Positions 1 to 64,000 of a stretch of DNA of 64,000 nt are shown here, in pieces (within the stretch, counting starts at the first letter, position 1; every line of letters begins with the position of its first letter). The stretch comes from Bacteroidota bacterium (lineage in GTDB: Bacteria > Bacteroidota > Bacteroidia > Palsa-965). Under the pieces are notes generated by a model. That model saw only the letters and a list, made by a program, of their open reading frames with translations, did not search any database and was not told where the DNA came from. The stretch covers positions 25,234 through 89,233 of the forward strand of contig VBWE01000037.1 of NCBI GenBank assembly GCA_006218065.1. The letters run 5' to 3'. A program made the position numbers and the translations under genes.

Positions 1-1
1 A

Positions 2-1618
2 CTGCTCAGCAGTCTGACGGCATACGCACAAACACCGAACTGGGCCTGGGCGAAAAGCGCCGGCGGTACTTTACTTGATGCAGCCTATTCCGTTGCAGTT
101 GACGCTGCCGGGAATTCCTACGTGGCGGGTTATTTTGAAAGCACATCCGTCACCTTCGGTTCCTACACGCTGAATAATGCCATGCCGGATACGGCGGATA
201 TGTTTTTGGTGAAATACGATGCGAACGGCAATGTGCTCTGGGCGAAAAGCGCGGGTGGAATCAATACGGATATAGCGACTTCCGTTACTGTTGACCCATC
301 GGGAAATGTGCTGGTAACCGGAACTTTTTCAAGCGACTCGATCGTTTTCGGTTCGTACACGCTGACCAATACGACGACCGCGAACTACGGAGATGTGTTT
401 CTTGTAAAATACGATACGGGCGGAAACGTGCTCTGGGCGAGAAGCGCGGGCGGCAGGTACCAGGATGAAGCGACTTCGGTTGATACCGATACGTTGGGAA
501 ATATTGCGGTGTCCGGATTTTTCCTGGCCGATTCCATGATCGTCGGTCCCGATACGCTGCTCAACTCGGGCAACTACGATATGTTCGTGGCGAAATACGA
601 CGCGGGCGGAAATGCGCTCTGGGCAAGGCGTGCCGGGGGAAGCAACGATGACCGGGGGTATGCCGTTACCACTGACCTGGCAGGAAACGTAATCGTGGCC
701 GGCGCTTTTTTAAGCGGCTCCATTATTATCGGCACGGATACTTTGAATTACGCAGGCGGAGCGTACACGGATATTTTTCTTGCGAAATACAACGCCAACG
801 GAAACCCGGTATGGGCTGAAAGTGCCGGGGGAACGTACCTGGACGAACCCAATTCCGTTACTACCGACGCTTCGGGAAATATTTACATGACCGGTATCGT
901 CTACAGTTCTTCTATCATCATCGGCACGGATACGCTTGCCAATTCGGGCAGCAGTTTTTACTGCGAGATGTTTATCGCGAAATACGATGCCGGCGGAAAT
1001 CCGATCTGGGCCGATAATGCAGGAGCGCCTTCGAATAATGATATCGCTTACTCGGTTGCTGCCGATGTTGCCGGGAATGTTTACGTCTCCGGAGTTTACG
1101 GCAACCCGATCACCTTCGGTACGGTCACGTTATCCGGCGGCGGTATTTTTGTCGTGAAGTACGACGGTACCGGCACGGCGCTCTGGGCGATTGGCGTACC
1201 CGGCGGCGGCGGAAATGGGATTGTCCTGGATGCTTCGGGAGATATTTATGTGGCGGGAAGTATTTACAGCGCTACGATAACATTCGGTTCCACTACGCTG
1301 AACAATGCAGGACAGTACGATATGTATGTCGCCAAACTTTCCATTTCAACAGGAACCGCGGAAACCGGATCGGTGCCTGTTTGCATGGTTTACCCGAACC
1401 CGTTCAGCCAATATGCAACCCTGCAATTCGAAAACCCGCAACATATTCCATGCACCCTGCGTTTATTTGACAGTAAAGGACGGCTTGTTCGCACCACGAC
1501 AAACATCACGACAGAAAAAACGGAAATCGACCGGGCTGATTTAAGCAGCGGGTTGTACTTTTTTCAGCTGCAGGATGGCAATAAAGTGCGGGCTTCCGGA
1601 AAATTATTGGTAGAATAA
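2..1618 (+). CDS. T9SS-secreted SBBP-repeat protein, 5' end cut by the window edge
   Basis: The reading frame is open from base 2, so the GTG at 122 is internal. The first residues visible (LLSSLTAYAQ) look like the end of a signal peptide, so only a few N-terminal residues are missing. The body is about eight imperfect 55-60 residue repeats with the pattern SAGG..D.A.SV..D..GN.YV.G then KYDA.GN.LWA, typical of SBBP beta-propeller repeats. The last ~75 residues are a type-A T9SS sorting domain: a VYPNPF motif followed by strands ending SSGLYFFQL and KLLVE. The protein is therefore expected at the cell surface or released. Substrate or partner is unknown. A relative with the same repeats lies at 23463-25979. 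Confidence 0.85.
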   Translation: MLSSLTAYAQTPNWAWAKSAGGTLLDAAYSVAVDAAGNSYVAGYFESTSVTFGSYTLNNAMPDTADMFLVKYDANGNVLWAKSAGGINTDIATSVTVDPSGNVLVTGTFSSDSIVFGSYTLTNTTTANYGDVFLVKYDTGGNVLWARSAGGRYQDEATSVDTDTLGNIAVSGFFLADSMIVGPDTLLNSGNYDMFVAKYDAGGNALWARRAGGSNDDRGYAVTTDLAGNVIVAGAFLSGSIIIGTDTLNYAGGAYTDIFLAKYNANGNPVWAESAGGTYLDEPNSVTTDASGNIYMTGIVYSSSIIIGTDTLANSGSSFYCEMFIAKYDAGGNPIWADNAGAPSNNDIAYSVAADVAGNVYVSGVYGNPITFGTVTLSGGGIFVVKYDGTGTALWAIGVPGGGGNGIVLDASGDIYVAGSIYSATITFGSTTLNNAGQYDMYVAKLSISTGTAETGSVPVCMVYPNPFSQYATLQFENPQHIPCTLRLFDSKGRLVRTTTNITTEKTEIDRADLSSGLYFFQLQDGNKVRASGKLLVE

Positions 1619-1620
1619 AA

Positions 1621-1690
1621 CCATGGAGGCCAGAGAACACAGAGAACCACTGAGTCTCTGTGTTCCTCCGTGTTCTCCGTGCCTCCGTGG
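1621..1690. repeat. Intergenic inverted repeat with micro-repetitive arms
   Basis: The left arm (1621-1653) and right arm (1655-1690) are imperfect reverse complements over about 33 bp, with almost no loop. Both arms are made of short words of the type GGAGGC, AGAACAC and ACAGAG. It lies between two same-strand genes, 3 bases after the first stop codon, so it could act as a terminator or an RNA-stability hairpin. Confidence 0.7.
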
Positions 1691-1784
1691 TATATTTTTA
1701 AGCGATTGTTTTTTCTAAAGCGTTCACCATACTCTTATAAGTCAACCCCGCAGTTTCGTATCTTCGTTTCACAAATCCCACAGC

Positions 1785-4700
1785 ATGAAAACCCGTTTCA
1801 TTCCTCTCCTCCTGTTCTTCCTGTGCCTGAATTTTTCCGAAGCCCGGGCGCAATCGACGGCCTGGTCGAATACGTCTTCCGCGCTGGTGTATGTTTTCCG
1901 GCTCACGCCCGAACATGCTTTCGCACTGACCAATTCACCTTCTATGCTCGCCGATTCGGCTTATTGCGGGCAGCCGGTGGATTCATTCCCCGCCAGCCGG
2001 CATTACGGGCGCGTGCATGAACCCGGATACTATCTTTTTGTTTATGCCAGCGGGATGACCGTTTTCCAGAAAATGGTCTGCTATTCCAACATCGACATAC
2101 AGGTCATCGGAAACGGGCGCGACTTCGAACTGTCGATCACCGACCGGCGTACCGGCAAGTACATTACGAATGCCGAAATCTCCGCCGGAAAACAGGCCAT
2201 CGCCTTCGACCGGAAAACCGGTTCCTATCATGCGAAAAAACTTCCGAAACCTCACCGGCTCGTCATCCGCGCCGCAGGGGAAACGCTTTATTATACCGGC
2301 GAGAAAGAAAAGAACGGGAGCCGGAGAGGTTATCACAGCCATACCGGTGCGTATATAGCGTTCAACAAACCGAAATACCTGCCCGGCGACACGGTGAAAA
2401 TGAAAGCGCATTACCAGGACAAAGGAAAATTCTTCAACAAGGAAGCGGACCTGGTCATCGAACGCGAATGGGTTTACCGCGAAGCCGTCGATATTCCGCG
2501 GGGCGTGCTCAGCACCACGATTAAACCCGTGCGCCCCGGAGTTTTTACCTATGAGTTCGTACTCGGCGATTCGCTGCTGATCGACAAAAATTACGAGGTT
2601 ACGATTTACCAGAAAAAGAGAAAAAACAGGCGGAAACAGCTTTGCAACGGTTCGTTCCGGCTGGAAGATTACCAGCTCGACGATATGCGTATCCATGCGT
2701 ATTGCAACAAGGATAAATATTTCCCGCGTGATTCGGTGATCCTCTTTATCGATGCGAAAGACGCGAACAACCTGCCTGTTCCCGACGGTCGCGTAGTTGT
2801 AAAAATTACGCCGGACCAGGTGAAACACTTTGAGAAAAACGGAACCGTCATTCCCTTCGAAACATTCCAGGCCGCACAGCCGCTCAATCCCGACGGGCTC
2901 ACGCGCATCGCCATCGCACCCGGCGTTTTTGCTCCCGCTTCGGTTTCGTATAAAGCCGTCGTCGAAGTATTCAACAGCAACAACGAACTGCAGCGCGATT
3001 CCTGTTACATCCAGGTACTCCAGTCCGGCAGCGATTTCCGCTTCGATGAAAAAGCAGACAGCGTTATCGCCGTTTTCCTGGTCAACGGTATTTCAACCCC
3101 GGCAAAAGGACGTATATGGATGCAGGTTGAAGGCGATACCACGAACGGGCACGAAGTAACTTTCCCGTATGCATTCCGGCGTTCGGCAGCGGCTACCGGG
3201 TATTATTTTTTCTGCGGCGAAATTTCCGATTACCTCCCGCAAAAAGATATTTCACTTGATTTCAGGGGCAACCGGTCCGCCGATTCGGTTTTTGTATTTC
3301 TCGACAGCAAATACAAAATTCCTTTTCACTGTGAAATCTACCGCGGCGATAAACTCGTCCGGTCGCAGGATGCCGTTACGCTTTATTTCGCCGACAAGGA
3401 TCAGTCGGAAGAAGATTATAAAATACAGTACTCTTTTTATTACGGCGGCGAAAACAAGATGGAGATCAAAACGCTTCACGCCTTTTCGAAAACGCTGCGG
3501 GTAACGCTGGAAGAACCTCCGCAGGTTTATCCCGGGCAGAAAGCGGAAATCGCGGTTAAAGTACAGGACTACAAAGGGACGCCGGTACCCGATGCCGATA
3601 TCACCGCAGTTGCCGTAAATGCCCAGTTCAAAGAAGATCCGTTCCAGGTATACGTTGATTTTAATCCGCAACCTTCGCTGAAAAAAAAGCAGATCATCAA
3701 ATACGAGCTCACCGGCGACGGTTTTTCCGCCAACCGTAAGCCCGACCTGTTCTGGTATCGCCGCCTGCACCTCGATACGATTCACCAGTACAGGTATTAC
3801 GTTCCCGGCAGCAGCATTTACAAGAAACAAATCGCGCTCAGTGCGAAAGATGCTCCGCAGTTTTCGGTTTTACTTTCCTCGAATACCGGCGTGGCGAGTA
3901 TCGCGCTGCTTTACCTCGATGACCAGTTGGTTTTCGCGAACGTCGGCAAGCTGGGGAAAAATTATCATGCCGATGATTCTCCCTTTTCTTTTCACGCTTC
4001 GCCGGGCATGCACCGGGTACGCATCCGCACGAAAGACGCCGAGTACACGCTCGACAGCGTGGAAATCCTCGCCGGGCATAAACTGGAATTGTCATTCGAC
4101 CACACGGGCATTCCCGCAGGCGTGAAAAAAGAAATACGCACGCCGAAACTTACCGGTGCTGAGAAAAAAACACTGCAGGAACATTTGCTCTTCACCGAAT
4201 CGAGGTACGGGCGCAACATACACCTGCAGCAGGACTCCAATATCCGGTATTGCAGCGGGTACGGCCGGTACACGGTAGTTGACCATCCGGAAAAACCGTT
4301 TACCGTATATATGACCCGTTCGCGCGAAGTGCAGCAGGTTAATTTCACACTACTCAAAGGAGTGCAAAATTTCCTGAAAACGGATTCGCTTTACCTCGCT
4401 GCAGGAAAAATAAAATTCGGCAAACTGAAAAAAATCGGGGACAATTATAATCCCGGGCAGCTGGCTTTGCGCAAAAGCGCATTACCGAATATGAAAAGCG
4501 TGCCGGGTTACAGCTACACCGGCATCTCGCTCCCGGGCAGGACATACCTCACTTCCAAAGGAAATGCCCGGCTGATGGTAACGGCGGAGCACGACAGCCT
4601 GAAAAACAGGATCAAGGGATACATCCTGCAAAACGTGAACGGGCGTGTGCTGGAAACGCATTTCAACGAAGAACGTTATTCCTGGTCATACAATAATGAA

Positions 4701-7700
4701 ACGGTTGCTTATTTCATGGATGATCTTCAGCCGGGCGAGTATAAGATTACTTTTTTCACAACCGATGGCCGGTATAAAATCGTAAAACTTGTCGCGCATT
4801 CCGCCGTAACTACGTGTTACAAACTCGACGCCGGCGGATTTGTTTCGCCCGCTTCGCTGCAGCAGCCTTCCAGCAGCGCCGGCTTTGATCTGCGTTACAG
4901 CAATACCGGGAACAGCATCAAAGGAAAAATCGATTATACCGGGAAAAGTTCTTCGGGTTCCGCAGCCGGTTTTACCATCACCATCGGGACTTCGCGTTCA
5001 CGTTATAGTTCAATCGTCACCGGCACTGACGGGCAGTTCGAATTCGAGAACCTGCCACCGGGAATTTACAACCTGTATACCGGGGAGAAAAAATACGAAG
5101 GACGGACTACGATCATGGGCTTGGTCGTAACGGATGAAGCGTCACCCGTGATCACCATCCGCATGAGCGATTCGGCTGCCGTGAAAAGATACCAATTGGC
5201 CTGGGACAGCGCCAATCACGTGATCGAAGTGCATGAGGGATATAAACAACCCTATTCCGTTGTCGGGTATTCTCCGCTGCAAAAAAACAAATTCGAACTG
5301 CCGGCGCATTGGGTTTATCAGCCTGGCAGCGCATACAGCCGTATCGTTGATCGCATGAACAACAGTAACCCGGAAATCGAGTGGAACAATTCGTATGTTC
5401 GTTTTTACAGCGGTTTTCAACCGGAGTGGCCTTACATTTTCAGGCGAACCGGCAATTTCACCAAACAGGTTTACCGGAAAATTTTTCATATCAAGCCGAA
5501 GAAGAGAAAATTCCGTACCATATCCTGCCCCAGTTTCGGTGGTGGCCGTGAACGGTCATCTGTAACCGGGTGGGATTATAACGGCGCTGAAGATGGCGGA
5601 TTTGAAATCGGTGGAAACACACAGTTGCACGAAATACAAATTGTTACCGGCGGAACTCCTGCATTATTTAATATGATTCCCGGTGTCATGAATACCCGGG
5701 GAGGTAAACGCATGCTGCGGATGGAAGACGGAATCGACTCCTATTATGCCGCCGACTCGCTCTCCTTTGATAATGGACTGCCGCCACCTCCGCCGCCCGA
5801 GCCGCTTCCGAACGGCGTCCGCAGCAAGTTCAGCGATTACGCGTACTGGCAGCCGGTGCTTTTCACGGATGAAAAAGGAGTAGCGCGTTTCACTGTAACT
5901 TACCCGGACAACCTCACCGGCTGGCGCAGTTATGCCATAGCCATGGGTTCGGAACTCAGCGGGTCCGACCGCAATTTCACACGTTCGTTCAAACCGGTGG
6001 CCGCCACACTTTCGTTTCCGCGTTTCCTGGTGGAAGGCGATCAATCCGAAATCGTGGGCAAGGTGATTAACTATACGGACAAACCGATTGATGTAAGCAC
6101 GGTATTCACTGTTGAAGACAGGCCTTTGCCGGCAAAAACAGTTTCCGTTAAAGACGCATCTATCGAACGCGAAAAAATCACCGCTCCCGCAGCCGCAGGA
6201 AATGATTCGCTGCAGGTAGAATTCAAACTCACCGCGAAAGAAGGATACATTGACGGGGAAAAGCGTTTCATTCCTGTTTTCCGCAAAGGCGTGGAAGAAG
6301 CGAACGGGCAGTTCTGGCTTCTCGAAGGCGACACTTCATTTACTGTAAAGGTAAATGCTGCGGCCGACCATATCCAGGTGAATGCTTTCGATAATGAGCT
6401 CGACCTGCTGCTGAACAGGATACAGGAAATTAAATCGTACGAATACGACTGCAACGAACAGCTCGCTTCGAAACTGCGCGCTTTGCTGATGGAGAAAAAA
6501 ATATTCGCCGCCACGGGCCGCAGTTTTAAAGGCGAAAACGATATCCGTAAAATCCTGAAGCGCCTCGACAAAAACCAGCACAGCGACGGAAGCTGGGGCT
6601 GGTGGAAAAACTCGGCGGCAAATCCCGCGATGACGCTCATCGTGCTGGAAGCTTTACTGGATGCGCAGGAGCAGCAATATGTCACGAATGCGGATGAAGG
6701 AATTATGTACGTGTATTACCATTATGGCCAGTGGCCGGTGCATCAGATGGTTCACGCATTATACGTTTTGTCGCGCAGCGGAAAAAGACAGGTCGAGTAT
6801 CAAAAAGTCGTGGAAGAGCTGGAGAAAAGCGATAACCTGCTGAGCGCATATTCCCGCTTCCAGCTTATCCGCATCCGGCAGATGAACAGGCTGGAAACTT
6901 CTTCCAGGATGGCATCCGTGATGAATATGAAAAAATCAACCGTGCTCGGCGGGGCATACTGGGGCGAACACGGCACGGAATGGTATGACAACAGCACGCA
7001 GCTTACTCTGCTTGCTTACCGGATATTCCAGAACGACTCCACGAAAAAGAACGAACTGAAAGCCATCCGCAGCTATTTCCTCGAACCGAATAATTCGAAC
7101 GCATTCCGGAACACGTATGAAAGCGCGGAAATTATCAATACCGTACTTCCCGCCTATCTTTCGGAATACAGCAAAGGCGGACTGAAAAGTCCCACGCTGG
7201 CGCTGAGCGGTGCGGTTTCAGCTGCTCCGCAGAAACTGCCGCTGACCAGAAAATACAAACCGGCTTCAGGAACGCTGGAAGTAAAAAAAACAGGTGCATC
7301 TCCATTGTACCTCACTGTTTTCGAACGGAAATGGAATACCAACCCCGCACCGAAAGAAGATCTCTTCGTGGTAAAAACGGCTTTCATGAGCAACGGCGAA
7401 ACGGTGGATACGCTCGAGGCCGGGAAACCGCTCGTACTGAAAGTAGAAGTGGAAGCGAAGAAAAAAGGCAATTACGTGATGATCGAAGTACCGATCCCGG
7501 CCGGCTGTTCGTACGACGTGAGTAAAAATGCGCCGCCGGTATTCGAAAGTCACCGCGAGCAGTTCAAAAACAAAACCAGTATTTTTTGCGAAAGCCTGCC
7601 CGAAGGGAAGCATACGTTCTACATCCCGCTCCAGCCGCGCTATTCCGGCACATATACGCTGAATGCGGCAAAAGCGGAGATGATGTATTTCCCGGTTTTC

Positions 7701-7739
7701 TACGGCAGGTGCGGGCAGAAAAAAACGATCATAAAATAA
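1785..7739 (+). CDS. Alpha-2-macroglobulin family protein, thioester type
   Basis: A 1984-residue protein with signal peptide (residues 1-23, ending in ARAQ). MG2-like domain starts near YLPGDTVKMKAHY (~residue 190). Residues ~1045-1125 look like a carboxypeptidase-regulatory beta-sandwich (DGQFEFENLPPGIYNL). Next come a segment resembling a TonB plug (QIVTGGTPALF), a proline run (~1331-1340), and the A2M core domain starting near AYWQPVLFTDEKG (~1352). CNEQ at Cys1556 fits the CxEQ internal thioester, followed by an alpha-toroid domain (GSWGWWKN, ~1602). Known bacterial family members trap proteases in the cell envelope. Thioester function is inferred from the motif alone. No penicillin-binding protein neighbour is present, unlike many proteobacterial A2M operons. 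Confidence 0.9.
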   Translation: MKTRFIPLLLFFLCLNFSEARAQSTAWSNTSSALVYVFRLTPEHAFALTNSPSMLADSAYCGQPVDSFPASRHYGRVHEPGYYLFVYASGMTVFQKMVCYSNIDIQVIGNGRDFELSITDRRTGKYITNAEISAGKQAIAFDRKTGSYHAKKLPKPHRLVIRAAGETLYYTGEKEKNGSRRGYHSHTGAYIAFNKPKYLPGDTVKMKAHYQDKGKFFNKEADLVIEREWVYREAVDIPRGVLSTTIKPVRPGVFTYEFVLGDSLLIDKNYEVTIYQKKRKNRRKQLCNGSFRLEDYQLDDMRIHAYCNKDKYFPRDSVILFIDAKDANNLPVPDGRVVVKITPDQVKHFEKNGTVIPFETFQAAQPLNPDGLTRIAIAPGVFAPASVSYKAVVEVFNSNNELQRDSCYIQVLQSGSDFRFDEKADSVIAVFLVNGISTPAKGRIWMQVEGDTTNGHEVTFPYAFRRSAAATGYYFFCGEISDYLPQKDISLDFRGNRSADSVFVFLDSKYKIPFHCEIYRGDKLVRSQDAVTLYFADKDQSEEDYKIQYSFYYGGENKMEIKTLHAFSKTLRVTLEEPPQVYPGQKAEIAVKVQDYKGTPVPDADITAVAVNAQFKEDPFQVYVDFNPQPSLKKKQIIKYELTGDGFSANRKPDLFWYRRLHLDTIHQYRYYVPGSSIYKKQIALSAKDAPQFSVLLSSNTGVASIALLYLDDQLVFANVGKLGKNYHADDSPFSFHASPGMHRVRIRTKDAEYTLDSVEILAGHKLELSFDHTGIPAGVKKEIRTPKLTGAEKKTLQEHLLFTESRYGRNIHLQQDSNIRYCSGYGRYTVVDHPEKPFTVYMTRSREVQQVNFTLLKGVQNFLKTDSLYLAAGKIKFGKLKKIGDNYNPGQLALRKSALPNMKSVPGYSYTGISLPGRTYLTSKGNARLMVTAEHDSLKNRIKGYILQNVNGRVLETHFNEERYSWSYNNETVAYFMDDLQPGEYKITFFTTDGRYKIVKLVAHSAVTTCYKLDAGGFVSPASLQQPSSSAGFDLRYSNTGNSIKGKIDYTGKSSSGSAAGFTITIGTSRSRYSSIVTGTDGQFEFENLPPGIYNLYTGEKKYEGRTTIMGLVVTDEASPVITIRMSDSAAVKRYQLAWDSANHVIEVHEGYKQPYSVVGYSPLQKNKFELPAHWVYQPGSAYSRIVDRMNNSNPEIEWNNSYVRFYSGFQPEWPYIFRRTGNFTKQVYRKIFHIKPKKRKFRTISCPSFGGGRERSSVTGWDYNGAEDGGFEIGGNTQLHEIQIVTGGTPALFNMIPGVMNTRGGKRMLRMEDGIDSYYAADSLSFDNGLPPPPPPEPLPNGVRSKFSDYAYWQPVLFTDEKGVARFTVTYPDNLTGWRSYAIAMGSELSGSDRNFTRSFKPVAATLSFPRFLVEGDQSEIVGKVINYTDKPIDVSTVFTVEDRPLPAKTVSVKDASIEREKITAPAAAGNDSLQVEFKLTAKEGYIDGEKRFIPVFRKGVEEANGQFWLLEGDTSFTVKVNAAADHIQVNAFDNELDLLLNRIQEIKSYEYDCNEQLASKLRALLMEKKIFAATGRSFKGENDIRKILKRLDKNQHSDGSWGWWKNSAANPAMTLIVLEALLDAQEQQYVTNADEGIMYVYYHYGQWPVHQMVHALYVLSRSGKRQVEYQKVVEELEKSDNLLSAYSRFQLIRIRQMNRLETSSRMASVMNMKKSTVLGGAYWGEHGTEWYDNSTQLTLLAYRIFQNDSTKKNELKAIRSYFLEPNNSNAFRNTYESAEIINTVLPAYLSEYSKGGLKSPTLALSGAVSAAPQKLPLTRKYKPASGTLEVKKTGASPLYLTVFERKWNTNPAPKEDLFVVKTAFMSNGETVDTLEAGKPLVLKVEVEAKKKGNYVMIEVPIPAGCSYDVSKNAPPVFESHREQFKNKTSIFCESLPEGKHTFYIPLQPRYSGTYTLNAAKAEMMYFPVFYGRCGQKKTIIK

Positions 7740-7771
7740 GATATCTATCCCATCCGAACAATGAAAAGAAA

Positions 7772-7853
7772 CGCCCAATGTCAAACGCACAACGCACAAT
7801 TATCAATTTCGGATCCGATGAACATTGATAATTGAACGTTTGGCATTGAGCGT
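7772..7853. repeat. Inverted repeat with tandem 7-nt words in the arms
   Basis: The left arm (7772-7807) reads through CAATGTCAAACG, CACAACG and CACAATTATCAAT. The right arm (~7824-7853) is its reverse complement apart from one missing 7-nt unit (CACAACG). The central bases hold GGATCC. It lies 33 bp after the A2M stop. The same words recur at 43161-43223 and 63646-63747. Confidence 0.75.
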
Positions 7854-7910
7854 TAAAATGCCCCGGGGGAATCCATACTTAAAATAATAGCCGTTAACTT
7901 TCGTTTTGAA

Positions 7911-8462
7911 ATGATGCATCGCATAAACGTTTTCTTCCTGGTCGCGGCTTTCGCTTTTCTCTTTTCCTGCCACAAAGGGAAGAACAACCCGGAGTCATGC
8001 AACGGCGACAACCGCAGGGAAGTGAAGCTGATGACGGATGTGCTTGCACCCGAAATTGATACGGCCGCTATTTTTACCACGATCGATTCGCTGGGCGGCA
8101 TCCCCGTTCCTGAAGTCAAAGGCGAAACCGGGCGACTCGATCTTGAGAAAAAAGTATTTACCGTGCGCTGCCGGGTGGATGAAATAAAAAAGTGCAGGGA
8201 CGGCGATTACCACCTTCGGTTGATTTCAGGTGAAGACAGTTACCTGATTACCGAAGCGCCGAACCCGGGATGCGACTATGCGCAGCAATCGGCCTGGCAT
8301 AATACGTTTATCAGCGTCCGCAACTTTATCGAGAGTAACGACCTGGAAGGTAAAACGGTAACGATTACCGGTGTTGCATTTGTGGATATCGATCATCATT
8401 ACAAACGCAAACAGGCGAAGAACAACCTCGAACTTCACCCGATCCTGAAAATTTCGTTTTAG
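7911..8462 (+). CDS. Putative lipoprotein with OB-fold-like domain, unknown function
   Basis: 183 residues. A hydrophobic N-terminus ends in LFSC at residue ~20, a plausible lipobox. Residues ~80-183 carry a repeating strand pattern ending VTITGVAFVDIDHH and LELHPILKI. That closing motif recurs in small uncharacterised secreted domains of many bacteria (N/LELHPVL), so the domain may be a nucleic-acid or ligand binding OB-like fold, but this is recalled similarity only. Two ATGs are adjacent (7911, 7914). It ends 6 bp before the convergent NamZ-like gene. The gap before it contains an inverted repeat. Confidence 0.65.
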   Translation: MMHRINVFFLVAAFAFLFSCHKGKNNPESCNGDNRREVKLMTDVLAPEIDTAAIFTTIDSLGGIPVPEVKGETGRLDLEKKVFTVRCRVDEIKKCRDGDYHLRLISGEDSYLITEAPNPGCDYAQQSAWHNTFISVRNFIESNDLEGKTVTITGVAFVDIDHHYKRKQAKNNLELHPILKISF

Positions 8463-8468
8463 AAGCCG

Positions 8469-9677
8469 TTACTTGAAATCCGGGTAAAGCAGGTAACGTG
8501 TACGGATCTCCCTGAACTTTTCGAGACCGGGTTGCCAGCTTTTACGAACCTGGTCCTCTGTTTTTCCGTCGATGATCTGCTGTTTCAGTTCAGCCGTTCC
8601 GGCAAGCGAGAAGAAATAATTATTGAAGAATTTTTCTTTGTCCGGGAAATCCTCGTAACAGCCCTGCAGCCAGAAGAGATACAGTTTCCGGTGCGAACGC
8701 ATGTAGTTTTCCGCAAAGCTCCGCAGATCATGCCCGTGGCAGAGCGAATCTTTATACGGCGGATTTTTACTTGCGCCCGGGATACTGTGCGGGGTGAAAT
8801 CGAAAGAGGTATTTTTGAGATTCGGATGACCGATGACCTGGAACGGATACTCTGTTCCGCGCCCGACACTGATGGCAGTACCTTCGAAAAGACAAACCGA
8901 AGGATACAGGTAAACAGCCGCCATGTTCGGCAGGTTCGGGGAAGGTTTTACCGGAAGCTGGTACAAATCGTTGTGCGTATATCCTTCGCAGGTTACGTAT
9001 TTGATGTTGCAGCGAACGCCGTTTTTCAGCCAGCCTTCACCGCTGACCATGCGCGCGTATTCGGCTACGGTCATGCCGTGAACAACCGGAACAGGATGCA
9101 TGCCGACAAACGATTTGTATTTGTCTTCCAGCACCGGCCCGTCAACGTAATACCCGTTCGGATTCGGACGATCAAGCACGACAAAAGTTTTATTCAGTTC
9201 GGCGCAGGCTTCCATCACGTAAGTCATCGTGCTGATGTACGTAAAAAAACGCACGCCCACGTCCTGTACGTCGAATACCACCACGTCGATTCCTTCGAGA
9301 TCTTTCGGCGTGGGTTTTTTATGATTTCCGTAAAGCGAGATAACCGGCAGCCCTGTTTTTTTGTCCTTGCCCGACTGGATACTTTCTCCCGCATCGCCGT
9401 CGCCGCGGAAACCGTGCTCGGGTGAAAATATTTTTTTGACTTTGACTTTGAGTGCGAGCAGCGTATCCACCAGGTGCGTTTTATCCACCAGCGAAGTGTG
9501 ATTCGCCACCACGGCCACCCGCTTATCTTTCAGCCAGGGCAGGTAAACGTTGAACTGTTTTGCGCCTACGCGTATCGAACTGTCGTTTTTAATGGTCATG
9601 CCCGAAACCAGCCTTGCTTTTTGTGCGAAGAGCTGGGACGCGCAGAGAAGGAAAACGATAAACAGTTTATTTTTCAC
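8469..9677 (-). CDS. DUF1343 / NamZ-like exo-beta-N-acetylmuramidase
   Basis: 402 residues if started at the GTG at 9677, which begins a clean signal peptide (KNKLFIVFLLCASQLFAQ). An ATG 66 bp upstream (9743) would add a non-signal tail. Diagnostic motifs are DVVVFDVQDVGVRFFTYIST, VVLDRPNPNGYYVDGP and VPVVHGMTVAEYA. The family member YbbC/NamZ of Bacillus subtilis removes terminal MurNAc from peptidoglycan fragments; the same role, in cell-wall recycling at the envelope, is inferred. It is monocistronic: convergent with 7911-8462 and divergent from the FtsX-type gene. Confidence 0.88.
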   Translation of the reverse strand: MKNKLFIVFLLCASQLFAQKARLVSGMTIKNDSSIRVGAKQFNVYLPWLKDKRVAVVANHTSLVDKTHLVDTLLALKVKVKKIFSPEHGFRGDGDAGESIQSGKDKKTGLPVISLYGNHKKPTPKDLEGIDVVVFDVQDVGVRFFTYISTMTYVMEACAELNKTFVVLDRPNPNGYYVDGPVLEDKYKSFVGMHPVPVVHGMTVAEYARMVSGEGWLKNGVRCNIKYVTCEGYTHNDLYQLPVKPSPNLPNMAAVYLYPSVCLFEGTAISVGRGTEYPFQVIGHPNLKNTSFDFTPHSIPGASKNPPYKDSLCHGHDLRSFAENYMRSHRKLYLFWLQGCYEDFPDKEKFFNNYFFSLAGTAELKQQIIDGKTEDQVRKSWQPGLEKFREIRTRYLLYPDFK

Positions 9678-9803
9678 GGAGTGTAAAAGTCGTGATACGG
9701 GGTGAATTGAGCAAAAACTGAACCAATTTTGTTTTGCACACACCTCAGCGATCCTGTAAAACCGGGAGTCTGCGTGCTTTCGGAGGAACCACTTACTATT
9801 TTC

Positions 9804-9947
9804 GATTTTGGATTGCCGATTTGTGATTTTACCGCGCGTAAACTCTGCGTTCCTGTGTCTCTGAGGTAAAAGTGGAGTACAATCTTCACCGCGAAGGCGC
9901 TAAGACGCTAACGTTTACTTTCAATCGCCAATCGGCATTCGCAAATC
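9804..9947. repeat. Intergenic inverted repeat between divergent genes
   Basis: The left arm 9804-9831 and right arm 9921-9947 pair imperfectly (about 20 of 28 positions) and consist of words around CGATT and GATTTG. The loop carries CTCTGCGTTCCTGTGTCTC and the phrase CACCGCGAAGGCGCTAAG, both short-period texts. Because the flanking genes diverge, a pure terminator role is unlikely here. Confidence 0.6.
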
Positions 9948-9958
9948 GGAATTCGAAT

Positions 9959-9966
9959 TACCTTTG
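9959..9966 (+). promoter_or_regulatory. -7 promoter element, near-leaderless
   Basis: TACCTTTG matches the Bacteroidota -7 consensus TAnnTTTG. The ATG of the permease lies only 6 nt beyond it, so the transcript probably starts at or next to the start codon. No convincing TTTG is seen at -33. Confidence 0.55.
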
Positions 9967-9972
9967 TTTCCC

Positions 9973-11196
9973 ATGAACTTCGAGCGTTTTATCGCTTCAC
10001 GCATCCTGAAAGGCAGCGGGCAGAGCCGGTTTTCAAAGCCGATCGTCCGTATCGCGACCATCGGGATCGCCGTAGGCATGGCCGTGATGATTCTCTCGCT
10101 GGCGATCATGAACGGGTTCAAATCCGAAATCCGTGAAAAAGCAGTCGGGTTCGGGGCGCATATCCAGATGATTCATTTCAGCACCAACAATTCGCTCGAA
10201 GCCGACCCCGTCACGATCCGGCAAACGCTGGCCGATTCGCTTTCGAAATACGAAGGCGTGAAACACGTGCAGCCTTTCGGGGCGAAAGCGGGCATCATCA
10301 AGGCGGGCGACGAACTCCAGGGCGTTGTGCTGAAAGGCGTGAGTAAAAATTTCGACTGGTCTTTCTTTCAAAACAATCTTCGCGAAGGAAAAACATTCAC
10401 CCTCTCGGATACCGGCACATCCGACCAGGCGCTGATTTCACGGACGATCGCTGACAAGATGAAACTGACCGTCGGAAAAAAATTCCGGATGTACTTCATC
10501 CAGGACAAACGCCAGCGCGTACGTGTTTTCAAAGTGTCAGGCATTTACCAGACCGGTATGGAAGGTTTTGATGACGTGTATGTGCTCGGCGACATGCGGC
10601 ATGTACAAAGACTCAACCAGTGGGAAGAAAACCAGGCCGCGGGCTACGAAGTACTCGTCAATGACTATCGCCAGCTCGAAGAAATCACCGACGAAATCCG
10701 GAACAGCCTGCCGGCGGAGCTGAATACGGTGAACGTCCGTGAATCCAATCCGCAGATTTTTTCCTGGCTCGACGTGATCGACGTGAACGCCGTGATCATT
10801 ATCGGGCTGATGCTTTTTGTGGGTGTATTCAATATGATTTCCGCACTCATCATCATCATCATCGAACATACCAGTACGATCGGCGTGCTGAAAGCGCTGG
10901 GCAGTTCGAACTGGGGACTGGAAAAAATATTCCTGCACGCAGGCGCGAGGCTGATCGGCCGCGGCATGATCGCGGGAAATATCATCGGGCTCGGACTCGC
11001 ATTCCTGCAGCAGAAATTCCACCTGGTGCCGCTCGACCAGGAATCGTATTACGTTTCCACCGTTCCCATCCGTTTCGACTGGCTGGAGTATGCGGGGCTT
11101 AACGGGCTTTGTTTGCTTGTTTGTATTCTCTCCCTGCTCCTGCCCGCGCTGGTCGTACTGGGCATCACGCCGGTACGGGCGATCCGGTTCAGCTGA
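9973..11196 (+). CDS. ABC transporter permease, FtsX/LolC-LolE type
   Basis: 407 residues from the ATG at 9973 (the frame also holds a TTG at 9964, inside the promoter). The N-terminus (FERFIASRILKG) is followed by a first membrane helix (IATIGIAVGMAVMILSLAIM), a large periplasmic MacB-like domain (~45-260) and three C-terminal helices (~270-400) typical of FtsX-like permeases. The LolCE-like order suggests lipoprotein release from the inner membrane, but no ATPase gene is adjacent, so the partner must be elsewhere. The last helix ends LVVLGITPVRAIRF, a family signature. Confidence 0.88.
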   Translation: MNFERFIASRILKGSGQSRFSKPIVRIATIGIAVGMAVMILSLAIMNGFKSEIREKAVGFGAHIQMIHFSTNNSLEADPVTIRQTLADSLSKYEGVKHVQPFGAKAGIIKAGDELQGVVLKGVSKNFDWSFFQNNLREGKTFTLSDTGTSDQALISRTIADKMKLTVGKKFRMYFIQDKRQRVRVFKVSGIYQTGMEGFDDVYVLGDMRHVQRLNQWEENQAAGYEVLVNDYRQLEEITDEIRNSLPAELNTVNVRESNPQIFSWLDVIDVNAVIIIGLMLFVGVFNMISALIIIIIEHTSTIGVLKALGSSNWGLEKIFLHAGARLIGRGMIAGNIIGLGLAFLQQKFHLVPLDQESYYVSTVPIRFDWLEYAGLNGLCLLVCILSLLLPALVVLGITPVRAIRFS

Positions 11197-11202
11197 AAAA
11201 AA

Positions 11203-11343
11203 GCAAAGAGCAAAAACCTGTTGAAATAGTCTGTTTATACAGATTCAGGTACCAGAGTCGCTGCTAGTCGACGACTAAGTCGTCGACTAGCGAAGTCTCG
11301 TTTACGAAAGCTTGTTTAAAGTGTCTTTGCTTTTGCTCTTTGC
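11203..11343. repeat. Nested inverted repeats between convergent genes
   Basis: The outer arms GCAAAGAGCAAAA (11203-11215) and its exact complement (11331-11343) enclose the palindrome at 11263-11291. The arms again consist of a short repeated word (GCAAA, GAGCAAAA). It fills the space between the permease and the convergent SUMF1 gene and may terminate both. Confidence 0.75.
11263..11291. repeat. Near-perfect 29-bp palindrome
   Basis: GCTAGTCGACGACT (11263-11276), one central A, then the exact 14-base reverse complement (11278-11291). With a 1-nt centre it would form a cruciform or a dyad protein site better than a normal RNA hairpin. Confidence 0.9.
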
Positions 11344-11351
11344 CATTTATA

Positions 11352-12242
11352 CTATTCCGAAGGAATTTTAAACGGAATATCCTTCACACATCGAAACCCC
11401 TGGTTAGCCAGCGAACCGTGTTTCACCATACTGCCGATAGCCACGAGGTTGAAATAATCGCAGGTGTTTACCGAGCACCACCAGGAGCCGCCGCGCCCGC
11501 TGATGTACACGTCTGCCGTATCCGGTTCAGCGCCGGGCTGATCGCCGGAACAGTATTCGAAAACATTTCCGACCACATCGTAAAGTCCCCAGGCATTCGG
11601 TTCAAACGATCTGACCGGCGCAGTGTACATAAATCCGTCATCCAGTTTATTCTTCCGGTGCGATTCACCTTCCCATACATTGGCGTGTGATTTTTTTCCC
11701 TGTCGCAATTCAGCGCCCCAGGGAAAAAGACTTTTTACACCGGCGCGCGCCGCAACTTCCCACTCATCGATGGTCGGTAAACGCAGGCCGGCCCAGGTGC
11801 AGTACGCTTCCGCATCCGCCCCGCTGATCTGCGTTACCGGGTGATCCGGTTTATTCACGGCGCTGTCGGCATCACGTCCGAAAGGGTAACGCCAGTTCGC
11901 GCCGTTTTCCGAAATCCACTGCCAGTCCACCATCCCTTCTTCGAACGTTTTACCGTAACCCATTTTTTCAGCGTCGCTTTTATAATGCGTGGCGTTTGCA
12001 AATTCGGCGAACTGTTTGTTCGTGGTTTCGTGGATGGCAATGGCGTATGATTTCAAATGAACTTTCCTCAAAGGATTATCCGGGTTGTCTTTCTCGCCCA
12101 CTTCGTAATCGCCTTCGGGAATGATCACGTAAGTCATACCGCGGTATTCCATCGTTTGCGGTGTTTTTTTCTCCGCCGTTTTTTCCTGCGGGCTGCAGGC
12201 GGCAAGCAGGAGCAGAAAATAAATCAGCGTGCTACGGGCCAT
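11352..12242 (-). CDS. SUMF1/FGE-sulfatase domain lipoprotein
   Basis: 296 residues from ATG 12242, chosen because it gives a lipoprotein signal (LIYFLLLLAAC). The rest is one SUMF1-like domain: YVIIPEGDYEVG, AIAIHETTNKQFAEF, HPVTQISGADAEAYCTWAG, RLPTIDEWEVAARAG, GLYDVVGNVFEYCSG and GFRCVKD. Formylglycine-generating enzymes use this fold, but in Bacteroidota many lipoproteins with it (GldJ/GldK types) are structural T9SS or gliding parts. This one is short and I cannot assign it to either. Its start overlaps the end of the upstream gene by 19 bp, so the two are probably co-translated. Confidence 0.82.
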   Translation of the reverse strand: MARSTLIYFLLLLAACSPQEKTAEKKTPQTMEYRGMTYVIIPEGDYEVGEKDNPDNPLRKVHLKSYAIAIHETTNKQFAEFANATHYKSDAEKMGYGKTFEEGMVDWQWISENGANWRYPFGRDADSAVNKPDHPVTQISGADAEAYCTWAGLRLPTIDEWEVAARAGVKSLFPWGAELRQGKKSHANVWEGESHRKNKLDDGFMYTAPVRSFEPNAWGLYDVVGNVFEYCSGDQPGAEPDTADVYISGRGGSWWCSVNTCDYFNLVAIGSMVKHGSLANQGFRCVKDIPFKIPSE

Positions 12243-13237
12243 GGTGTCATGCGCTTCGCAGCGGTTTTCTTTGCTTCGGACAAAACGTTTTTGCAATAAT
12301 CTTCCACCCATTTTTCGATCAGGTCCAGGTTTGCGGCATTCACGGGAACACTTGTGCGGAAACTGGATGAACGCGTGACTTTATATACCGGGTCGTTGAA
12401 CACGATTTCGCGGCTTTTCACATCAGGTACAAGCGTATCCTTTGAAGAAACGAGCAGCTTTTCCCTGAACGTCTTCTCCATATCCGAATTCAGAAGAGGC
12501 GCATAATTTTCCTGGCGCAGCAGCATGATCATCGCAGACAGCATGTGCACATAGCTTTGTGTCAGGTAATGCATCTCACTGCCGGAAGCCCGGGTAAAAG
12601 CGGTATCGAACATCACTTTTCCATCGATGCCTGCGAGAATCAAATTTTTGAGTTTCTTTTCATATTCCAGCATCGCAGGCAGCATGTCCACTACGTTCAG
12701 ATCGATCAGGATATTCAGGTCGTCAAGGTAACGGACCCTGCGGAGAAGTTCGCCTCCTGCGTAATATGCAATCACATTTTCTCTTCTTTTCCGGAGAATC
12801 TCAAAACCGGGCGCTTTCAAATGATCATGCTGCCAGGGAATTCCGCCGTAAGTAAATTCCGTATGCGTTTTCTGTTTCGGCTTCGAGCACATCTGGCTGT
12901 ATGAATAGTTGCGTTCTTTGGCGGCAGTAATAAATGAACTTATCGCCATTTTCTCCCAGCCGGCAGGCATGGGTTGCCCGGCCGTTTTATAGAGTTCATT
13001 CATCGGCGGATATATCCGGTATGCGTGCAGCGTGTTATTCTTCGTTATGAAAAAAATCGTGTCTGTTCCGCGCATGCGAATAGAAATCCCGGGTAACGTA
13101 TCTGTGCCGGAAAAATAATTATGCCTGGCAAAAAAAGCGGCTGAATCCTGAACCGGCAGCAGGCCAAACAAAACAAATATGCTCATTGCGGACAGGATCA
13201 ATGTCTTCACAATTGTTTTTTTCACGGGATGGCTCAT
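12224..13237 (-). CDS. Unknown membrane-anchored or exported protein
   Basis: 337 residues from ATG 13237; a TTG at 13264 in the same frame is less likely. The N-terminus has a basic stretch and a hydrophobic helix (TLILSAMSIFVLFGLL), either an anchor or a signal peptide. The rest is mixed alpha/beta with a helical middle (DLNVVDMLPAMLEYEKKLKNL) and no motif I recognise. It overlaps the SUMF1 lipoprotein gene by 19 bp, which suggests a shared function or complex at the envelope. Confidence 0.6.
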   Translation of the reverse strand: MSHPVKKTIVKTLILSAMSIFVLFGLLPVQDSAAFFARHNYFSGTDTLPGISIRMRGTDTIFFITKNNTLHAYRIYPPMNELYKTAGQPMPAGWEKMAISSFITAAKERNYSYSQMCSKPKQKTHTEFTYGGIPWQHDHLKAPGFEILRKRRENVIAYYAGGELLRRVRYLDDLNILIDLNVVDMLPAMLEYEKKLKNLILAGIDGKVMFDTAFTRASGSEMHYLTQSYVHMLSAMIMLLRQENYAPLLNSDMEKTFREKLLVSSKDTLVPDVKSREIVFNDPVYKVTRSSSFRTSVPVNAANLDLIEKWVEDYCKNVLSEAKKTAAKRMTPWPVAR

Positions 13238-13284
13238 GGACAAAGGGGTATCAATCTCCTGCAAGATAATTCATTCCGCGCATT

Positions 13285-14859
13285 TCACGAAGCCAGTTTC
13301 AGCCGTTCGCGCGAGGTTTTACGCACCAGATTGTCCTTCACCAGTTCTTCCATCGACCGGTTTTCGATTTTACTCCGCAGCCAGGTGATGATCTCGAAAT
13401 AATAAAACGCGCGTTTCTCGAAACGGCTGGAAGTAAGCGCTTCCATATCCTGTTTCAGACCGATGAAAAGCCGGATGAGTTTTTTCCCGACCGTATTTTT
13501 CGAAATCTGCTTGAGAAAACCGAGGATCAGTTTATTGTACGCCGAAATATGTCCCTTCTTGAGCAGGAAACGGTAGAGCGATTTCAGGTTGTATTCAACC
13601 AGTTCGTCGTTGCCAAGTTCGTAATGCGAAATCAGCGCGAGAATACGGGCGAACGTGTGCAAGTCCTCCCGCACATCCTCCCCACGTGTATTGATGATCC
13701 GGTTCAGCCAGTGCAGCGCCGTTTTATACTGGTCGGCTCCAAAATAAAGACAAGCGACTTTGTAATAAAAAATCAGTACCGAGTTTTGATCCAGCAGCGG
13801 AAAAAACTTGTTCAGGTCATTCTCCAGCCGGCTTACGATACGCGTACCGGAACGGAATTCACCCATCAGGTAATGCCGGTTGATCTCGTGGATATAGATC
13901 GCTTTAAACAGGTTCAGGTTGATATTCCTGCTGAAATGAAACATGTTGCTGCGTTTCAGGGCGACTAAATTTTTATGCGTCTGCGCGAAATCGCGGAACA
14001 GGCCCAGTTTGTTCTGCACCACGAGCAAACCGTTCAGCGCACGGATATAAAACTCGGGTTCGTCTTTGATGCGCTCCGGCTCATCTTCGAAAAGAGCCAC
14101 CCACTTGAGCGCGCAGGCATGCCCTTTCCGGAAATCCTGGATAAATAAATAATACCCGAGCAGCGAATCGTAGAGGTATATTTTTTCGTTGAACGACAGT
14201 TTTTTTTCCTGGTAAGCAGGCAATCCTTTTTTGAAAAAATCGGTCACTTTTTCCAGGTCGCTTTTATCCCGGATAAAACCGGTTTTTACATAAAACGTAT
14301 TCATCCGGATGGACAGGTTGCTGAACGTGTTGATGTTCGCGATCCGCCGGGCAACGGCCTGTGTGCGCTCCACCACGTCGAGCACGCGGTCCTCGTTCTT
14401 CTCCGCGATTGTTTTCCGGATCGCCAGCTTTTCCAGCTCGAGCAGTTCGAGCATCAGTACCGAGCGGTTATGCTGCGAGGCCAGCCGTTTCGCTTTATCG
14501 ATCATGCGCAGGCAATCTTTATACAGGCATTTATTGTAAAGAATCCGGGCGTAATCGAGCAGGTCGGCGATGGAAATATCCACCACGTTCGAGGAGTTGC
14601 AGAGGCGCATGGTTTTCAGGATGCTGCCGTACAGGTGCATTTTCATATTGGAAAGCTGCAGCGGGTTCAGTTTTTTTTCGCGCCGGAGCAGGGCTTCCTC
14701 ATCGTAATTTTTCTGGGCCGCAATGGCATCGAACAGGACGATGAACTTTTTGTCATCGCCTCCTCCCATCCGCGAAGCGTAGAGCCGGAAATAGCGTTTT
14801 TCGCTGGGGCTGAGCGAATGAACAAGATGAAAAAGGGCATCAGACCGTTCCTTAGGCAT
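13285..14859 (-). CDS. Bacteroidota-specific helical (TPR-like) protein, unknown function
   Basis: 524 residues, mostly amphipathic helices and no signal peptide, so cytoplasmic. The N-terminus contains HLVHSLSPSEKRYFRLYA, an opening I recall from many uncharacterised Bacteroidota proteins. Helical pairs such as LYNKCLYKDCLRMIDKAKRL and YKTALHWLNRIINT look like degenerate TPRs. It ends 47 bp upstream of the start of the 12224-13237 gene on the same strand and may be the first gene of that unit. No enzymatic motif is visible. Confidence 0.65.
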   Translation of the reverse strand: MPKERSDALFHLVHSLSPSEKRYFRLYASRMGGGDDKKFIVLFDAIAAQKNYDEEALLRREKKLNPLQLSNMKMHLYGSILKTMRLCNSSNVVDISIADLLDYARILYNKCLYKDCLRMIDKAKRLASQHNRSVLMLELLELEKLAIRKTIAEKNEDRVLDVVERTQAVARRIANINTFSNLSIRMNTFYVKTGFIRDKSDLEKVTDFFKKGLPAYQEKKLSFNEKIYLYDSLLGYYLFIQDFRKGHACALKWVALFEDEPERIKDEPEFYIRALNGLLVVQNKLGLFRDFAQTHKNLVALKRSNMFHFSRNINLNLFKAIYIHEINRHYLMGEFRSGTRIVSRLENDLNKFFPLLDQNSVLIFYYKVACLYFGADQYKTALHWLNRIINTRGEDVREDLHTFARILALISHYELGNDELVEYNLKSLYRFLLKKGHISAYNKLILGFLKQISKNTVGKKLIRLFIGLKQDMEALTSSRFEKRAFYYFEIITWLRSKIENRSMEELVKDNLVRKTSRERLKLAS

Positions 14860-14971
14860 CGTATTTATTTTTTAATGTAAACCCCTAATTTAAGGTGTTT
14901 AGACACAAAAAACTATACCCGGACATCATATTATCATTTTTTTTTGGTTTCGGCGAAGCAAAGGCTGTCTT

Positions 14972-14979
14972 TACTTTTG
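14972..14979 (+). promoter_or_regulatory. -7 promoter element of fabH
   Basis: TACTTTTG matches TAnnTTTG. It ends one base before the ATG at 14981, which would leave no room for that start; this supports the ATG at 15011 as the true start. Confidence 0.55.
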
Positions 14980-15010
14980 CATGAACAGTATTAACTTATT
15001 TCTGGATTTC

Positions 15011-16060
15011 ATGCGAACACACGCTGCCATCACCGGGGTTGCATCTTACCTCCCTGAATACATCATGAAGAATGAAGAGCTGGAGGAGATGGTTGATACT
15101 ACCAGCGACTGGATCATGGAGCGCAGCGGCATCCGCGAGCGCCGGATTTTGAAGGATAAAGACAAAGCCACCGCGTTCATGGCGGCCGAAGCGGCGAAAA
15201 AACTGCTGAAAAAGAAAAATATCAACCCGCTCGAAGTTGAACTTGTGATCGTTTGTACAGCCACGCCCGAATACCAGTTCCCGGCTACGGCCAACGTAGT
15301 ATGCCACATGATCGGCGCCACCAATGCCTGGAGTTTCGACCTGCTCGGCGCCTGCTCCGGTTTTGTGTACGCACTTACCGTTGCAAGCAAGTTCATCGAA
15401 ACCGGTACGCATAAAAAAGTACTCGTCATCGGTTCCGATAAAATGTCCAGCATCGTGGACTGGACCGACCGCCGCACCTGTATTCTTTTCGGCGACGGCG
15501 CCGGTGCGGTTTTACTTGAACCGGACAGCGAAGGCTACGGTATCGTGGACAGCCGCATGTACAGCGACGGAAGCGGGCAGCCGCATCTTTACCAGGTGGC
15601 CGGCGGAAGTCTCAATCCCGCGTCTGAAGAAACCGTAAAAAACAGGCAGCACCACATCACCATGAACGGCCAGGCGGTATTCAAGCTCGCCGTGGTTAAA
15701 ATGGCTGATGTCGCCGAAGAAATGATGATGCGCAACGGGTTGACAGCCGAAAATGTAGCTTACCTCGTTCCGCACCAGGCAAACAAACGGATCATCGAAG
15801 TCACCGCCGAGCGTATGCATATCGGCATGGATAAAGTGATGCTGAATATCGAACGTTACGGAAATACGACTACGGGGACAATTCCGATCTGCCTCGATGA
15901 ATGGGAAACCAAACTCAAAAAAGGCGACAACATCATCATCACCACATTCGGTGCGGGTTTCACCTGGGGCGGCATTTACGCGAAATGGGCTTATGATACG
16001 CCGGAAAAGAACGATCCGGATTCGAAAAATACAGTGAACGAAAAAGTGACTGTCGCTTAA
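15011..16060 (+). CDS. fabH: Beta-ketoacyl-ACP synthase III
   Basis: 349 residues from ATG 15011, which begins just before AAITGVASYLPE as in other FabH proteins. It condenses an acyl-CoA with malonyl-ACP to start fatty acid synthesis in the cytoplasm. The catalytic triad is visible: Cys115 in LGACSGF, His in LVPHQANKR and Asn in ERYGNTTTGT. SDWIMERSGIRERR and FGDGAGAVLL are further family signatures. Length is slightly above the usual ~320 because of a C-terminal charged tail. No other fab genes adjoin, so it may be one of several FabH paralogues, some of which serve branched or special lipids. Confidence 0.92.
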   Translation: MRTHAAITGVASYLPEYIMKNEELEEMVDTTSDWIMERSGIRERRILKDKDKATAFMAAEAAKKLLKKKNINPLEVELVIVCTATPEYQFPATANVVCHMIGATNAWSFDLLGACSGFVYALTVASKFIETGTHKKVLVIGSDKMSSIVDWTDRRTCILFGDGAGAVLLEPDSEGYGIVDSRMYSDGSGQPHLYQVAGGSLNPASEETVKNRQHHITMNGQAVFKLAVVKMADVAEEMMMRNGLTAENVAYLVPHQANKRIIEVTAERMHIGMDKVMLNIERYGNTTTGTIPICLDEWETKLKKGDNIIITTFGAGFTWGGIYAKWAYDTPEKNDPDSKNTVNEKVTVA

Positions 16061-16066
16061 AGTCGT

Positions 16067-16200
16067 TTTAAAATTCCTCGGAGTTCCGTTTTACAGGAAT
16101 GTCTCCTTATACGTCGGAATAGTTCCAGTCGACAGCAGCATACGTGCTGTCCGAAGCTGCAGGCTTCGGACAACGACTTACCCCAACTGCCTGCAGGAAA
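16067..16200. repeat. Dispersed intergenic repeat, copy 1 (with inserted hairpin)
   Basis: Shares ordered blocks with 23319-23405: TTTAAAA.TCCTC, CCGTTTTACAGGA, TATACGTCGGA, ACGACTTA.TCCAA-like and CAGGAAA. This copy carries about 50 extra bases between the third and fourth blocks, containing a 9-bp hairpin GTCCGAAGC/GCTTCGGAC (16149-16157 with 16163-16171). Confidence 0.65.
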
Positions 16201-16284
16201 AATGTAAAATTTCAAACGCTAAACGCTGAATGTAAAAGTGATTTCATTTGGGAGTTTATCATCCGGCGTTTTACATTTTACATT
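16201..16284. repeat. Inverted repeat with micro-repetitive arms
   Basis: Left arm 16201-16219 pairs with right arm 16266-16284 at about 16 of 19 positions; the words are AATGTAAAA and AAACGC. It lies between the convergent fabH and OmpA-family genes. Confidence 0.6.
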
Positions 16285-16304
16285 CCAGCCGATAACGGAA
16301 AACA

Positions 16305-16338
16305 AAACAGGCAGCATATTTTGCTATGCTGCCTGTTT
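16305..16338 (-). terminator. Intrinsic terminator of the OmpA-family operon
   Basis: A perfect 14-bp stem (16305-16318 with 16325-16338) and a 6-nt loop, 19 bp past the OmpA-family stop; read on the minus strand it is followed by a T-rich run. Confidence 0.85.
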
Positions 16339-16356
16339 CCAAAAATGTTTCGTCGC

Positions 16357-18492
16357 TTACTTATTCGGCAATTTGCCTTCCCACTTGTCCTGGATCACAC
16401 CTTCGCGGATCGGGCGGAAAGCGGTGCGGCGGTTTTTCTGGTGGGCTGCTTCCTGTTCGTCTTTGGTGGGAAGCGCGTAAAGTTCTTTGTCGGCCATGAG
16501 CGGCTTGGTTTCGCCGTATCCTTTATCCTGCAGGCGGTCGGAGGCGATGCCTTTGCTGATCAGGTAATCCGTGCAACTTTTGGCGCGGGCCTGTGAAAGG
16601 CGCAGGTTATACGAGTCGCTGCCGCGCGTATCGGTATGCGAACTGATCTCCACGCTGATGTTGTCGTTCAGCGTCAGGAAATCGGCCAGGTCGTCGAGAA
16701 TCTTTTTCGATTCGGGACGGAGCGTCGCACGGTCGAAGTCGTACTCGATACCCGGGATCACAATTTCACCGGCCGGGATCGGCGTCAGGAAGAAATCGTG
16801 TTCGAATACTTTGCTGTCCGTGAGACCGACCGTGCTGATATTAGTCGCATCACCGAAGAATTTATTTTTCTGCGCCTTGATATACAGTTCCCAGTTGATC
16901 TGCAAAGGTGTATTGTATGCACCCGTTGAGTCGGTGATGATGTAGAACGTTTCGTTATCCCCGCGAATGTCTTTGAACGTGAGCAGCGCATTGGGAATGA
17001 TCTCGTTCGTTTCGGAATTGAATACTTTACCGTGTAACGAGAATACAAGCGGCTCGTTGGTGAACGAATACACTTTGTAGCAGTAATTGCTTCCTTCTCC
17101 GCCGCAGTTGGCGCATTTCTCACGGTCAGATGAAAAATAGCCGTGCTGCTGGATACGGTCCATCGAGAAATACGCATCGTCGCGCGAAGAGTTGAAAGGC
17201 GCTTCGAGGTTTTTCGGAACCGACCAGGTGGAATCTTCCGGGTTCATCGCGCTTTTCACGATATCGAAACCGCCGAAGCCACCGAAACCTTTGGAGCTGT
17301 AGAACAGTGTACGCGTAGTGAAATGGTAATACGGTGTAATATCATCTTCCACCGAATTGATTCCATTGCCCATGTTGACCACGGATTGCGTATTCCCGTT
17401 TTCATCGATGGTCGCCATCCAGATATCGAATCCGCCCTGTCCGCCCGGCCGGTCGCTCACGAAAAAGAGCGAAGTACCGTCGTTGGAAAGGTAAGGCTGC
17501 ATGTTTTTCGTTCCCGGCATATTCACCTGACCGTCGAGACGAAGCGGGGCGAGCCATTTTTCATTTACGTTTTTACACATGTAAATGGCGCACTCTTCCT
17601 TGTCGTCGCTCCAGCGTGTGAAGAACAGGTTTGCAAGACCGAATGAAACGGTTGCCGCTCCGTCGTTCTGCGGCGAATTGAATTGTCCGTCGGCCGGTTT
17701 CGGGTTCATCCATTTCCCGTTGATCCGCTGCGCGATATAGAGATCAGTAGTATATGCCGCCTGTGCGGGATCTGTTTTTTTATTTGCGGGCGTGGTATTG
17801 CCCGGGCGTGCAGAAGCGAAGAGCAGCGCGTCGGGATCTCCGTAGTAACCTGCGGCAAAATTGGACGAGCCGGCATTGATCACGGAATCCAGTTTCTCCA
17901 CGATCACTTCTTTTTTCACGCTGCCGGTATCCTGTGCAAACTGGCAGCCGGACATGTTGCGCGTGGCCAGTTTAAACTTCGGATTTTCCGGGGCGGCCGT
18001 CGCCGAATACGTTTCAAATTCGTGCATCGCCTGCGGGTACTTCGCGCCGTACATGAGCATGACGCCGTACCAGTAACGCGCATCGGGAAACTGGTCCGAA
18101 GGCATGGTCAGCGCTTTGGCGTAATATGCTTCGGCGTTATCGTAATCGTTCAGCAGGCGGTAGCAATCCGCCATTTTATGCGTTACATACTGCGTGCGCG
18201 GATCGACGTCGATTTTTTTTGTCGTATCGACGGGTGCCGGTGTTGCTGTGGAATCTTTTTTATTTTTTTTCGCGGGCGGGATCCACGGCTTATATTCGTA
18301 CGGCAGCATCGCGTCACGATCACTTCCGGGAACCAGGTCGATCACATGTTTGTAACAGGTAACCGCCAGCATATAGTTTTTCTTCTCGAAAGCCTGGTCG
18401 CCGAAATCAAGCCACTCGCGCCTGCTCTGTCCGAACAACGACAGGCAACTGCACAAAACCAGCAGGGTCAGTATCTGGATTCGTTTCATCAT
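16357..18492 (-). CDS. OmpA-family protein with TPR and PD40 propeller, PorE-like
   Basis: 711 residues from ATG 18492, overlapping the SprF stop as ATGA. Order: signal peptide (QILTLLVLCSCLSLFGQ), TPR region (~30-150), PD40/WD40-like propeller (~200-440; LFFVSDRPGGQGGFDIW, TLFYSSKGFGGFGGFDI), a carboxypeptidase-regulatory-like domain (~480-570), and a C-terminal OmpA domain (~590-700; SSHTDTRGSDSYNLRLSQ) that binds peptidoglycan. This architecture is that of PorE of the T9SS and of the OmpA proteins encoded with SprF. It likely anchors the SprF/cargo machinery to the cell wall. Third gene of the cargo-SprF-OmpA operon. Confidence 0.88.
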   Translation of the reverse strand: MMKRIQILTLLVLCSCLSLFGQSRREWLDFGDQAFEKKNYMLAVTCYKHVIDLVPGSDRDAMLPYEYKPWIPPAKKNKKDSTATPAPVDTTKKIDVDPRTQYVTHKMADCYRLLNDYDNAEAYYAKALTMPSDQFPDARYWYGVMLMYGAKYPQAMHEFETYSATAAPENPKFKLATRNMSGCQFAQDTGSVKKEVIVEKLDSVINAGSSNFAAGYYGDPDALLFASARPGNTTPANKKTDPAQAAYTTDLYIAQRINGKWMNPKPADGQFNSPQNDGAATVSFGLANLFFTRWSDDKEECAIYMCKNVNEKWLAPLRLDGQVNMPGTKNMQPYLSNDGTSLFFVSDRPGGQGGFDIWMATIDENGNTQSVVNMGNGINSVEDDITPYYHFTTRTLFYSSKGFGGFGGFDIVKSAMNPEDSTWSVPKNLEAPFNSSRDDAYFSMDRIQQHGYFSSDREKCANCGGEGSNYCYKVYSFTNEPLVFSLHGKVFNSETNEIIPNALLTFKDIRGDNETFYIITDSTGAYNTPLQINWELYIKAQKNKFFGDATNISTVGLTDSKVFEHDFFLTPIPAGEIVIPGIEYDFDRATLRPESKKILDDLADFLTLNDNISVEISSHTDTRGSDSYNLRLSQARAKSCTDYLISKGIASDRLQDKGYGETKPLMADKELYALPTKDEQEAAHQKNRRTAFRPIREGVIQDKWEGKLPNK

Positions 18493-19556
18493 AATCTCGG
18501 GCAATTGGGAGCAACCACAGGCTGTGTTCTGCGGGCCACGTAGATGACGGATAATTCAAAACCGCCGCGACCGCTGGAAACCGGCTGAAGCGTGGACATA
18601 TTAAAATCGTAGCTGACGCGGTAGGTGAAGTTGCGCCATTTCAATCCCATTTCGATCGCGAGCGCATCATCTTCGAGCGGGCCGAGCGTAGCCTGTTTCG
18701 CATCGCTGAACATCGGGCCGCTGAGGCGGACAGTGGGACCGAGCAGCAGGTACGCATCCGATTCTTTCAGGTAATAACTTCCGAGTAAACCGATCACCGT
18801 TTCGCGGTCGTTGGTTTGCCACATGCGCAGGAAACGCGGCTGGAGCTGGATGAGTTCCGAAATGCCGACGCGTCCGCCGAGGTGCATCACCCAGCGCACA
18901 GGCAGCCTGTTGTCGTAGCCGTAAAACGATTCGTTCGGGCGATTGACGTGGAAAGCGGAAATGCCGAGGAAAGGATTGATCCGGCTTTTTTCATCGGCGA
19001 AATAATAGAGTGCGCCGGCATGCGCGTCGGGAATCCAGGCGGCATCGTTGGCGTATTGTTCACCGTTGTTGATGTTATTATCGAATCCGCCGCCGTTGGC
19101 CTGCGTGTATTGCACATCCCAGGTCAGCTTCGCGAAGTCCACGCTTTTCTGAATAACGCCCGCACCGATCCCGAAAGCCACGTGATGGTGGTTGGCCTGG
19201 TCGATGCGCAGGTCGTATGCGCCGGAGAGCATGAGGCTCATCACGTTGAAATTTCCCGCGCCGGCCCGGTTGTTCATGATCTGCGCGCCGACACCGAATC
19301 GTTTGACCGGCATGTCGAATGCTACCGCGCCGGTTGTAAACGGTTTGCTGGCTATCGCATTCCACTGCGTGCGGTAATTGGCATGTATCCGGTAAAAACC
19401 GTCGAACATGCCCGTCATCGACGGGTTGAGGTAAATCTTCGCCGCATCGTAATGCGTGAGATGGAAATCCTGCGCAGGCATGGCAAACGGAATCGCCAGC
19501 ATCGCGCAGAGACTGAGAGTTGCTCCCCGGATTTTTTTCGATCGCTTCATGAACAT
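18489..19556 (-). CDS. PorP/SprF family type IX secretion outer-membrane protein
   Basis: 355 residues with a signal peptide ending MPAQ. The family signature is QDFHLTHYDAAKIYLNPSMTG followed shortly by YRTQWNAI, then amphipathic strands of a beta-barrel, ending RGGFELSVIYV. SprF in Flavobacterium johnsoniae is needed for secretion of the SprB adhesin, and related proteins are paired with type-B-sorted cargo. Here the start ATG overlaps the cargo stop by one base (TGATG) and its own stop overlaps the OmpA-family start, so the three are translated as a unit. A paralogue is at 37905-38957. Confidence 0.9.
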   Translation of the reverse strand: MFMKRSKKIRGATLSLCAMLAIPFAMPAQDFHLTHYDAAKIYLNPSMTGMFDGFYRIHANYRTQWNAIASKPFTTGAVAFDMPVKRFGVGAQIMNNRAGAGNFNVMSLMLSGAYDLRIDQANHHHVAFGIGAGVIQKSVDFAKLTWDVQYTQANGGGFDNNINNGEQYANDAAWIPDAHAGALYYFADEKSRINPFLGISAFHVNRPNESFYGYDNRLPVRWVMHLGGRVGISELIQLQPRFLRMWQTNDRETVIGLLGSYYLKESDAYLLLGPTVRLSGPMFSDAKQATLGPLEDDALAIEMGLKWRNFTYRVSYDFNMSTLQPVSSGRGGFELSVIYVARRTQPVVAPNCPRL

Positions 19557-22500
19557 CAGCGTAAAAGGGTTACGTCGCCTGATAATTTATATTCTTTGCC
19601 GTCGAATGTTACTGCACGAACGGTGTAGATATATACACCGATCGGCTGCAGAACACCGTCGCGTGTACCGTCCCAGCCCTGCTGCTGGCTTCTCGAAAGG
19701 AAAAGCTGTTCGCCCCAGTTGTTGTAAATACGAAGTTCGAGTTCTTCAAACGGACCGCCGCGCACGAAGAACACATCGTTCACCCCGTCGCCATTCGGTG
19801 AGAAACCGGAAGGAACAACGGGCGGAATCGCGATGATGATATCGTAGTAAGCCGTATCGATACAGCCGTTCGCATCGGTAACCACAAGCATCACCTGGTA
19901 TGAACCGGGATCGTTGTAGCTGTATGTCGGATTCTGCTGCGTGGATGTCGCGCCCGAATCACCGAAATTCCAGTACCACGTAATGATGTTCGAGAAGGAC
20001 TGGTCGAGGAAGTTTACCGGCTGCTGCGTATTGGCCGACGGTGGTGTGGCGGTGAATTGCGCGGTGGGCGACTGGTCGATGGTTACGCTTTGCGTGATCG
20101 TATCCTGGCAACCCTGGTTCGAAACGGCGATCAGCGTTACGTTATATACACCGGAAGAAGCGTACGAGTACAACGGATTCTGCACGGCCGAGCCGTTGCT
20201 GTCGCCGAAACTCCACTGCCATGCCGTAACTGTTCCGGAACTGATCGTGGACATGTCGGTAAACTGAACCGGTTCGTTGAGGCAATGCCCGGTTGCCGAA
20301 AATGCCGGCTGCGGGAACGGGTACACATTTACCGCCTGCTGCAAAGTATCGAAGCAGCCGTTGGTGGACGTTACCACGAGCGTAACCGTGTATGTTCCGC
20401 CTGCACCATATACGTGCGAAGGATTTTGTGATGACGATGTTCCGCTGTCGCCGAAGTTCCAGCTCCAGCCGACGATCGAAGTCGGTGAAGTGGACTGGTC
20501 GGTGAAACTCATCGGAACACCCGGGCAAACGGATGCTGATGCAAAAGCCGCCGTGGGTGAAGGAATGATGGTTACCTGTACCGTTACACTTTGCGGCTGG
20601 CAACCGCCGTTGTTGGTGCTGGTGAAAATGAGACTGACCGTTCCGTTCACCATATCCTGCGCGCCCGGCAGGTATGTGCTGGTCAGCGAAGTATTGCCGC
20701 CGGGGAAAGTTCCGTCGCCGAGCGTAGTCCAGACTCCCGAGCCGGTTGCCGTAGTTGCAATAACCGGGAATGCCATACCGCTGCAGGCTGTATCGTTTGC
20801 CGTTGCCGTTACCGCCGGCGGCGGGCCGAAGAAAACAATAACCGTATCCGTCGATGATAAACAGTTTCCGTTACCGGTCGAAGTAAGCACCAGTGTTACC
20901 TGGCCGGCAGCCGTATCCGAAGTTCCGGGGAAATACAAAGTATTCAGGTTATTGGCATTCTGGAAAGTTCCGGTACCGAGCGTGGACCATGCACCGCCCG
21001 AAGCAACCGTTACACTTCCTGAAACCGGTACGCTCACCGTATCCTGGCAAACATAAATATCCGGTCCGGCCTGAACTGTGGGACCGGGATAAAAAGCGAT
21101 GTTGATCGTATCGGTATCCTGCACGCAGAATGTAAACCCGGTTGTAATGAGTATGAGATCAACAAAACCCTGTGCGACTTCTGCCGGAGTCGGTGTATAA
21201 GTGGCATTCAACGTCGTGTTGTTCGGTGTAAATGTTCCGTTGCCGATCCATTGACCGGAGGAAATATTCAGTACGTTTCCTCCCAGCGGAACGGTCGGGT
21301 TGTTTGTACAGGCCAGCGTATCGTTCCCGGCGAGCGCAATCGGGGGCGGCCGCACGTATATAACCGTCTGGACAGTATCCGTACACGACAGCGAATTGAT
21401 CGCGACATGTGTTACAGTATATGTTCCGCTGGCCGGGTATGCGTGCGTGGGATTTTGCAGCGTGGATGTGGTATTGTCGCCGAAATCCCAGAACCAGCCG
21501 GTGATCGTGGCATTGGGTGACGACACGGAAGAATCGTTAAACTGTACGACCTGGTTCACGCAAACCGTATCACCGTAAGCGGCGACATACGCGGTGGAAA
21601 ACGAAAGCGAAAGTACCTGTACATCCGTATCCGCGCAGGCCGTGTACGGGTTGATGATCAGCGTAACGTTGTACGGCCCGAGTCCCGGGTAAGTCCATGT
21701 CGGGTTAATCGCATTCGACGAATCGTTTGTAACGGAAGGATCGCCGAAGTACCAGAGGTATGTGCTTGCAGAATCGCTCTGGTTATCGAACTGAACGGTC
21801 GCTCCGCCGCAAACACCTTGTGTAGTGCCGATCAGGGCCTGGGCCACGGGCGGGCAATTCACCACGTTGAACTGGAAGTCGCGGAGAATTTCGCCGATCT
21901 TCACGCCGTTACGATACTCTTCACATTTGATGCCGGCAACAAACTGCCCGGTAAACATCGGGCTGCCGGTGATGTAACCATTGTTCAGACCGACGTTCAG
22001 GTTCGCTCCGCCGCAGGGATTGTTCGGACCGTAACCGCCTACCCAGGTCATGGTCGGGCAAATAAAGTTCCCGTTGTTCACCGTAGCATCGAGCGGACCC
22101 GGGCCGGTATCGCCGTTGTAAGGCGTGAACCAGGAATATACGAGTGAATCTCCGTCGGCATCGGTAGCCGAATGATCGAAGTCGATGGAACGGCCCTGGC
22201 AAACGAACACGGGCGGCGGGTTTACCCAGGTCGGGCTGCTATTGGTAATCAGTATCCCGTTATCGGGAATGTATGCATACCAGGTTTCGCCTGTGCCGAG
22301 CGGGTTGACGCAGTTGGAAAGCGTATTGTTCCGGCAGCAGTATTGGTACCACATATGGTACCCGCCCGGACGGGGCGGAAGTCCGTTGACAATTCTCGTG
22401 TAAATCGCTTCTTCCAGGCAAAGACCGGGGTTGGCGGCACAAGTATCTATGTAGGGCTGAACAGCAGTGGCGCCGGGGAAATTAATCGACACCGTTTGCA

Positions 22501-22711
22501 GGACATTGCCGGCAGAATCTGCGACAAAAATGTCTACGGGATTGGGAAAAGCCGCGTTGCCGGGGCGGCAGTCGCGATAGAGTTTCAGCGTGAGCCGGTA
22601 TGTAGAGCCGCCGAGATGTTCGTATGTCAATGATCCTCCCACGACGTGCGTGGCAGAACTGAACAAGGGTAGCAAAACAAGAAGCGTGAGAAGGCGTAAG
22701 GCTTTTCCCAT
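19556..22711 (-). CDS. Large PKD-domain surface protein with type-B T9SS sorting domain
   Basis: 1051 residues from ATG 22711, which starts a signal peptide (ALRLLTLLVLLPLFSSA); the frame opens 51 bp earlier. The N-terminal ~280 residues form a cysteine-containing adhesin-like domain (VVGGSLTYEHLGGSTYRLTL). Then come about five PKD domains (WFWDFGDNTTS, WSWNFGDSGTSS, WYWNFGDSGATS) with three related beta-domains between them. The C-terminus is a gliding-motility-associated type-B domain (GFSPNGDGVNDVFFVRGG, NNWGEQLF). It is probably an adhesin secreted through T9SS with its dedicated SprF encoded next. Confidence 0.9.
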   Translation of the reverse strand: MGKALRLLTLLVLLPLFSSATHVVGGSLTYEHLGGSTYRLTLKLYRDCRPGNAAFPNPVDIFVADSAGNVLQTVSINFPGATAVQPYIDTCAANPGLCLEEAIYTRIVNGLPPRPGGYHMWYQYCCRNNTLSNCVNPLGTGETWYAYIPDNGILITNSSPTWVNPPPVFVCQGRSIDFDHSATDADGDSLVYSWFTPYNGDTGPGPLDATVNNGNFICPTMTWVGGYGPNNPCGGANLNVGLNNGYITGSPMFTGQFVAGIKCEEYRNGVKIGEILRDFQFNVVNCPPVAQALIGTTQGVCGGATVQFDNQSDSASTYLWYFGDPSVTNDSSNAINPTWTYPGLGPYNVTLIINPYTACADTDVQVLSLSFSTAYVAAYGDTVCVNQVVQFNDSSVSSPNATITGWFWDFGDNTTSTLQNPTHAYPASGTYTVTHVAINSLSCTDTVQTVIYVRPPPIALAGNDTLACTNNPTVPLGGNVLNISSGQWIGNGTFTPNNTTLNATYTPTPAEVAQGFVDLILITTGFTFCVQDTDTINIAFYPGPTVQAGPDIYVCQDTVSVPVSGSVTVASGGAWSTLGTGTFQNANNLNTLYFPGTSDTAAGQVTLVLTSTGNGNCLSSTDTVIVFFGPPPAVTATANDTACSGMAFPVIATTATGSGVWTTLGDGTFPGGNTSLTSTYLPGAQDMVNGTVSLIFTSTNNGGCQPQSVTVQVTIIPSPTAAFASASVCPGVPMSFTDQSTSPTSIVGWSWNFGDSGTSSSQNPSHVYGAGGTYTVTLVVTSTNGCFDTLQQAVNVYPFPQPAFSATGHCLNEPVQFTDMSTISSGTVTAWQWSFGDSNGSAVQNPLYSYASSGVYNVTLIAVSNQGCQDTITQSVTIDQSPTAQFTATPPSANTQQPVNFLDQSFSNIITWYWNFGDSGATSTQQNPTYSYNDPGSYQVMLVVTDANGCIDTAYYDIIIAIPPVVPSGFSPNGDGVNDVFFVRGGPFEELELRIYNNWGEQLFLSRSQQQGWDGTRDGVLQPIGVYIYTVRAVTFDGKEYKLSGDVTLLR

Positions 22712-22817
22712 TTTATAGTTAAGAATTTTGGGTTCTGGTTTCGGAAAGCTAAAATACAACAAAAACCGGTACGGCCAAATTAATCGACGGTTGCAACCGG
22801 TTGAACGAATGGGATTA

Positions 22818-23267
22818 TTAGTCTGCCGAAGTCCTCAGTTTAATATGAATAAAGCCGCTGTAATTGGATGAACTCAGCCTGGCAAAATAGCTGCCGTCAG
22901 GAAGGCTTGAAAGGTTAACCAGTGGTTCACGCAGAATTCTCGAAAGACGCGTCGCCGCCTCGAGCGGTTTGGCCGTGCGGTTGCCATCCATAAGGATAGC
23001 ATATTGCAGCGAATCATAAACCAACAGGGAAACATTCATTCCTTCGCTGCCTGTGGAAGGAAAAATAACCAATACGCTGTCCGATTTTTTTCCCCTGACC
23101 AGGCTGATCGGGTACGTATTGAAACGTGATGTATCGGACGTGTCAAGATAATCATCCGGAACTTCCGCTTTGATCAGCCGGCGATCGTCATGCAGCAGGA
23201 GCCATGCGCTGAATGAAGCGACCCCGGCAACAAAAAGTAAAATCAGGATGGTAAAAAAAACGCGCAT
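22818..23267 (-). CDS. Small exported or membrane-anchored protein, unknown
   Basis: 149 residues with one N-terminal hydrophobic helix (ILILLFVAGVASFSAWLLL). The C-terminal half (LSSLPDGSYFARLSSSNYSG) resembles the last strands of a T9SS type-A sorting domain, but the preceding YPNP motif is absent, so sorting is doubtful. It lies between two T9SS cargo genes, 107 bp upstream of the type-B cargo start and divergent from the SBBP protein. Confidence 0.55.
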   Translation of the reverse strand: MRVFFTILILLFVAGVASFSAWLLLHDDRRLIKAEVPDDYLDTSDTSRFNTYPISLVRGKKSDSVLVIFPSTGSEGMNVSLLVYDSLQYAILMDGNRTAKPLEAATRLSRILREPLVNLSSLPDGSYFARLSSSNYSGFIHIKLRTSAD

Positions 23268-23318
23268 CTGTTGTATAGGGAAGAGAACTCAAAATCTTCA
23301 CACAAGGTAACAAAACTG

Positions 23319-23405
23319 TTTAAAACTCCTCCGGTGAGCCGTTTTACAGGAAAACTGTTGCTATACGTCGGAGTCAACGACTTACTCCAATTGCCAACAG
23401 GAAAT
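23319..23405. repeat. Dispersed intergenic repeat, copy 2
   Basis: Compact version of the element at 16067-16200, with blocks in the same order: TTTAAAACTCCTC, CCGTTTTACAGGA, TATACGTCGGA, ACGACTTACTCCAA, CAGGAAA. It lies in the divergent gap upstream of the SBBP gene. Confidence 0.65.
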
Positions 23406-23430
23406 AAACCGGCGGTTCAGGAAAATATTC

Positions 23431-23438
23431 TAAATTTG
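23431..23438 (+). promoter_or_regulatory. -7 promoter element of the SBBP gene
   Basis: TAAATTTG fits TAnnTTTG and ends 24 nt before the ATG at 23463, supporting that start over earlier in-frame codons. Confidence 0.5.
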
Positions 23439-23462
23439 GTATGCAAACCCATTCACACCGGC

Positions 23463-25979
23463 ATGAAAAGAATTCTTACGTTCAGTCTTCTCCTATTATC
23501 TTCTTTCACTTTTTCCCAGATCAATATTCAGTGGGCCGCACGTTACACCAGCGGCGGAAACAATGTGGACCGCGCGGTTGAACTCGTGCGCGATGCCGGG
23601 GGAAATGTGTACATCACCGGGACCAGCTGGAACGGAACCAATTTCGATATCGTAACCATCAAATACGATCCGGCCGGGGCGCAGCAGTGGACAGCATCCT
23701 TTAATGGCGTCGGAAACGGGTATGATGAAGGACGCGGCATCGCCGTTGACAATAACGGGTACGTATATGTATGCGGGTACACCGCCGGCGCAAGTGCGAA
23801 TTACAATTACGTGAGTATTAAATACGATGCGACAACTGGTGCACAGCAATGGGCTTCCACATTCAACGGTACCGCAAACGGGTTTGATGAAGCCTACGAT
23901 ATTTTCGCAGAATCGGACGGCGATGTATATGTAACCGGAAGCAGTACAAGTTCAACAACCGGGGTGAACTATACCACGATCAAATACAACAGCGCCGGAA
24001 CGCAGCAGTGGGCTACCAACTACAGTAACAATTCCAACGCAGCCAATACGGAAGCCGCGTACTCGATTACAGTAGACGGAGCCGGAGATGTTTATGTAAC
24101 CGGGATGAGCTACGGCAACACGACCACCGACTACGATATCGCCACCATCAAGTACAATAATGCCGGGACACAGCAATGGGCTTCGCGTTACAACGGTCCC
24201 GGGAACAGGATGGACTACCCAAACAAACTGATCGTCGATGCTGCCGGCAATGTTTACGTAACCGGGTCGGAGCGCGCACTTACAGGGATTACCAATTACG
24301 ATGTAATCACCATCAAATACAACAATGCCGGTGCGCAGCAGTGGGCCACGCCGTATGCCGGTGCAGGCAGCGAAGACGACCGCGGAAATTCGCTCGCGCT
24401 CATGTCGAACAACGATGTGATCGTGACCGGGCGCAGCACAGGAACCGGCGCTACTGCCGAAGACATGGTTACGCTTCGCCTCAACGGCACTACCGGCGCA
24501 CAAACCTGGGAACAGCGCTACGACGGCGGTGTGGTGAACTTCGATGAAGGAACGGACGTTGCCCTGGACAACCTGGATAATATTTATGTTACCGGGTACA
24601 GCTACGGAACCGGCACCAACAACAATTACCTCACCGTAAAATACGACAGCGCCGGGGTACAGCAGTGGCTCACGCGCTACCAGGGCCCGGCAGCAAACGG
24701 GAACGACCAGTCGTTCTCGGTGAAGGTGGATAACATCGGCAATATTTATGTTACCGGTGTGAGCAAAGGCGCTTCCTCCGGTGAAGATTTTTACACGATC
24801 AAATATTGCCAGCTGACAACCACCGCTTCGAGCGATACCGCGATCTGTCTCGGCGACGCCGTGCAGCTTACCGGTTCCATCGAAGCAGGAACCATCGACA
24901 GCGCGTGGTGGCTGCCGGCAAGCGGGCTGAGCACGCCGGATGTACTGACCACGATGGCTTCGCCGTCGACCACAACCACGTACGTACTCAGCATCCGCAA
25001 CCAGAACGGCTGCATCGACCGGGATACGATTACCGTTACCGTTAATGCACTCCCCGGTCCTGTTATCAATACCAGCGGACCGACTACATTCTGTGCCGGT
25101 GATTCTGTCACACTCACGGCAGCAACAACCGGACCGAGCACGTACCTCTGGTCGCCGGGCGGAGAAACCACGCAGAGCATCACCGCGCTCAGCAGCGGAA
25201 CATACAGCGTAACGGTTTCCGATACGAATACCTGCTCGGCGCAGAGCCAGGTCGTTGTAACAGTAAATTCACTTCCGACGGTAAGCGCAGGCAACGACGT
25301 GAATCTTTGCACCAGCTCGCAGCAGCAGATCTGTGCAACTGGTGCGGTCAACTATGCCTGGTCGCCTTCCTTCGGCGTAAGTGATACCACGATCGCCTGC
25401 CCGACTTTCGGACCGACATCAAGTACTACGTATGTGGTTACCGGCACGGATGCCAACGGCTGCGTGGACACGGATACGGTTTCCATCAACCTGCTGCCGC
25501 CGCCGGCGATTCCGAACATCTTTATCTCATTTACCGATCTTCATGCTACACCGGGATATTCCACGTACCAGTGGTATTACAACAGCAACCCGATCGGCGG
25601 CGCCACGGATTCGATTTACACGCCCACGCAAAACGGCAATTACTATGTGGTGGTTACCGATGCCAACGGATGTTCTTCGTTCTCAGGAACATTCACGATG
25701 AACGAAGTAGGCATTGCCGATCTTCTTTCCGCCGGGCAGATGCGTCTTTTCCCGAACCCGAACAACGGTTCGTTCACGGTGATCTTCGACCAGTTTGGAG
25801 AAGCGGCGCTGCTGCGGATTTTCGACGCGACGGGCCGCATCGTGACGGAGAAAAATTTCGCTCCTGCGGGAATCACGACGGAAACTATTTCGCTGGAAAA
25901 TATGCCTGCGGGAATTTACCTCGCGCGTTTAACGACCGTTGCGGGTGAAGTTGTGACGCGGATGAGCGTGGTGAAGTAA
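23463..25979 (+). CDS. T9SS-secreted SBBP-repeat protein with Ig-like domains
   Basis: 838 residues from ATG 23463, which opens a signal peptide (ILTFSLLLLSSFTFSQ); the frame is open 192 bp upstream without such a signal. Residues ~20-440 hold about eight 55-residue repeats ending in TIKYN.AGTQQW, each with a VYVTG strand, forming SBBP-type propeller blades. Residues ~440-740 are Ig-like domains (STTTTYVLSIRNQNGC, GTYSVTVSDTNTCSAQ). The end is a type-A T9SS sorting domain (MRLFPNPNNGSF, PAGIYLARL). Likely a surface or released protein; ligand unknown. Same repeat family as the first gene of the window. Confidence 0.88.
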   Translation: MKRILTFSLLLLSSFTFSQINIQWAARYTSGGNNVDRAVELVRDAGGNVYITGTSWNGTNFDIVTIKYDPAGAQQWTASFNGVGNGYDEGRGIAVDNNGYVYVCGYTAGASANYNYVSIKYDATTGAQQWASTFNGTANGFDEAYDIFAESDGDVYVTGSSTSSTTGVNYTTIKYNSAGTQQWATNYSNNSNAANTEAAYSITVDGAGDVYVTGMSYGNTTTDYDIATIKYNNAGTQQWASRYNGPGNRMDYPNKLIVDAAGNVYVTGSERALTGITNYDVITIKYNNAGAQQWATPYAGAGSEDDRGNSLALMSNNDVIVTGRSTGTGATAEDMVTLRLNGTTGAQTWEQRYDGGVVNFDEGTDVALDNLDNIYVTGYSYGTGTNNNYLTVKYDSAGVQQWLTRYQGPAANGNDQSFSVKVDNIGNIYVTGVSKGASSGEDFYTIKYCQLTTTASSDTAICLGDAVQLTGSIEAGTIDSAWWLPASGLSTPDVLTTMASPSTTTTYVLSIRNQNGCIDRDTITVTVNALPGPVINTSGPTTFCAGDSVTLTAATTGPSTYLWSPGGETTQSITALSSGTYSVTVSDTNTCSAQSQVVVTVNSLPTVSAGNDVNLCTSSQQQICATGAVNYAWSPSFGVSDTTIACPTFGPTSSTTYVVTGTDANGCVDTDTVSINLLPPPAIPNIFISFTDLHATPGYSTYQWYYNSNPIGGATDSIYTPTQNGNYYVVVTDANGCSSFSGTFTMNEVGIADLLSAGQMRLFPNPNNGSFTVIFDQFGEAALLRIFDATGRIVTEKNFAPAGITTETISLENMPAGIYLARLTTVAGEVVTRMSVVK

Positions 25980-26028
25980 ACTGTGGAGCGAAACAATCGT
26001 TACGTCAGTGACGTTACGCTTCGCAAGC

Positions 26029-26062
26029 GATTGCTTCTCCGCCAAAAGGCGGATCGCAATGA
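26029..26062. repeat. Small inverted repeat upstream of kdsB
   Basis: GATTGCTTCTCCGCC (26029-26043) pairs with GGCGGATCGCAATGA (26048-26062), with one mismatch region and an AAAA loop. It lies 50 bp after the SBBP stop and could be its terminator, though no T-run follows. Confidence 0.55.
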
Positions 26063-26122
26063 CTGACCCAAAGCTATTTCCGCTGCAAGCATTCCATTAT
26101 CTTCGCAGGAAATACTTTTCGC

Positions 26123-26854
26123 ATGAACATCCTCGGCATTATTCCCGCGCGTTACGCATCTACCCGTTTTCCAGGCAAGCCGCTGGTGGATATCGCCGGT
26201 AAAACGATGATCCGCCGCGTATACGAGCAGGCTTCGAAATCCGCTTTACTGAAACAGGTTTACGCAGCTACCGACGATGCACGCATCGAAGCGGAAGTGA
26301 AATCGTTCGGCGGGAATGTAATCATGACTTCGGCGGATCACCGGAGCGGGACCGATCGCTGTGCGGAGTCCGTACAAAAAATTGCCGGCGACTGGGACGT
26401 GGTGATCAATATCCAGGGCGATGAACCTTTTATTCACCCGGAGCAGATCGATCTGCTTTGCTCGCTTTTTCAATCGGCGGAAACCCAGATCGGCACGCTG
26501 GTGAAAAAAGCGCACCGGGACGACGAAGTTTTTAATCCGAATACGATTAAGGTGACCGTGGATAAAAACGGCTACGGTTTATATTTCAGCCGCTCCCCGA
26601 TTCCGTTCCTGCGCAATTTTCCGCAGGAACAGTGGCTGGCGAATCATACTTTCCTGAAACATATCGGCATTTACGGGTATCGTAAAGAGATTCTTTTAAA
26701 GCTGACGCAGTTGCCGGAAGGAAATTTGGAGAAAGCGGAATCGCTGGAACAGCTACGCTGGCTGGAAAACGGGTACAGGATACGCACGGCGTTTACGGAA
26801 CTGGAATCGGTTTCGGTGGATAGTCCGGAGGATTTGGGGAGGTTGCCGGGGTAA
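26123..26854 (+). CDS. kdsB: CMP-KDO synthetase (3-deoxy-manno-octulosonate cytidylyltransferase)
   Basis: 243 residues, normal for the family. It activates KDO with CTP for lipid A-core assembly in the cytoplasm. Signatures: IIPARYASTRFPGKPL (nucleotide binding), MTSADHRSGTDRCAE, VVINIQGDEPFI and FSRSPIPFLRN. The sequence TACTTTTCG just upstream is a one-mismatch -7 element 5 nt from the ATG, suggesting a very short leader. Its stop codon is the first part of a 65-bp terminator-like repeat. Confidence 0.94.
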   Translation: MNILGIIPARYASTRFPGKPLVDIAGKTMIRRVYEQASKSALLKQVYAATDDARIEAEVKSFGGNVIMTSADHRSGTDRCAESVQKIAGDWDVVINIQGDEPFIHPEQIDLLCSLFQSAETQIGTLVKKAHRDDEVFNPNTIKVTVDKNGYGLYFSRSPIPFLRNFPQEQWLANHTFLKHIGIYGYRKEILLKLTQLPEGNLEKAESLEQLRWLENGYRIRTAFTELESVSVDSPEDLGRLPG

Positions 26855-26917
26855 AGCCTCACCTCTCTCCTCTCCTAAGGAGAGGATGGCGGTTCGGGCA
26901 CTAGCTGACGTTTTTTT
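26853..26917 (+). terminator. Terminator-like 65-bp repeat, copy 1
   Basis: Begins at the kdsB stop codon. It contains the hairpin CCTCTCC/GGAGAGG, then GATGGCGGTTCGG, TAGCTGACG and a run of eight T. The copy at 28163-28228 matches at most positions. Confidence 0.7.
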
Positions 26918-27082
26918 TGAGTAGTCCTATACAGTTCGGCAGGCTTCGCCTGGCCTTCTGGCTTTAATTTTCTCGCGATTTTCTTCATTAAACAGCCTAA
27001 CCTCCTCACTTCAAACCTGTTAATATCCCGGTATAAAATTACCCGGTTTTGGCGTTTCGTTTTCCTTATTTTTACGGGATAA

Positions 27083-28162
27083 ATGGAACTGAACACGGCT
27101 ATTGATCACTTGGTGAGCGAGCTGCTTTTCCGGCACGATTGTGTGATTGTGCCCGGGCTTGGCGGCTTTGTGGGCAATTATGCGCCCGCACGCATCCACC
27201 CGGTGAGCAATACGTTTTCGCCGCCTTCCAAGCAGCTGGTTTTTAACCGCAACCTGTCGCATAACGACGGGCTGCTGGCGCAGGAACTGGTTACGGCTTC
27301 CGGCATTTCGTTCGATGAAGCCATCGCGCAGATCAACGCCTTTGCAGACGAATGCAACCGCGAGCTGAAAAGCGGGCATAAAGTGCAGTTGCAGAATATC
27401 GGCATGCTTTATTTCGATGCGGAGAAAAAACTCCAGTTCGAGCCGGATACCACGGTCAATTATTCCATCGACGCGTTCGGACTTTCGGCATTCCAGTCGA
27501 TGCCCGTCAGGCGTGAAAAACCCGCCGAGAAACGCGAACTGGTTACCGAAGACCGCCACGAACGCCCGGCCCGCGATCCGAAAAAGATCCGCAACCGCCG
27601 CCGCCTGGTCGCTTCCGCCATCGCCCTGCCCATTTTACTCGCGGCGCTGTGGATTCCCTTACGTACTGATTTCATCAAAACCGGCAACCTGGCCGACCTG
27701 AATCCTTTCGGCTCGGGAACGCCTTCGCTGTATGCGCATAAAACGGTTTCGTTCAATACAACCGATTCCAGTACGGTGATCATCGGCGCCGACAAATTCA
27801 CAGCCGACAGTGCGGGCTTAGCCAGCATCACGCTTACCGACCAGGGTTTCCCGATCGTAGTGCAGGTAGCTGAACCGGAAAGCACGCGCGTGGATAACGG
27901 CAAAGCGAGCCGGCATAAAAAACACCACACTTCCGCAGGCATGTATTACGTGATCGGCGGTTGTTTCAGCGTGCCGGCCAATGCCGATAATTTCCTGCGC
28001 AAGCTCGAAGAAGCGGGATATTCCGCCGAACTGCTCGTCAATCCGAAAAAGAGCAACCTGCTGCACGTGAGCTACGGAAGTTCACTGAGCATGGCGGAAG
28101 CCGAAACGCTGCTCGCCAAGGTGAAAGCGGAAAACGGTGCGGCGTGGATTTTGCGTAAGTAG
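27083..28162 (+). CDS. HU-CCDC81 and SPOR domain protein
   Basis: 359 residues. The N-terminal ~130 residues are the paired HU-like CCDC81 domains seen in Bacteroidota (DCVIVPGLGGFVGNYAPA, FNRNLSHNDGLLAQELV, VQLQNIGMLYFD). A single membrane helix follows (~174-194; LVASAIALPILLAALWIPL), then a linker and a C-terminal SPOR domain (~285-359; MYYVIGGCFSVPANADNFL), which binds septal denuded peptidoglycan. The HU part would face the cytoplasm and may contact DNA, so the protein could link chromosome and division site; this is inference. A lone gene, followed directly by the second terminator-like repeat. Confidence 0.85.
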   Translation: MELNTAIDHLVSELLFRHDCVIVPGLGGFVGNYAPARIHPVSNTFSPPSKQLVFNRNLSHNDGLLAQELVTASGISFDEAIAQINAFADECNRELKSGHKVQLQNIGMLYFDAEKKLQFEPDTTVNYSIDAFGLSAFQSMPVRREKPAEKRELVTEDRHERPARDPKKIRNRRRLVASAIALPILLAALWIPLRTDFIKTGNLADLNPFGSGTPSLYAHKTVSFNTTDSSTVIIGADKFTADSAGLASITLTDQGFPIVVQVAEPESTRVDNGKASRHKKHHTSAGMYYVIGGCFSVPANADNFLRKLEEAGYSAELLVNPKKSNLLHVSYGSSLSMAEAETLLAKVKAENGAAWILRK

Positions 28163-28228
28163 AAGGCCTCACCTCTTTCCTCTCCCAGGGAGAGGATGGT
28201 GGTTCGGATTTAGCTGACGTTTCTTTCC
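28163..28228 (+). terminator. Terminator-like 65-bp repeat, copy 2
   Basis: Begins immediately after the stop of the SPOR gene and matches 26853-26917, including CCTCTCCC/GGGAGAGG, GATGGTGGTTCGG, TAGCTGACG and the T-rich end. Confidence 0.7.
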
Positions 28229-28400
28229 GATTTTTCTCAGCGACTCTTTTTACGGGATTTTTTCGGCGACTCTTCCAGGATTTACGATGCTTTTCTGCAG
28301 CACTTTTTCAGCGATTCTTACGGGATTTATGATTCTTTTCTGCACACTTTTCCGGCGGCAATTCCGGATTTTTTCAGCGATACTTTTTTGCAGCAATTTT
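28229..28400. repeat. Degenerate tandem repeat, low-complexity
   Basis: About six imperfect units beginning TTTTTCAGCGA or TTTTTCGGCGA, several followed by TCTT..GGGATTTA.GATTC and TTTTCTGCA. The best pair starts at ~28259 and ~28306. No ORF or known element fits; it fills the gap between the SPOR gene and the convergent response regulator. Confidence 0.6.
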
Positions 28401-28802
28401 TCAGGAAGCGTTTTCCAGCCACTCTTCCACGCGCTGGATCAGCAATTCGATGCGGACGGGTTTGTTGATAAAACCGTCGGCCTGCAGTTTTATACCGAGC
28501 GTTTGCACATACGATTGATGCAAGGCGGAGAGAAAAATAATCGGCGTATTGGCGAACAAGGGATTCTGGCGGAGTTTCTGGCAGGTTTCGTAACCGTTCA
28601 TCACCGGCATCAGGATGTCGAGGATAATCAGGTCGGGCTTGTTTTCCACGGCGAGGTTATACCCGGCCTGCCCGTCGCCGGCGGTGTGAACCGTGTAGCC
28701 TTTCCGGATAAGATTATAACCGATGAATTCGCGGATATCCGGTTCATCATCAACGATCAGCACCTTGCGTTTTTCGCTGATCATGGCATGCAGTTTCGAC
28801 AT
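28401..28802 (-). CDS. Single-domain response regulator
   Basis: 133 residues, receiver domain only. Acidic pair D18/D19 (VLIVDDEPDIREF), phospho-acceptor Asp62 (DLIILDILMP), Ser in IIFLSALH and the conserved Lys in FINKPV are all present. No output domain, so it acts by protein contact, like CheY or Spo0F. No histidine kinase is adjacent. The gene is alone on its strand between convergent and same-strand neighbours. Confidence 0.92.
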   Translation of the reverse strand: MSKLHAMISEKRKVLIVDDEPDIREFIGYNLIRKGYTVHTAGDGQAGYNLAVENKPDLIILDILMPVMNGYETCQKLRQNPLFANTPIIFLSALHQSYVQTLGIKLQADGFINKPVRIELLIQRVEEWLENAS

Positions 28803-28869
28803 GCGGCAAAACTACCGGCCTGCGATTAAGCGGGTACTATTGATTTGTTACCGTATAATGATGAATCCG

Positions 28870-29493
28870 TTAGGGATTGTTTGCCGGCGGCACGGGAGGA
28901 ACCGGCGGCGGCGGTGGATCGGGCTGCGGCGCGGAAGGATCGGGACTGATGACCGGTGGTTCCTGTTTTTCACGCTGGCGGCGGTAAATGATGATACCCA
29001 TGAGAATTGCAGCGCCCAGAAAGATCATGCCGAGCAAGGCCCAGACCCAGCCCGAATTCTGTTTCGGGATGACGAGAAAGATAATGCCGATGAGGAACAC
29101 CGTAGCGATTTCATTCCAGAGGCGGAGCCGGAACGAAGTCCATTTCAGCGTATCCTTCTGCGCCTGCATGAAAAACACGTGCGTCTGCAGATGATACAGT
29201 GTAAGTCCGCAAACAAAACAGAATTTCAGGATGAACCAGGCTTCGGTAAAAAAATATCCGAGCCGGTCAAACATCAGCCACAATCCGAAAATCCAGGTAA
29301 GGATCATCGCCGGCCAGCTGATGAAATACCACAACCGGCGCTGCATGATTTTGAACTGCGCGGCGAGGATGCTGCGGTTCGGCTCCACTTTATCGAGCGC
29401 TTCCACATAATAAATGAGCAGGCGCGGCATATAAAACAAAGCCGCAAACCAGGCTACCATAAAAATGACGTGCAGGGCTTTTATATAGAGCAT
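28870..29493 (-). CDS. hemJ: Protoporphyrinogen IX oxidase HemJ
   Basis: 207 residues with four or five membrane helices. The opening YIKALHVIFMVAWFAALFY and the stretch QFKIMQRRLWYFISWPAMI are the HemJ (UPF0093) signature. His8 and Lys90 match the His and Lys positions reported as essential in characterised HemJ proteins. It oxidises protoporphyrinogen to protoporphyrin in haem synthesis at the inner membrane. The C-terminal ~30 residues are a proline-rich extension (PDPPPPPVPPVPPANNP) beyond the usual length, probably a disordered tail. No other haem gene adjoins. Confidence 0.87.
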   Translation of the reverse strand: MLYIKALHVIFMVAWFAALFYMPRLLIYYVEALDKVEPNRSILAAQFKIMQRRLWYFISWPAMILTWIFGLWLMFDRLGYFFTEAWFILKFCFVCGLTLYHLQTHVFFMQAQKDTLKWTSFRLRLWNEIATVFLIGIIFLVIPKQNSGWVWALLGMIFLGAAILMGIIIYRRQREKQEPPVISPDPSAPQPDPPPPPVPPVPPANNP

Positions 29494-29521
29494 GAAACAA
29501 ATTTACAAAAAGAATACCGCC

Positions 29522-29529
29522 TATCTTTG
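29522..29529 (+). promoter_or_regulatory. -7 promoter element of the thioesterase gene
   Basis: TATCTTTG matches TAnnTTTG, 20 nt before the ATG at 29550, in the divergent gap with hemJ. Confidence 0.5.
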
Positions 29530-29549
29530 CCCGGTCAATACCTGCTTTT

Positions 29550-30065
29550 ATGAAACCGAGAAAAGCCAAAGATTCGCTGGCTGTGGCCACACACCATGTG
29601 CTTCCGAACGACACGAACAACCTGAACAATCTTTTCGGCGGAAGGCTGCTGGAATGGATGGATGTGATTGCGGCCATCTCGGCTCACCGGCATTGCCGCC
29701 GCGTGGTGGTTACCGCTACGGTGAACAACGTTTCTTTTGCCCAGGCTATCCGTTACGGCAGCATCGTTACGCTGGAATCGAAAGTTTCGCGGGCGTTTTC
29801 CACGTCCATGGAAGTGTTCATCGACGTGTACGTGGAAGATCCGATTACCGGCGAAAAACAAAAATCAAACGAGGCTATTTATACGTTTGTGGCTGTCGAC
29901 CAGAACGGACAACCGCTGCCTGTTCCCCAGCTTATCCCGGAAACGGAAGAAGAACAAACCCGTTACGCCGGCGCACTCCGCCGCAAACAATTAGCCCTGA
30001 TACTCGCCGGGAAAATGAAACCGGAAGAGGCTACGGAACTGAAAGCGTTGTTTTTGGGTAAGTAA
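29550..30065 (+). CDS. Acyl-CoA thioesterase, hotdog fold (YciA/BACH type)
   Basis: 171 residues. The hotdog signature NNLNNLFGGRLLEWMDVIAA includes the catalytic Asn/Asp region; VTATVNNVSFAQAIRYGSIV and SNEAIYTFVAVD complete the domain (~10-130), followed by a helical tail. It hydrolyses acyl-CoA to free acid and CoA in the cytoplasm; chain preference cannot be read from the sequence. Confidence 0.9.
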   Translation: MKPRKAKDSLAVATHHVLPNDTNNLNNLFGGRLLEWMDVIAAISAHRHCRRVVVTATVNNVSFAQAIRYGSIVTLESKVSRAFSTSMEVFIDVYVEDPITGEKQKSNEAIYTFVAVDQNGQPLPVPQLIPETEEEQTRYAGALRRKQLALILAGKMKPEEATELKALFLGK

Positions 30066-30124
30066 ATTCCTCAACGTTACTATTACAGCAATAGTTTTCT
30101 TTGCTTTCGGATCAGTTGCTTTTT

Positions 30125-30213
30125 CGATTTGAAAATGTAACGATTTGAAAATTGAGAAGATGCCCTGCGCGTGGATTTGCGGGCATTTTCAAATTGATGA
30201 ATTTTCAAATTGA
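30125..30213. repeat. Inverted pair of 16-nt direct repeats
   Basis: The left arm (30125-30154) has CGATTTGAAAAT twice, 16 nt apart. The right arm (30185-30213) has ATTTTCAAATTGAT twice, also 16 nt apart, complementary to the left. An inner GC hairpin ATGCCC/GGGCAT lies between. The right arm runs into the 3' end of the GT9 gene and supplies its stop codon. Confidence 0.75.
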
Positions 30214-31173
30214 TCCATTGAAAAACTCCGTTTCATCTATCTTCCGCATACAATCGAAATGACCTTTGGGACATTTTTCGTACCCGATTTTGGAACAGGG
30301 GCGGCAGGATAAATTTTTCACTTCGATAATCCGGGATCCTTCGCCGGGCAGGTAGGGATACATGCCGAAGGCGGGAACAGTGTTTCCCCAAACGGAATAA
30401 ATTTTCTTTTTAAAGGCGGCGGCAATGTGCATCAGGCCCGTGTCGGGAGTAATCACGAGATCGGACTGCCTGACGAGCGAGGCGGATTGATTGAGATTAT
30501 ACTTTCCGCAGGCATTATATACTTTGCTTCCGCAGGCGGCCGTGATACGCGCAGCGCGTGTTTCGTCTTCTTTTCCGCCGAGCAGAACTACGGGACTGTC
30601 CAGTTTCCGGATTACGGCAATTGCTTTTTCTTCCGGCATCTGCTTGGTGGCGAATTTGGCGCCTGCGACAAAAGCGATATACCCGTTGCGGTGAGTTTCC
30701 GGAAGCGATTGCAGATTTACTTCATCCTGCGCAGAAATAAAATAGTCGAGACCTTTGCCGTCGTTTTTCACGCCGAGTTTTTTCACCGCTTCAAAATAAC
30801 GGTCTACGATATGTACGGCGGGCATCCGGTTCACGTGCAGGTTGACGAGCAGCCACTTTTTTACATTCAGTTTCGGAAATGTCGCAGAAGGTTTGCGCAA
30901 AGCCAGTTTGACCTGCTGTGAGCGCGCATTGTGATGCAGATCGACTATGAAATCATAGTTCTCCGCTTTCATTTCCGCTTTGATCTCGGCAAAAACATCG
31001 GCGTAGGCATACACCCGTTTTACATGCGGATTATGCTCCAGGATGCCTTTGAAACCTGTACGGGTAACCACATGCAGTTCAGCGCCGAGCTGTTCGTGCA
31101 GGCAACGCAGTACCGGCGAAGTAAGTACGATATCGCCGATGGAACTGAAACGTATGACCAGGATTTTTTTCAA
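30205..31173 (-). CDS. Glycosyltransferase family 9 (heptosyltransferase-like)
   Basis: 322 residues. N-terminal ILVIRFSSIGDIVLTSPVLR and YDFIVDLHHNARS are GT9 signatures; the C-terminal domain has LVITPDTGLMHIAAAF and VWGNTVPAFGMYP. GT9 enzymes add heptose or related sugars from ADP-heptose to the LPS core at the inner membrane face. A cysteine pattern near the end (CRPCSKIGYEKCPKGHFDC) is common in Bacteroidota members. The last residues and stop are encoded within the intergenic repeat. Confidence 0.88.
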   Translation of the reverse strand: MKKILVIRFSSIGDIVLTSPVLRCLHEQLGAELHVVTRTGFKGILEHNPHVKRVYAYADVFAEIKAEMKAENYDFIVDLHHNARSQQVKLALRKPSATFPKLNVKKWLLVNLHVNRMPAVHIVDRYFEAVKKLGVKNDGKGLDYFISAQDEVNLQSLPETHRNGYIAFVAGAKFATKQMPEEKAIAVIRKLDSPVVLLGGKEDETRAARITAACGSKVYNACGKYNLNQSASLVRQSDLVITPDTGLMHIAAAFKKKIYSVWGNTVPAFGMYPYLPGEGSRIIEVKNLSCRPCSKIGYEKCPKGHFDCMRKIDETEFFNGSI

Positions 31174-31211
31174 GCCGGAACAAAAGTACGGATAGACAAT
31201 GATAAAAAAGA

Positions 31212-31245
31212 AAGAGCCGCTCTCCCGGATGGGAAAGCGGCTCTT
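31212..31245 (-). terminator. Intrinsic terminator of the lipoprotein gene
   Basis: A 10-bp stem AAGAGCCGCT/AGCGGCTCTT plus an inner CCC/GGG pairing, 17 bp after the stop at 31262 and followed on the minus strand by a T-rich run. Confidence 0.85.
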
Positions 31246-31261
31246 AAATGAAATGCGGAGA

Positions 31262-31864
31262 TTATTCCTGTGTCATAGTCCACTCACCCGAGTCGCTGCT
31301 TGTAGAGCTTCCCGAAGTAGCAGTACCTGCATACTTGAAGATCATCTCTTTGTTCTTCAGCTGGTAGATGTCCGCGATCATCGAGGGAGCATCCGAACCG
31401 GTGTATGTATCGGTAGTTGTAGTAGTAGAAGAACCGATAACCGTTACAGTTGATTCAGACAGGATAGTCATAACCATCTGCGATTTGTTCTTCATTTCAC
31501 CAACACCGCCTGTAAAATTCCAGGTACCGCTCTGGGTAATGGTTTCAGAGTAACCTGTAGAAGTAGTAACCTGTGTGAAAGTATAAGTACCTGCTTTTTC
31601 GAACACATAGTTCATGGTACGTGCTACAGTAACGCTGTTGCTTCCGGAAGTAGTGGTGTAGTTGGCACCGTCGTAAGTCCAGGTTGTAGTTGTAGAACCT
31701 GCAGTCGATGTTCCAGAACCGGCAGTTGTTTTCCATTCTCCTGCAACACGGGCTTTACGTGAACGGAAGGAAAGGGCGGGATCACCTTCGCCTTTTTTGC
31801 AGCTTTCGAGTGCAAGACTTCCAAGAATCAGGGTGGCAACAGTAACTTTTACTAAAGTTTTCAT
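31262..31864 (-). CDS. Lipocalin-like lipoprotein, unknown role
   Basis: 200 residues. The signal ends ALESC with Cys22 as the likely lipidation site. CKKGEGDPALSFRSRKARVAGEW is a Bacteroidota lipoprotein opening; the body is alternating beta strands rich in Thr and Ser with a central TWNFTGGVGEMKNKSQ, resembling lipocalin-like domains. A complete promoter lies upstream and a terminator downstream, so it is a single-gene unit. Ligand unknown. Confidence 0.8.
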   Translation of the reverse strand: MKTLVKVTVATLILGSLALESCKKGEGDPALSFRSRKARVAGEWKTTAGSGTSTAGSTTTTWTYDGANYTTTSGSNSVTVARTMNYVFEKAGTYTFTQVTTSTGYSETITQSGTWNFTGGVGEMKNKSQMVMTILSESTVTVIGSSTTTTTDTYTGSDAPSMIADIYQLKNKEMIFKYAGTATSGSSTSSDSGEWTMTQE

Positions 31865-31913
31865 GCGTCTTTGGTTTGTGATTATGGTTTAAATATGGGT
31901 TTAAATCGAGGCG

Positions 31914-31945
31914 CAAAGGTATATAAGGAACCTATACCAAGCAAA
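31914..31945 (-). promoter_or_regulatory. Complete Bacteroidota-type promoter
   Basis: On the minus strand TTTG (31942-31945), a 20-bp spacer, then TACCTTTG (31914-31921). This matches the -33/-7 consensus including spacing, about 50 nt before the lipoprotein start. Confidence 0.75.
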
Positions 31946-32086
31946 TTCCGAAGCCTGCACAATATGTTGATTATCAGTAAAATGATTATTTTTTAACAAT
32001 TTAATTGACAATTTTAAATGGAAAATGCCCGTCCCGGTTTTTCTTTCGGCCCGGCAGCCCGGTGGAGCCGGTGCCCTGAAAACGGC

Positions 32087-32094
32087 TATTTTTG
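32087..32094 (+). promoter_or_regulatory. -7 element of tatD, near-leaderless
   Basis: TATTTTTG fits TAnnTTTG and ends 7 nt before the ATG at 32102, so the mRNA probably begins almost at the start codon; this also decides that start. Confidence 0.55.
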
Positions 32095-32101
32095 CAGCCT
32101 T

Positions 32102-32872
32102 ATGATCCTGACCGATACGCATACCCACCTGTATTCCGAAAAATTCAGTCACGACCGGGCGGAAATGGTCCAACGGGCGATTGATGCCGGGGTAAGCAGG
32201 TTGTTTTTACCGAATATCGACAGCGAAAGCATTGCCCCGATGCTTCAACTGGCTGCCTTGTTTCCGCAAAACTGTTTCCCGATGATGGGACTTCACCCCT
32301 GTTCCGTGGACGCCCGGTATGAAGACGAATTGAAAGCGGTTGAACATTGGCTGGCCAAAGAAAAATTTTGCGCAGTAGGTGAAATCGGCATCGACCTGTA
32401 CTGGGATAAAACTTATGCCGATCAGCAGAAAGACGCCTTCCGCAGGCAGATCCTCCTGGCCAAAAAACATGACCTGGCTATCGTGATTCATTCGCGCAAT
32501 GCTTTCCGGGAATGTTTTGAGATCGTTTCGGAACTGCATGATGAAAACCTCCGCGGCGTTTTTCACTGCTTTGCCGACGGTACTGCGGAAGCGGACGAAG
32601 TGATCGCGCTCGGCAATTTCAAAATCGGGATCGGAGGCGTGCTCACCTACAAAAATTCAGGACTGGATAAAGTCGTACAGCATGTGGGCCTCGAACATAT
32701 CGTGCTCGAAACCGATTCGCCCTACCTTTCGCCGGTTCCGCACAGGGGAAAACGGAATGAAAGCGCGTACATCGTGCACGTGGCGGAGAAACTGGCGGAG
32801 CTGAAAAATGTTTCGCTGGAGGAAGTCGCTGCAGTGACCACGGAAAATTCCAGGTTTTTGTACCGTGTATAA
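32102..32872 (+). CDS. TatD family metal-dependent hydrolase
   Basis: 256 residues from ATG 32102; the frame is open further upstream but that part overlaps the promoter. Metal ligands: His7/His9 in TDTHTHLY, Glu in AVGEIGIDLYWD, His in VIHSRNAF, His in GVFHCFADG and Asp in LETDSPYLSP. TatD proteins are cytoplasmic 3'-5' DNases or D-aminoacyl-tRNA hydrolase-like enzymes. The length is normal. Confidence 0.92.
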   Translation: MILTDTHTHLYSEKFSHDRAEMVQRAIDAGVSRLFLPNIDSESIAPMLQLAALFPQNCFPMMGLHPCSVDARYEDELKAVEHWLAKEKFCAVGEIGIDLYWDKTYADQQKDAFRRQILLAKKHDLAIVIHSRNAFRECFEIVSELHDENLRGVFHCFADGTAEADEVIALGNFKIGIGGVLTYKNSGLDKVVQHVGLEHIVLETDSPYLSPVPHRGKRNESAYIVHVAEKLAELKNVSLEEVAAVTTENSRFLYRV

Positions 32873-32908
32873 AGCATGCGTACGTATTACAAATATTAGT
32901 TCTTACTC

Positions 32909-33075
32909 CAGATATGAGATTTGAGACTTGAGATTTGAGACGGAAAGCCAGGTCTCGACTACCCCGCCTCCCAAAGTTGTACGGCGGGCAGGCGCTCGAC
33001 CTAACAAGTAAGTGCAACGTCGCCCGGTAAGTAAACGAAGTCGTCTCACATCTCAAGTCTCACATCTCATATCTG
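32909..33075. repeat. 33-bp inverted repeat enclosing a 101-nt segment
   Basis: Arms 32909-32941 and 33043-33075 are complementary at 31 of 33 positions. Each arm is a tandem of TGAGATT/TGAGACT-like 7-8 nt words. The enclosed 101 nt is GC-rich and not repetitive. It lies between the same-strand tatD and ansA genes. Confidence 0.85.
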
Positions 33076-33091
33076 AACAACAGTCGCTGCA

Positions 33092-34120
33092 ATGAAAAAC
33101 AAATCCTCCATACTCCTTATATACACCGGCGGAACCATCGGCATGGTGAACGATCCGAAAACCGGGCGGCTGCAGCCTTTCGATTTCAAACATCTGAACG
33201 AACAGATTCCCGAACTCAGCAAGTTTGCCGTTCGTATCGATCACATCACGTTTGAAAAACCGATCGATTCATCCAACATGCAGCCGGGGACCTGGATCAG
33301 GCTGGCCCAGCTTATTGAAAAAAATTACGCGCGTTATGACGGTTTCGTCATCCTGCACGGTTCCGACACGATGGCTTATACGGCTTCCGCACTGAGCTTC
33401 ATGCTGGAAAATCTCGGGAAGCCGGTCATCCTCACCGGCTCGCAACTGCCTATCGGCACGATCCGCACCGACGGAAAAGAAAACCTGATCACCAGTATCG
33501 AAATTGCCGCTGCACGGAAAAAAGGCAAACCCATTATAAGTGAAGTCTGCGTGTACTTTGAATACCGGCTCTACCGCGGCAACCGCACGCACAAATGGAA
33601 TTCGGAACAGTTCCGCGCATTCCAGTCGCCGAATTACCCGCTGCTTGCCGAAGCCGGCGTTCACCTGAACTACCATCCCGCTGCATTCCTGGAAAACAGC
33701 GGGAAGAAACTGAAGGTTCACAACAAGCTGGACACCGGCGTCGCGATCCTGAAATTATTCCCGGGCATTACGGAAGCCGTCGTTTATGCGGTACTCGGCG
33801 CCAAAGGAGTGAAAGCGGTTATTCTCGAAACATTCGGATCGGGAAATGCATCCACGGAAAGCTGGTTTATCCGCGCACTCGAAAAAGCCGTCCGCAGGGG
33901 CATCATTATCCTGAACATCACGCAGTGCAACGCCGGAAGCGTAATCCAGGGACGATACGAAACCAGCTCGCAACTGCAGCGGATCGGCGTAGCCGGCGGC
34001 GGAGACATGACCACAGAAGCAGCCGTTACCAAACTGATGTTTTTGCTCGGCCAGACGAAAGACCGGAAAAAATTGATGCGGATGCTCGCCAGTTCCCTGC
34101 GCGGAGAAATCAGTTTGTAA
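33092..34120 (+). CDS. ansA: Type I L-asparaginase
   Basis: 342 residues, cytoplasmic (no signal peptide). First catalytic motif LLIYTGGTIGM (nucleophile Thr15), second HGSDTMAYTASAL, and conserved LTGSQLPIGTIRTDGKENL. It hydrolyses asparagine to aspartate and ammonia. Its last 11 bases overlap the 3' end of the convergent ilvE. The upstream gap is filled by the 33-bp inverted repeat. Confidence 0.93.
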   Translation: MKNKSSILLIYTGGTIGMVNDPKTGRLQPFDFKHLNEQIPELSKFAVRIDHITFEKPIDSSNMQPGTWIRLAQLIEKNYARYDGFVILHGSDTMAYTASALSFMLENLGKPVILTGSQLPIGTIRTDGKENLITSIEIAAARKKGKPIISEVCVYFEYRLYRGNRTHKWNSEQFRAFQSPNYPLLAEAGVHLNYHPAAFLENSGKKLKVHNKLDTGVAILKLFPGITEAVVYAVLGAKGVKAVILETFGSGNASTESWFIRALEKAVRRGIIILNITQCNAGSVIQGRYETSSQLQRIGVAGGGDMTTEAAVTKLMFLLGQTKDRKKLMRMLASSLRGEISL

Positions 34121-35177
34121 CCCGGTGTAACCAATTATAAGTATCAGCTGCCGATCCTGCGCGGATGGATTCCAGTTTCGATTTCAGCTGCATCATCGTG
34201 CTTTGATCATTGTACTCGGGCAGCGTGTAATCGTTCCCGCGAAAAGCGATCAAACTGATGGGAGCCACTACGGCAGCGGTTCCCGAACCGAATGCTTCGG
34301 AAACGCGACCTGTTTTCAGCGCTTCTTCCAGTTCAAAAACGGAAACGGGTCTTTCTTCCACTTCTACGCCCATGCTGCGCGCAAGCACAAGCAACGAGTC
34401 GCGCGTAACGCCGTCGAGAATAGTTTCCGAAAGCGGGGGCGTTACCAGTTTGCCGTCTATTATAAAGAAGACATTCATCACACCCGATTCTTCGATGTTC
34501 TTTTTTTCCGTGCCGTCGGTCCAGATCACCTGGTCGTATCCTTCCTGCTGCGCCAGGTAGGTGGGATAAAACGCCGCGCCGTAATTTCCGCTGCATTTGG
34601 CGGAACCGGTGCCTCCTTTGGCTGCGCGGATAAAACGTTCTTCCACTTTCAGCCGGATCGGGCGATTGTAGTACGATCTTACGGGCAAAGCCACGATGAG
34701 GAAACAAAATTGTTCCGCGACTTTTATACCGACACGCGCTTCAGAAGCAAAAAGAAGCGGGCGCAGGTACATCGATCCTTCACCGCTTTTCGGAACCCAT
34801 GCGCGATCGATGCTAACGAGATTTTCCAGGCCTCCCATAAAAATTTCTTCGGGAAGCGCGGGCATCGCCATCCGTTTCAGCGAGGCCAGCAAACGTTTGT
34901 AATGTTTGTCCGCGCGGAAAATATGAATCCCGCCGTCCTGCGAACGAAATGCTTTCATGCCTTCGAAAACAGACTGCCCGTAATGCAGGGCCAGCGTAAG
35001 CGGGCTCAGCGACAGGTCGGCAAGCGGCTGGATGCGCGCATTCTTCCAGGCGCCGCCGGCATATTCGGCAAGGAACATGTGATCCGTCGTCACTTTTCCG
35101 AATTCAGGATTCCGGAGATCGGTCGCTTCGATTTTCGAAACCGAAGCGCGGTTGATGGTGATCGGAGTATTTATCAT
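34110..35177 (-). CDS. ilvE: Branched-chain amino acid aminotransferase
   Basis: 355 residues, class IV PLP aminotransferase. The PLP lysine lies in GTGSAKCSGNYGAAFYP; other signatures are LHYGQSVFEGMKAFR, YLRPLLFASEARVG, IEESGVMNVFF and SEAFGSGTAAVVAPI. It converts leucine, isoleucine and valine to their keto acids and back. It starts 50 bp downstream of the end of the EamA transporter reading frame on the same strand... the transporter ends at 35196, 18 bp before the ilvE ATG, so the two likely share a transcript. Confidence 0.93.
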   Translation of the reverse strand: MINTPITINRASVSKIEATDLRNPEFGKVTTDHMFLAEYAGGAWKNARIQPLADLSLSPLTLALHYGQSVFEGMKAFRSQDGGIHIFRADKHYKRLLASLKRMAMPALPEEIFMGGLENLVSIDRAWVPKSGEGSMYLRPLLFASEARVGIKVAEQFCFLIVALPVRSYYNRPIRLKVEERFIRAAKGGTGSAKCSGNYGAAFYPTYLAQQEGYDQVIWTDGTEKKNIEESGVMNVFFIIDGKLVTPPLSETILDGVTRDSLLVLARSMGVEVEERPVSVFELEEALKTGRVSEAFGSGTAAVVAPISLIAFRGNDYTLPEYNDQSTMMQLKSKLESIRAGSAADTYNWLHRVTN

Positions 35178-35195
35178 GCAAGCTGTTTTTGGTGA

Positions 35196-36128
35196 TTATG
35201 TCTGTGTTGCTTCGGCGGCAATATTTCCGGCCGGTTCTTTTTTCGGCGCGCTGCTCCTGCTCACGAGATACACACCACCGACGGTTACCAGCGTTCCTGC
35301 AATCACACGCCAGCTAAGCGGCTCCTGCAGCCAGAGCGCACCGAGCGCAACAGCTACCAGCGGATTAATGTAGGCATAAACGGAAACCAGTACGGGCGGA
35401 AGTTTCGAGAACGCGTACAGGTAACAGTAAAACGCGATGATCGATCCGAACAGGATGAGGTACCCCAGCGCAGTCCACGATTTCCAGCCGACCTGCGCGA
35501 AGTCGAATTCTTTTCCCGTAAACGCGTGCACTGCGATGAGTACAAAACCGGCTGCAGCCATCTGGATACCCGCGCCGAAAAACAAATCCGTTTTCGGCGG
35601 GTTGCGCCGGCTCAGTACGGATCCCAGTCCCCAGCAAAACGTTCCGATTGCAGTAAATATCACGCCCCAGAGGTAGCCGGGATTTGCAAACTGGCCGAGG
35701 CTATCCGAAAAAACAAGCACGATTCCTGAAAAACCGATGAGCAAACCGGCTACCTGTTTCCAACCGGGACTCCGCTGCTGGAGCAGCATAACGGAAAACA
35801 GGGAAATCCAGATGGGAACGAGTGCACAAACGATGGCGGCCATGCCGCTTTCCACGTGTTCTTCGGCCCAGGTTACCGGTCCGTTTCCCATACCTATTAT
35901 AAGAATGCCGAGTCCCGATAATTTTAACGTCGTTTTCCAGCCGGGCCATTTTACACCGCGGGCCACACAAACCAGGATGACGATAAGTCCCGCTGCCGCC
36001 TGCCTGATACCGGCTAAGAGAAAACCGGGGAAATCTTCCACGCCGATTTTTATCCCGAGGAAAGTAGTTCCCCAGAGAAAACTGATCGCCGCTACACAGC
36101 AATACGCCAGGAATTTTTCATTTTTCAT
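35196..36128 (-). CDS. EamA/DMT family transporter
   Basis: 310 residues from ATG 36128 (the open frame begins 84 bp earlier, across the divergent promoter region). About ten membrane helices in two EamA halves: AISFLWGTTFLGIKIG and GVIFTAIGTFCWGLGSVLS; the loop WAEEHVESGMAAIVCALVPIW is typical of the family. Such proteins export amino acids or metabolites across the inner membrane. It precedes ilvE by 18 bp and is divergent from a MocR regulator, so amino acid export or uptake linked to branched-chain metabolism is plausible but unproven. Confidence 0.88.
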   Translation of the reverse strand: MKNEKFLAYCCVAAISFLWGTTFLGIKIGVEDFPGFLLAGIRQAAAGLIVILVCVARGVKWPGWKTTLKLSGLGILIIGMGNGPVTWAEEHVESGMAAIVCALVPIWISLFSVMLLQQRSPGWKQVAGLLIGFSGIVLVFSDSLGQFANPGYLWGVIFTAIGTFCWGLGSVLSRRNPPKTDLFFGAGIQMAAAGFVLIAVHAFTGKEFDFAQVGWKSWTALGYLILFGSIIAFYCYLYAFSKLPPVLVSVYAYINPLVAVALGALWLQEPLSWRVIAGTLVTVGGVYLVSRSSAPKKEPAGNIAAEATQT

Positions 36129-36182
36129 CAGCACAGCTATTACCGGATTTCTGCACAAAGTTGTGTTTTTTCCATAGTGCAA

Positions 36183-36222
36183 AACAGATGCAGATTTTTT
36201 ATTTTTGACCATAACAGATACA
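36183..36222 (+). promoter_or_regulatory. Direct repeat around the mocR promoter, putative operator
   Basis: AACAGATGCA (36183-36192) and AACAGATACA (36213-36222) are 30 bp apart, on one helix face, and flank the -7 element TATTTTTG (36200-36207). MocR-type regulators such as GabR bind spaced direct repeats, so this fits autoregulation and control of the divergent transporter. Confidence 0.5.
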
Positions 36223-36224
36223 AA

Positions 36225-37664
36225 ATGAAAACAGCCGTTTTGCCCGAAGAGGAATTCCTGTACCAGCAGATTTCCGAATCATTCGAAAAACAGATCATGT
36301 CTGAATTGCTGAAAGCGGGCGACAAACTTCCTTCAGTTCGTGCGCTGAGCCGTGAGCAGGGCATCAGCATCAGCACGGCTTACCTGGCTTATGTGCAGCT
36401 CGAAACAAAAGGACTGATCGAAGCGCGGCCGAGGTCGGGATATTATGTCCGGTTTTCCCCGCGTTTGCTTCCCGAACAGCCATCGCCGGTGGAGCGGAAA
36501 AAACAACCTTCGGCGACGAGCGTCGAAGAAATGATCGCGCAGATTTATGAAAACATGAGCGACGAAGAAATCATGCGTTTCTCGCTTGCCGCTCCGCCGG
36601 TAGAATTACTTCCTGCGGCCAAACTCAGCAAAACGATGGCGGAAGCGATCCGCCGTTCGTCAAACAGTTGCCTCGCATATGAAGACATTGCCGGCAATCT
36701 CCAGCTCCGCAAACAGGTTGCCCGGCAGGCGCGCAGCTGGGGCGGAAACATCCGGCCGGACGACGTAGTCATTACGCAGGGCTGCATGGAAGCGCTCGTA
36801 TTCGCATTAAAAACAGTAACGCAGCCCGGCGATATCGTGGCGATTCAAAGTCCGACCTACTTCGGCATTTTTAACGTGATGCGCAGTCTCGGGCTGCACG
36901 CGCTTGAAATTCCGCAGCACCCGGAAACCGGTCCCGACCTGGAATACCTGGAGAAAGCGACCGGTAAAATTTCCGTTTCCGCGGTCCTGTTCGTCACTAA
37001 TTTCAATAATCCCGACGGAGCCACGATGCCGGACGAGCGGAAAAAGCAGCTGGTGCAACTGCTGGAGAAGAAAGATATCCCGCTGATCGAAGATGACATT
37101 TACGGCGAATTGTACTTCGGAAAAAAACGTCCGCTCACCTGCAAGCATTTCGACCGGAAAGGCAATGTGCTGCTTTGCTCATCCGTTTCCAAAACCCTGG
37201 CACCGGGATACCGTGTGGGCTGGTGCCTTCCCGGGCGTTTCCGTGAAAAAGTGATGCGCGTTAAACTCATGCATTCGATTTCCTCGGCAAGTCCCACGCA
37301 GGCCGCCATCGGTTTGTTTTTCGAAGCGGGCCGTTTCGACCTGCACATGCGGCATCTCCGGAAAGCGCTGCACGTGCAATGCCTTCGGTACACCCAGGCG
37401 GTGGCCGGTTATTTCCCGGAAGGGACGAAGATCAGCCGGCCGGTAGGCGGTTATGTTTTATGGATAGAACTGCCGGGGAAAATAAACGCGTTCGAGCTTT
37501 ACCAGGCCGCGATGCTGCATAAAATAAGCATTGCGCCGGGGCAGATATTTTCGGTGCATGCCAGCCATTCGCAATTCATCCGGGTAAGTTTCGGTATGCC
37601 CTGGACGCCGGCCATCGACAAAAGCCTGCGGATACTGGGAAACCTGGCAAAGGGTTTATTGTAA
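36225..37664 (+). CDS. MocR family regulator (GntR HTH fused to PLP aminotransferase fold)
   Basis: 479 residues from ATG 36225, the first Met after the -7 element. N-terminal winged helix (~5-75; LYQQISESFEKQIMSELLKAG, SISTAYLAYVQLETKGLI), linker, then a fold-type I aminotransferase domain (~110-475) with VVITQGCMEALVFALK, FVTNFNNPDGATMPDERK and the PLP lysine in SSVSKTLAPGYRVGW. MocR proteins sense amino acids or PLP derivatives through the second domain and act as activators or repressors. It faces the EamA transporter and ilvE, the likely targets. Confidence 0.9.
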   Translation: MKTAVLPEEEFLYQQISESFEKQIMSELLKAGDKLPSVRALSREQGISISTAYLAYVQLETKGLIEARPRSGYYVRFSPRLLPEQPSPVERKKQPSATSVEEMIAQIYENMSDEEIMRFSLAAPPVELLPAAKLSKTMAEAIRRSSNSCLAYEDIAGNLQLRKQVARQARSWGGNIRPDDVVITQGCMEALVFALKTVTQPGDIVAIQSPTYFGIFNVMRSLGLHALEIPQHPETGPDLEYLEKATGKISVSAVLFVTNFNNPDGATMPDERKKQLVQLLEKKDIPLIEDDIYGELYFGKKRPLTCKHFDRKGNVLLCSSVSKTLAPGYRVGWCLPGRFREKVMRVKLMHSISSASPTQAAIGLFFEAGRFDLHMRHLRKALHVQCLRYTQAVAGYFPEGTKISRPVGGYVLWIELPGKINAFELYQAAMLHKISIAPGQIFSVHASHSQFIRVSFGMPWTPAIDKSLRILGNLAKGLL

Positions 37665-37687
37665 GTTTTTTTGCCCGGCATTTTTTT

Positions 37688-37695
37688 TACCTTTG
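37688..37695 (+). promoter_or_regulatory. -7 promoter element of tRNA-Ser
   Basis: TACCTTTG matches TAnnTTTG and ends 14 nt before the tRNA. It sits 23 bp past the MocR stop. Confidence 0.55.
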
Positions 37696-37709
37696 CCTCC
37701 CTGCTACCA

Positions 37710-37797
37710 GGAGACGTGTCCGAGTGGTTGAAGGAGCACGCCTGGAAAGTGTGTATACGGCAAAACCGTATCGTGAGTTCGAATCTCACCGTCTCCG
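37710..37797 (+). tRNA. tRNA-Ser (anticodon GGA)
   Basis: An 88-nt class II tRNA. Acceptor stem GGAGACG/CGTCTCC, anticodon stem CACGC/GTGTG with loop CTGGAAA (anticodon GGA), a long variable arm TACGG/CCGTA, T arm GTGAG/CTCAC around TTCGAAT, discriminator G. CCA is not encoded (CTA follows). It reads UCC and UCU codons. Confidence 0.96.
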
Positions 37798-37799
37798 CT

Positions 37800-37834
37800 A
37801 AACTGAGGTTGCTTTAAGTAATCTCAGTTTTTTT
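37800..37834 (+). terminator. Terminator after tRNA-Ser
   Basis: AAACTGAG (37800-37807) pairs with CTCAGTTT (37823-37830), followed by a run of seven T, three bases after the tRNA end. Confidence 0.85.
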
Positions 37835-37850
37835 ATGCCTCTGACATAAA

Positions 37851-37883
37851 AAACCCGGGATCACGTTAAGCGATCCCGGGTTT
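37851..37883 (-). terminator. Terminator of the second cargo-SprF operon
   Basis: A 12-bp perfect stem (37851-37862 with 37872-37883, AACCCGGGATC core) with a 9-nt loop, and a T-run when read on the minus strand, 21 bp after the SprF stop. Confidence 0.85.
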
Positions 37884-37904
37884 CTGAAAGAAAATATTTT
37901 TCAA

Positions 37905-38957
37905 TCAGTCGAATGATTTCGCATTCATTGCTTTTCCAAAAGTGTTGATGGTCATAATCCGCAAGGAAACTTCGAATCCTCCGCGTGATTTGCTGGCGGT
38001 GGTTAAGTCTGACAAGTTAACATCGTAGCTGAAACCGATCCTCATGAAATCAAATTCATATGCCGTTACGATATTCAACGCATCGCTGAAACGGTAATAC
38101 GCTCCCAAAACAAAAGCGGAAGGTTTTTTTCTTCCCGTATAGTGCGACGCTTCCTGCATCAGGTATTTGACCAGCATACCCGTGTTGATTTCCCGGTGGC
38201 CGCCCTGGAGCATGACGATATATCCCGGTTCGAGAACGATGCTGTAGTTTTTTATCCCGATGGCGGCATTCCCGTGCGCTACTATTTTCATCGGTAAACG
38301 CATATCGCTGTTGCCGTAAAAAGAATACACGGGCCTGTTGATGTGCTGCACGGAAAATCCTGCATTAAAAGTCCGTGCATCATTCGAGCTGATCGTGTTA
38401 TGTCCTTCTCCGTAAAACCAGGCAAAACCCGCGCCCACATCGGCATACGTCCGGCTGGCAAAAGCGACCGGTTCCATCGAAGGCGCAGTAATATCGAGAT
38501 GTCCGCCGATGTATTGATTATCCCAGTTCAGTTTATCGTAACTCAGGCTGCGCTGACCGAACCCGCCGTAAATTCCTGCGGAAATTAAATTGTGATCATC
38601 CGCTGCAAGTATTCCTGATAAATGCAACTGCCCGGTGGTTGTACCCATTTCACTGTCGCCGGCTTTGTCAGAGAAAACGTCCAGCCCGACGCCCAGGTGA
38701 CTTCCGCTTTTCTTTTTATTGTAAGCCATGTCCGCGCTCACGTTGAACGTCCGGAAAGGATTGCTGCTTACACTTTTCCACTGGTCTTTATAATTAATTA
38801 TCCCCATGAATCCGTGCGACAATCCGGCCTGCGCCGGGTTCAGCAGCAAAGGCGTTTGCGTCAGTTGCGAAAAGTGAATATCCTGGCCCGGAGAAAATAA
38901 CGGCAGCAGGGAAACGCCGGCGATGGTCAAAAACAGCTTCGTCTTTTTCATGTTCAT
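37905..38957 (-). CDS. PorP/SprF family type IX secretion outer-membrane protein (second copy)
   Basis: 350 residues with signal peptide ending FSPGQ. Opening DIHFSQLTQTPLLLNPAQAG and YKDQWKSVSSNPFRTF match the family; the rest is a predicted barrel ending RGGFEVSLRI. The ATG overlaps the cargo stop by one base (TAATG), as in the first module. Unlike that module no OmpA gene follows; a strong terminator closes the operon. It probably serves secretion or attachment of its own cargo. Confidence 0.9.
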   Translation of the reverse strand: MNMKKTKLFLTIAGVSLLPLFSPGQDIHFSQLTQTPLLLNPAQAGLSHGFMGIINYKDQWKSVSSNPFRTFNVSADMAYNKKKSGSHLGVGLDVFSDKAGDSEMGTTTGQLHLSGILAADDHNLISAGIYGGFGQRSLSYDKLNWDNQYIGGHLDITAPSMEPVAFASRTYADVGAGFAWFYGEGHNTISSNDARTFNAGFSVQHINRPVYSFYGNSDMRLPMKIVAHGNAAIGIKNYSIVLEPGYIVMLQGGHREINTGMLVKYLMQEASHYTGRKKPSAFVLGAYYRFSDALNIVTAYEFDFMRIGFSYDVNLSDLTTASKSRGGFEVSLRIMTINTFGKAMNAKSFD

Positions 38958-41900
38958 TATTTTATCAAAGAGACGTTTCCACTCTGGTTAAATTCCGTTC
39001 CATCGAACAATGTTCCTTTCAGGACATAATTGAACACGGCATTTTCACAGGCCACCCCGCGCCAGTTTCCGTCCCAGCCCACAGCCGGATCGTTCGTATG
39101 GAATACCTGCTCGCCCCAGCGGTTGAACACGAAGAAGTCCAGGTACTGGATACAGGCCCCCCTGACAAACAGCACGTCGTTCTGGTTATCACCGTTCGGG
39201 GAGAAAGCGCTCGGTACAAAAACATCTCCGCAGTATATGTCGACAAAAACAGTTACCGTATCCGTCGCTATACATCCGAGTGAATCGAAAACAGTGAGCG
39301 TATATGTTGTCGTAACCGTCGGCGTTGCGACCGGGTTTGTGCATGCAGTACAACTCAGGTTGTTGTTCGGCGACCAACTGTACGATTGTCCCCCGCTTCC
39401 GTTCAGTATCGTCGACTGCCCTGCCGTAATGGTAACGGACGTTCCGGCATCCGGGTTGAGCGAACTTATGCCTCCTACCGGTATACTTGCCGTGAATGAA
39501 CATCCCGACGCATCCGTTATGGTGCACGTATATGTTCCCGGTGTTAGGAATGTTGCCGTTGATGTTGTTTGACCGTTGCTCCAACTATACGTGTATGGCA
39601 GCGTTCCTCCCGTGGGTGTGGCTATCGCCATACCGTCATTACCGCTGCATCCCGCAGGAGTAGCGGTAAGCGTATCGTTCAATGAATTGACAAATACCGT
39701 TACCGTATCATAACTCGTACATCCGCCGGTAACGATCGTGGATAAATAATATGTAGTCGTTACCGTTGGTGTAACTGTGGCGGTGCTGTTTGTGCCGATC
39801 GTGCTCGTTCCGTCCGACCATACATAGCTGTAACCTGCTCCCGTCTGGGCAGTCAGCAGAACCGGGCTGTTGCTGCAGATCGTCGTATCCAAACCGGCAT
39901 TGGCCACAGGATACGGGTTTACGTTAACCGTGTACGTTGACGCTGCCGATCCGCACATGTTGATCGCATTGATATTGATCGTGTATGCGCCGGTATTCGG
40001 CCAGGAAATATCAACCACGTTATTTGACGTATCGACGATCGTTCCTCCTGTCGATGACCAGCTGTAGTAGGTACTGTTCATGAATGAGGTGGTGTACGTA
40101 GTGGTGTCTCCCTGGCAAACGTTATGAGGTCCTGTCGTATTCAGAGCCGGCGTAGTAAGCACAACGATCGAATGTACCGGCGACCACGGACCCGCGCAGC
40201 CGAAGCTGGTTTCCTGCACGGAGAAGTTCAGCGTTCCCGTTCCGCCCAGGCTGACGTAAAGCGAATTGGAATTCGCTCCCGACGGTGAGACAAACGGATT
40301 TCCGCCGTTGATTCCGTTGCACTGCCACATGTACGTTGAATTGGCGGCAAACGAATACGGGGAGAAATACAAGGCCACGATATCGCCCGTACAGAAAGTA
40401 TCCGTCGGGATGAATGTGCTGAAATCATACGAAGTGATCGTCGGGGCAGTCGATGCCGGCGCACCGATCGTTACCCGGATCAGGCTTCCAAGCGCATTAT
40501 CGGGGACGCTGGACTCCGTCGCAACCACGCGCATGTAATTCATACCGATGGGAATGCCGTAGAAGGGCAAACTGTCTTTACACGGCACATGCACGTTCAG
40601 CGTGGTATCGCCTGTAGCTGCAACAGAGCCTAAGATTCCGTCGGCTCCTATCTGTGAAAAGTTCTGGCTGCTCAGCAACTGTGTATTGAATATATTTCCC
40701 GGGCCGTAGGTGGCCGTTGTGTTGAACGAATTCACATCCACATCGATCAGTGAATCTGCGCCTCCCGGAGCTATGGAGCAATCGGTAACGCAAAAATCAA
40801 GATCCTGCATATTATTCGTAGTGATGTCGCATTCTCCTATGCAGAAAGGACCCCAGGGCGAACCGATGACGGCAGGATTGGAAGAAATAACGCGGATATA
40901 ATACCCGCAGCCGGGCGGAACAGGAGGAATCAAACCACCTACCGATCCTGGCGGCGAACCTAAAGCAGGATCATAGGTGCCGGAATTCGGGAAAGTTCCG
41001 ACAACAGGCGGAGTGCCTGAGAATACGCCGTTGGAATCCGAAAGCTGCGCGGTATAAATATTATTGCCATTGTAAACCCCGGTCGAATAGAACGGGACAT
41101 CGATGACACTGCCCACGCATACCGCATTGGTGTCAAATGTGACAACGGGTTGCAGCGTAGTAATCACGTTCGGACAGGCGATGATCTGGAAGCAAACCGA
41201 CGCCGTTCCCATGATGACGGGCGCCGGCGAGGTTCTTCGTATTCGTACTTTATAACAATTCCCGGGGCCGGATGACGTTGGAAGAATAATCGCAAACAAA
41301 CCGCTTGTTTGCGGGTAGTTGATATTCGCTACCCAGGTATTGGGAGTATTAAAAATTCCCGTCGGACCTGATAAATCTATCGCGTATGTACCGTCGCAGA
41401 GTGTATCGGAAAGACTCCAGTAAATATAAAGTATGCCGCCCTGGCAAACCGGGTTCGGAGAAACGCTGTCGACCGAAATCGTAACGTTATTGCTGTAGGT
41501 TGCGGCCACGTTGATATCGTCGACCGCAAAAGCTACCGAATCCGGGGATGGCCCGTTATTGTTTTGCCACCTGAAACCAAAGCGAATATCATTTTTGTTA
41601 CTGAATGCCGGGTCGGTAATATCTTCATACTGCCATTTGTATTTATTGCTGTACTGGTTTCCCACTTGTGTCCACGGTCCGTTATTGACACTGTAATACA
41701 CTTCACCATACGCGGTGGGCGATCCCTGGCAGAGATAGAAAAAACTGAAATGCACGGAATCCATACCCATGGTACAAATACCATTGGTCATGAACGCGAA
41801 CTGGTCCGAAGGATTGGACGGGTTGTAATTGCAATTGGTAATCCCGGACGGCATATCATAGATATGCAGGTATTCGCTGAAGGGAGCGAAGGAAATGGTT

Positions 41901-42130
41901 CCGTTGTACGTACTGTCCTGGCTGTACGTGTTATTATACGTCGGAGCGCCGGAATACTGGTTGTTGATGATCCACTGGTTGGTACCCGTGCCGGAGCCCG
42001 GACCGGTTCCATTCAATGTGAAAGTGCCACCGCCGGTTTGAAAATTTTCCGTAAAAATCAGGATGTTTTGTGCATGCAACAGCATGCTGCTGACAAAACA
42101 AAAACCGAAAATGAAAAGTGCTTTTTTCAT
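38957..42130 (-). CDS. Large surface protein with type-B T9SS sorting domain and SprB-like repeat
   Basis: 1057 residues with signal peptide (ALFIFGFCFVSSMLLHAQ). The N-terminal ~200 residues look like a jelly-roll adhesin domain (NQWIINNQYSGAP, FAFMTNGICTMGMDSVHF). Several Ig-like modules follow; near residue 850 a SprB-type repeat (ATPTGGTLPYTYSWSNGQTT) and Ig/PKD-like strands. The C-terminus is the gliding-associated type-B domain (AFSPNGDNQNDVLFVRG, FNRWGEQVF). Likely a T9SS-exported adhesin dependent on the SprF encoded next. Preceded by a 573-bp AT-rich non-coding gap. Confidence 0.88.
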   Translation of the reverse strand: MKKALFIFGFCFVSSMLLHAQNILIFTENFQTGGGTFTLNGTGPGSGTGTNQWIINNQYSGAPTYNNTYSQDSTYNGTISFAPFSEYLHIYDMPSGITNCNYNPSNPSDQFAFMTNGICTMGMDSVHFSFFYLCQGSPTAYGEVYYSVNNGPWTQVGNQYSNKYKWQYEDITDPAFSNKNDIRFGFRWQNNNGPSPDSVAFAVDDINVAATYSNNVTISVDSVSPNPVCQGGILYIYWSLSDTLCDGTYAIDLSGPTGIFNTPNTWVANINYPQTSGLFAIILPTSSGPGNCYKVRIRRTSPAPVIMGTASVCFQIIACPNVITTLQPVVTFDTNAVCVGSVIDVPFYSTGVYNGNNIYTAQLSDSNGVFSGTPPVVGTFPNSGTYDPALGSPPGSVGGLIPPVPPGCGYYIRVISSNPAVIGSPWGPFCIGECDITTNNMQDLDFCVTDCSIAPGGADSLIDVDVNSFNTTATYGPGNIFNTQLLSSQNFSQIGADGILGSVAATGDTTLNVHVPCKDSLPFYGIPIGMNYMRVVATESSVPDNALGSLIRVTIGAPASTAPTITSYDFSTFIPTDTFCTGDIVALYFSPYSFAANSTYMWQCNGINGGNPFVSPSGANSNSLYVSLGGTGTLNFSVQETSFGCAGPWSPVHSIVVLTTPALNTTGPHNVCQGDTTTYTTSFMNSTYYSWSSTGGTIVDTSNNVVDISWPNTGAYTININAINMCGSAASTYTVNVNPYPVANAGLDTTICSNSPVLLTAQTGAGYSYVWSDGTSTIGTNSTATVTPTVTTTYYLSTIVTGGCTSYDTVTVFVNSLNDTLTATPAGCSGNDGMAIATPTGGTLPYTYSWSNGQTTSTATFLTPGTYTCTITDASGCSFTASIPVGGISSLNPDAGTSVTITAGQSTILNGSGGQSYSWSPNNNLSCTACTNPVATPTVTTTYTLTVFDSLGCIATDTVTVFVDIYCGDVFVPSAFSPNGDNQNDVLFVRGACIQYLDFFVFNRWGEQVFHTNDPAVGWDGNWRGVACENAVFNYVLKGTLFDGTEFNQSGNVSLIK

Positions 42131-42608
42131 TGAGATTTTTTTTGTGTGTGCCGATCTGAAAACAATTAGCCCGTCAAAACACGAATGCTTAACCGGATTG
42201 TTTCCAGGTTTGAACCAAAAATTTAAAAAACTGATTGCGTGTTTCAGGAGTGAATATAGTACAATATTGCTTATAAACTAATCTTTAGGGGGTTAGCTTT
42301 AAAATTTCCTCCGAATCTCCCTCCCGGCGGCTATCAGCAGGCCGGCACTCACCCGGTTTTTGCATCAATTCGCCCTCCTTTTTTCATGTATATAACTATT
42401 CTTTCACACGTGAACAGTGTCCGGAAATAGCCCCGCCTGCCACAGCCTTATGGAATACGGAAGCGTGACCGGATTTTTACATGAAAAAGGAATTTTATCC
42501 TATTGCTGTATATTAAAATGCCATGTTTCAGGACATCCTGAGCATACAACAGGTTTTTCATTCCAACAAAAAAGATTTTTGTCCTACTGCGTTTAATGAC
42601 ACGGAATC
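42131..42608. other. Long AT-rich intergenic region with no gene seen
   Basis: The gap between the divergent cargo gene and the small secreted protein. It is clearly richer in A and T than the coding DNA on either side, has no ORF with Bacteroidota codon habits, and must contain the cargo operon promoter. No repeat shared with other loci was found in it. Confidence 0.6.
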
Positions 42609-42662
42609 TATTTTTGGAAATGTAATTTGCTGATCGGCTTCGAAGCGATCCGGGCAAATTAC
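42609..42662 (+). promoter_or_regulatory. -7 element followed by a 5'-leader hairpin
   Basis: TATTTTTG (42609-42616) fits TAnnTTTG. GTAATTTGC (42622-42630) and GCAAATTAC (42654-42662) form a perfect 9-bp stem whose loop holds a second pairing around GCTTCGAAGC. The mRNA would begin at or next to this hairpin, about 40 nt before the start codon. Confidence 0.55.
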
Positions 42663-42703
42663 CTGCAGGAATTCACCTTTACATTCAAACAACTAATACC
42701 CGG

Positions 42704-43039
42704 ATGAACATGAAAAAAATGCTCGGATTAATGATCCTCTTCTTTGCCCTCGGTCTCGCTTTGCCTTCACAGGCACAGTCGGTTGTCGGGGAAGTACTGA
42801 AAATCAAAAGCAAAGAAGCCCGTGAAAAAATAAAAGAAAAAACCCAAAACATGGCTGCCGAAAAAAACAAAGCTGATCACAGCGCTGTCCGGAAATGGGG
42901 TACCGCAAACAAATTACCCGCCGGTGATAAAGGCAACACCAAAGAGCAACTCGTTCTTCCCCCGCGGCCTGAGCCGATTGATGTCAAACCATCTGCGCGA
43001 TACGTACCCGTTGATACGTCACAGCATAACCCCTGGTAA
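42704..43039 (+). CDS. Small secreted protein, unknown function
   Basis: 111 residues with a signal peptide (MLGLMILFFALGLALPSQAQ), then a short lysine/glutamate-rich helix (EVLKIKSKEAREKIKEKTQ) and a proline-rich end. No family recognised. The second Met (42710) is an equally good start. Its own promoter, structured leader and strong terminator show it is expressed alone, perhaps at high level. A mature protein of about 87 residues without Cys. Confidence 0.7.
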   Translation: MNMKKMLGLMILFFALGLALPSQAQSVVGEVLKIKSKEAREKIKEKTQNMAAEKNKADHSAVRKWGTANKLPAGDKGNTKEQLVLPPRPEPIDVKPSARYVPVDTSQHNPW

Positions 43040-43059
43040 GCATAAACGAATAAACAAAG

Positions 43060-43090
43060 GAGGCTGTCCCAAAAAGGGCAGCCTCTTTTT
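43060..43090 (+). terminator. Intrinsic terminator
   Basis: GAGGCTGTCCC/GGGCAGCCTC stem with AAAAA loop and TTTTT tail, 20 bp after the stop of the small secreted protein. A near-identical hairpin in opposite orientation is at 43263-43296. Confidence 0.92.
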
Positions 43091-43160
43091 CATTAAACAG
43101 TTAATGAAAAAAGAAGGAAGTACCCTATCTGAACAAGGAACAGGGAACACTCAATGTCAA

Positions 43161-43223
43161 ACGCCCAACGCTCAATTTTCAAGTATCATAGGGGTAATAA
43201 CTTGAAAATTGAGCGTTTGGCGT
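43161..43223. repeat. Inverted repeat with AACGC-type words
   Basis: Arms 43161-43184 and 43200-43223 are complementary at 23 of 24 positions. The arms and the bases before them (TCTGAACAAGGAAC, CAATGTCAAACGC) share text with 7772-7853 and 63646-63747. It lies between two facing terminators of convergent genes. Confidence 0.8.
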
Positions 43224-43262
43224 TGTGCGTTTTTATTTCGCTGTTCTGGCGGGATAAACACC

Positions 43263-43296
43263 AAAAAAAAGAAGCTGCCCTTTTGAGACAGCCTCC
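43263..43296 (-). terminator. Intrinsic terminator of the PKD protein gene
   Basis: Minus strand GAGGCTGTCTC, AAAA loop, GGGCAGCTTC, then a run of eight T, 26 bp after the PKD stop. It is nearly the mirror copy of 43060-43090. Confidence 0.9.
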
Positions 43297-43321
43297 TTCT
43301 GAAAAGTAAAACCGGTAATTT

Positions 43322-45730
43322 TTATCGGATCACCAGTTTGCCGGTTCCGAGCTGGCCTGCTTCGTTCGTTACACGATAGAAATACACACCCGGAGCGAGA
43401 TCGCCTTTGCGGATGAGCATATTTTCGTTGTAACGTCCGGCCTGCGAAGAAATGAGCGCACCGCGAACGTCAAGCAGTTCGAACGTGTAAGCTCCCGACT
43501 GACCGGGGAAGCTAAGCGTAAAAATCGCAGCATCATCGAACGGGTTCGGGCTCAGGAGCATGCTCATGCCGCCGTTGTTCTGTTCGATGCCGATCACCTG
43601 TACGTTGATGGTATTGCAGGTTGTTGACGAATCACCGCAAAGGTTCCAGGTGGTGAGACAAACCGTGTACGGACCGGTGTTCGGGTACGTATGTGTCGGG
43701 TTGGCTGTTGTGGATGTGGTTGCATCGCCGAATGTCCAGAAATAGCTGACAGCATTGGCAGCCGAATTTGTGAACGTGTAGTTGAGTCCCGTTCCGCTGT
43801 TTGTAAATGCGGATGTGGGAAGCAGCGGGCAAACCGTAATGGTGTTGCAAAGCGTGTCGGACGAGCAGGCGTTGGAAGCAACGAGACAAACCGTATATGT
43901 TCCGTTCGACGTGTACGTATGCGACGGGTTTGCCGCAGTATCCGTGCTGCTGTCGCCGAAATCCCAGGCCCAGCTGGTGGCATTGGAAGAACCGTCGGTA
44001 AACTGTACCGTTCCGTTTCCTGCATCGAGGCTGGTGTAGCCGGCTGAAGCAGGGGCGCAAACAGAAACCGTATCGCAGATCGTATCCGCGGAACAGAAGC
44101 TGCTCGCGATCAGGCAAACGGTATATACGCCGCTGTTCACGTATGTATTCGAAGGATTCTGCAGGGTCGACGTATTGCTGTCACCGAAATCCCAGGTCCA
44201 GCTGGTAGCGTTCGAAGAACCATCGGTGAACTGGAACATTCCTCCACCCATCGCGCTGCTGGTATATGAAGCGGCAACCGGGATACAAACCGTGATCGTG
44301 GTGCAGATGGTATCAGCCGAACAGAAACTGCCGGCGACCAGGCAAACGGTATACGTTCCGCTCGCTGCATACGTATTAGCAGGATTCTGCAACGTTGATG
44401 TGTTGCTGTCGCCGAAATCCCAGAACCAGCTGGTGGCATTTGTTGTCGAGTCGTTAAACTGGACTGTTCCGCCGCCAAGCGAGGTGCTGGAATAGTTTGC
44501 GGCGACAGGAATACAAACAGTAACCGAATCACAAAGTGTATCGGCGGAACAAGCACTCGATGCAATGAGACAAACGTTATATACTCCGCTGCTGGCATAG
44601 GTGTACGTAGGCGAAGCCACCGAATCCACGCCGCCGTCGCCGAAAGTCCAGGCCCAGTTTGTCGTACTGGTCGATCCGTCGGTGAACATCACTGTTCCCC
44701 CGCCCTGCGGTGCGCTGGTGAAAACGGCTGCAGCCGGGATGCAAATCGTTACGGTCTGGCAAATGGTATCATTCACGGCGCAGGGATTTCCGACTACAAG
44801 GCAAACGGTATAGGTTCCGCTTGCGGTATATACGTGTGTCGGGTTCTGCGCGGTGGAAAAGTTTCCGTCGCCGAAATCCCACGACCAGGTGGCTGCGTTA
44901 TTCGTGCCGTCTGTGAAGCTGGCAGAATCGATATTCACTGCAGAAGTAAAACTCGCTACCGGGTCGGCGCCGCAGGCAACAACCGTTGTGCAAACCGTAT
45001 CCGTTCCGCAGGCATTGGTGATGTAGCTGCACACGTTATAAGTTCCGCCGAGCGTGTACGTATGTGACGGATTCCATGCCGTATCAAGCGGGGAACCGTC
45101 GCCGTAATCCCATACCGAAGTAAAGGAGGAATCCGAAGCATCCGAAAACTGGAACGAGTTCGGCCCGGTCGGCGTTGCTGTTACGTTATAAGTAATGAGC
45201 GAATCATAGTACAACCATACACGGCTGATGTTCGTACTCGTTGGTTCTGTCCAGAGCTGCTGGGGGGCGGTTGTAGGGAGCTGAAATTGCATCCCGAGAC
45301 GGGAAATCGCGACCGGGAATCCTTCTATCGTTGTTCCTCCCGTATTGTTGCCGTATGAATTGGCCGTTGCACGGCATCCCAATACACCGATAATATCGCC
45401 CTGCTCCACCTGGATATTGACCGGCAGGATACCGGAATTCGTATTGTTCTGGGTGAGAAAAAGCGTCGTAAATGCGTTTGTGGTCGTCGAAAAAGTCGGC
45501 GGCGTACTGTAAAATCTTACGATGGCGATGCTCTGGTTTCCCGAGCTGGCATCGGTCGGCACCTGTGCACCGGTAATCGTAAAACAAGAGGGCGCTACGA
45601 ACCAGTAGCCGCGTACGTTCCCGGTAAACGTGCTCGCATGCGGCGGCATGGCTACCTGGATCTGCGTTTGCGCCATAGCCGGAAGTAAAGTCACGGACAA
45701 GGCGAGTGAACTGAGTAGTTTTTTGATCAT
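43322..45730 (-). CDS. T9SS-secreted protein with seven cysteine-patterned PKD repeats
   Basis: 802 residues from ATG 45730, which begins a signal peptide (LLSSLALSVTLLPAMAQ). The N-terminal ~190 residues form a jelly-roll-like domain. Then seven PKD units of ~75 residues (WDFGDSNTSTLQNP core). In most units the end reads VCL....C..DT.C.T..VC, so four Cys recur per unit. The C-terminus is a type-A T9SS sorting domain (LLSPNPFDDAAIF, APGVYFYRV). The regular DNA periodicity of about 228 bp comes from these units. Likely an elongated, disulfide-stabilised surface protein; partner unknown. Confidence 0.88.
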   Translation of the reverse strand: MIKKLLSSLALSVTLLPAMAQTQIQVAMPPHASTFTGNVRGYWFVAPSCFTITGAQVPTDASSGNQSIAIVRFYSTPPTFSTTTNAFTTLFLTQNNTNSGILPVNIQVEQGDIIGVLGCRATANSYGNNTGGTTIEGFPVAISRLGMQFQLPTTAPQQLWTEPTSTNISRVWLYYDSLITYNVTATPTGPNSFQFSDASDSSFTSVWDYGDGSPLDTAWNPSHTYTLGGTYNVCSYITNACGTDTVCTTVVACGADPVASFTSAVNIDSASFTDGTNNAATWSWDFGDGNFSTAQNPTHVYTASGTYTVCLVVGNPCAVNDTICQTVTICIPAAAVFTSAPQGGGTVMFTDGSTSTTNWAWTFGDGGVDSVASPTYTYASSGVYNVCLIASSACSADTLCDSVTVCIPVAANYSSTSLGGGTVQFNDSTTNATSWFWDFGDSNTSTLQNPANTYAASGTYTVCLVAGSFCSADTICTTITVCIPVAASYTSSAMGGGMFQFTDGSSNATSWTWDFGDSNTSTLQNPSNTYVNSGVYTVCLIASSFCSADTICDTVSVCAPASAGYTSLDAGNGTVQFTDGSSNATSWAWDFGDSSTDTAANPSHTYTSNGTYTVCLVASNACSSDTLCNTITVCPLLPTSAFTNSGTGLNYTFTNSAANAVSYFWTFGDATTSTTANPTHTYPNTGPYTVCLTTWNLCGDSSTTCNTINVQVIGIEQNNGGMSMLLSPNPFDDAAIFTLSFPGQSGAYTFELLDVRGALISSQAGRYNENMLIRKGDLAPGVYFYRVTNEAGQLGTGKLVIR

Positions 45731-45890
45731 GAAAGGTCGGTTTTGTTGTTTGCGGACGCAAGGTACGGCGATTTTCCAAACCGGGAAATACCCCGGGGAA
45801 ACACAACCTGCAACACGACCAATCCCTGCGGCAAAAAAGAAAATTCCCGCCGGTAACGATCGGCAGGAATTTGCAAGAAACACCCGGAAT

Positions 45891-46919
45891 TTATTTTACA
45901 GTGATCTTCCTCGTGAACTCTCCCTGTTCATTCCGAAATACGAGTAAATAAAATCCGGGGGCCAAACCGTTCAATGACATTGTAACATACTTTTCATTTA
46001 CGATGCCGTATTGCGCAGCAAGCGTTTCCCTGCCCTGTATATCTTTCACCAGCACGGTTCCTGAAAACGGTTCCGCTGATCCGATCGTGATATAATCGCC
46101 GGCAGGATTCGGGAATACAAGTATGCCGTGATCATCGCGGGCAATATCTTCCGCACCTGTCGCGATTGACGGAGTTGACATCACCGCCATATAAACTTCC
46201 TGCGTAGTAATATTCTGCACAAATGCCACAACACGGACTTCAGGCACTGATTTAATATTTTGCATATTCCAGGAAAAGGAAATCGTGTCCGTTCCGTTCA
46301 GTTGCCTGTTTACCAAAAACGAACCATTGGCATCGGGCAGCATTTTCCGCATCACGTATTTGTAAACCGTTTCGGAATTATTTCCCGGGCTGGCCAGGTA
46401 TGCGCTTTTCAGTACATTTTTTTCGATTACCACGATATGCGCACGGAGCGAGTCGCCCGTATTCGACGCGAGCTGCGACGTAAAAACAAAAGCGCCCTGG
46501 ATCACGTTTCCCGAAACCTGCGGATTGATCGCTGTAATGTCATATTGTGCAGCAACAGCAGCCCGCGAAGAAATTGCCGCAGCCATTCCCGGAACGAAAG
46601 ACGAAGACCCTCCGCTGAACTGGTTGCCATCGAGAACTGTATGCGGAACGGCAGGTACATTATAAAAATTCACACGCTGATTCGATTCCGCCGGGTTTTC
46701 GAAGTACATGGAATCGTTGTACGGAAAGCTCGTATGATAAGCTACCACAGCAGTCGTTGCCGGGTTGTTATCCGCATATTGTGTAACCTGCGGCGTGTAC
46801 ATGGCGCAGGGCGGGCAACCGGAATTGGTGAACTGTTCGATGAGCACGATGCGTTGCTGGGCGAAAATTCCTGCAGGCAACAGTAAGGCGAGTGCGGAAA
46901 ATAGAATTGTTTTTTTCAT
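45891..46919 (-). CDS. Omp28-related thioredoxin-fold protein with T9SS sorting domain
   Basis: 342 residues from ATG 46919; signal peptide ends GIFAQ. Residues ~20-90 contain IVLIEQFTNSGCPPCAMYTP: a CxxC redox motif in a thioredoxin-like fold, as in Omp28-related proteins. The middle (~100-250) is a beta-rich Omp28 domain (HIVVIEKNVLKSAYL). The C-terminus is a type-A T9SS sorting domain (ILVFPNPAGDYITI, APGFYLLVF). It may be a secreted or surface thiol-disulfide protein. Its promoter carries a TGTCAG-type operator at the position expected for activation by a Crp/Fnr protein. Confidence 0.88.
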   Translation of the reverse strand: MKKTILFSALALLLPAGIFAQQRIVLIEQFTNSGCPPCAMYTPQVTQYADNNPATTAVVAYHTSFPYNDSMYFENPAESNQRVNFYNVPAVPHTVLDGNQFSGGSSSFVPGMAAAISSRAAVAAQYDITAINPQVSGNVIQGAFVFTSQLASNTGDSLRAHIVVIEKNVLKSAYLASPGNNSETVYKYVMRKMLPDANGSFLVNRQLNGTDTISFSWNMQNIKSVPEVRVVAFVQNITTQEVYMAVMSTPSIATGAEDIARDDHGILVFPNPAGDYITIGSAEPFSGTVLVKDIQGRETLAAQYGIVNEKYVTMSLNGLAPGFYLLVFRNEQGEFTRKITVK

Positions 46920-46937
46920 GGCGGATTTCTGTTTGCA

Positions 46938-46982
46938 CAAAGCAACGACATACCGGCAGAACGGAATGTCAGCTATCCGACA
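46938..46982 (-). promoter_or_regulatory. Promoter with Crp/Fnr-type operator (omp28-like gene)
   Basis: TGTCAGCTATCCGACA (46967-46982), a dyad with one mismatch, lies exactly 21 bp upstream of a -7-like element (TTGCTTTG on the minus strand, 46938-46945), which is 18 bp before the ATG. The identical layout is found at 52016-52060. Centre near -41 from the likely transcript start. Confidence 0.65.
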
Positions 46983-47019
46983 TCGTGCAATTTTATTCCG
47001 GGAGCCGGTTCAGAGGCTG

Positions 47020-47700
47020 TCAGGCCAGGTGGCGCAGGTCGGGAATGACGATCTCTTTCCTGGAATAACGGATCAGTCCGCGGTCTTCCAGCTCGTTCAT
47101 GAGCTGGGTAACGGTTTGCCGGGTAGAACAAACCAGGCTGGCAAGATCCTGGTGCGTGAGGAAATTTTCAAGTACAACCGAAGTGCCGTTCTTTATACCT
47201 TCTTTTTCCGCCCAGTCTTTCAGAAACGCAATAAGCCGCGTACGCACATCTTTGAAAATAAGATTGGAGTAACTGTTCTTCAGTCGCTTGAAACGAAAAC
47301 CGACCAGCTTGGTGAATTTCAGCGCGAGGCTGGGATATTTTTCAAGCAGTTGCTCGAAGTCTTCGAGGCGGAAACTGCAGATCACCACTTCTTTCGACAT
47401 GGCCTGCGCATATTCCGGGGTTTCATTGCCCTGGTCGAGCGTGATTTCGCCGAACAAATCGCCCTGCTGGAGAATTTCGCGGATCGCTTCGTTGCCGTTT
47501 TCACCGGTCTCGGCAATTTTAATGGTCCCTTTTTTCAGGAAATAAATACGTTTCACTTCTTCGTCCGCGAAATAAATGATCTCTCCTTTATGCGCTTTTT
47601 TATAGCTCATGATGATGCACAATTCTTCGATCTGCGTGTTATCAAGCACAGAGAACAGTTTATGATTGCGGAGATGCCAGTATTTTATTTCGGTATTCAT
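47020..47700 (-). CDS. Crp/Fnr family transcriptional regulator
   Basis: 226 residues from ATG 47700. N-terminal cyclic-nucleotide-binding-like domain (~15-130; FSVLDNTQIEELC, KGEIIYFADEEVKRIYFLKKG, GDLFGEITLD), dimer helix, and C-terminal winged helix (~150-226; LTHQDLASLVCSTRQTVTQLMNEL). No N-terminal Cys cluster of the Fnr iron-sulfur type is visible, and the cAMP pocket residues are not obvious, so the signal is unknown. It sits between two promoters with matching operators, which are its probable targets. Confidence 0.9.
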   Translation of the reverse strand: MNTEIKYWHLRNHKLFSVLDNTQIEELCIIMSYKKAHKGEIIYFADEEVKRIYFLKKGTIKIAETGENGNEAIREILQQGDLFGEITLDQGNETPEYAQAMSKEVVICSFRLEDFEQLLEKYPSLALKFTKLVGFRFKRLKNSYSNLIFKDVRTRLIAFLKDWAEKEGIKNGTSVVLENFLTHQDLASLVCSTRQTVTQLMNELEDRGLIRYSRKEIVIPDLRHLA

Positions 47701-47803
47701 TTCAAAAGATCGGCCGGTAACTTTCTGCTCCTGCGAATATAAGAAATGCAGAGTCAACGGGCATCACCGGTCTCCCGGAACAAAAACGCATGATGACCCT
47801 TTT

Positions 47804-48910
47804 TTAGAGTATACGAAGTACGCAAAACCGGCAAGCGGCATGCTGGCGGCAAAAACAGCAGAAAAAAAATTTACCGGGCATGACCGGCGTATATGAAACT
47901 CCGCCAGCCCTGTTCTGCCGGGCGATACAGTAAACCAGTTTCATGTTATGAAAAATCGCGCGGTATGCTTTCGGCAGATTCATTCGGGGATCGTAAATGT
48001 GTGCGGGTTCGGATGTTGTTCCGTTCACTTCCATGATGCGGATGTTTCTGCCGGCATACAAATCTTCCACGGAAGAAACTTTGAGATCGAAGCGCCCGAA
48101 ATAAAAACCTTCCATGCCGGAAGCGATGCGGTCGAAAACGGCTATCAGTCTTTCATCGATCATACCCGATCCGTCAAGGAATTTCGTTCCGCGGCAGTGA
48201 TTCCCGATCGGCTCGAGCAGCAGGCGTTCCCCTGCCGGAAGCACAGTCTCCATTTTTCCACCGAGTTTTTTGTTCAAAGCGGCGAGTTGAAACCTGGCCC
48301 GGGACGATTCGTTGATCAGTTCGGCAACTGTAGACATGCCGTCACCGGTGACGGCGAGGAATTCTTTCCGGACCACCGACGTAATGCCGCTTCGGCTGCC
48401 ATCCGGAAAACGGTAATACAGGATACCGAGCTCGGTTTCATACGTAACAAATTCCTGGACGATCAGGCCCTCGTCTGCATCCTCCAGGTAATCTGCCAGT
48501 TCTGCTTCGCTGCTTATTTTAGCTACGCGAAATCCCATCTCGCCTTTGTCCGGCTTACAAATTACGGGGAAGCCCATGCCGTTTTTTTTCATTTCAGTAC
48601 GGATTTCACCGGTTGTGGTTCGCGTTTCGAAAAAAAGCGTTGCGGGTAAATATTCCGCCGCAATTTTCCGCAGGATATTGATTTTCGATTCTCCGAAAAA
48701 ACCGCCGAGTTCAATCCCGGGATTCGCTGCGGTGAAATACGTAAACGATCGTGCACGCAGGGCGAGGTAAAACCAGTAGAACAAAGCCGGGGAAAACAAT
48801 ACCCAGAAAGGCCAGTATTCGTACCGCGCAATTTTCACCAGGAACAACGGCATCTTTATCCTGTTCTTCCGGCCTGCTGCAGGAACCGAAAGTGAAATTT
48901 CCTGTTTCAT
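47804..48910 (-). CDS. ATP-grasp ligase-like membrane protein, probably frameshifted at its end
   Basis: 368 residues. An N-terminal membrane segment (YWPFWVLFSPALFYWFYLAL) precedes an ATP-grasp domain (~95-330): FPVICKPDKGEMGFRVAKI, LIVQEFVTYETELGILYYR, YFGRFDLKV and RIMEVNGTTSEP, similar to D-Ala-D-Ala ligase/cyanophycin synthetase types. It would join a carboxylate to an amine with ATP; substrate unknown. The last 20 residues are odd and Cys-rich. Dropping one base of the T8 tract (A8 on the plus strand, 47862-47869) gives a membrane helix FFSAVFAASMPLAGFAYFVY and a stop at 47764, so a frameshift is likely. Last gene of the YHS operon. Confidence 0.78.
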   Translation of the reverse strand: MKQEISLSVPAAGRKNRIKMPLFLVKIARYEYWPFWVLFSPALFYWFYLALRARSFTYFTAANPGIELGGFFGESKINILRKIAAEYLPATLFFETRTTTGEIRTEMKKNGMGFPVICKPDKGEMGFRVAKISSEAELADYLEDADEGLIVQEFVTYETELGILYYRFPDGSRSGITSVVRKEFLAVTGDGMSTVAELINESSRARFQLAALNKKLGGKMETVLPAGERLLLEPIGNHCRGTKFLDGSGMIDERLIAVFDRIASGMEGFYFGRFDLKVSSVEDLYAGRNIRIMEVNGTTSEPAHIYDPRMNLPKAYRAIFHNMKLVYCIARQNRAGGVSYTPVMPGKFFFCCFCRQHAACRFCVLRIL

Positions 48911-48937
48911 TTGTTTTCTTTTGACAGTTCAATTACT

Positions 48938-49654
48938 TCAGATGATCCTGATGGAATACAGTTTCTTCTCCGTCATATCTTTATACTTCATGCAAACTCC
49001 CTGCTCCGATTTGTGAATGGATGTGATGCTTACCGTAAGCACTTCATTATTTCTGTTCATCAGCAGATCGTTCATTTTGTCGCCGGTTCCGCCGAATTCG
49101 TGAAAGTGCATGATCTCTTTCATTTCGAAACGATACGATTCTTTCAGCCAGTTATCAAACCAGTTGCGCCGCTGCGCGATCACTTCGTTTTCATACAGGG
49201 TAACCGAGGACCAGATATGCGGCAGGTTTTTGTCTTTGGGTGTCGCGGATATCCGTTTTCCGTCCCAGACGAGTTCGACAAGATCCAGACCGGCGGAAGT
49301 ATCCAGCACAACCAGCGTAAACGGTTCTATCCTGTTAAAATCATATTCCGAGGCAAAATGCGCTGCATCCCGGTAAAGAAAAAAATCAAGCAGCACCAGC
49401 CCTCGGCTCACCCGGTAAGGCGGATCGGGAATATGTTTCTGAAAACCGCCGTTCAGCAGGCAAAGCGTAAAATGATTTTTCCCGGTTGCAATCCACGTTC
49501 CTCCCGCCTCCATGTCTTTCGGAAAAAAAACGGATTGCCCTTTAAGGCTGAACTTGCGCGGAGGCTGCGCTTTCCTGCGCAGTTCTTTTTCATCGCGGTT
49601 TGACGTAAGAATAAAACTGTTTCCCGGTCCCGGAAGGTAGGTTACTGTGCACAT
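48938..49654 (-). CDS. NRDE/TANGO2 family protein
   Basis: 238 residues starting MCTVTYLPG, with Cys2 as in Ntn-hydrolase-like relatives, followed by LTSNRDEKELRRKAQPP, the NRDE motif that names the family. Eukaryotic TANGO2 is linked to haem trafficking; bacterial function is not settled. It overlaps the DinB gene by 13 bp and ends 27 bp before the ATP-grasp gene, in the middle of a co-directional operon. Confidence 0.88.
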   Translation of the reverse strand: MCTVTYLPGPGNSFILTSNRDEKELRRKAQPPRKFSLKGQSVFFPKDMEAGGTWIATGKNHFTLCLLNGGFQKHIPDPPYRVSRGLVLLDFFLYRDAAHFASEYDFNRIEPFTLVVLDTSAGLDLVELVWDGKRISATPKDKNLPHIWSSVTLYENEVIAQRRNWFDNWLKESYRFEMKEIMHFHEFGGTGDKMNDLLMNRNNEVLTVSITSIHKSEQGVCMKYKDMTEKKLYSIRII

Positions 49655-50148
49655 GCCGCCTGGGTGTAGCGTGTTGTCGAATAAGCCACACCGAAATTCT
49701 CCGGGATGGAAACGAGCGGAAAATCGCTGCGGAGCGCAATCGCAATAATAGCCATGTGATGAATCGCATGTTCAATATTATAAACCAGTTCCCTGTTGAA
49801 CGAAGACGTTCCGGAAATGATTTCACCGTTATCGGCGTAACTGGCCCTCAGTTCCAGCGGTTTGTCCTCGAACAATTCCAGTATCAGCACGATCCGTTTC
49901 ATCGTACCGACAGCCTGCTTTTTATCCGTTTCCAGGAGCTGATCGCGTTTACGTTCGTCATAATTCACGATGCCGCCGCAATAGCCGCGAACCAGGCAAT
50001 CGTAAAACTCGACAATATGACGTACGTGTTTCCCGATCGTATTACCGTTCAGCACGGAAAGCGGTTTGCTGAAACCGGTTTCGCCCAACTGATCAACCAC
50101 GCCGATGATCTGTTTCATAATGGTTGCGGATGTTTCCTGGAGACTCAT
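49642..50148 (-). CDS. DinB-like four-helix metalloprotein
   Basis: 168 residues with the DinB/YfiT-type pattern of metal His residues: IGKHVRHIVEFYD near the start and NIEHAIHHMAIIAIAL near residue 130. Characterised relatives are thiol (bacillithiol or mycothiol) dependent transferases and isomerases. It overlaps the genes on both sides (4 bp with the barrel gene, 13 bp with NRDE), so it is translated with them. Confidence 0.85.
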   Translation of the reverse strand: MSLQETSATIMKQIIGVVDQLGETGFSKPLSVLNGNTIGKHVRHIVEFYDCLVRGYCGGIVNYDERKRDQLLETDKKQAVGTMKRIVLILELFEDKPLELRASYADNGEIISGTSSFNRELVYNIEHAIHHMAIIAIALRSDFPLVSIPENFGVAYSTTRYTQAACAQ

Positions 50149-51098
50149 GGTGTTGTTTTTTTGAAATGTCCGAATTGATAACTGATACCTGCACCCAGCA
50201 CAAAAGCGCGTGTAAGTCCGTCGGGGCGGGCAGCGCGGATAACAGCCGGCGCGCCGAAAATAAAATCAAACCCGAACGGACCTTCACTTTGATAAACGAA
50301 CGAACCGGTGACATTAAGCGTAAGCCCGCGGGAGCCCGGTACCGCTCCTGTTCCGGCAATACGGTCTTCCCTGAGCCTGTATATGGCAAGTAACCCGGGC
50401 GAAAGCCTGCACCTTTTAATACGGAATTGTTTTTCCGCGCGCAGCAGGAAATCATTTCCCCGATCAAGGCGGGCCGACTCAAAATACGCCGCCGCCGTTG
50501 AATCACCCGGCCAGGCAGCGTGCAGGAATGCGTTGCGGTTATTGTTCACCAGTATATGCTGATAAGCTGTTGCAAAGTTCCAGCTTTTATATGTAAAAGA
50601 CACCCCGGCCAGCGCATCATGCGTTCCGAGGCTGGTTTGATAGGGCATCGGCAAAGGTCTGCCGCCGGCTGATTTTGATGCTTCGCCCGTCGCGATTTTT
50701 CCGCCCGCGGTAAAACGAAAAAAAACATCCGCATGTATTTTGTACAGGTATGTTACGCTCAGCGAAACATCACCCGTGCCGGACGCGGCGCCCAGGTTTC
50801 CGTTTACCCGGGTGAGGGGCATCTTCAACTGCAACCGCAAAACGGGCGAAAGCCCCAGTTCGATTTCCGGGGTTAGCTGGAAAACAGCCGTTGCCTGCTC
50901 ACCCATACCGAAACCGGCAGCCAGTTTCAGGCTGTTCCGGTATATGTTGCCGGTTGTATCAGCTTCCCCGGACTGTTGTTCCATTGCTCCCATAGAACAT
51001 ACGCCGGCATCGCTGCACCCTTGTGCATGCAGCCGGAAGGTTTGCAGCAGGACGAGCAGGAAAAAAAAGCAAAACCGGGCGGTCTTCATTTCGTTCAT
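50145..51098 (-). CDS. Outer-membrane beta-barrel protein, unknown substrate
   Basis: 317 residues with a signal peptide (FCFFFLLVLLQTFRLHAQ) and a mature N-terminus CSDAGVCSMGAMEQQ with two Cys and Met residues, which could bind metal. The rest alternates amphipathic strands (LRLQLKMPLTRVNG, VTYLYKIHADVFFRFTAGG) ending LGAGISYQFGHFKK, a barrel-type terminus. Fourth-base overlaps on both sides place it firmly in the operon. Resembles uncharacterised 'transporter' barrels; function cannot be read from sequence. Confidence 0.75.
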   Translation of the reverse strand: MNEMKTARFCFFFLLVLLQTFRLHAQGCSDAGVCSMGAMEQQSGEADTTGNIYRNSLKLAAGFGMGEQATAVFQLTPEIELGLSPVLRLQLKMPLTRVNGNLGAASGTGDVSLSVTYLYKIHADVFFRFTAGGKIATGEASKSAGGRPLPMPYQTSLGTHDALAGVSFTYKSWNFATAYQHILVNNNRNAFLHAAWPGDSTAAAYFESARLDRGNDFLLRAEKQFRIKRCRLSPGLLAIYRLREDRIAGTGAVPGSRGLTLNVTGSFVYQSEGPFGFDFIFGAPAVIRAARPDGLTRAFVLGAGISYQFGHFKKTTP

Positions 51099-51502
51099 GC
51101 TTTCCTCAGCACTTTTTTCGTGATAAAGGTTTTCATTTCGTCCCGGTGGAGCGCCACGACAAGAACAGAACAGATCAAAACGGCAAGCGCATAATAAAAC
51201 AGCTGTCCGCCGTCGCCCTGCACCTCGATGCCGAGCGAAGTGAAATGAAAAAACACGGCGCCGCTCATCAGTCCGAAACCCGCCGCGCCTCCGAGCCAGG
51301 CTGTAGCAGGGAGCAGGAGCAAAACCGAGGCAACCAATTCACTCACCCCAACCCCGATTCTGCCCCAGGGCTCCATGCCGAGCTGCGAAAAAATATAAAC
51401 CGATTCCGGTGCAGCGGTGAATTTAAAATACAGGGTCTGCAACATGATCACCGCTGCAAGCACGCGTACTGTCCAGGAAATTATTTTCGTTGTCTTTTTC
51501 AT
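51095..51502 (-). CDS. DoxX family membrane protein
   Basis: 135 residues with four membrane helices; VLAAVIMLQTLYFKFTAAPES and MEPWGRIGVGVSELVASVLLLLP are DoxX-like. Members are often tied to oxidative or sulfur/thiol stress, for example in complexes with thiol peroxidase or superoxide dismutase in actinobacteria. Second gene of the operon: it starts 9 bp after the YHS gene and overlaps the barrel gene by 4 bp. Confidence 0.87.
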   Translation of the reverse strand: MKKTTKIISWTVRVLAAVIMLQTLYFKFTAAPESVYIFSQLGMEPWGRIGVGVSELVASVLLLLPATAWLGGAAGFGLMSGAVFFHFTSLGIEVQGDGGQLFYYALAVLICSVLVVALHRDEMKTFITKKVLRKA

Positions 51503-51511
51503 CTTTCGTTT

Positions 51512-51982
51512 TTATTTCGCGGTAAATTTCTGCCAGTTCTTATCCGCTTTTTCCTTCAGCTTTGCCTCGTTCTTATTCCAGGAATCGAGTGTATTGGTGA
51601 AATAGAAATTATAGAACAGGTATGTTTTCCCATCGATTACTTTGAATGTCTCCGGATCGACTTCTACTTTTTCACCGGTATTTCCCATCGCGTAAGCGCA
51701 CCAGCCGCCATACGCGGGTTCGTATTTCGCGGGATTGTTTTTGAAAAGATTCCGGTTGGCATCTGAAGAGAAATAATACGTAATGCCTTTATAGCTGTAC
51801 GCAAATTCTTTTTTGCCTTCCAGCGCTTTTTTCTGTACGAGGTACGCCACCGGGTCATAACCGCCGATAGCCAGGCCGCTTTTGTTTACGTTACCGTTTT
51901 TCCTCCTCACCTGTTCTTCCTGGGCAAAGCCGGTCAGGGCCAGCACTAAAAGAAGAATCAATACGGTAATATTTCTTTTCAT
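51512..51982 (-). CDS. Secreted YHS-domain protein
   Basis: 156 residues from ATG 51982, chosen because it begins a signal peptide (ITVLILLLVLALTGFAQ). YHS domain ~40-100: AIGGYDPVAYLVQ, YSYKGITYYFSSDANRNLF, NPAKYEPAYGGWCAYAM. YHS domains occur in metal-handling proteins, and the Cys/Met-containing GGWCAYAM is the likely binding part. First gene of a six-gene operon; its promoter has a perfect TGTCAG-N4-CTGACA operator. Confidence 0.88.
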   Translation of the reverse strand: MKRNITVLILLLVLALTGFAQEEQVRRKNGNVNKSGLAIGGYDPVAYLVQKKALEGKKEFAYSYKGITYYFSSDANRNLFKNNPAKYEPAYGGWCAYAMGNTGEKVEVDPETFKVIDGKTYLFYNFYFTNTLDSWNKNEAKLKEKADKNWQKFTAK

Positions 51983-52007
51983 GCATGCGGGTTTTGAAAT
52001 GCAAACT

Positions 52008-52060
52008 GTACGATGCAAAGAAAAAACATCGTACCCGGCATAAATGTCAGCTACCTGACA
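52008..52060 (-). promoter_or_regulatory. Promoter with perfect Crp/Fnr-type operator (YHS operon)
   Basis: TGTCAGCTACCTGACA (52045-52060) is a perfect 6+6 dyad, 21 bp upstream of the -7-like TTTCTTTG (minus strand, 52016-52023). The -7 element lies in the loop of another dyad, GTACGATG/CATCGTAC (52008-52015, 52027-52034). The ATG is at 51982. Confidence 0.7.
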
Positions 52061-52138
52061 ACCCGCAGGTATTTACGTTTTTTGTGAAATCCCGGATTGT
52101 GCGGGTTCAACGAAACCTCTTACCGGTTTTCAAACGTA

Positions 52139-52175
52139 ATAAAAAACTGCCCGGTACGCTGTTTATGTACCGGGC
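52139..52175 (-). terminator. Terminator overlapping the end of the C39 peptidase gene
   Basis: A 9-bp stem GCCCGGTAC/GTACCGGGC (52149-52157, 52167-52175) followed by six T on the minus strand. The stop codon of the peptidase (52163-52165) lies in the loop. It ends the lanthipeptide operon. Confidence 0.9.
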
Positions 52176-52588
52176 TCCAGCAATAAGGCAAATCCTTCCG
52201 GCTTTCCGCTGGTCCATGTTTTCATAAAACCGTTTTCATCCATCTTATAACATCCCACGGCCGGGTCGGCAATGTAAAAGAAGCGGCGGCCGGTTTTATA
52301 CAAAACCACGTAATGCTTTTCACTCCAGTGAAGGATGGCCGGCAAGGGGATGATTTTTTTATCCCGGAGCTGGGCGAGGCTGAGGCGGACGGGCATAACG
52401 TCGAATCCCATCTGCAAACCGGCCAATTCCATTCCGCGCAGGGAGGTTCCTTCCTGATCGGTACCTGCCCACGAAGAAATGGTTTTGAGACTATTTGTTT
52501 TTCCGTACCATTCACCGATCATCAGCAGGCAGCATGGACCACAATCCATTTTTTTCCGTTGACGATGGAAGGGAAATTGTTTTTTCAT
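52163..52588 (-). CDS. Stand-alone C39 (double-glycine) leader peptidase
   Basis: 141 residues, only the peptidase domain. Active site Gln10, Cys16 (KKMDCGPCCLLM), His92 (SEKHYVVLY) and Asp108 (IADPAVG) are all present. C39 domains cut RiPP leaders after Gly-Gly and are normally the N-terminal ~140 residues of a LanT/PCAT ABC exporter. Here the membrane and ATPase parts are absent, and the gene ends in a terminator. It overlaps lanB by 4 bp (ATGA). The target is very likely the precursor at 56942-57091, whose leader ends KGG. Export must use another transporter or the peptide is matured inside the cell. Confidence 0.85.
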   Translation of the reverse strand: MKKQFPFHRQRKKMDCGPCCLLMIGEWYGKTNSLKTISSWAGTDQEGTSLRGMELAGLQMGFDVMPVRLSLAQLRDKKIIPLPAILHWSEKHYVVLYKTGRRFFYIADPAVGCYKMDENGFMKTWTSGKPEGFALLLEPGT

Positions 52589-55500
52589 TGCTGATCTTCT
52601 CCTTTGCTTCGGGCTTTCTGCGAACGGAGATGGCGATAAAGCATATCATAAGTTACCAGTTCGTGCAGGTTCTGGGCCGAACGGTTCAGCCTGTTCATGC
52701 TCATGTGAATAATGCTGGAACAGAAATACGTATAATCGAACCTGGAGCCCGCGCGTTTTCTCAACCGGCCGATTTCTTCGAGAACAGGTTTGGCGGTTGC
52801 CGATCTTTCAGCGATCCATTCCCGGAGCGGTTCATACTCCTCCGTTTCTTTGCCGGCGAATAACTGTTCCGTTGTCCCGCGGAGTTCCCTGAATTTTGCA
52901 TCGAGCTGCAGTTTCAATTCCTTCGTGCCGCCATATTGATTGAACACACCTGTTTTCATCCGGTCGAGCAGTTCCTGTTCACCGCTCTCCGGGTTCAGCA
53001 TGCGGAGCCAGTTCATTACCGAGAGCAATCCGAACCGCCAGCGGTAGTTTTCCCCTTCGTCGCCTTCCAGGTTTTCCAGCAGCCGCAGCGTGCATGCACT
53101 GTCGATACAGAAAAGTGATTCTGCAAGCGGGGTGATATCATTTCCGTAACGCTCCAGTTCACGATTATATGTATCCATCTGCAGTTTCCAGATACGGTTT
53201 CCCATCGGCTCCAATGCTTCGCGGAGCAAGCCGGGTAGTTTGCCTGCTGCTTCGGAACCGGCGGTATGAAGACGCAAACGCAGGTGCGGATCAGGATCGG
53301 CATAACGGATCCAAAACCACTGATCGGTTATTTTTTTCTCCTGCAGCGACCGGATCATGGGTGCAATGCAATGCACCAGCGTTTCATCGGCCGTTTTATC
53401 CCCGCAGTATATTTTGAAATAGGCCCATTCCGAACCGGGTGGAAAACTGGCCGGGATGGCGGGCTGCTGCGGTACGGGTATCCCGGCGCGGGGTGCGCTT
53501 TTCTCCCGAAGCAGGAATGCTACGAATTCGTTGGCAAAACCATTTCCATTTTCATCGCGTACGACATGTTTTTCTTTTTCGCCCAGGAATTCTTCCAGCT
53601 TTATTTCCTGGCGCCGCCCGATTGTATCGGTGAGCAGTTGAACAGCCGTTTCATCGTCGAGGCGGATGTACAGCAGGTTATCGTTTTCGGCAATTGCCAG
53701 TTCCTCCGGCAACTGCAGCGCGTCACGAAATTTTTGTGCACGCAGCCGCCAGTCTTCGTCGCTGAAAAGCGGGCTGCAATCTTCTTTTTTCAGTTGCCAT
53801 GTCGCCGGGAATAAAACAACATCCCGGTACACCACACGCGGCAGGAACCGGTAATTTTCAGCCAGCGCGCCCCAGCTAAAACCCAGGGAATTGCGCAACC
53901 CGTCCGATTGCAGCGCGCACAGAAACCGGTACGCAGGCAAACCGAACTGAATATGATTGTGCGCTGTGGTCAGCCGCGGATAAATACGTTTCCCCAGTTT
54001 CCGGGAACGCAGAACCACCCTGTTGTTCACTACGGAAACAAGCAGGTCGCTCAGCGGAATAGTATAATCATCCGCAACACCCGAACGGGTGAGATACGGA
54101 ATTTCGTATTCACGCAGCAAAGGCCGGTGCAGGATATTCCCGGTCCTGTTTTCAGGAAGGTAAACAACCTCTGCAAGCAAATCTTCCTGCCTGAGTTGCT
54201 GTTCGTACCTGGTAATATCCTTCGCCAGCGCCTCCACGTCACTATTCCCGGCGGCAAAACGGCTGATCAGTCCTGCGGCTGTAGGACCACCGCAGGCATT
54301 GACCTGCAGCTTCCCGTTTACATTATCAATGATCTTGAAGTAAACAGCAATGGTATCCGGAAGATCGTCATACCCGGGCGGAAATTTTTCCAGGTCTTCG
54401 TCGGTCAGCCTGTATTCCATCGATTGATTTGCAAGGGTTGCCGTAAGTTTCCTGTGCAGGAAACGCGTGAGTTCGTTCCAGCGTAAATCGCCGTTCCCGG
54501 AATTTCCGGGCGGAGCAATTCCTTCCACGAAGGGAGAATAAGTTCCGCCGTGCCCGCCAAAACCGATGCCGCTTTCCTCATCCAGCACTTCGGAAAGCGG
54601 AAGTTCGCGGTCTTCGTAACGTGCTGTAAAACGTTCTTTAAACTCGCGCAGCCTGCTGTTTTCCTGCGCGGGGGCCAGGCGCACCAGGGCGTGAAAAACA
54701 GCCAGCAGTTCTTTTTTATACATACGGGACGGACCACCCTGCGCTGCCGGGAAAAAAAGATCGGACTGGAAAAGATAACGGGTATCGAATTTCACCGGCA
54801 GGCCTTCAAGGGCAGACTTCATATTTTCGTAAACGGAAATATCATTCAGCAACCGGTCGTCAGCCTCTTCCAGTTGTTTCTTCACTTCTTTCAGTACACG
54901 CAACACCCCGGCAGCTTCTTCGTCGCGGACATCTTCCAGTACGTCCAGCAACCGGTCATAAAAAAAACGCCCGGTAACATTCGGTTCAATTTCACTGGTA
55001 AGCAGGCGGGAATCTATCAGCTCGTCAATAAATCCAAGCGCTTCTTCCTCTTCCACATCTTCACTGCAAAGTACACTACAGAGTTCCGGGATGGTTTTCC
55101 CGTTCCGGCATGCTTCCAAAACGAGCAGCAGGTATTCGTTTTTTTCAACGGCTGTCATATGACTGCTGCGCACGGTATCTTTATACCGGTACTCCACATA
55201 ACGAATACTGCCGTTGCAATCCTGGATACTGTTGTTGGGAAAATAGCGCAGTTTTTCCTTCAGGTATTTTTTTTCCGCCAGTTGTTGTCCGAGGCTGCAG
55301 ATGTAATTCATATCCAGTCGCGTATTCCTGCTGACCGGCCCGCGCAGAAAATGACCTTCACCCCAGGAAACAATTCCGACGCCAGCAAAAAGTCCGAAAG
55401 GCGTGGCCCTTGTCATGGCCCGCGCGGCATATTTATAAAGCGCCGTACTCAACTTCCTGTTGAACTGTCCTCCCTGCCCGTCCAACTCACGAAAAAAATC

Positions 55501-55641
55501 GGGAGACGCCAGGAAGAGCGCCTCACGGAAACGGGCGTCATAAACGTACTGCAACTGTAAACCGACGGGCCCCGAAGGCAGCGGCAGAGCAGGCGTCCTG
55601 AATAAAAGACGTTCTTCTATCCGGAAAGGATTTTTCATCAT
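52585..55641 (-). CDS. Class I lanthipeptide dehydratase LanB
   Basis: 1018 residues from the ATG pair at 55641/55638; the frame is open 81 bp upstream inside lanC. The N-terminal ~700 residues are the glutamylation domain (FRELDGQGGQFNRKLSTALYK region, RAMTRATPFGLFAGV, DMNYICSLGQQLAEKKYL). The C-terminal ~280 residues are the elimination (SpaB_C-like) domain, starting at SEWAYFKIYCGDK and including WFWIRYADPDPHLRLRLH. Full-length LanB uses glutamyl-tRNA to dehydrate Ser and Thr in the precursor. It starts 8 bp after lanC and is followed by the C39 peptidase. Confidence 0.92.
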   Translation of the reverse strand: MMKNPFRIEERLLFRTPALPLPSGPVGLQLQYVYDARFREALFLASPDFFRELDGQGGQFNRKLSTALYKYAARAMTRATPFGLFAGVGIVSWGEGHFLRGPVSRNTRLDMNYICSLGQQLAEKKYLKEKLRYFPNNSIQDCNGSIRYVEYRYKDTVRSSHMTAVEKNEYLLLVLEACRNGKTIPELCSVLCSEDVEEEEALGFIDELIDSRLLTSEIEPNVTGRFFYDRLLDVLEDVRDEEAAGVLRVLKEVKKQLEEADDRLLNDISVYENMKSALEGLPVKFDTRYLFQSDLFFPAAQGGPSRMYKKELLAVFHALVRLAPAQENSRLREFKERFTARYEDRELPLSEVLDEESGIGFGGHGGTYSPFVEGIAPPGNSGNGDLRWNELTRFLHRKLTATLANQSMEYRLTDEDLEKFPPGYDDLPDTIAVYFKIIDNVNGKLQVNACGGPTAAGLISRFAAGNSDVEALAKDITRYEQQLRQEDLLAEVVYLPENRTGNILHRPLLREYEIPYLTRSGVADDYTIPLSDLLVSVVNNRVVLRSRKLGKRIYPRLTTAHNHIQFGLPAYRFLCALQSDGLRNSLGFSWGALAENYRFLPRVVYRDVVLFPATWQLKKEDCSPLFSDEDWRLRAQKFRDALQLPEELAIAENDNLLYIRLDDETAVQLLTDTIGRRQEIKLEEFLGEKEKHVVRDENGNGFANEFVAFLLREKSAPRAGIPVPQQPAIPASFPPGSEWAYFKIYCGDKTADETLVHCIAPMIRSLQEKKITDQWFWIRYADPDPHLRLRLHTAGSEAAGKLPGLLREALEPMGNRIWKLQMDTYNRELERYGNDITPLAESLFCIDSACTLRLLENLEGDEGENYRWRFGLLSVMNWLRMLNPESGEQELLDRMKTGVFNQYGGTKELKLQLDAKFRELRGTTEQLFAGKETEEYEPLREWIAERSATAKPVLEEIGRLRKRAGSRFDYTYFCSSIIHMSMNRLNRSAQNLHELVTYDMLYRHLRSQKARSKGEDQQ

Positions 55642-55649
55642 GGCTTGAT

Positions 55650-56843
55650 TTAACTCATCAGCATGCACTCGTCCCAGGCCAGCGGCGTTTCGGAAAGTGC
55701 AGAGAGCAGTCCGAGCCCGCAACCCGCTGAACCTTCCAGCAGGCCGGTATATGTATAGCCGGTATCATGCATCGATTTATAGGCAAACATCAGCCGGTTG
55801 TTCTCACAACGCGCATAGCGGAAAGCCTGTTCCGCCCAGTAGTTTGCATGTTCTTTGTACAGGGACTCGCCGGTTTCCCAATAATATCTTTTAAACATGG
55901 CCGAAACCCCGGTTACCCCGTGGCAAAGATTCGCATCCACGAGCCGGGTCTCTTCGTAGCTGCGGCGTTTGGTACAATGCAGCATGATTTCCCCGGCTGT
56001 TTTTTCCCAGCCGGCATTCCCAAGCGTACGGCCCGCCTGCAACAGCATCAGTGCAACACCGGGATCACCGTAGCACCACCCCAGCCGGCTGGGCGCTTCC
56101 GGCTCGCCGTCAACGATACGGCTCGGAAAAAGATTCGGCAACTGGTGCTCCGGCCCCAGGCGAAGCGAAAGAATATAATGAACGGCGCCTTCCAGTACCG
56201 GTTTTATTTTTTCACGAAGTATCCCGGCTTTATATGCTTTCGCGAGAAAAACAACCGAGCAGGGCAATCCGTGCGCCAGGCCGATGTTATAAGTTGTTTT
56301 GCCTTTATCCTGCGCTTCATACGGAGGATCAATCCATGTAAATCCGCCGGGCAGCGGTTTTGCCAAATCGCAGATCATACGTACCGCATTTTCCAGCAGC
56401 TTGTTTTCAGAAAATGTACGATCCGTTTTATCGAGAAAATAATACGCCTGCCCGACCAGGCCCATCGTAAGATCATAGTATCCTTCCGCAAAATGTTCTT
56501 CCATCATCTTCGCAGAAATCGTTTCGAAAACAGAAAATTCAGCAAGATCAAAATCAAGCATTTCCTGTCTATGCAGATGATTGATGGTCCAGGTAAGACC
56601 TGCCAGGCCGGAAACATAACAGAAGTTCCGTGGCTCCGGACTCAACCGCTCCAGCGCATCGAGCGCTTTACCGATAAGCTGCGCTCCGTCATCGGCAAAA
56701 GAAGGTTCCGATAATACTTTAGCCGCGTAAAAAAGAAAGAGCGCTTCACCGCCTGTTCCCTGCAACAGGCCAAGCTGGCTGTCGTCATAAGGCTGTTCCA
56801 TGATATGGTTGCGGATCTGGCGAAATACGACCGGATCAATCAT
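55650..56843 (-). CDS. Lanthipeptide cyclase LanC
   Basis: 397 residues. Zinc ligands Cys257 (LGWCYGDPG), Cys307 and His308 (ANLCHGVTG) and the His191 of IGLAHGLPC are all in place. LanC adds Cys thiols to dehydrated Ser/Thr to form (methyl)lanthionine rings in the cytoplasm. It lies between the precursor gene (98 bp upstream, separated by a terminator) and lanB (8 bp downstream). Confidence 0.93.
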   Translation of the reverse strand: MIDPVVFRQIRNHIMEQPYDDSQLGLLQGTGGEALFLFYAAKVLSEPSFADDGAQLIGKALDALERLSPEPRNFCYVSGLAGLTWTINHLHRQEMLDFDLAEFSVFETISAKMMEEHFAEGYYDLTMGLVGQAYYFLDKTDRTFSENKLLENAVRMICDLAKPLPGGFTWIDPPYEAQDKGKTTYNIGLAHGLPCSVVFLAKAYKAGILREKIKPVLEGAVHYILSLRLGPEHQLPNLFPSRIVDGEPEAPSRLGWCYGDPGVALMLLQAGRTLGNAGWEKTAGEIMLHCTKRRSYEETRLVDANLCHGVTGVSAMFKRYYWETGESLYKEHANYWAEQAFRYARCENNRLMFAYKSMHDTGYTYTGLLEGSAGCGLGLLSALSETPLAWDECMLMS

Positions 56844-56889
56844 AATGGTACGATTTCATAATCATGCAGGCGTAAATTTCACCTCCGGG

Positions 56890-56925
56890 AAAAAAAACGG
56901 GAGCACGAATAACTTCGCGCTCCCG
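56890..56925 (-). terminator. Terminator/attenuator between precursor and lanC
   Basis: CGGGAGC...GCTCCCG (56898-56904, 56919-56925) with inner pairing CGAA/TTCG, followed by eight T on the minus strand. It would let most transcripts stop after the precursor, giving more peptide than enzyme mRNA. Confidence 0.85.
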
Positions 56926-56941
56926 CAACATGGAAAATCGG

Positions 56942-57091
56942 TTACCCGATACAGGTCCAGTTCGTGTTGCATTTGCTGGCGCAACAGGTAACTGTAATGA
57001 CTCCGCCTTTTACGTTTTCAAGGCCTTCCTGGAGGCGATTCACGGTCTGTTTGGTGAGCGTGAGTTTCTTCTGGATTTTGATCTTTTTCAT
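56942..57091 (-). CDS. Class I lanthipeptide precursor
   Basis: 49 residues, too short for usual ORF cut-offs. The leader (1-30) is Lys-rich, with KKLTLTKQTV (8-17), the K-L-x-L-x-K box of Bacteroidota RiPP leaders, and ends LENVKGG with Leu and Val at -7 and -4 before the double-Gly cut. The core (31-49) is VITVTCCASKCNTNWTCIG: four Cys and five Ser/Thr, so up to four lanthionine or methyllanthionine rings. It is directly upstream of lanC, lanB and a C39 peptidase. Antimicrobial activity is not shown by the sequence. Related known products in the phylum are the pinensins of Chitinophaga, but the core is not recognisably the same. Confidence 0.88.
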   Translation of the reverse strand: MKKIKIQKKLTLTKQTVNRLQEGLENVKGGVITVTCCASKCNTNWTCIG

Positions 57092-57176
57092 GACTTAAAG
57101 AACTTTTAAGAATGACCTACTCATCTCGCTTTTCGGTTTCCGCGGTTCCATACTGCGCGCATTTTGACGAACAAAA

Positions 57177-57184
57177 CAAATATA
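57177..57184 (-). promoter_or_regulatory. -7 promoter element of the lanthipeptide operon
   Basis: TATATTTG on the minus strand fits TAnnTTTG, about 85 nt before the precursor ATG. No clear TTTG at -33. The surrounding 57092-57436 is AT-rich and otherwise holds no gene that I can see. Confidence 0.55.
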
Positions 57185-57436
57185 AATTCACAATTCGTTT
57201 TAATTCAGTGTCCGTTAATAAGTTTATTAATTATTTCCGCATTATTTAATTGCAAAATGATTCTCGTACCTGATTTCGCTTTTAATTTGAATATTTAATA
57301 TATGAAGCGATTCACAGCATTACATTTTTGCTCCTGGCAATCAACCATTTCGGAAAAAACAACGCTCTTCAACTGTTTATTACAACAACATTTGATTTGG
57401 CAGATTCGTATAAATGCAGTTTAAAATCAAGGCGGT

Positions 57437-58186
57437 ATGCTCTATTTCGACGGGAAGCAATATGATCGGTTTATGCAGGTCGCAAGCCCGAATGAACTCC
57501 CTTTTTATCTTGATCTTTCCAAACATTTCGGCAACAAAGTATTGGAACTTGGCATCGGGACGGGCCGTGTGGGTCTTGAACTCGCCGCTGCAGGGTGTAC
57601 AGTCAGCGGTATCGATCTTTTTCAGCCGATGCTTGACGAGGCCGCCGGCAAAGCTGAAAAACGCGGATTAAAACTCGATCTCACCTGCGCCGACATGAGC
57701 AATTTCGACCTGGGTACCGATTTTGACCTGGTCATTATCGCGTTTAATTCCATTCATCACTTGCTGGGTCATGAGCAATTGGGCGGGCTTTTCAGCTGCA
57801 TAAAAAAACATCTTCGTGCAAACGGCGCATTCGCATTCGACATGTCCAATTTATCCGTCTTTCCCTCCGGCGACCAGGTGGAAGAATACATGCTGAGGAA
57901 ATACATACACCCCGAAAACAACAAGGAGGTGGAAATACATATCCGCCAGACCTATGATCCCCTGCAGCAAATACAGTATATGGCCTGGAGCTACCTGCAG
58001 GAAGGAAAAACGATCAGGCAGGAACAAGTCAACCTGCGGGTATATGCTCCCCAGGAAATGGAGGGCTATCTTAAATTCAACGGCTTCCGGATTATCGGGA
58101 AATACGGTTCTTTTGAAAAAGCCGATTATGAACTGACCGGGGAGAAAGTGATTTACGTTACGCGGCTCGCATCCGCCCAGGCATAA
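57437..58186 (+). CDS. Class I SAM-dependent methyltransferase
   Basis: 249 residues. SAM-binding motif I VLELGIGTGRVGLELA, motif II GCTVSGIDLFQPML, acidic CADMSNFDLGTDFDLVII and a C-terminal beta-rich extension typical of small-molecule or peptide methyltransferases. It is divergent from the lanthipeptide operon, so a tailoring role on the peptide is possible but only by position. A bidirectional terminator follows. Confidence 0.85.
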   Translation: MLYFDGKQYDRFMQVASPNELPFYLDLSKHFGNKVLELGIGTGRVGLELAAAGCTVSGIDLFQPMLDEAAGKAEKRGLKLDLTCADMSNFDLGTDFDLVIIAFNSIHHLLGHEQLGGLFSCIKKHLRANGAFAFDMSNLSVFPSGDQVEEYMLRKYIHPENNKEVEIHIRQTYDPLQQIQYMAWSYLQEGKTIRQEQVNLRVYAPQEMEGYLKFNGFRIIGKYGSFEKADYELTGEKVIYVTRLASAQA

Positions 58187-58214
58187 AAAAGGGACTCGTT
58201 TCCGAATCCCTTTT
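58185..58214. terminator. Bidirectional terminator
   Basis: AAAAGGGA (58187-58194) pairs with TCCCTTTT (58207-58214), with A- and T-runs on both sides, between the convergent methyltransferase and small secreted protein genes. Confidence 0.85.
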
Positions 58215-58243
58215 CCCTGTTGACTTATGCTTGATAAAATCGT

Positions 58244-58591
58244 TTAGTGTTTGTCTTTTTTCTGCATTTCACGATACTGCTGCATCTGGCCGGGTGTGAG
58301 AATTTTGGCCATTTCGCGCTGGGTAACATCGCGCTGAGCCTGCATGGCTCTTTTGGCTTCCCCTTCGGGACGAGCCTTGTCGTTTTTGATTTTCTCGATT
58401 TCGCCGAAATGGGCAACCATCAGGTTATAAACTTCTTTTTCCTGCACGTCGGTCAGTTGCAGGGCTTCTTTCATTTTATGAACGGTCTTGGTCGCGCGGT
58501 CTTTGGCGGGCGTACCGGTCGTCTGACCCTGCTGGGCGCTCATGCTTGCGGTGAAAAAAAGCACAGCCAGGATGGTGAAGAATTTTTTCAT
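58244..58591 (-). CDS. Small secreted helical protein (Spy/LTXXQ-like)
   Basis: 115 residues from ATG 58591, which begins a signal peptide (FFTILAVLFFTASMSAQ). The mature part is helical and charged: HKMKEALQLTDVQEKEVYNL and MAKILTPGQMQQYREMQK, resembling the LTxxQ motifs of Spy/CpxP-type periplasmic proteins (LTDVQ, LTPGQ). A role in envelope protein protection is plausible by analogy. Confidence 0.75.
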   Translation of the reverse strand: MKKFFTILAVLFFTASMSAQQGQTTGTPAKDRATKTVHKMKEALQLTDVQEKEVYNLMVAHFGEIEKIKNDKARPEGEAKRAMQAQRDVTQREMAKILTPGQMQQYREMQKKDKH

Positions 58592-58718
58592 GGTTATTCC
58601 GGTTTTCATGTGTTGAATAGTAAAGGTAAGAAAAAAGGGCTTTTTTCCAAATTATTTAGTCGCTTTAAAATTAAGTCGGTTGGATCGGGGGAGCTTGTTT
58701 TTCAATGCGTCTCATTTC

Positions 58719-58819
58719 CAGTTTTCAGTTTGCAGTTTTGGTATTACAGCGATGTCGTCAAATTTTTGAATACTTCCGCGTTAATGCGTTCAAAACTGAA
58801 AACTGCAAACTGAAAACTG
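58719..58819. repeat. 21-bp perfect inverted repeat with 7-nt words
   Basis: Arms 58719-58739 and 58799-58819 are exact complements, each a tandem of CAGTTTT/CAGTTTG words; the right arm has one extra 7-nt unit outside the pairing. It lies between same-strand genes. The rest of the 58592-58878 gap shows no gene. Confidence 0.85.
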
Positions 58820-58878
58820 ATCCAGAATTTATTCCGATGTATAAAAAGACTTTTCTCTAAAACGAACTCCGAAGGAAT

Positions 58879-59340
58879 TTATACAGACTCCGATACCACG
58901 ATCTTCTCGATACGATCGCCCTGGCGGATGAGATCTATCACTTCCATGCCTTCAACCACTTTTCCGAAGCAGGTATGCTTCCGGTCCAGGTGCGCGGTCT
59001 GCTGCCTGCTCAGCACGACAAAAAACTGTGACCCGCCGGTATTCGGTCCGCGATGCGCCATGCTCAGCACGCCGCGGTCATGATATTGTTTTTCCGCACT
59101 GGTTTCACAGGGAATCGAATAACCCGGTCCGCCGGTACCCGGCATGCCGGTGGCTCCTTCGCGCGTATTCGGACAACCGGCCTGTAAAACAAAACCCGGG
59201 ATAACCCGGTGGAAAGTCAGTCCGTCGTAAAATCCTTTTTTCGCCAGGTCGACGAAATTTTTAACGGTACCCGGAGTTTCTTTTTCGTAGAACTCCAGTT
59301 TCATATTGCCTTTGGCGGTGAAAATTTCTGCTGTTATCAT
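58879..59340 (-). CDS. Peptidyl-prolyl cis-trans isomerase, cyclophilin type
   Basis: 153 residues from ATG 59340; earlier in-frame codons lie upstream of the promoter. Cyclophilin signatures: NFVDLAKKGFYDGLTFHRVI, FVLQAGCPNTREG, GVLSMAHRGPNTGGSQFFV and HTCFGKVVEGMEV. Active-site Arg (FHRV), Gln (GSQFF) and His are retained. No signal peptide, so cytoplasmic protein folding. Confidence 0.93.
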   Translation of the reverse strand: MITAEIFTAKGNMKLEFYEKETPGTVKNFVDLAKKGFYDGLTFHRVIPGFVLQAGCPNTREGATGMPGTGGPGYSIPCETSAEKQYHDRGVLSMAHRGPNTGGSQFFVVLSRQQTAHLDRKHTCFGKVVEGMEVIDLIRQGDRIEKIVVSESV

Positions 59341-59377
59341 ATCAAAATGCGAATTGGTATATATCGTAATTCGTTTG

Positions 59378-59385
59378 CAAAGATA
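59378..59385 (-). promoter_or_regulatory. -7 promoter element of the cyclophilin gene
   Basis: Minus-strand TATCTTTG fits TAnnTTTG and lies 37 nt upstream of ATG 59340, which rules out the longer reading-frame start at 59517. Confidence 0.55.
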
Positions 59386-59531
59386 GGTAAGAATTGCGAT
59401 TAATTCCGGCCGTGAAAATTCCGGCCGCGGGCTGCCGCTCCCTTTCATCAGCAGTTCAAAACGATGGTTATTTAAGTTTATCTTCGAAGAGATTTGTTTC
59501 GTTTTTAAACCCGGCACGAAAGGTTTGCATC

Positions 59532-60248
59532 ATGAATCCTCAGCATCTCCAAAAAGATTTTTTACCCAAAGAACTTGTGCTCCGGTTGGTGAGGGATATT
59601 CCCAGGGAAAACTATGCCGAAAAAATCAGTTTGCTGAACAAGTACATCAACGAGGTAAAAGACACCACTGATCCGGATGTGCTGACCGTCCGGGCAAATA
59701 ATGAAATGGGATTTATTTACTGGGACGCCGGGCAATATGAACCAGCCGTTCGGCACTATGAAAAAGTGCTGGAAGTCCTGGCTCCTCCGGATTACCCGTT
59801 TTTGTATTTCCATGTTTCGTGCATGCTGATACGTTGCTGCAGATTGATAAAGCAGTTTGAGCTTTCCATGAAATGGGCAGAAAACACACTGGATAAACTG
59901 GATCATACCGATTCCGGGTTTGAAAAACTAAATGTGCTCGGAGAATATGCCGATCTGCTCACCGGATCGGGCACTCCTTTTAACACGAAACACCTGCCCG
60001 TTATTGATTCCATCATCCGGGACCTGGAATTCCCGGAAACTCCGGCTGATGATCCTGTCCAAAGGATAAACCTGCTGAGAGCACTGAATAAAAAGTGGAA
60101 CCGGAAACTCGGCAGCATGCACCTGGCTGACCCGGAAAAAAAAGAAGAACTGATTGCCGCGCTCAAAGATTATGCAGCTTCCTGCGAAATCGGCTGGTAC
60201 AAAAAGTATGCGGAGAAGCGCCTGCACGAAATGGTTAACGCAGGTTAA
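59532..60248 (+). CDS. TPR-like cytoplasmic protein, unknown function
   Basis: 238 residues from ATG 59532; the open frame begins 138 bp earlier, over the divergent promoter. Helical, with TPR-like pairs (NEMGFIYWDAGQYEPAVRHYEKVL, SCMLIRCCRLIKQFELSMKWAE). A charged C-terminal helix follows. No catalytic motif. Possibly a protein-interaction adaptor. 129 bp separate it from the NYN gene on the same strand. Confidence 0.65.
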   Translation: MNPQHLQKDFLPKELVLRLVRDIPRENYAEKISLLNKYINEVKDTTDPDVLTVRANNEMGFIYWDAGQYEPAVRHYEKVLEVLAPPDYPFLYFHVSCMLIRCCRLIKQFELSMKWAENTLDKLDHTDSGFEKLNVLGEYADLLTGSGTPFNTKHLPVIDSIIRDLEFPETPADDPVQRINLLRALNKKWNRKLGSMHLADPEKKEELIAALKDYAASCEIGWYKKYAEKRLHEMVNAG

Positions 60249-60377
60249 GCCGCCGGAACCCGACTGTCAAAGGGTGTTTCCACGCACACAGACCAACCTG
60301 ATTTTACAGTAGATTTGAACAACGCGGTTCGCACCCGGCAGCAAGCCGGCATGCAATAATAATGTAAGATTACAATC

Positions 60378-61139
60378 ATGGATATCACGAAAGACCTGAA
60401 ACTCGCCGTACTGATCGATGCCGACAATGTGCCGTATGCCAATGTGAAAGAGATGTTCGAGGAAATCGCCAAATACGGAACGCCGACTTTTAAACGGATT
60501 TATGCGGACTGGACCAAGCCGACCGTTTCCGGCTGGAAGAAAGTACTCCTCGAAAACGCGATCACACCCATCCAGCAATACAGTTACTCCACCGGGAAAA
60601 ATGCGACCGACAGCGCGCTCATTATCGATGCGATGGACATTTTATATACCGGCAAGGTGGACGGATTCTGCATCGTGTCGAGCGACAGTGATTTTACGCG
60701 GCTGGCCACACGCCTCCGGGAAGCCGGGATGAAAGTGATCGGTATCGGGGAAAAGAAAACGCTGAACCCGTTCATCACGGCCTGCGATAAATTCATCTAC
60801 CTCGAAATCCTGAAGCCGGAGCCTGCACAAAAAACGGAAGACGGAAACCCCAAAGTATCGCATCGCACTGCGGCATCCGCAAATAAACCATTGAGCAAGA
60901 TCGACCCGGAAATTATCAAACTGCTCACCGACAGTATTGACGATCTCGCAGATGAAAACGGCTGGACTTTTTTAGGCGAGCTGGGTAACCTGATGCTGAA
61001 AAAGAAACCCGATTTCGATCCGCGGAATTACGGTTTTGCGAAAATGCTGCCGCTGATCCGGAACATCAACCGGTTTGAAATCGACGAACGGATTTCGGGG
61101 AAGGGCAATTACAAACACATTTATATCCGGAAAAAATGA
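60378..61139 (+). CDS. NYN domain RNase with C-terminal OST-HTH/LOTUS-like domain
   Basis: 253 residues. NYN/PIN-like acidic residues Asp14 and Asp16 (AVLIDADNVPY), Asp78 (GKNATDSALIIDAMD) and Asp103/Asp105 (IVSSDSDFTRLA). Residues ~175-253 (LLTDSIDDLADENGWTFLGELG, PRNYGFAKMLPLIRN) match the OST-HTH/LOTUS domain, which binds RNA. LabA/DUF88 proteins of this layout are probable RNases. Confidence 0.9.
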   Translation: MDITKDLKLAVLIDADNVPYANVKEMFEEIAKYGTPTFKRIYADWTKPTVSGWKKVLLENAITPIQQYSYSTGKNATDSALIIDAMDILYTGKVDGFCIVSSDSDFTRLATRLREAGMKVIGIGEKKTLNPFITACDKFIYLEILKPEPAQKTEDGNPKVSHRTAASANKPLSKIDPEIIKLLTDSIDDLADENGWTFLGELGNLMLKKKPDFDPRNYGFAKMLPLIRNINRFEIDERISGKGNYKHIYIRKK

Positions 61140-61198
61140 CGGCAGGATGGTGTGGATGGAGAATATTTGAAGTATGCAAAATGGCTTTCGCAACAGAA

Positions 61199-61930
61199 AT
61201 GTCAAGAAATACGAATACCAGACCGGTCATCTTCTTTGTATTGATTTCATTGTTTTATTCATGCGGCAATAAGTCTCTGCTGGAAAACATGCCAATAGCA
61301 CAGGAAATAATGGCAGAAGCCGGCGGAAAATCAGGCAATTTATATTTTGTCACAGATGAGATGCCCCAATCAAATAAAACCAAATATTACATTGAATTCA
61401 ATATCAATCAATCCAGTTTGATCTTGAAAGACAGTATGGAAAAAATAGTTCTTGCTTCTTACTGTGCAACCCAGCTTTACAAACGATTGACAAAAGATGC
61501 CATTGAAAACAACTACGGATTCAATATTACATTCGACAATGAGATGGATCCTTCGAATATCAAAAAATACTTCTTTACAAAAGATGGGATAAAGCTGGCG
61601 ATCTCTGCACTTGCAAATGCAGACAAATATATTAACCATATTGTCCAGGGAGACTTTGAAGGCGCTAACGCCTTAATTGATACGAGCTATTTTGATCTTA
61701 ACAGGGATAGTTTAAATAGCGTTTTCAAACAAAAAATCGGCTCGAACATTTCAAAAACCAGTCATTTCTATAAACTGTACGAGTACACGAAGGAAAACGA
61801 ATTGAGTTCGGCACCTTGCTTCACTATACTTACAATTATCAGCAAGCCAAATAACAATACGACTACATGCGAGTTTTTAATTCCGGTTTACGAAGCTGAA
61901 TACAAGATCATAAACCTTAAAATACATTAA
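61199..61930 (+). CDS. AT-rich lipoprotein gene, unknown function
   Basis: 243 residues from ATG 61199. A hydrophobic signal ends LFYSC, a plausible lipobox. The mature part is mixed alpha/beta with no motif I recognise (SSLILKDSMEKIVLASYCAT, NYGFNITFDNEMDPSNIKKY). Its A+T content and codon choice (AAA, AAT, ATA) differ clearly from both neighbours, pointing to recent acquisition. It follows the NYN gene by 59 bp. Confidence 0.7.
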   Translation: MSRNTNTRPVIFFVLISLFYSCGNKSLLENMPIAQEIMAEAGGKSGNLYFVTDEMPQSNKTKYYIEFNINQSSLILKDSMEKIVLASYCATQLYKRLTKDAIENNYGFNITFDNEMDPSNIKKYFFTKDGIKLAISALANADKYINHIVQGDFEGANALIDTSYFDLNRDSLNSVFKQKIGSNISKTSHFYKLYEYTKENELSSAPCFTILTIISKPNNNTTTCEFLIPVYEAEYKIINLKIH

Positions 61931-61978
61931 CCCATCCACCATATTGAGCCGGTATTTTCTCCTCCGACAAAAAGCTCG

Positions 61979-62749
61979 TTAGTCTGCAAACCTCATCACC
62001 TCATCGTACACCGCCTGCGGCTGGTCGGCATGCACCCAGTGCCCGGCGTTTTTCACCGTGATGATTTTCGAGTTCGGGAAAACATAACTGATTTCCGTTT
62101 CGTCTTCGGCCGTGATGTAATCCGAACGTTCGCCGCGGATGAACAGCGTATCCGTAAAACAGGGCGCCGGTTCGTTCGTCGCTTCCGAAACAACGTCAAG
62201 CTTACGGCTTATAACGTCGAGGTTGAAACGCCAGTTGAGTTTTTTTCCTGCGGCCGTTTCTTCCCAGTACAAATTTTTCAGCAAAAACTGCTGCGTGCCG
62301 TAATCGCTGATGCGCTCCGCCAGTAACGTTTCCGCTTCTTTCCGCGAAGCTAAATTTTGCGGCTGCACACGCAGCAAAGCCTCCACCACATCGCGCTGGT
62401 TGCTTTCGTATTTCTTCGGCGCGATGTCGGAAACCACGAGCCGGGAAATCAGTGCAGGCTGGTCCAGCGCGAGGCGCATGCCCGTTTTTCCGCCCATGGA
62501 ATGCCCGATAAGAATTACGTCGCGCAAGGCTTCGCCGCGGATCAGTTCCGCCACATCTTCACTCATCACCCGGTAATTCCAGTCTTCGGCATGCGGCGAT
62601 TGCCCGTGGTTGCGCAGGTCAACGGCATATACCGTATAATGTTCCGACCATTGCCGGGCCAGCGTAGCCCAGTTATCGGAAATACCGAAAAGTCCGTGCA
62701 GGATGATCATCGGGCGGCCCGAACCGGATTTCCGGAAAAAAAGTTTCAT
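61979..62749 (-). CDS. Alpha/beta hydrolase (YbfF-like esterase)
   Basis: 256 residues. Oxyanion motif LHGLFGISDNW, nucleophile Ser84 in IGHSMGGKTG, VYAVDLRNHGQSPHAEDWNY, and the His of KNAGHWVHADQP near the end. The closest known type is the E. coli esterase YbfF, acting on acyl-CoA or simple esters; the true substrate is unknown. Confidence 0.9.
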   Translation of the reverse strand: MKLFFRKSGSGRPMIILHGLFGISDNWATLARQWSEHYTVYAVDLRNHGQSPHAEDWNYRVMSEDVAELIRGEALRDVILIGHSMGGKTGMRLALDQPALISRLVVSDIAPKKYESNQRDVVEALLRVQPQNLASRKEAETLLAERISDYGTQQFLLKNLYWEETAAGKKLNWRFNLDVISRKLDVVSEATNEPAPCFTDTLFIRGERSDYITAEDETEISYVFPNSKIITVKNAGHWVHADQPQAVYDEVMRFAD

Positions 62750-62822
62750 GGTGCAAAGGTAATCGTAGAGCGGATAAACTATGATTCCATAAATTTACCT
62801 CTGAATCCTATTCCAATACCCC

Positions 62823-63594
62823 ATGATCCTCAAACGTTTTTACGGAATAACCGCATGTGTATTCCTCGTCCTGGTTTATGCATGCAGCAGTCCAACCGCC
62901 GATGCCGGCAAAGATTCCGTACGCGATACTGCGCATGTGCAAAAAACTGCGGCGGATTCGGCGGAAGCCGATGGATTGCTTACGCCATCTTTCCTTTACG
63001 CGGGCGATACCGGGCATATCCTGGAACCGACAGACTATCATCACAATGAAGTCTGGAAAGGCGCATCCGAAGAAAAATGGTGGGGAGTTTTCAGGAAAAA
63101 CAATGTTTTTTCCCTCCGCGAAACCGGTGTGAATTTTGAACGGGTGTATGATCCCATCATCGACGCCGAAGGACAGAAAACCGGCTGGCTTTTCCGGCCT
63201 GCAACTGCGCGCAAAAAAATTAAACGCAGTAACATTCGAAAGAGACGAACTGAAACCCGGCAAACGGAGAAAATTCACGTATTCGGGAATCGATTATGAA
63301 TTGTACGCGACGGGCAAAGAAGTCAATTTTGTTTATGAAGATCACCACCTGTTTATCAAATTCACAAAAAACGGCAAGGCGGCTGACCGGGAACTGTTTT
63401 CATTCAGCGAACTCAGCGACAAGCATTTCGAAGTGATTTTTTGCGGCGACATCGACGGCGATACCGTTCCGGATTTTATCCTCGAAACGGGCTGGCATTA
63501 CAATTTGAGAGAACCCGCATTATTTCTTTCCGGAGCAGCCGGGGAAGATCGCCTGTACAAAATTGTAGCGACCCATAAAAGTTACGGCTGCTGA
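62823..63594 (+). pseudogene. Lipoprotein gene split by a frameshift at an A7 tract
   Basis: The first frame (62823-63299) begins with a lipoprotein signal (FYGITACVFLVLVYAC) and runs about 130 sensible residues to GQKTGWLFRPATARKK. It then becomes basic and low-quality. The second frame continues from the same point to 63594 (LNAVTFERDELKPGKRRKF, VIFCGDIDGDTVPDFIL). Removing one A from the A7 tract at 63213-63219 joins them into one ~256-residue protein. The C-terminal part has a calcium-binding-like D.DGD..PDF motif as in FG-GAP/VCBS proteins. It may be a true pseudogene, a slippage-controlled gene or an assembly error. Confidence 0.7.
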
Positions 63595-63645
63595 TTTCCG
63601 GTTGTGCGGCGTTTTTAAAAGTTGGGGTATCCCTTCTGAACAAGG

Positions 63646-63747
63646 AACGCACAATGCCAAACGCACAATGAGCAATGTTCATCGGACAAATTCCTTGATA
63701 TCCCGATAGCCATCGGGAGAGCGTTGTGCGTTTGGCGTTGAGTGTTT
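63646..63747. repeat. Inverted repeat with CAAACGC-type words
   Basis: Left arm from 63646 (ACGCACAATGCCAAACGC) pairs with right arm 63721-63747. An inner hairpin CCCGAT/ATCGGG (63702-63717) lies in the loop. The sequence before it (TCTGAACAAGGAAC) is the same as before the 43161 repeat. Confidence 0.75.
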
Positions 63748-63769
63748 TTTTAACTGCCCATTTTAAGAG

Positions 63770-64000
63770 TCAGCTTAGTTCTCTTAAATACATCCGGATC
63801 GTATTCTCCAGCCCGTAGTACAAAGCGTCGCTCACCAGCGCATGGCCGATCGATACTTCGAGCAAACCGGGAACCTGCTGCTGAAAATAACGCAGGTTAT
63901 CCAAATTCAGATCATGCCCGGCATTCAGACCGATGCCCAGTTCCTTTGCTTTTTTCGCAGCTGCGGCAAAAGCGCGAACGGCTTCTTCCCTGTTCTTCGT
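63770..64000 (-). CDS. pdxJ: Pyridoxine 5'-phosphate synthase, C-terminal part
   Basis: The last 76 residues; the start lies beyond the window edge. Signature LGIGLNAGHDLNLDNLRYF and VPGLLEVSIGHALVSDALYYG is that of PdxJ. The enzyme condenses deoxyxylulose-5-phosphate with aminoacetone phosphate to pyridoxine phosphate in the cytoplasm. Confidence 0.93.
   Translation of the reverse strand, partial: TKNREEAVRAFAAAAKKAKELGIGLNAGHDLNLDNLRYFQQQVPGLLEVSIGHALVSDALYYGLENTIRMYLRELS

What the first reader, a model, noticed from the sequence alone, without database searches (positions are those of the whole stretch)
1785..7739. Thioester alpha-2-macroglobulin with an embedded regulatory-like and plug-like stretch
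The CNEQ motif (Cys1556) supports a working thioester trap. The protein also contains a carboxypeptidase-regulatory-like domain and a QIVTGG plug-like piece plus a PPPPPP linker just before the A2M domain, at the position where the bait region is expected. This may be a fusion with remnants of a TonB-receptor N-terminus.
Basis: partly seen in the sequence, partly recalled or inferred. Interest (0 to 1): 0.5.

Follow-up and report, generated by a model that had tools for sequence, protein, structure and literature searches.

The report
Protease trap with TonB-receptor module
A bacterial protease-trapping protein carries, where its protease bait should be, the worn remains of the front end of a nutrient-uptake receptor, and many relatives in the same phylum carry that front end intact, which points to an unexpected link between two periplasmic systems.

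Summary
ORF 1785-7739 (+) is a 1,984-aa alpha-2-macroglobulin (A2M) with CNEQ at residues 1556-1559, a CarboxypepD_reg-like domain at about 1059-1127, QIVTGG at 1285 and PPPPPP at 1333, just before the A2M domain (1353). By structural alignment that stretch lies where bacterial A2Ms have their bait region. The consensus is a SusC N-terminus: NTE domain, TonB box (LxEVVVVGYG), plug, then A2M. The TonB-box motif is in 57 of 84 family members, 8 of them with a short, missing or non-SusC-like plug. Nineteen of 21 other A2Ms from the same class lack the module. The window protein is an eroded member: NTE kept, TonB box gone, plug at most a faint relic inside about 210 residues predicted disordered. 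Most likely it is a periplasmic thioester protease trap whose bait derives from a captured receptor module. That the box tethers intact relatives to TonB is inferred and untested. My paper searches found no description of it. New variant of a known kind.

The parts
1785..7739 (+). alpha-2-macroglobulin gene, 1,984 aa
   Evidence: Open frame; Pfam A2M and bMG10 over cut-off; fold match to Salmonella A2M 4u48, Z 23.3, rmsd 4.6, 606 aligned
1785..1853 (+). N-terminal signal peptide (first 23 residues, ending ARAQ), type I by inspection, no lipobox seen
   Evidence: Read from the sequence; my simple script left the window undecided ('?'); no signal-peptide predictor was run
4914..5171 (+). CarboxypepD_reg-like domain = NTE of SusC-type receptors (aa 1044-1129)
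   Evidence: Pfam 31.1 bits; clade profile against relatives E 2.8e-5; folded strands in the model
5175..5810 (+). about 210-residue segment predicted disordered (aa 1131-1342) at the bait-region position; site of TonB box and plug in relatives
   Evidence: pLDDT under 50 over model residues 342-553; position by structural alignment
5577..5702 (+). probable plug relic (aa 1265-1306), includes QIVTGG
   Evidence: Local alignment with own-genome TonB receptor L189, score 60, 5 of 10,000 shuffles, best of 33 targets; not seen by profile methods
5781..5798 (+). PPPPPP linker (aa 1333-1338)
   Evidence: Sequence
5841..6098 (+). A2M domain after the bait position (aa 1353-1438)
   Evidence: Pfam PF00207 57.7 bits
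6393..7169 (+). thioester-containing domain (about aa 1537-1795)
   Evidence: Fold match to complement C5 TE domain 9y6c, Z 20.3, rmsd 3.2, 253 aligned
6450..6461 (+). CNEQ thioester motif (aa 1556-1559)
   Evidence: Sequence; C[NM]EQ also in the eight closest relatives found by whole-protein search, L002-L004 and L031-L035
7374..7694 (+). bMG10 C-terminal macroglobulin domain (aa 1864-1970)
   Evidence: Pfam PF17973 47.9 bits

Best explanation
The gene encodes an exported, probably periplasmic, A2M protease trap belonging to a Bacteroidota subfamily (C[NM]EQ type) in which the bait stretch was replaced, early in the subfamily, by a captured TonB-receptor N-terminus (NTE domain, TonB box, plug). 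In the window's small clade the plug and TonB box have decayed, leaving the NTE domain followed by about 210 flexible residues that serve as the bait. A protease that cuts this flexible segment unleashes the chain, the thioester domain swings out, and the CNEQ thioester captures the protease covalently. Shown here: architecture, homology of the module in relatives, position relative to known bait regions, predicted disorder, nesting of the eroded clade within a family that mostly carries the module. Inferred from E. coli and Salmonella A2M: cleavage, conformational change, capture, periplasmic location.
For: Pfam and fold matches to A2Ms. The matched region in Salmonella A2M (4u48) begins at residue 956, aligned to window aa 1350; E. 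coli A2M's unresolved bait stretch is 923-942, and bait cleavage there untethers the chain and exposes the thioester (PMC4498604, passages). Module in relatives: CarbopepD_reg_2 75, Plug 62, SusC/RagA model 72 of 77 segments; SusC homolog 5t3r_D matched at E 3e-35 by one relative's module. On the A2M tree the subfamily is 84 rows (SH-aLRT 99) and the window sits in a five-row clade (100) in which the SusC-only model detects no plug, inside a family where 70 of 84 have one by a lenient rule, 65 of 84 by a stricter one. On the module tree 24 SusC modules fall on one side of a branch (88) with 61 A2M modules as a neighbouring group (86), arguing against repeated re-capture.
Against: No biochemical evidence. 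Predicted disorder may partly reflect few homologues over that stretch. The plug relic in the window is near the limit of detection, profile methods miss it, and it does not align significantly with the plugs of most A2M relatives tried. The bait role is by position only. Gain at the base of the subfamily is read from a quick tree with long branches; the plug state changes 8 times on it and counts cannot tell gain from loss. On the module tree the A2M label needs 5 changes; Saprospiraceae-type modules and L031/L086/L112 branch outside the SusC-like group, unresolved, so more than one capture is possible.
Confidence: 0.65

Rival explanations
1. In the intact relatives the module is a docking device: the TonB box, held out by the NTE domain, binds the C-terminal domain of TonB and tethers an unlipidated A2M at Ton complexes, beneath the receptor pores through which foreign proteases could arrive. 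The window clade has lost this coupling.
For: TonB-box-like motif in 57 of 84 family members within 330 residues of the A2M domain, against 0.14 expected in shuffles and 0 of 168 control pieces. Motif present in 8 members with short, missing or non-SusC-like plug, e.g. L094, L113, L134. Same string as the SusC TonB box of Bt1763 (VDEVVV), whose deletion or alanine replacement impaired growth on levan (PMC7782687, passages). The box lies in a disordered stretch in the L064 model. Signal peptides by simple script: 50 of 75 without lipobox, 18 undecided, 7 flagged, each of these with a type-I-like AQ or GQ site further on by inspection.
Against: 27 of 84 lack the motif under this pattern (several are one residue off), and it changes 17 times on the tree. 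Conservation could reflect a bait site, or simple inheritance with the module. No Pfam family recurs in more than 3 of 129 neighbouring proteins. The window itself lacks the motif.
Confidence: 0.25
2. The module is bait by mimicry: it copies the flexible NTE-TonB box-plug hinge of the cell's own receptors, so proteases that attack those receptors spring the trap.
For: Flexible segment at the bait position. Genomes with SusC more often have SusC-like modules (20 of 24 versus 0 of 5; the 40-bit cut-off was chosen afterwards; 5 further SusC-bearing genomes were left out because their A2M modules were not read; which 5 of 34 lack SusC is read from their best E-values).
Against: The correlation is not independent of ancestry: only 2 independent pairs on supported branches, and the module differs in at most one of them. 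L003 and L004 are eroded although their genomes (G007, G001) have SusC. Some genomes are incomplete.
Confidence: 0.2
3. The window's NTE-like domain is a generic prealbumin-like insert and the plug likeness is chance; no TonB-receptor ancestry.
For: Pfam hit below cut-off; no Plug by profile; SusC-only model gives no hit in the window; 6 of the 10 best control pieces also align through the QIVTGG stretch.
Against: Relatives at 27-45% identity in the C-terminal half, several of which carry undoubted modules at the identical position; collinear match to L189.
Confidence: 0.12
4. Assembly artefact or chimeric gene.
For: None found beyond the fact that many relatives are metagenome-derived.
Against: Continuous frames with the same architecture in independent genomes, including named isolates such as Mucilaginibacter, Pedobacter and Chitinophaga.
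Confidence: 0.01

Closest known systems
Bacterial alpha-2-macroglobulins of E. coli (ECAM/YfhM) and Salmonella (SaA2M)
   Same: A2M domain, CxEQ motif, thioester domain, C-terminal MG domain; fold match to 4u48 Z 23.3, rmsd 4.6, 606 aligned
   Different: ECAM/SaA2M are described as inner-membrane anchored with a disordered bait (PMC4498604, passages); the window protein shows no lipobox, has an NTE domain and a much longer flexible segment
SusC/RagA TonB-dependent receptors (Bt1763, RagA)
   Same: NTE (PF13715), TonB box and plug in the same order in relatives of the window protein
   Different: No beta-barrel; in the window the TonB box is lost and the plug eroded
Complement C3/C4/C5 (anaphylatoxin domain)
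   Same: An extra domain at the junction before the second half of the molecule; C3 and C5 align from model residue 561-562 on
   Different: The inserted domain is unrelated; the position of the anaphylatoxin domain is from recall
Other A2Ms of the same class of Bacteroidota (21 read, L036-L058 except L051, L052)
   Same: A2M domain match; mostly C[AST]EQ, but L056 CGEQ, L054 CFEQ, and no CxEQ in L038 and L041
   Different: SusC-only model gives nothing above 5 bits in 19 of 21; L037 has a plug half (70 bits), L054 6.7 bits

Membership tests
Alpha-2-macroglobulin family (thioester type) | A2M domain (PF00207) over curated cut-off | tested here: met
   57.7 bits versus 21
Alpha-2-macroglobulin family (thioester type) | CxEQ thioester motif in the thioester domain | tested here: met
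   CNEQ 1556-1559, within the region matching the C5 TE domain
Alpha-2-macroglobulin family (thioester type) | Overall fold from after the bait to the C-terminus | tested here: met
   4u48 Z 23.3, rmsd 4.6, 606 aligned
Alpha-2-macroglobulin family (thioester type) | Flexible bait region before the A2M domain | tested here: inconclusive
   Predicted disorder 1131-1342; cleavage untested
Alpha-2-macroglobulin family (thioester type) | Formed thioester and covalent protease capture | not testable with these tools
   Needs biochemistry
Alpha-2-macroglobulin family (thioester type) | Inner-membrane anchoring as in ECAM (not a defining feature of the whole family) | tested here: inconclusive
   No lipobox seen by inspection; script left the window undecided; no predictor run
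SusC/RagA TonB-dependent receptor | NTE domain | tested here: inconclusive
   31.1 bits, below cut-off; supported by the clade profile and the model; no hit of the SusC-only model in the window
SusC/RagA TonB-dependent receptor | TonB box | tested here: not met
   No motif in the window; present in 57 of 84 family members
SusC/RagA TonB-dependent receptor | Plug domain | tested here: inconclusive
   No Pfam or profile hit; relic by pairwise alignment
SusC/RagA TonB-dependent receptor | C-terminal beta-barrel | tested here: not met
   The C-terminal part is A2M by Pfam and fold
Module-bearing C[NM]EQ A2M subfamily (defined here) | Grouping on the A2M tree built without the module | tested here: met
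   84-row group, SH-aLRT 99, includes the window
Module-bearing C[NM]EQ A2M subfamily (defined here) | SusC-type module at the bait position | tested here: inconclusive
   NTE-like domain and a plug relic only; SusC-only model gives no hit in the window

The most novel reading that the evidence does not exclude
A Bacteroidota-wide branch of A2M protease traps is coupled to the Ton system: TonB binds the retained TonB box, parking the trap at energised receptors, or even pulls on the plug so that force arms or exposes the bait. The window protein would be a lineage that has lost the coupling but kept the trap.
Probability: 0.22. Interest if true: 0.85.

Novelty: new variant of a known kind. Interest (0 to 1): 0.55.

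Why it matters
A2Ms and TonB receptors are both well studied but not known to me to be linked. A receptor N-terminus lodged at the functional heart of a protease trap, its TonB box often kept and in some members kept where the plug is short or gone, suggests either a TonB-docked defence protein or a bait that copies the cell's own receptors. Both are testable with purified proteins. It also bears on the SusC NTE domain, whose function was reported as unknown (PMC7782687, passages) and which here occurs without a barrel.

Tried and rejected
Re-capture from genomic SusC genes by recombination: not favoured, because the SusC modules fall together and apart from 61 A2M modules on the module tree (4 of its 24 SusC rows are flank frames that I labelled SusC by their match and length, untested otherwise). 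Chimeric assembly: rejected by independent isolates. Conserved operon partner: 129 neighbouring proteins from 24 loci (up to 3 on each side, simple frame caller, proteins over 1,100 aa left out); no Pfam family in more than 3 of them, 25 of 230 families shown. SusC co-occurrence: Fisher p 0.001 on 29 genomes but only 2 independent pairs on supported branches, so not used as proof. A position-weight model of the plug's C-terminus built from only 3 sequences gave nothing significant for the window (362 of 5,000 shuffles as good); pairwise alignment was tried after that. A first profile comparison was discarded because the alignment contained the window itself; one search repeats it without the window clade. 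An 'order' sample held only 12 genomes and gave no new close relatives.

Limits: the scan of genome contigs used one peptide pattern containing C[NM]EQ, so that motif's constancy among L060-L137 is by selection; 464 relatives were found and the best 80 kept, 78 loci. L118 and L132 were too short and left out of A2 (76 of 78 loci plus the window). In the TonB-box column count three long or odd rows (L002, L003, L054) were dropped, leaving 77 of 80. Plug counts depend on the rule: 70 of 84 with at least 35 SusC-model columns past the box, 65 of 84 with at least 60. The L064 structure alignment used 74 of 75 usable loci (L117 left out), the window alignment 49 of them plus the window. In 395 genomes sampled across the phylum, 9 (the window's own included) had a strong match to the C-terminal half; at most 3 candidates per genome were scored there, so this is a lower bound. 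L095 was not held for the SusC search. Trees were made with the quick method and stop-to-stop frames. The fold searches cover only model residues from about 547 and 555 on; NTE and plug folds were not searched alone, and no family is excluded by those lists.

Papers: passages only of PMC7782687 and PMC4498604; search listings. Searches returned no paper for A2M with plug, TonB or CarboxypepD_reg terms; the one hit and the 10 of 13 listed look unrelated from title and start of abstract; one search asked for two of three terms, gave 1,142 papers, and none of the 8 listed held 'bacterial macroglobulin'. The library holds only open-licence PMC papers. Human A2M bait and C3 anaphylatoxin positions, and the organism of PDB chains where the table does not name it, are recalled.
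Full report
What is there. The frame 1785-7739 (+) encodes 1,984 residues. It carries an exported-protein signal by inspection, Pfam A2M at 1353-1438, bMG10 at 1864-1970 and a near-cut-off CarboxypepD_reg at 1059-1127. CNEQ is at 1556-1559, QIVTGG at 1285 and PPPPPP at 1333. Sequence matches in the PDB are to A2Ms, among them E. coli YfhM, and weakly to complement C5. The structure model of residues 790-1984 matches Salmonella A2M 4u48 with Z 23.3, rmsd 4.6 over 606 residues, and human C4 5jpn with Z 26.6, rmsd 4.4 over 494.

Position. In both models the structural match begins just after the stretch in question: model residue 549 (L064) and 561 (window) align to residue 956 of Salmonella A2M. 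In E. coli A2M the bait stretch 923-942 is unresolved, and bait cleavage untethers the chain and exposes the thioester (PMC4498604, passages). So the NTE-like domain and what follows occupy the bait position.

Relatives. A whole-protein search of 59 genomes (own included) found matches in 34. The closest relatives differ most just before the A2M domain, where two of them (L031, L032) read as a TonB-receptor N-terminus: L032 has Plug at 38.2 bits against a cut-off of 23.9, L031 at 23.1, just below it. A scan of a collection of 84,980 species' genomes found 464 relatives, of which the best 80 (78 loci; titles all Bacteroidota by my reading) were kept. Of 77 segments (76 loci plus the window), 75 match CarbopepD_reg_2, 72 CarboxypepD_reg and 62 Plug at E 0.01 or better, and 72 match the SusC/RagA model TIGR04056. 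The consensus runs NTE, LxEVVVVGYG, plug ending xYGxRAANGVIxIxTK, then RxNFSDYAxWQP of the A2M domain. One such module (L081) matches SusC homolog 5t3r_D at E 3e-35. A model built only from 20 SusC N-termini scores up to 207 bits on the A2Ms and gives nothing above 5 bits in 19 of 21 other A2Ms from the same class; the exceptions are L037 (70 bits, plug half) and L054 (6.7 bits).

History. On a tree of the C-terminal part without the module (102 rows, quick method), the C[NM]EQ group is 84 rows (SH-aLRT 99): 70 with plug, 10 with NTE only, 4 with neither, by a lenient rule on the SusC-only model. The window sits in a five-row clade (100) with L002, L003, L004 and L034, none with a plug by that model. 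On a tree of the modules (121 rows) 24 SusC modules fall on one side of a branch (88) next to 61 A2M modules (86); more than half of the inner branches are open, the A2M label needs 5 changes, and Saprospiraceae-type modules and L031, L086, L112 fall outside. The simplest reading is an old capture followed by erosion in the window's clade, but gain and loss were not formally separated.

The window's remnant. The NTE domain is supported by the clade profile and folded in the model; 1131-1342 is predicted disordered. The TonB box is missing. A plug relic at about 1265-1306 aligns with own-genome receptor L189; this is suggestive, not strong: profile methods miss it, L189 was the best of 33 targets, and of six A2M relatives' plugs tried only L137 aligned better than most shuffles (6 of 400 as good; L031 83, L063 345). 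The genome has 22 Plug matches over cut-off but none to SusC/RagA over its cut-off, and three A2M-domain matches over cut-off.

TonB box in relatives. In Bt1763 (SusC) deletion or alanine replacement of the TonB box impaired growth on levan, and the NTE's function was reported as unknown (PMC7782687, passages). In A2M modules a strict form is present in 49 of 77, a looser one in 11, none in 17, and several of its columns are among the more conserved of the module. With a second pattern it is found in 57 of 84 family members against 0.14 in shuffles and 0 of 168 control pieces. Eight have the motif with under 60 aligned columns of SusC-like plug; six of them (L062, L094, L108, L113, L122, L134) have it within 100 residues of the A2M domain. 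In the L064 model the NTE is well predicted (block means 82-90), the box segment is disordered (26-38), the plug half intermediate (66-72) and the last linker disordered. Against a Ton role: 27 of 84 lack the motif under this pattern, 16 of them with a plug; it changes 17 times on the tree; and no recurrent neighbour was seen.

Mechanism. Most likely the protein is a thioester protease trap whose bait is the flexible segment left by a decayed receptor module; cleavage and capture are inferred from E. coli A2M. In intact relatives the module may dock the trap on TonB or serve as a receptor-like bait; present data do not decide.

Novelty. The searches showed no description of this architecture; domain databases may well list it. 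I rate it a new variant of a known kind.

Noticed in passing
window 52585-56843 (-): A LanC-like cyclase gene (PF05147, 147 bits) at 55650-56843, next to a 1,045-aa protein whose translation looks like a LanB-type lantibiotic dehydratase by eye: a possible lanthipeptide cluster.
   Followed up: partly
window 182-1618 (+): Beta-propeller (SBBP) protein with a type IX secretion C-terminal signal lies just upstream of the A2M gene.
   Followed up: no
window 8469-9599 (-): NamZ exo-beta-N-acetylmuramidase gene, second gene downstream of the A2M gene.
   Followed up: no
window 43322-45730 and 45891-46919 (-): PKD-repeat protein and Omp28-like protein (Omp28 below cut-off), both with type IX secretion C-terminal signals.
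   Followed up: no
L094 and L129, bait-position segments: Two NTE-TonB box-like units in tandem, the second directly before the A2M domain without a plug after it (by eye); L093 also has a doubled NTE.
   Followed up: partly
L092, L110, L117: A second A2M frame with a SusC-type module lies within the flanks: tandem paralogues.
   Followed up: no
L080, L089, L106 (Rufibacter): A reading frame with a SusC-type N-terminus lies within the 8-kb flanks of the A2M gene.
   Followed up: no
L004/L052 (G001): The A2M gene's 3' end lies in another frame (matches 26043-31298 and 31285-31656 of the contig), so it is broken or mis-assembled there.
   Followed up: no
G000, whole genome: No SusC/RagA match over the family cut-off although 22 Plug matches are; three A2M-domain matches over cut-off.
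   Followed up: partly

Follow-up and report, generated by a model that had tools for sequence, protein, structure and literature searches.

Results

The stretch of DNA analysed here (the window, 64,000 nucleotides of a draft genome of a Bacteroidota bacterium) carries on its reverse strand a row of four genes, a lanthipeptide precursor, lanC, lanB and a C39 peptidase, with spacings of 98 bp, 8 bp and a 4-bp overlap, respectively. The precursor gene (lanA) was confirmed at exactly 57091-56942 (-), where an earlier note had proposed it, and runs from ATG to TAA over 49 aa. Residues 1-30 form the leader MKKIKIQKKLTLTKQTVNRLQEGLENVKGG (57091-57002), and the predicted core VITVTCCASKCNTNWTCIG (56945..57001) follows the GG site, double-glycine cleavage being suggested by the C39 family of the peptidase. 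An in-frame TAA stands two codons 5' of the ATG (the stop-to-stop frame is 50 aa), so the start is fixed and has no longer alternative. As had been claimed, the core holds four Cys and five Ser/Thr when counted in the sequence, and its computed mass is 2015.894 Da unmodified and 1925.841 Da after five dehydrations.

Hairpins sit at both junctions, and the unit therefore consists of four genes, precursor-lanC-lanB-C39 (57091-52163, about 57.1-52.15 kb), bounded by hairpin terminators. Between precursor and lanC, a 13-bp hairpin followed by a T-run (56897..56926, -; fold -25.2 kcal/mol, z -5.2) is the best terminator match in the region and has the features of a terminator or attenuator. The spot between the precursor and the next gene is the usual place of partial termination in lantibiotic operons, and this hairpin would make precursor transcripts more abundant than those of the enzyme genes. 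At the other end, a 9-bp hairpin across the stop codon of the C39 gene, followed by TTTTTT (52149..52175, -; fold -18 kcal/mol, z -3.3), resembles an operon terminator. A weak promoter candidate, TATATTTG (57177..57184, -), lies 93 nt before the ATG and fits the Bacteroidota -7 box TAnnTTTG with no clear -33 box.

The earlier note had drawn a wider locus of seven genes (52.1-58.2 kb), of which only the precursor, lanC, lanB and C39 genes belong together. For the neighbouring methyltransferase, YHS, DoxX and OMP genes, no homologue turned up in any of the 36 stretches fetched, which came from other genomes and other parts of the source genome and many of which are LanB/LanC loci; the seven-gene cluster was dropped because these genes are not conserved with the cassette. 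The divergent SAM methyltransferase gene (57437-58186, +) scores 86.5 bits against the daptide methyltransferase model, below the cut-off of 175, and could share its promoter region with the precursor. Elsewhere in the window (37905-46940), PorP/SprF genes and genes for type IX secretion cargo (CHU_C, Por_Secre_tail, PKD repeats) fit an origin in the Bacteroidota.

The lanC gene (55650..56843, -) encodes a cyclase of 397 aa (PF05147, E 7e-43) in which His191, Cys257, Cys307 and His308 align with the NisC/LanC structures, the Zn ligands (Cys and Cys-His) and the catalytic His being present. The dehydratase encoded by lanB (52585..55641, -) has 1018 aa with the glutamylation and elimination domains fused (PF04738, E 2e-132; PF14028, E 1e-57), and it keeps the NisB residues R74, R78, T80, D110, D294, R461, R779, R831 and H979, which serve glutamylation and elimination. 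A lanC with PF05147 adjoins a LanB with both PF04738 and PF14028, as in class I clusters. As had been described, lanC and lanB lie beside the precursor of a class I lanthipeptide, both genes being intact with their catalytic residues in place and the leader being of the L1a type.

The leader belongs to the family described by the NCBI model NF038153 (lant_leader_L1a, "class I lanthipeptide"), which would give the ORF its name. The model matches residues 1-30 with 23.6 bits (E 4e-5), only slightly above its curated cut-off of 22 bits, and when all six frames of the entire draft genome (5.26 Mb) were searched, the same leader scored 22.5 bits, also above the cut-off, as the sole such match. The Gly-Gly leader of the earlier description stands, with VKGG before the core; the K-L-x-L-x-K box described along with it does not, and the box is instead LxLxKx5L (LTLTKQTVNRL), which is known as a signature of class I leaders in Bacteroidetes. 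It could be argued that a short ORF, scoring close to the cut-off of the model and overlapped by an antisense ORF, arose by chance and that the true precursor lies elsewhere. We find this very improbable, because this is the only leader above the cut-off in the genome, 0/14 control genomes yielded such a match and the ORF ends 98 bp upstream of lanC in the same direction; in addition, it shares 57-59% identity with tandem precursors of another genome (G252, see below).

The last gene of the unit encodes a stand-alone C39 double-glycine peptidase of 141 aa (52163..52588, -; PF03412, E 4e-31; 4-bp overlap with the lanB stop). It spans the PCAT1 peptidase domain 2-140, and Q10 (the Gln of the oxyanion hole), C16, H92 and D108 are present. 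The C39 domain is not fused to the ABC membrane and ATPase domains as in LanT/PCAT proteins, and the gene consists of the peptidase only; the missing transporter half had been overlooked in the earlier note. In 9/9 sampled relatives with C39 directly behind lanB, the gene there is a full C39-ABC of ~730 aa, which in most of the relatives' loci opened is followed by HlyD. A frameshifted LanT was dropped as a candidate, as no homology was found in any frame after the C39 stop, elsewhere in the window or in the other fetched parts of the contig (C60). In the class and phylum samples no other solo C39 was found beside an intact lanB, and the short C39 genes inspected there lay at contig ends or were lipoproteins, remnants or LanT genes that are split or frameshifted; in one genome (G142) a frameshifted LanT lies beside a split lanB. 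At three loci (L183, L184 and L186, in G690, G530 and G703), isolated or HlyD-fused C39 fragments beside lipoprotein-like gene rows are apparent deletion remnants of peptide exporters.

One explanation for the peptidase-only gene is a decaying cluster in which LanT has lost its ABC half together with HlyD, so that peptide production continues without export and the other genes are heading for loss. The full C39-ABC, mostly with HlyD, behind lanB in the relatives and the truncated LanT remnants in other genomes of the phylum are in line with decay, as is the C39-domain tree, where the solo C39 sits on a long branch with no resolved placement; such a branch could mean relaxed constraint. However, 4/4 ORFs are intact with catalytic residues present, the C39 gene ends where the peptidase domain ends and carries a clean terminator at its stop codon, and a transporter remnant is absent from all frames downstream of it. 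We consider decay unlikely, though it deserves to be kept in mind. A peptidase gene with no transporter half may be a variant arrangement, seen in one genome and in a draft assembly.

Alternatively, a dedicated LanT may be encoded elsewhere in the genome and have been missed by the draft, in which case the solo C39 would be an extra LanP-like peptidase. The assembly (5.26 Mb) is in 81 contigs, and one ABC gene, with an ATPase part 39-42% identical to LanT, is cut off where contig C8 ends, which leaves some room for a LanT hidden in a gap. Against this, completeness is 99.98%, the draft genome holds no second C39, neither a further C39 nor part of a LanT membrane domain turned up at any contig end, and the C8 neighbourhood carries no HlyD, the gene next to the cut ABC gene looking like a housekeeping one. 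A second LanT was dropped as a candidate because none was found. The C39-less ABC exporters of the source genome had no adjoining HlyD in the four stretches opened. A missed LanT thus appears rather improbable.

Relatives of the LanB (E < 1e-100) were detected in 28/395 genomes of the class, with a best identity of 39% when the window's own is excluded, and their loci hold L1a precursors with varied cores and show the gene order LanC-LanB-LanT. A direct contig search with the precursor as the query gave no relative and a plasmid search none. The nearest precursors, found by profile search, are four tandem copies in another Bacteroidia genome (G252), three of them with 57-59% identity and the fourth with 45%. 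The cores align as VTCANASCAASCNQNSC in G252 and VTC----CASKCNTNWTC in the window, and the LanB of G252 is only 27% identical to that of the window. The core in the window resembles a shortened version of a type found elsewhere, though in a distant cluster. The predicted core is not an isolate, as the four tandem precursors share its plan. Every Cys in the first G252 copy is directly preceded by Ser/Thr, compared with 2/4 Cys in the window core. Precursor-rich arrays were also seen: a locus in a low-completeness genome (L187, G062:C72) has about a dozen different L1a-type precursors and two lanC, with no lanB, on one 12-kb contig, and two further precursors lie on L188. Another genome (L069 of G318, 12400-13967) has six L1a-like precursors in tandem, with cores rich in TC, upstream of lanC-lanB-LanT.

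Discussion

We hold with good confidence that the locus is a four-gene class I lanthipeptide operon with modification by LanB and LanC, trimming by a cytosolic C39 and either unlinked export or retention of the product. From the enzyme families we infer the enzymatic steps of dehydration, ring formation and cleavage, and the export and activity of the peptide are likewise deduced. LanB would bind the LxLxKx5L leader and dehydrate core Ser/Thr using Glu-tRNA, after which LanC would add the cysteines to form up to four (methyl)lanthionine rings. Four rings would be the arithmetic maximum; ring number and pattern are guesswork, as is the earlier idea that the adjacent Cys pair carries two of them. 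The freestanding C39, expected to be cytosolic because it has no signal peptide, would cut after Gly-Gly and set free a core some 19 residues long, and the product would then leave via an unlinked ABC/efflux system or stay in the cell.

With no dedicated exporter among the four genes and none recognisable elsewhere in the draft, the product would leave through an unlinked system or be retained. Most probably, dehydration, cyclisation and trimming all take place in the cytosol, and the peptide leaves, if at all, via an unlinked exporter. More tentatively, we suggest that a natural single-domain C39 removes the leader in the cytosol, that the genome holds no dedicated exporter, and that the mature peptide either leaves via a general exporter or acts inside its producer. 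Its activity is probably antagonism or signalling.

The cluster is compact: the genes for its precursor and three enzymes take up about 5 kb. Since few lanthipeptides have been isolated from Bacteroidota so far, every small cluster that is well formed offers a practicable case for testing. If the small C39 is active alone, it would provide a naturally occurring soluble enzyme for cutting off Gly-Gly leaders, and it would also raise the question of how the peptide exits the cell.

The locus had been called possibly new. However, Walker et al. 2020 (PMC7268733) described exactly this type of leader for class I precursors of Bacteroidetes, with the LxLxKx5L motif, in many cases a Gly-Gly end and often a C39 protease within the cluster, and related LanB proteins occur in the 28/395 class genomes; the cluster is therefore of a known kind and not a new class. 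Judged by its sequence, the core of the precursor is new and its kind, class I lanthipeptide, already known. Compared with the Bacteroidetes LxLxKx5L/Gly-Gly LanA group (PMC7268733, NF038153), the leader motif, GG site, LanB with LanC, C39-family protease and phylum are alike, whereas the core is new and the C39 is a peptidase with no ABC transporter. The tandem precursors of G252 (L182; lanC, lanB and full LanT) share the core plan VxxVTC..CAS.CN.N.(S/T)C and differ from the window in their four copies, ANAS between the first two Cys, a longer tail and a full C39-ABC. Pinensins (Chitinophaga), which as of 2020 were the phylum's only isolated lanthipeptides (PMC7268733), are likewise class I and from Bacteroidota, but the pinensin LanB is split (PMC7268733) and that of the window fused. 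With nisin, the window LanB and LanC have in common the catalytic residues of NisB and NisC. The nisin system uses the leader motif FNLD and the subtilisin-type NisP, so that leader, core and protease type differ from those of the window. The C39 domains of LahT150/PCAT and the window C39 have the whole peptidase domain region and the catalytic residues in common, and while LahT150 is an engineered cut-out, the window C39 is a natural single-domain gene.
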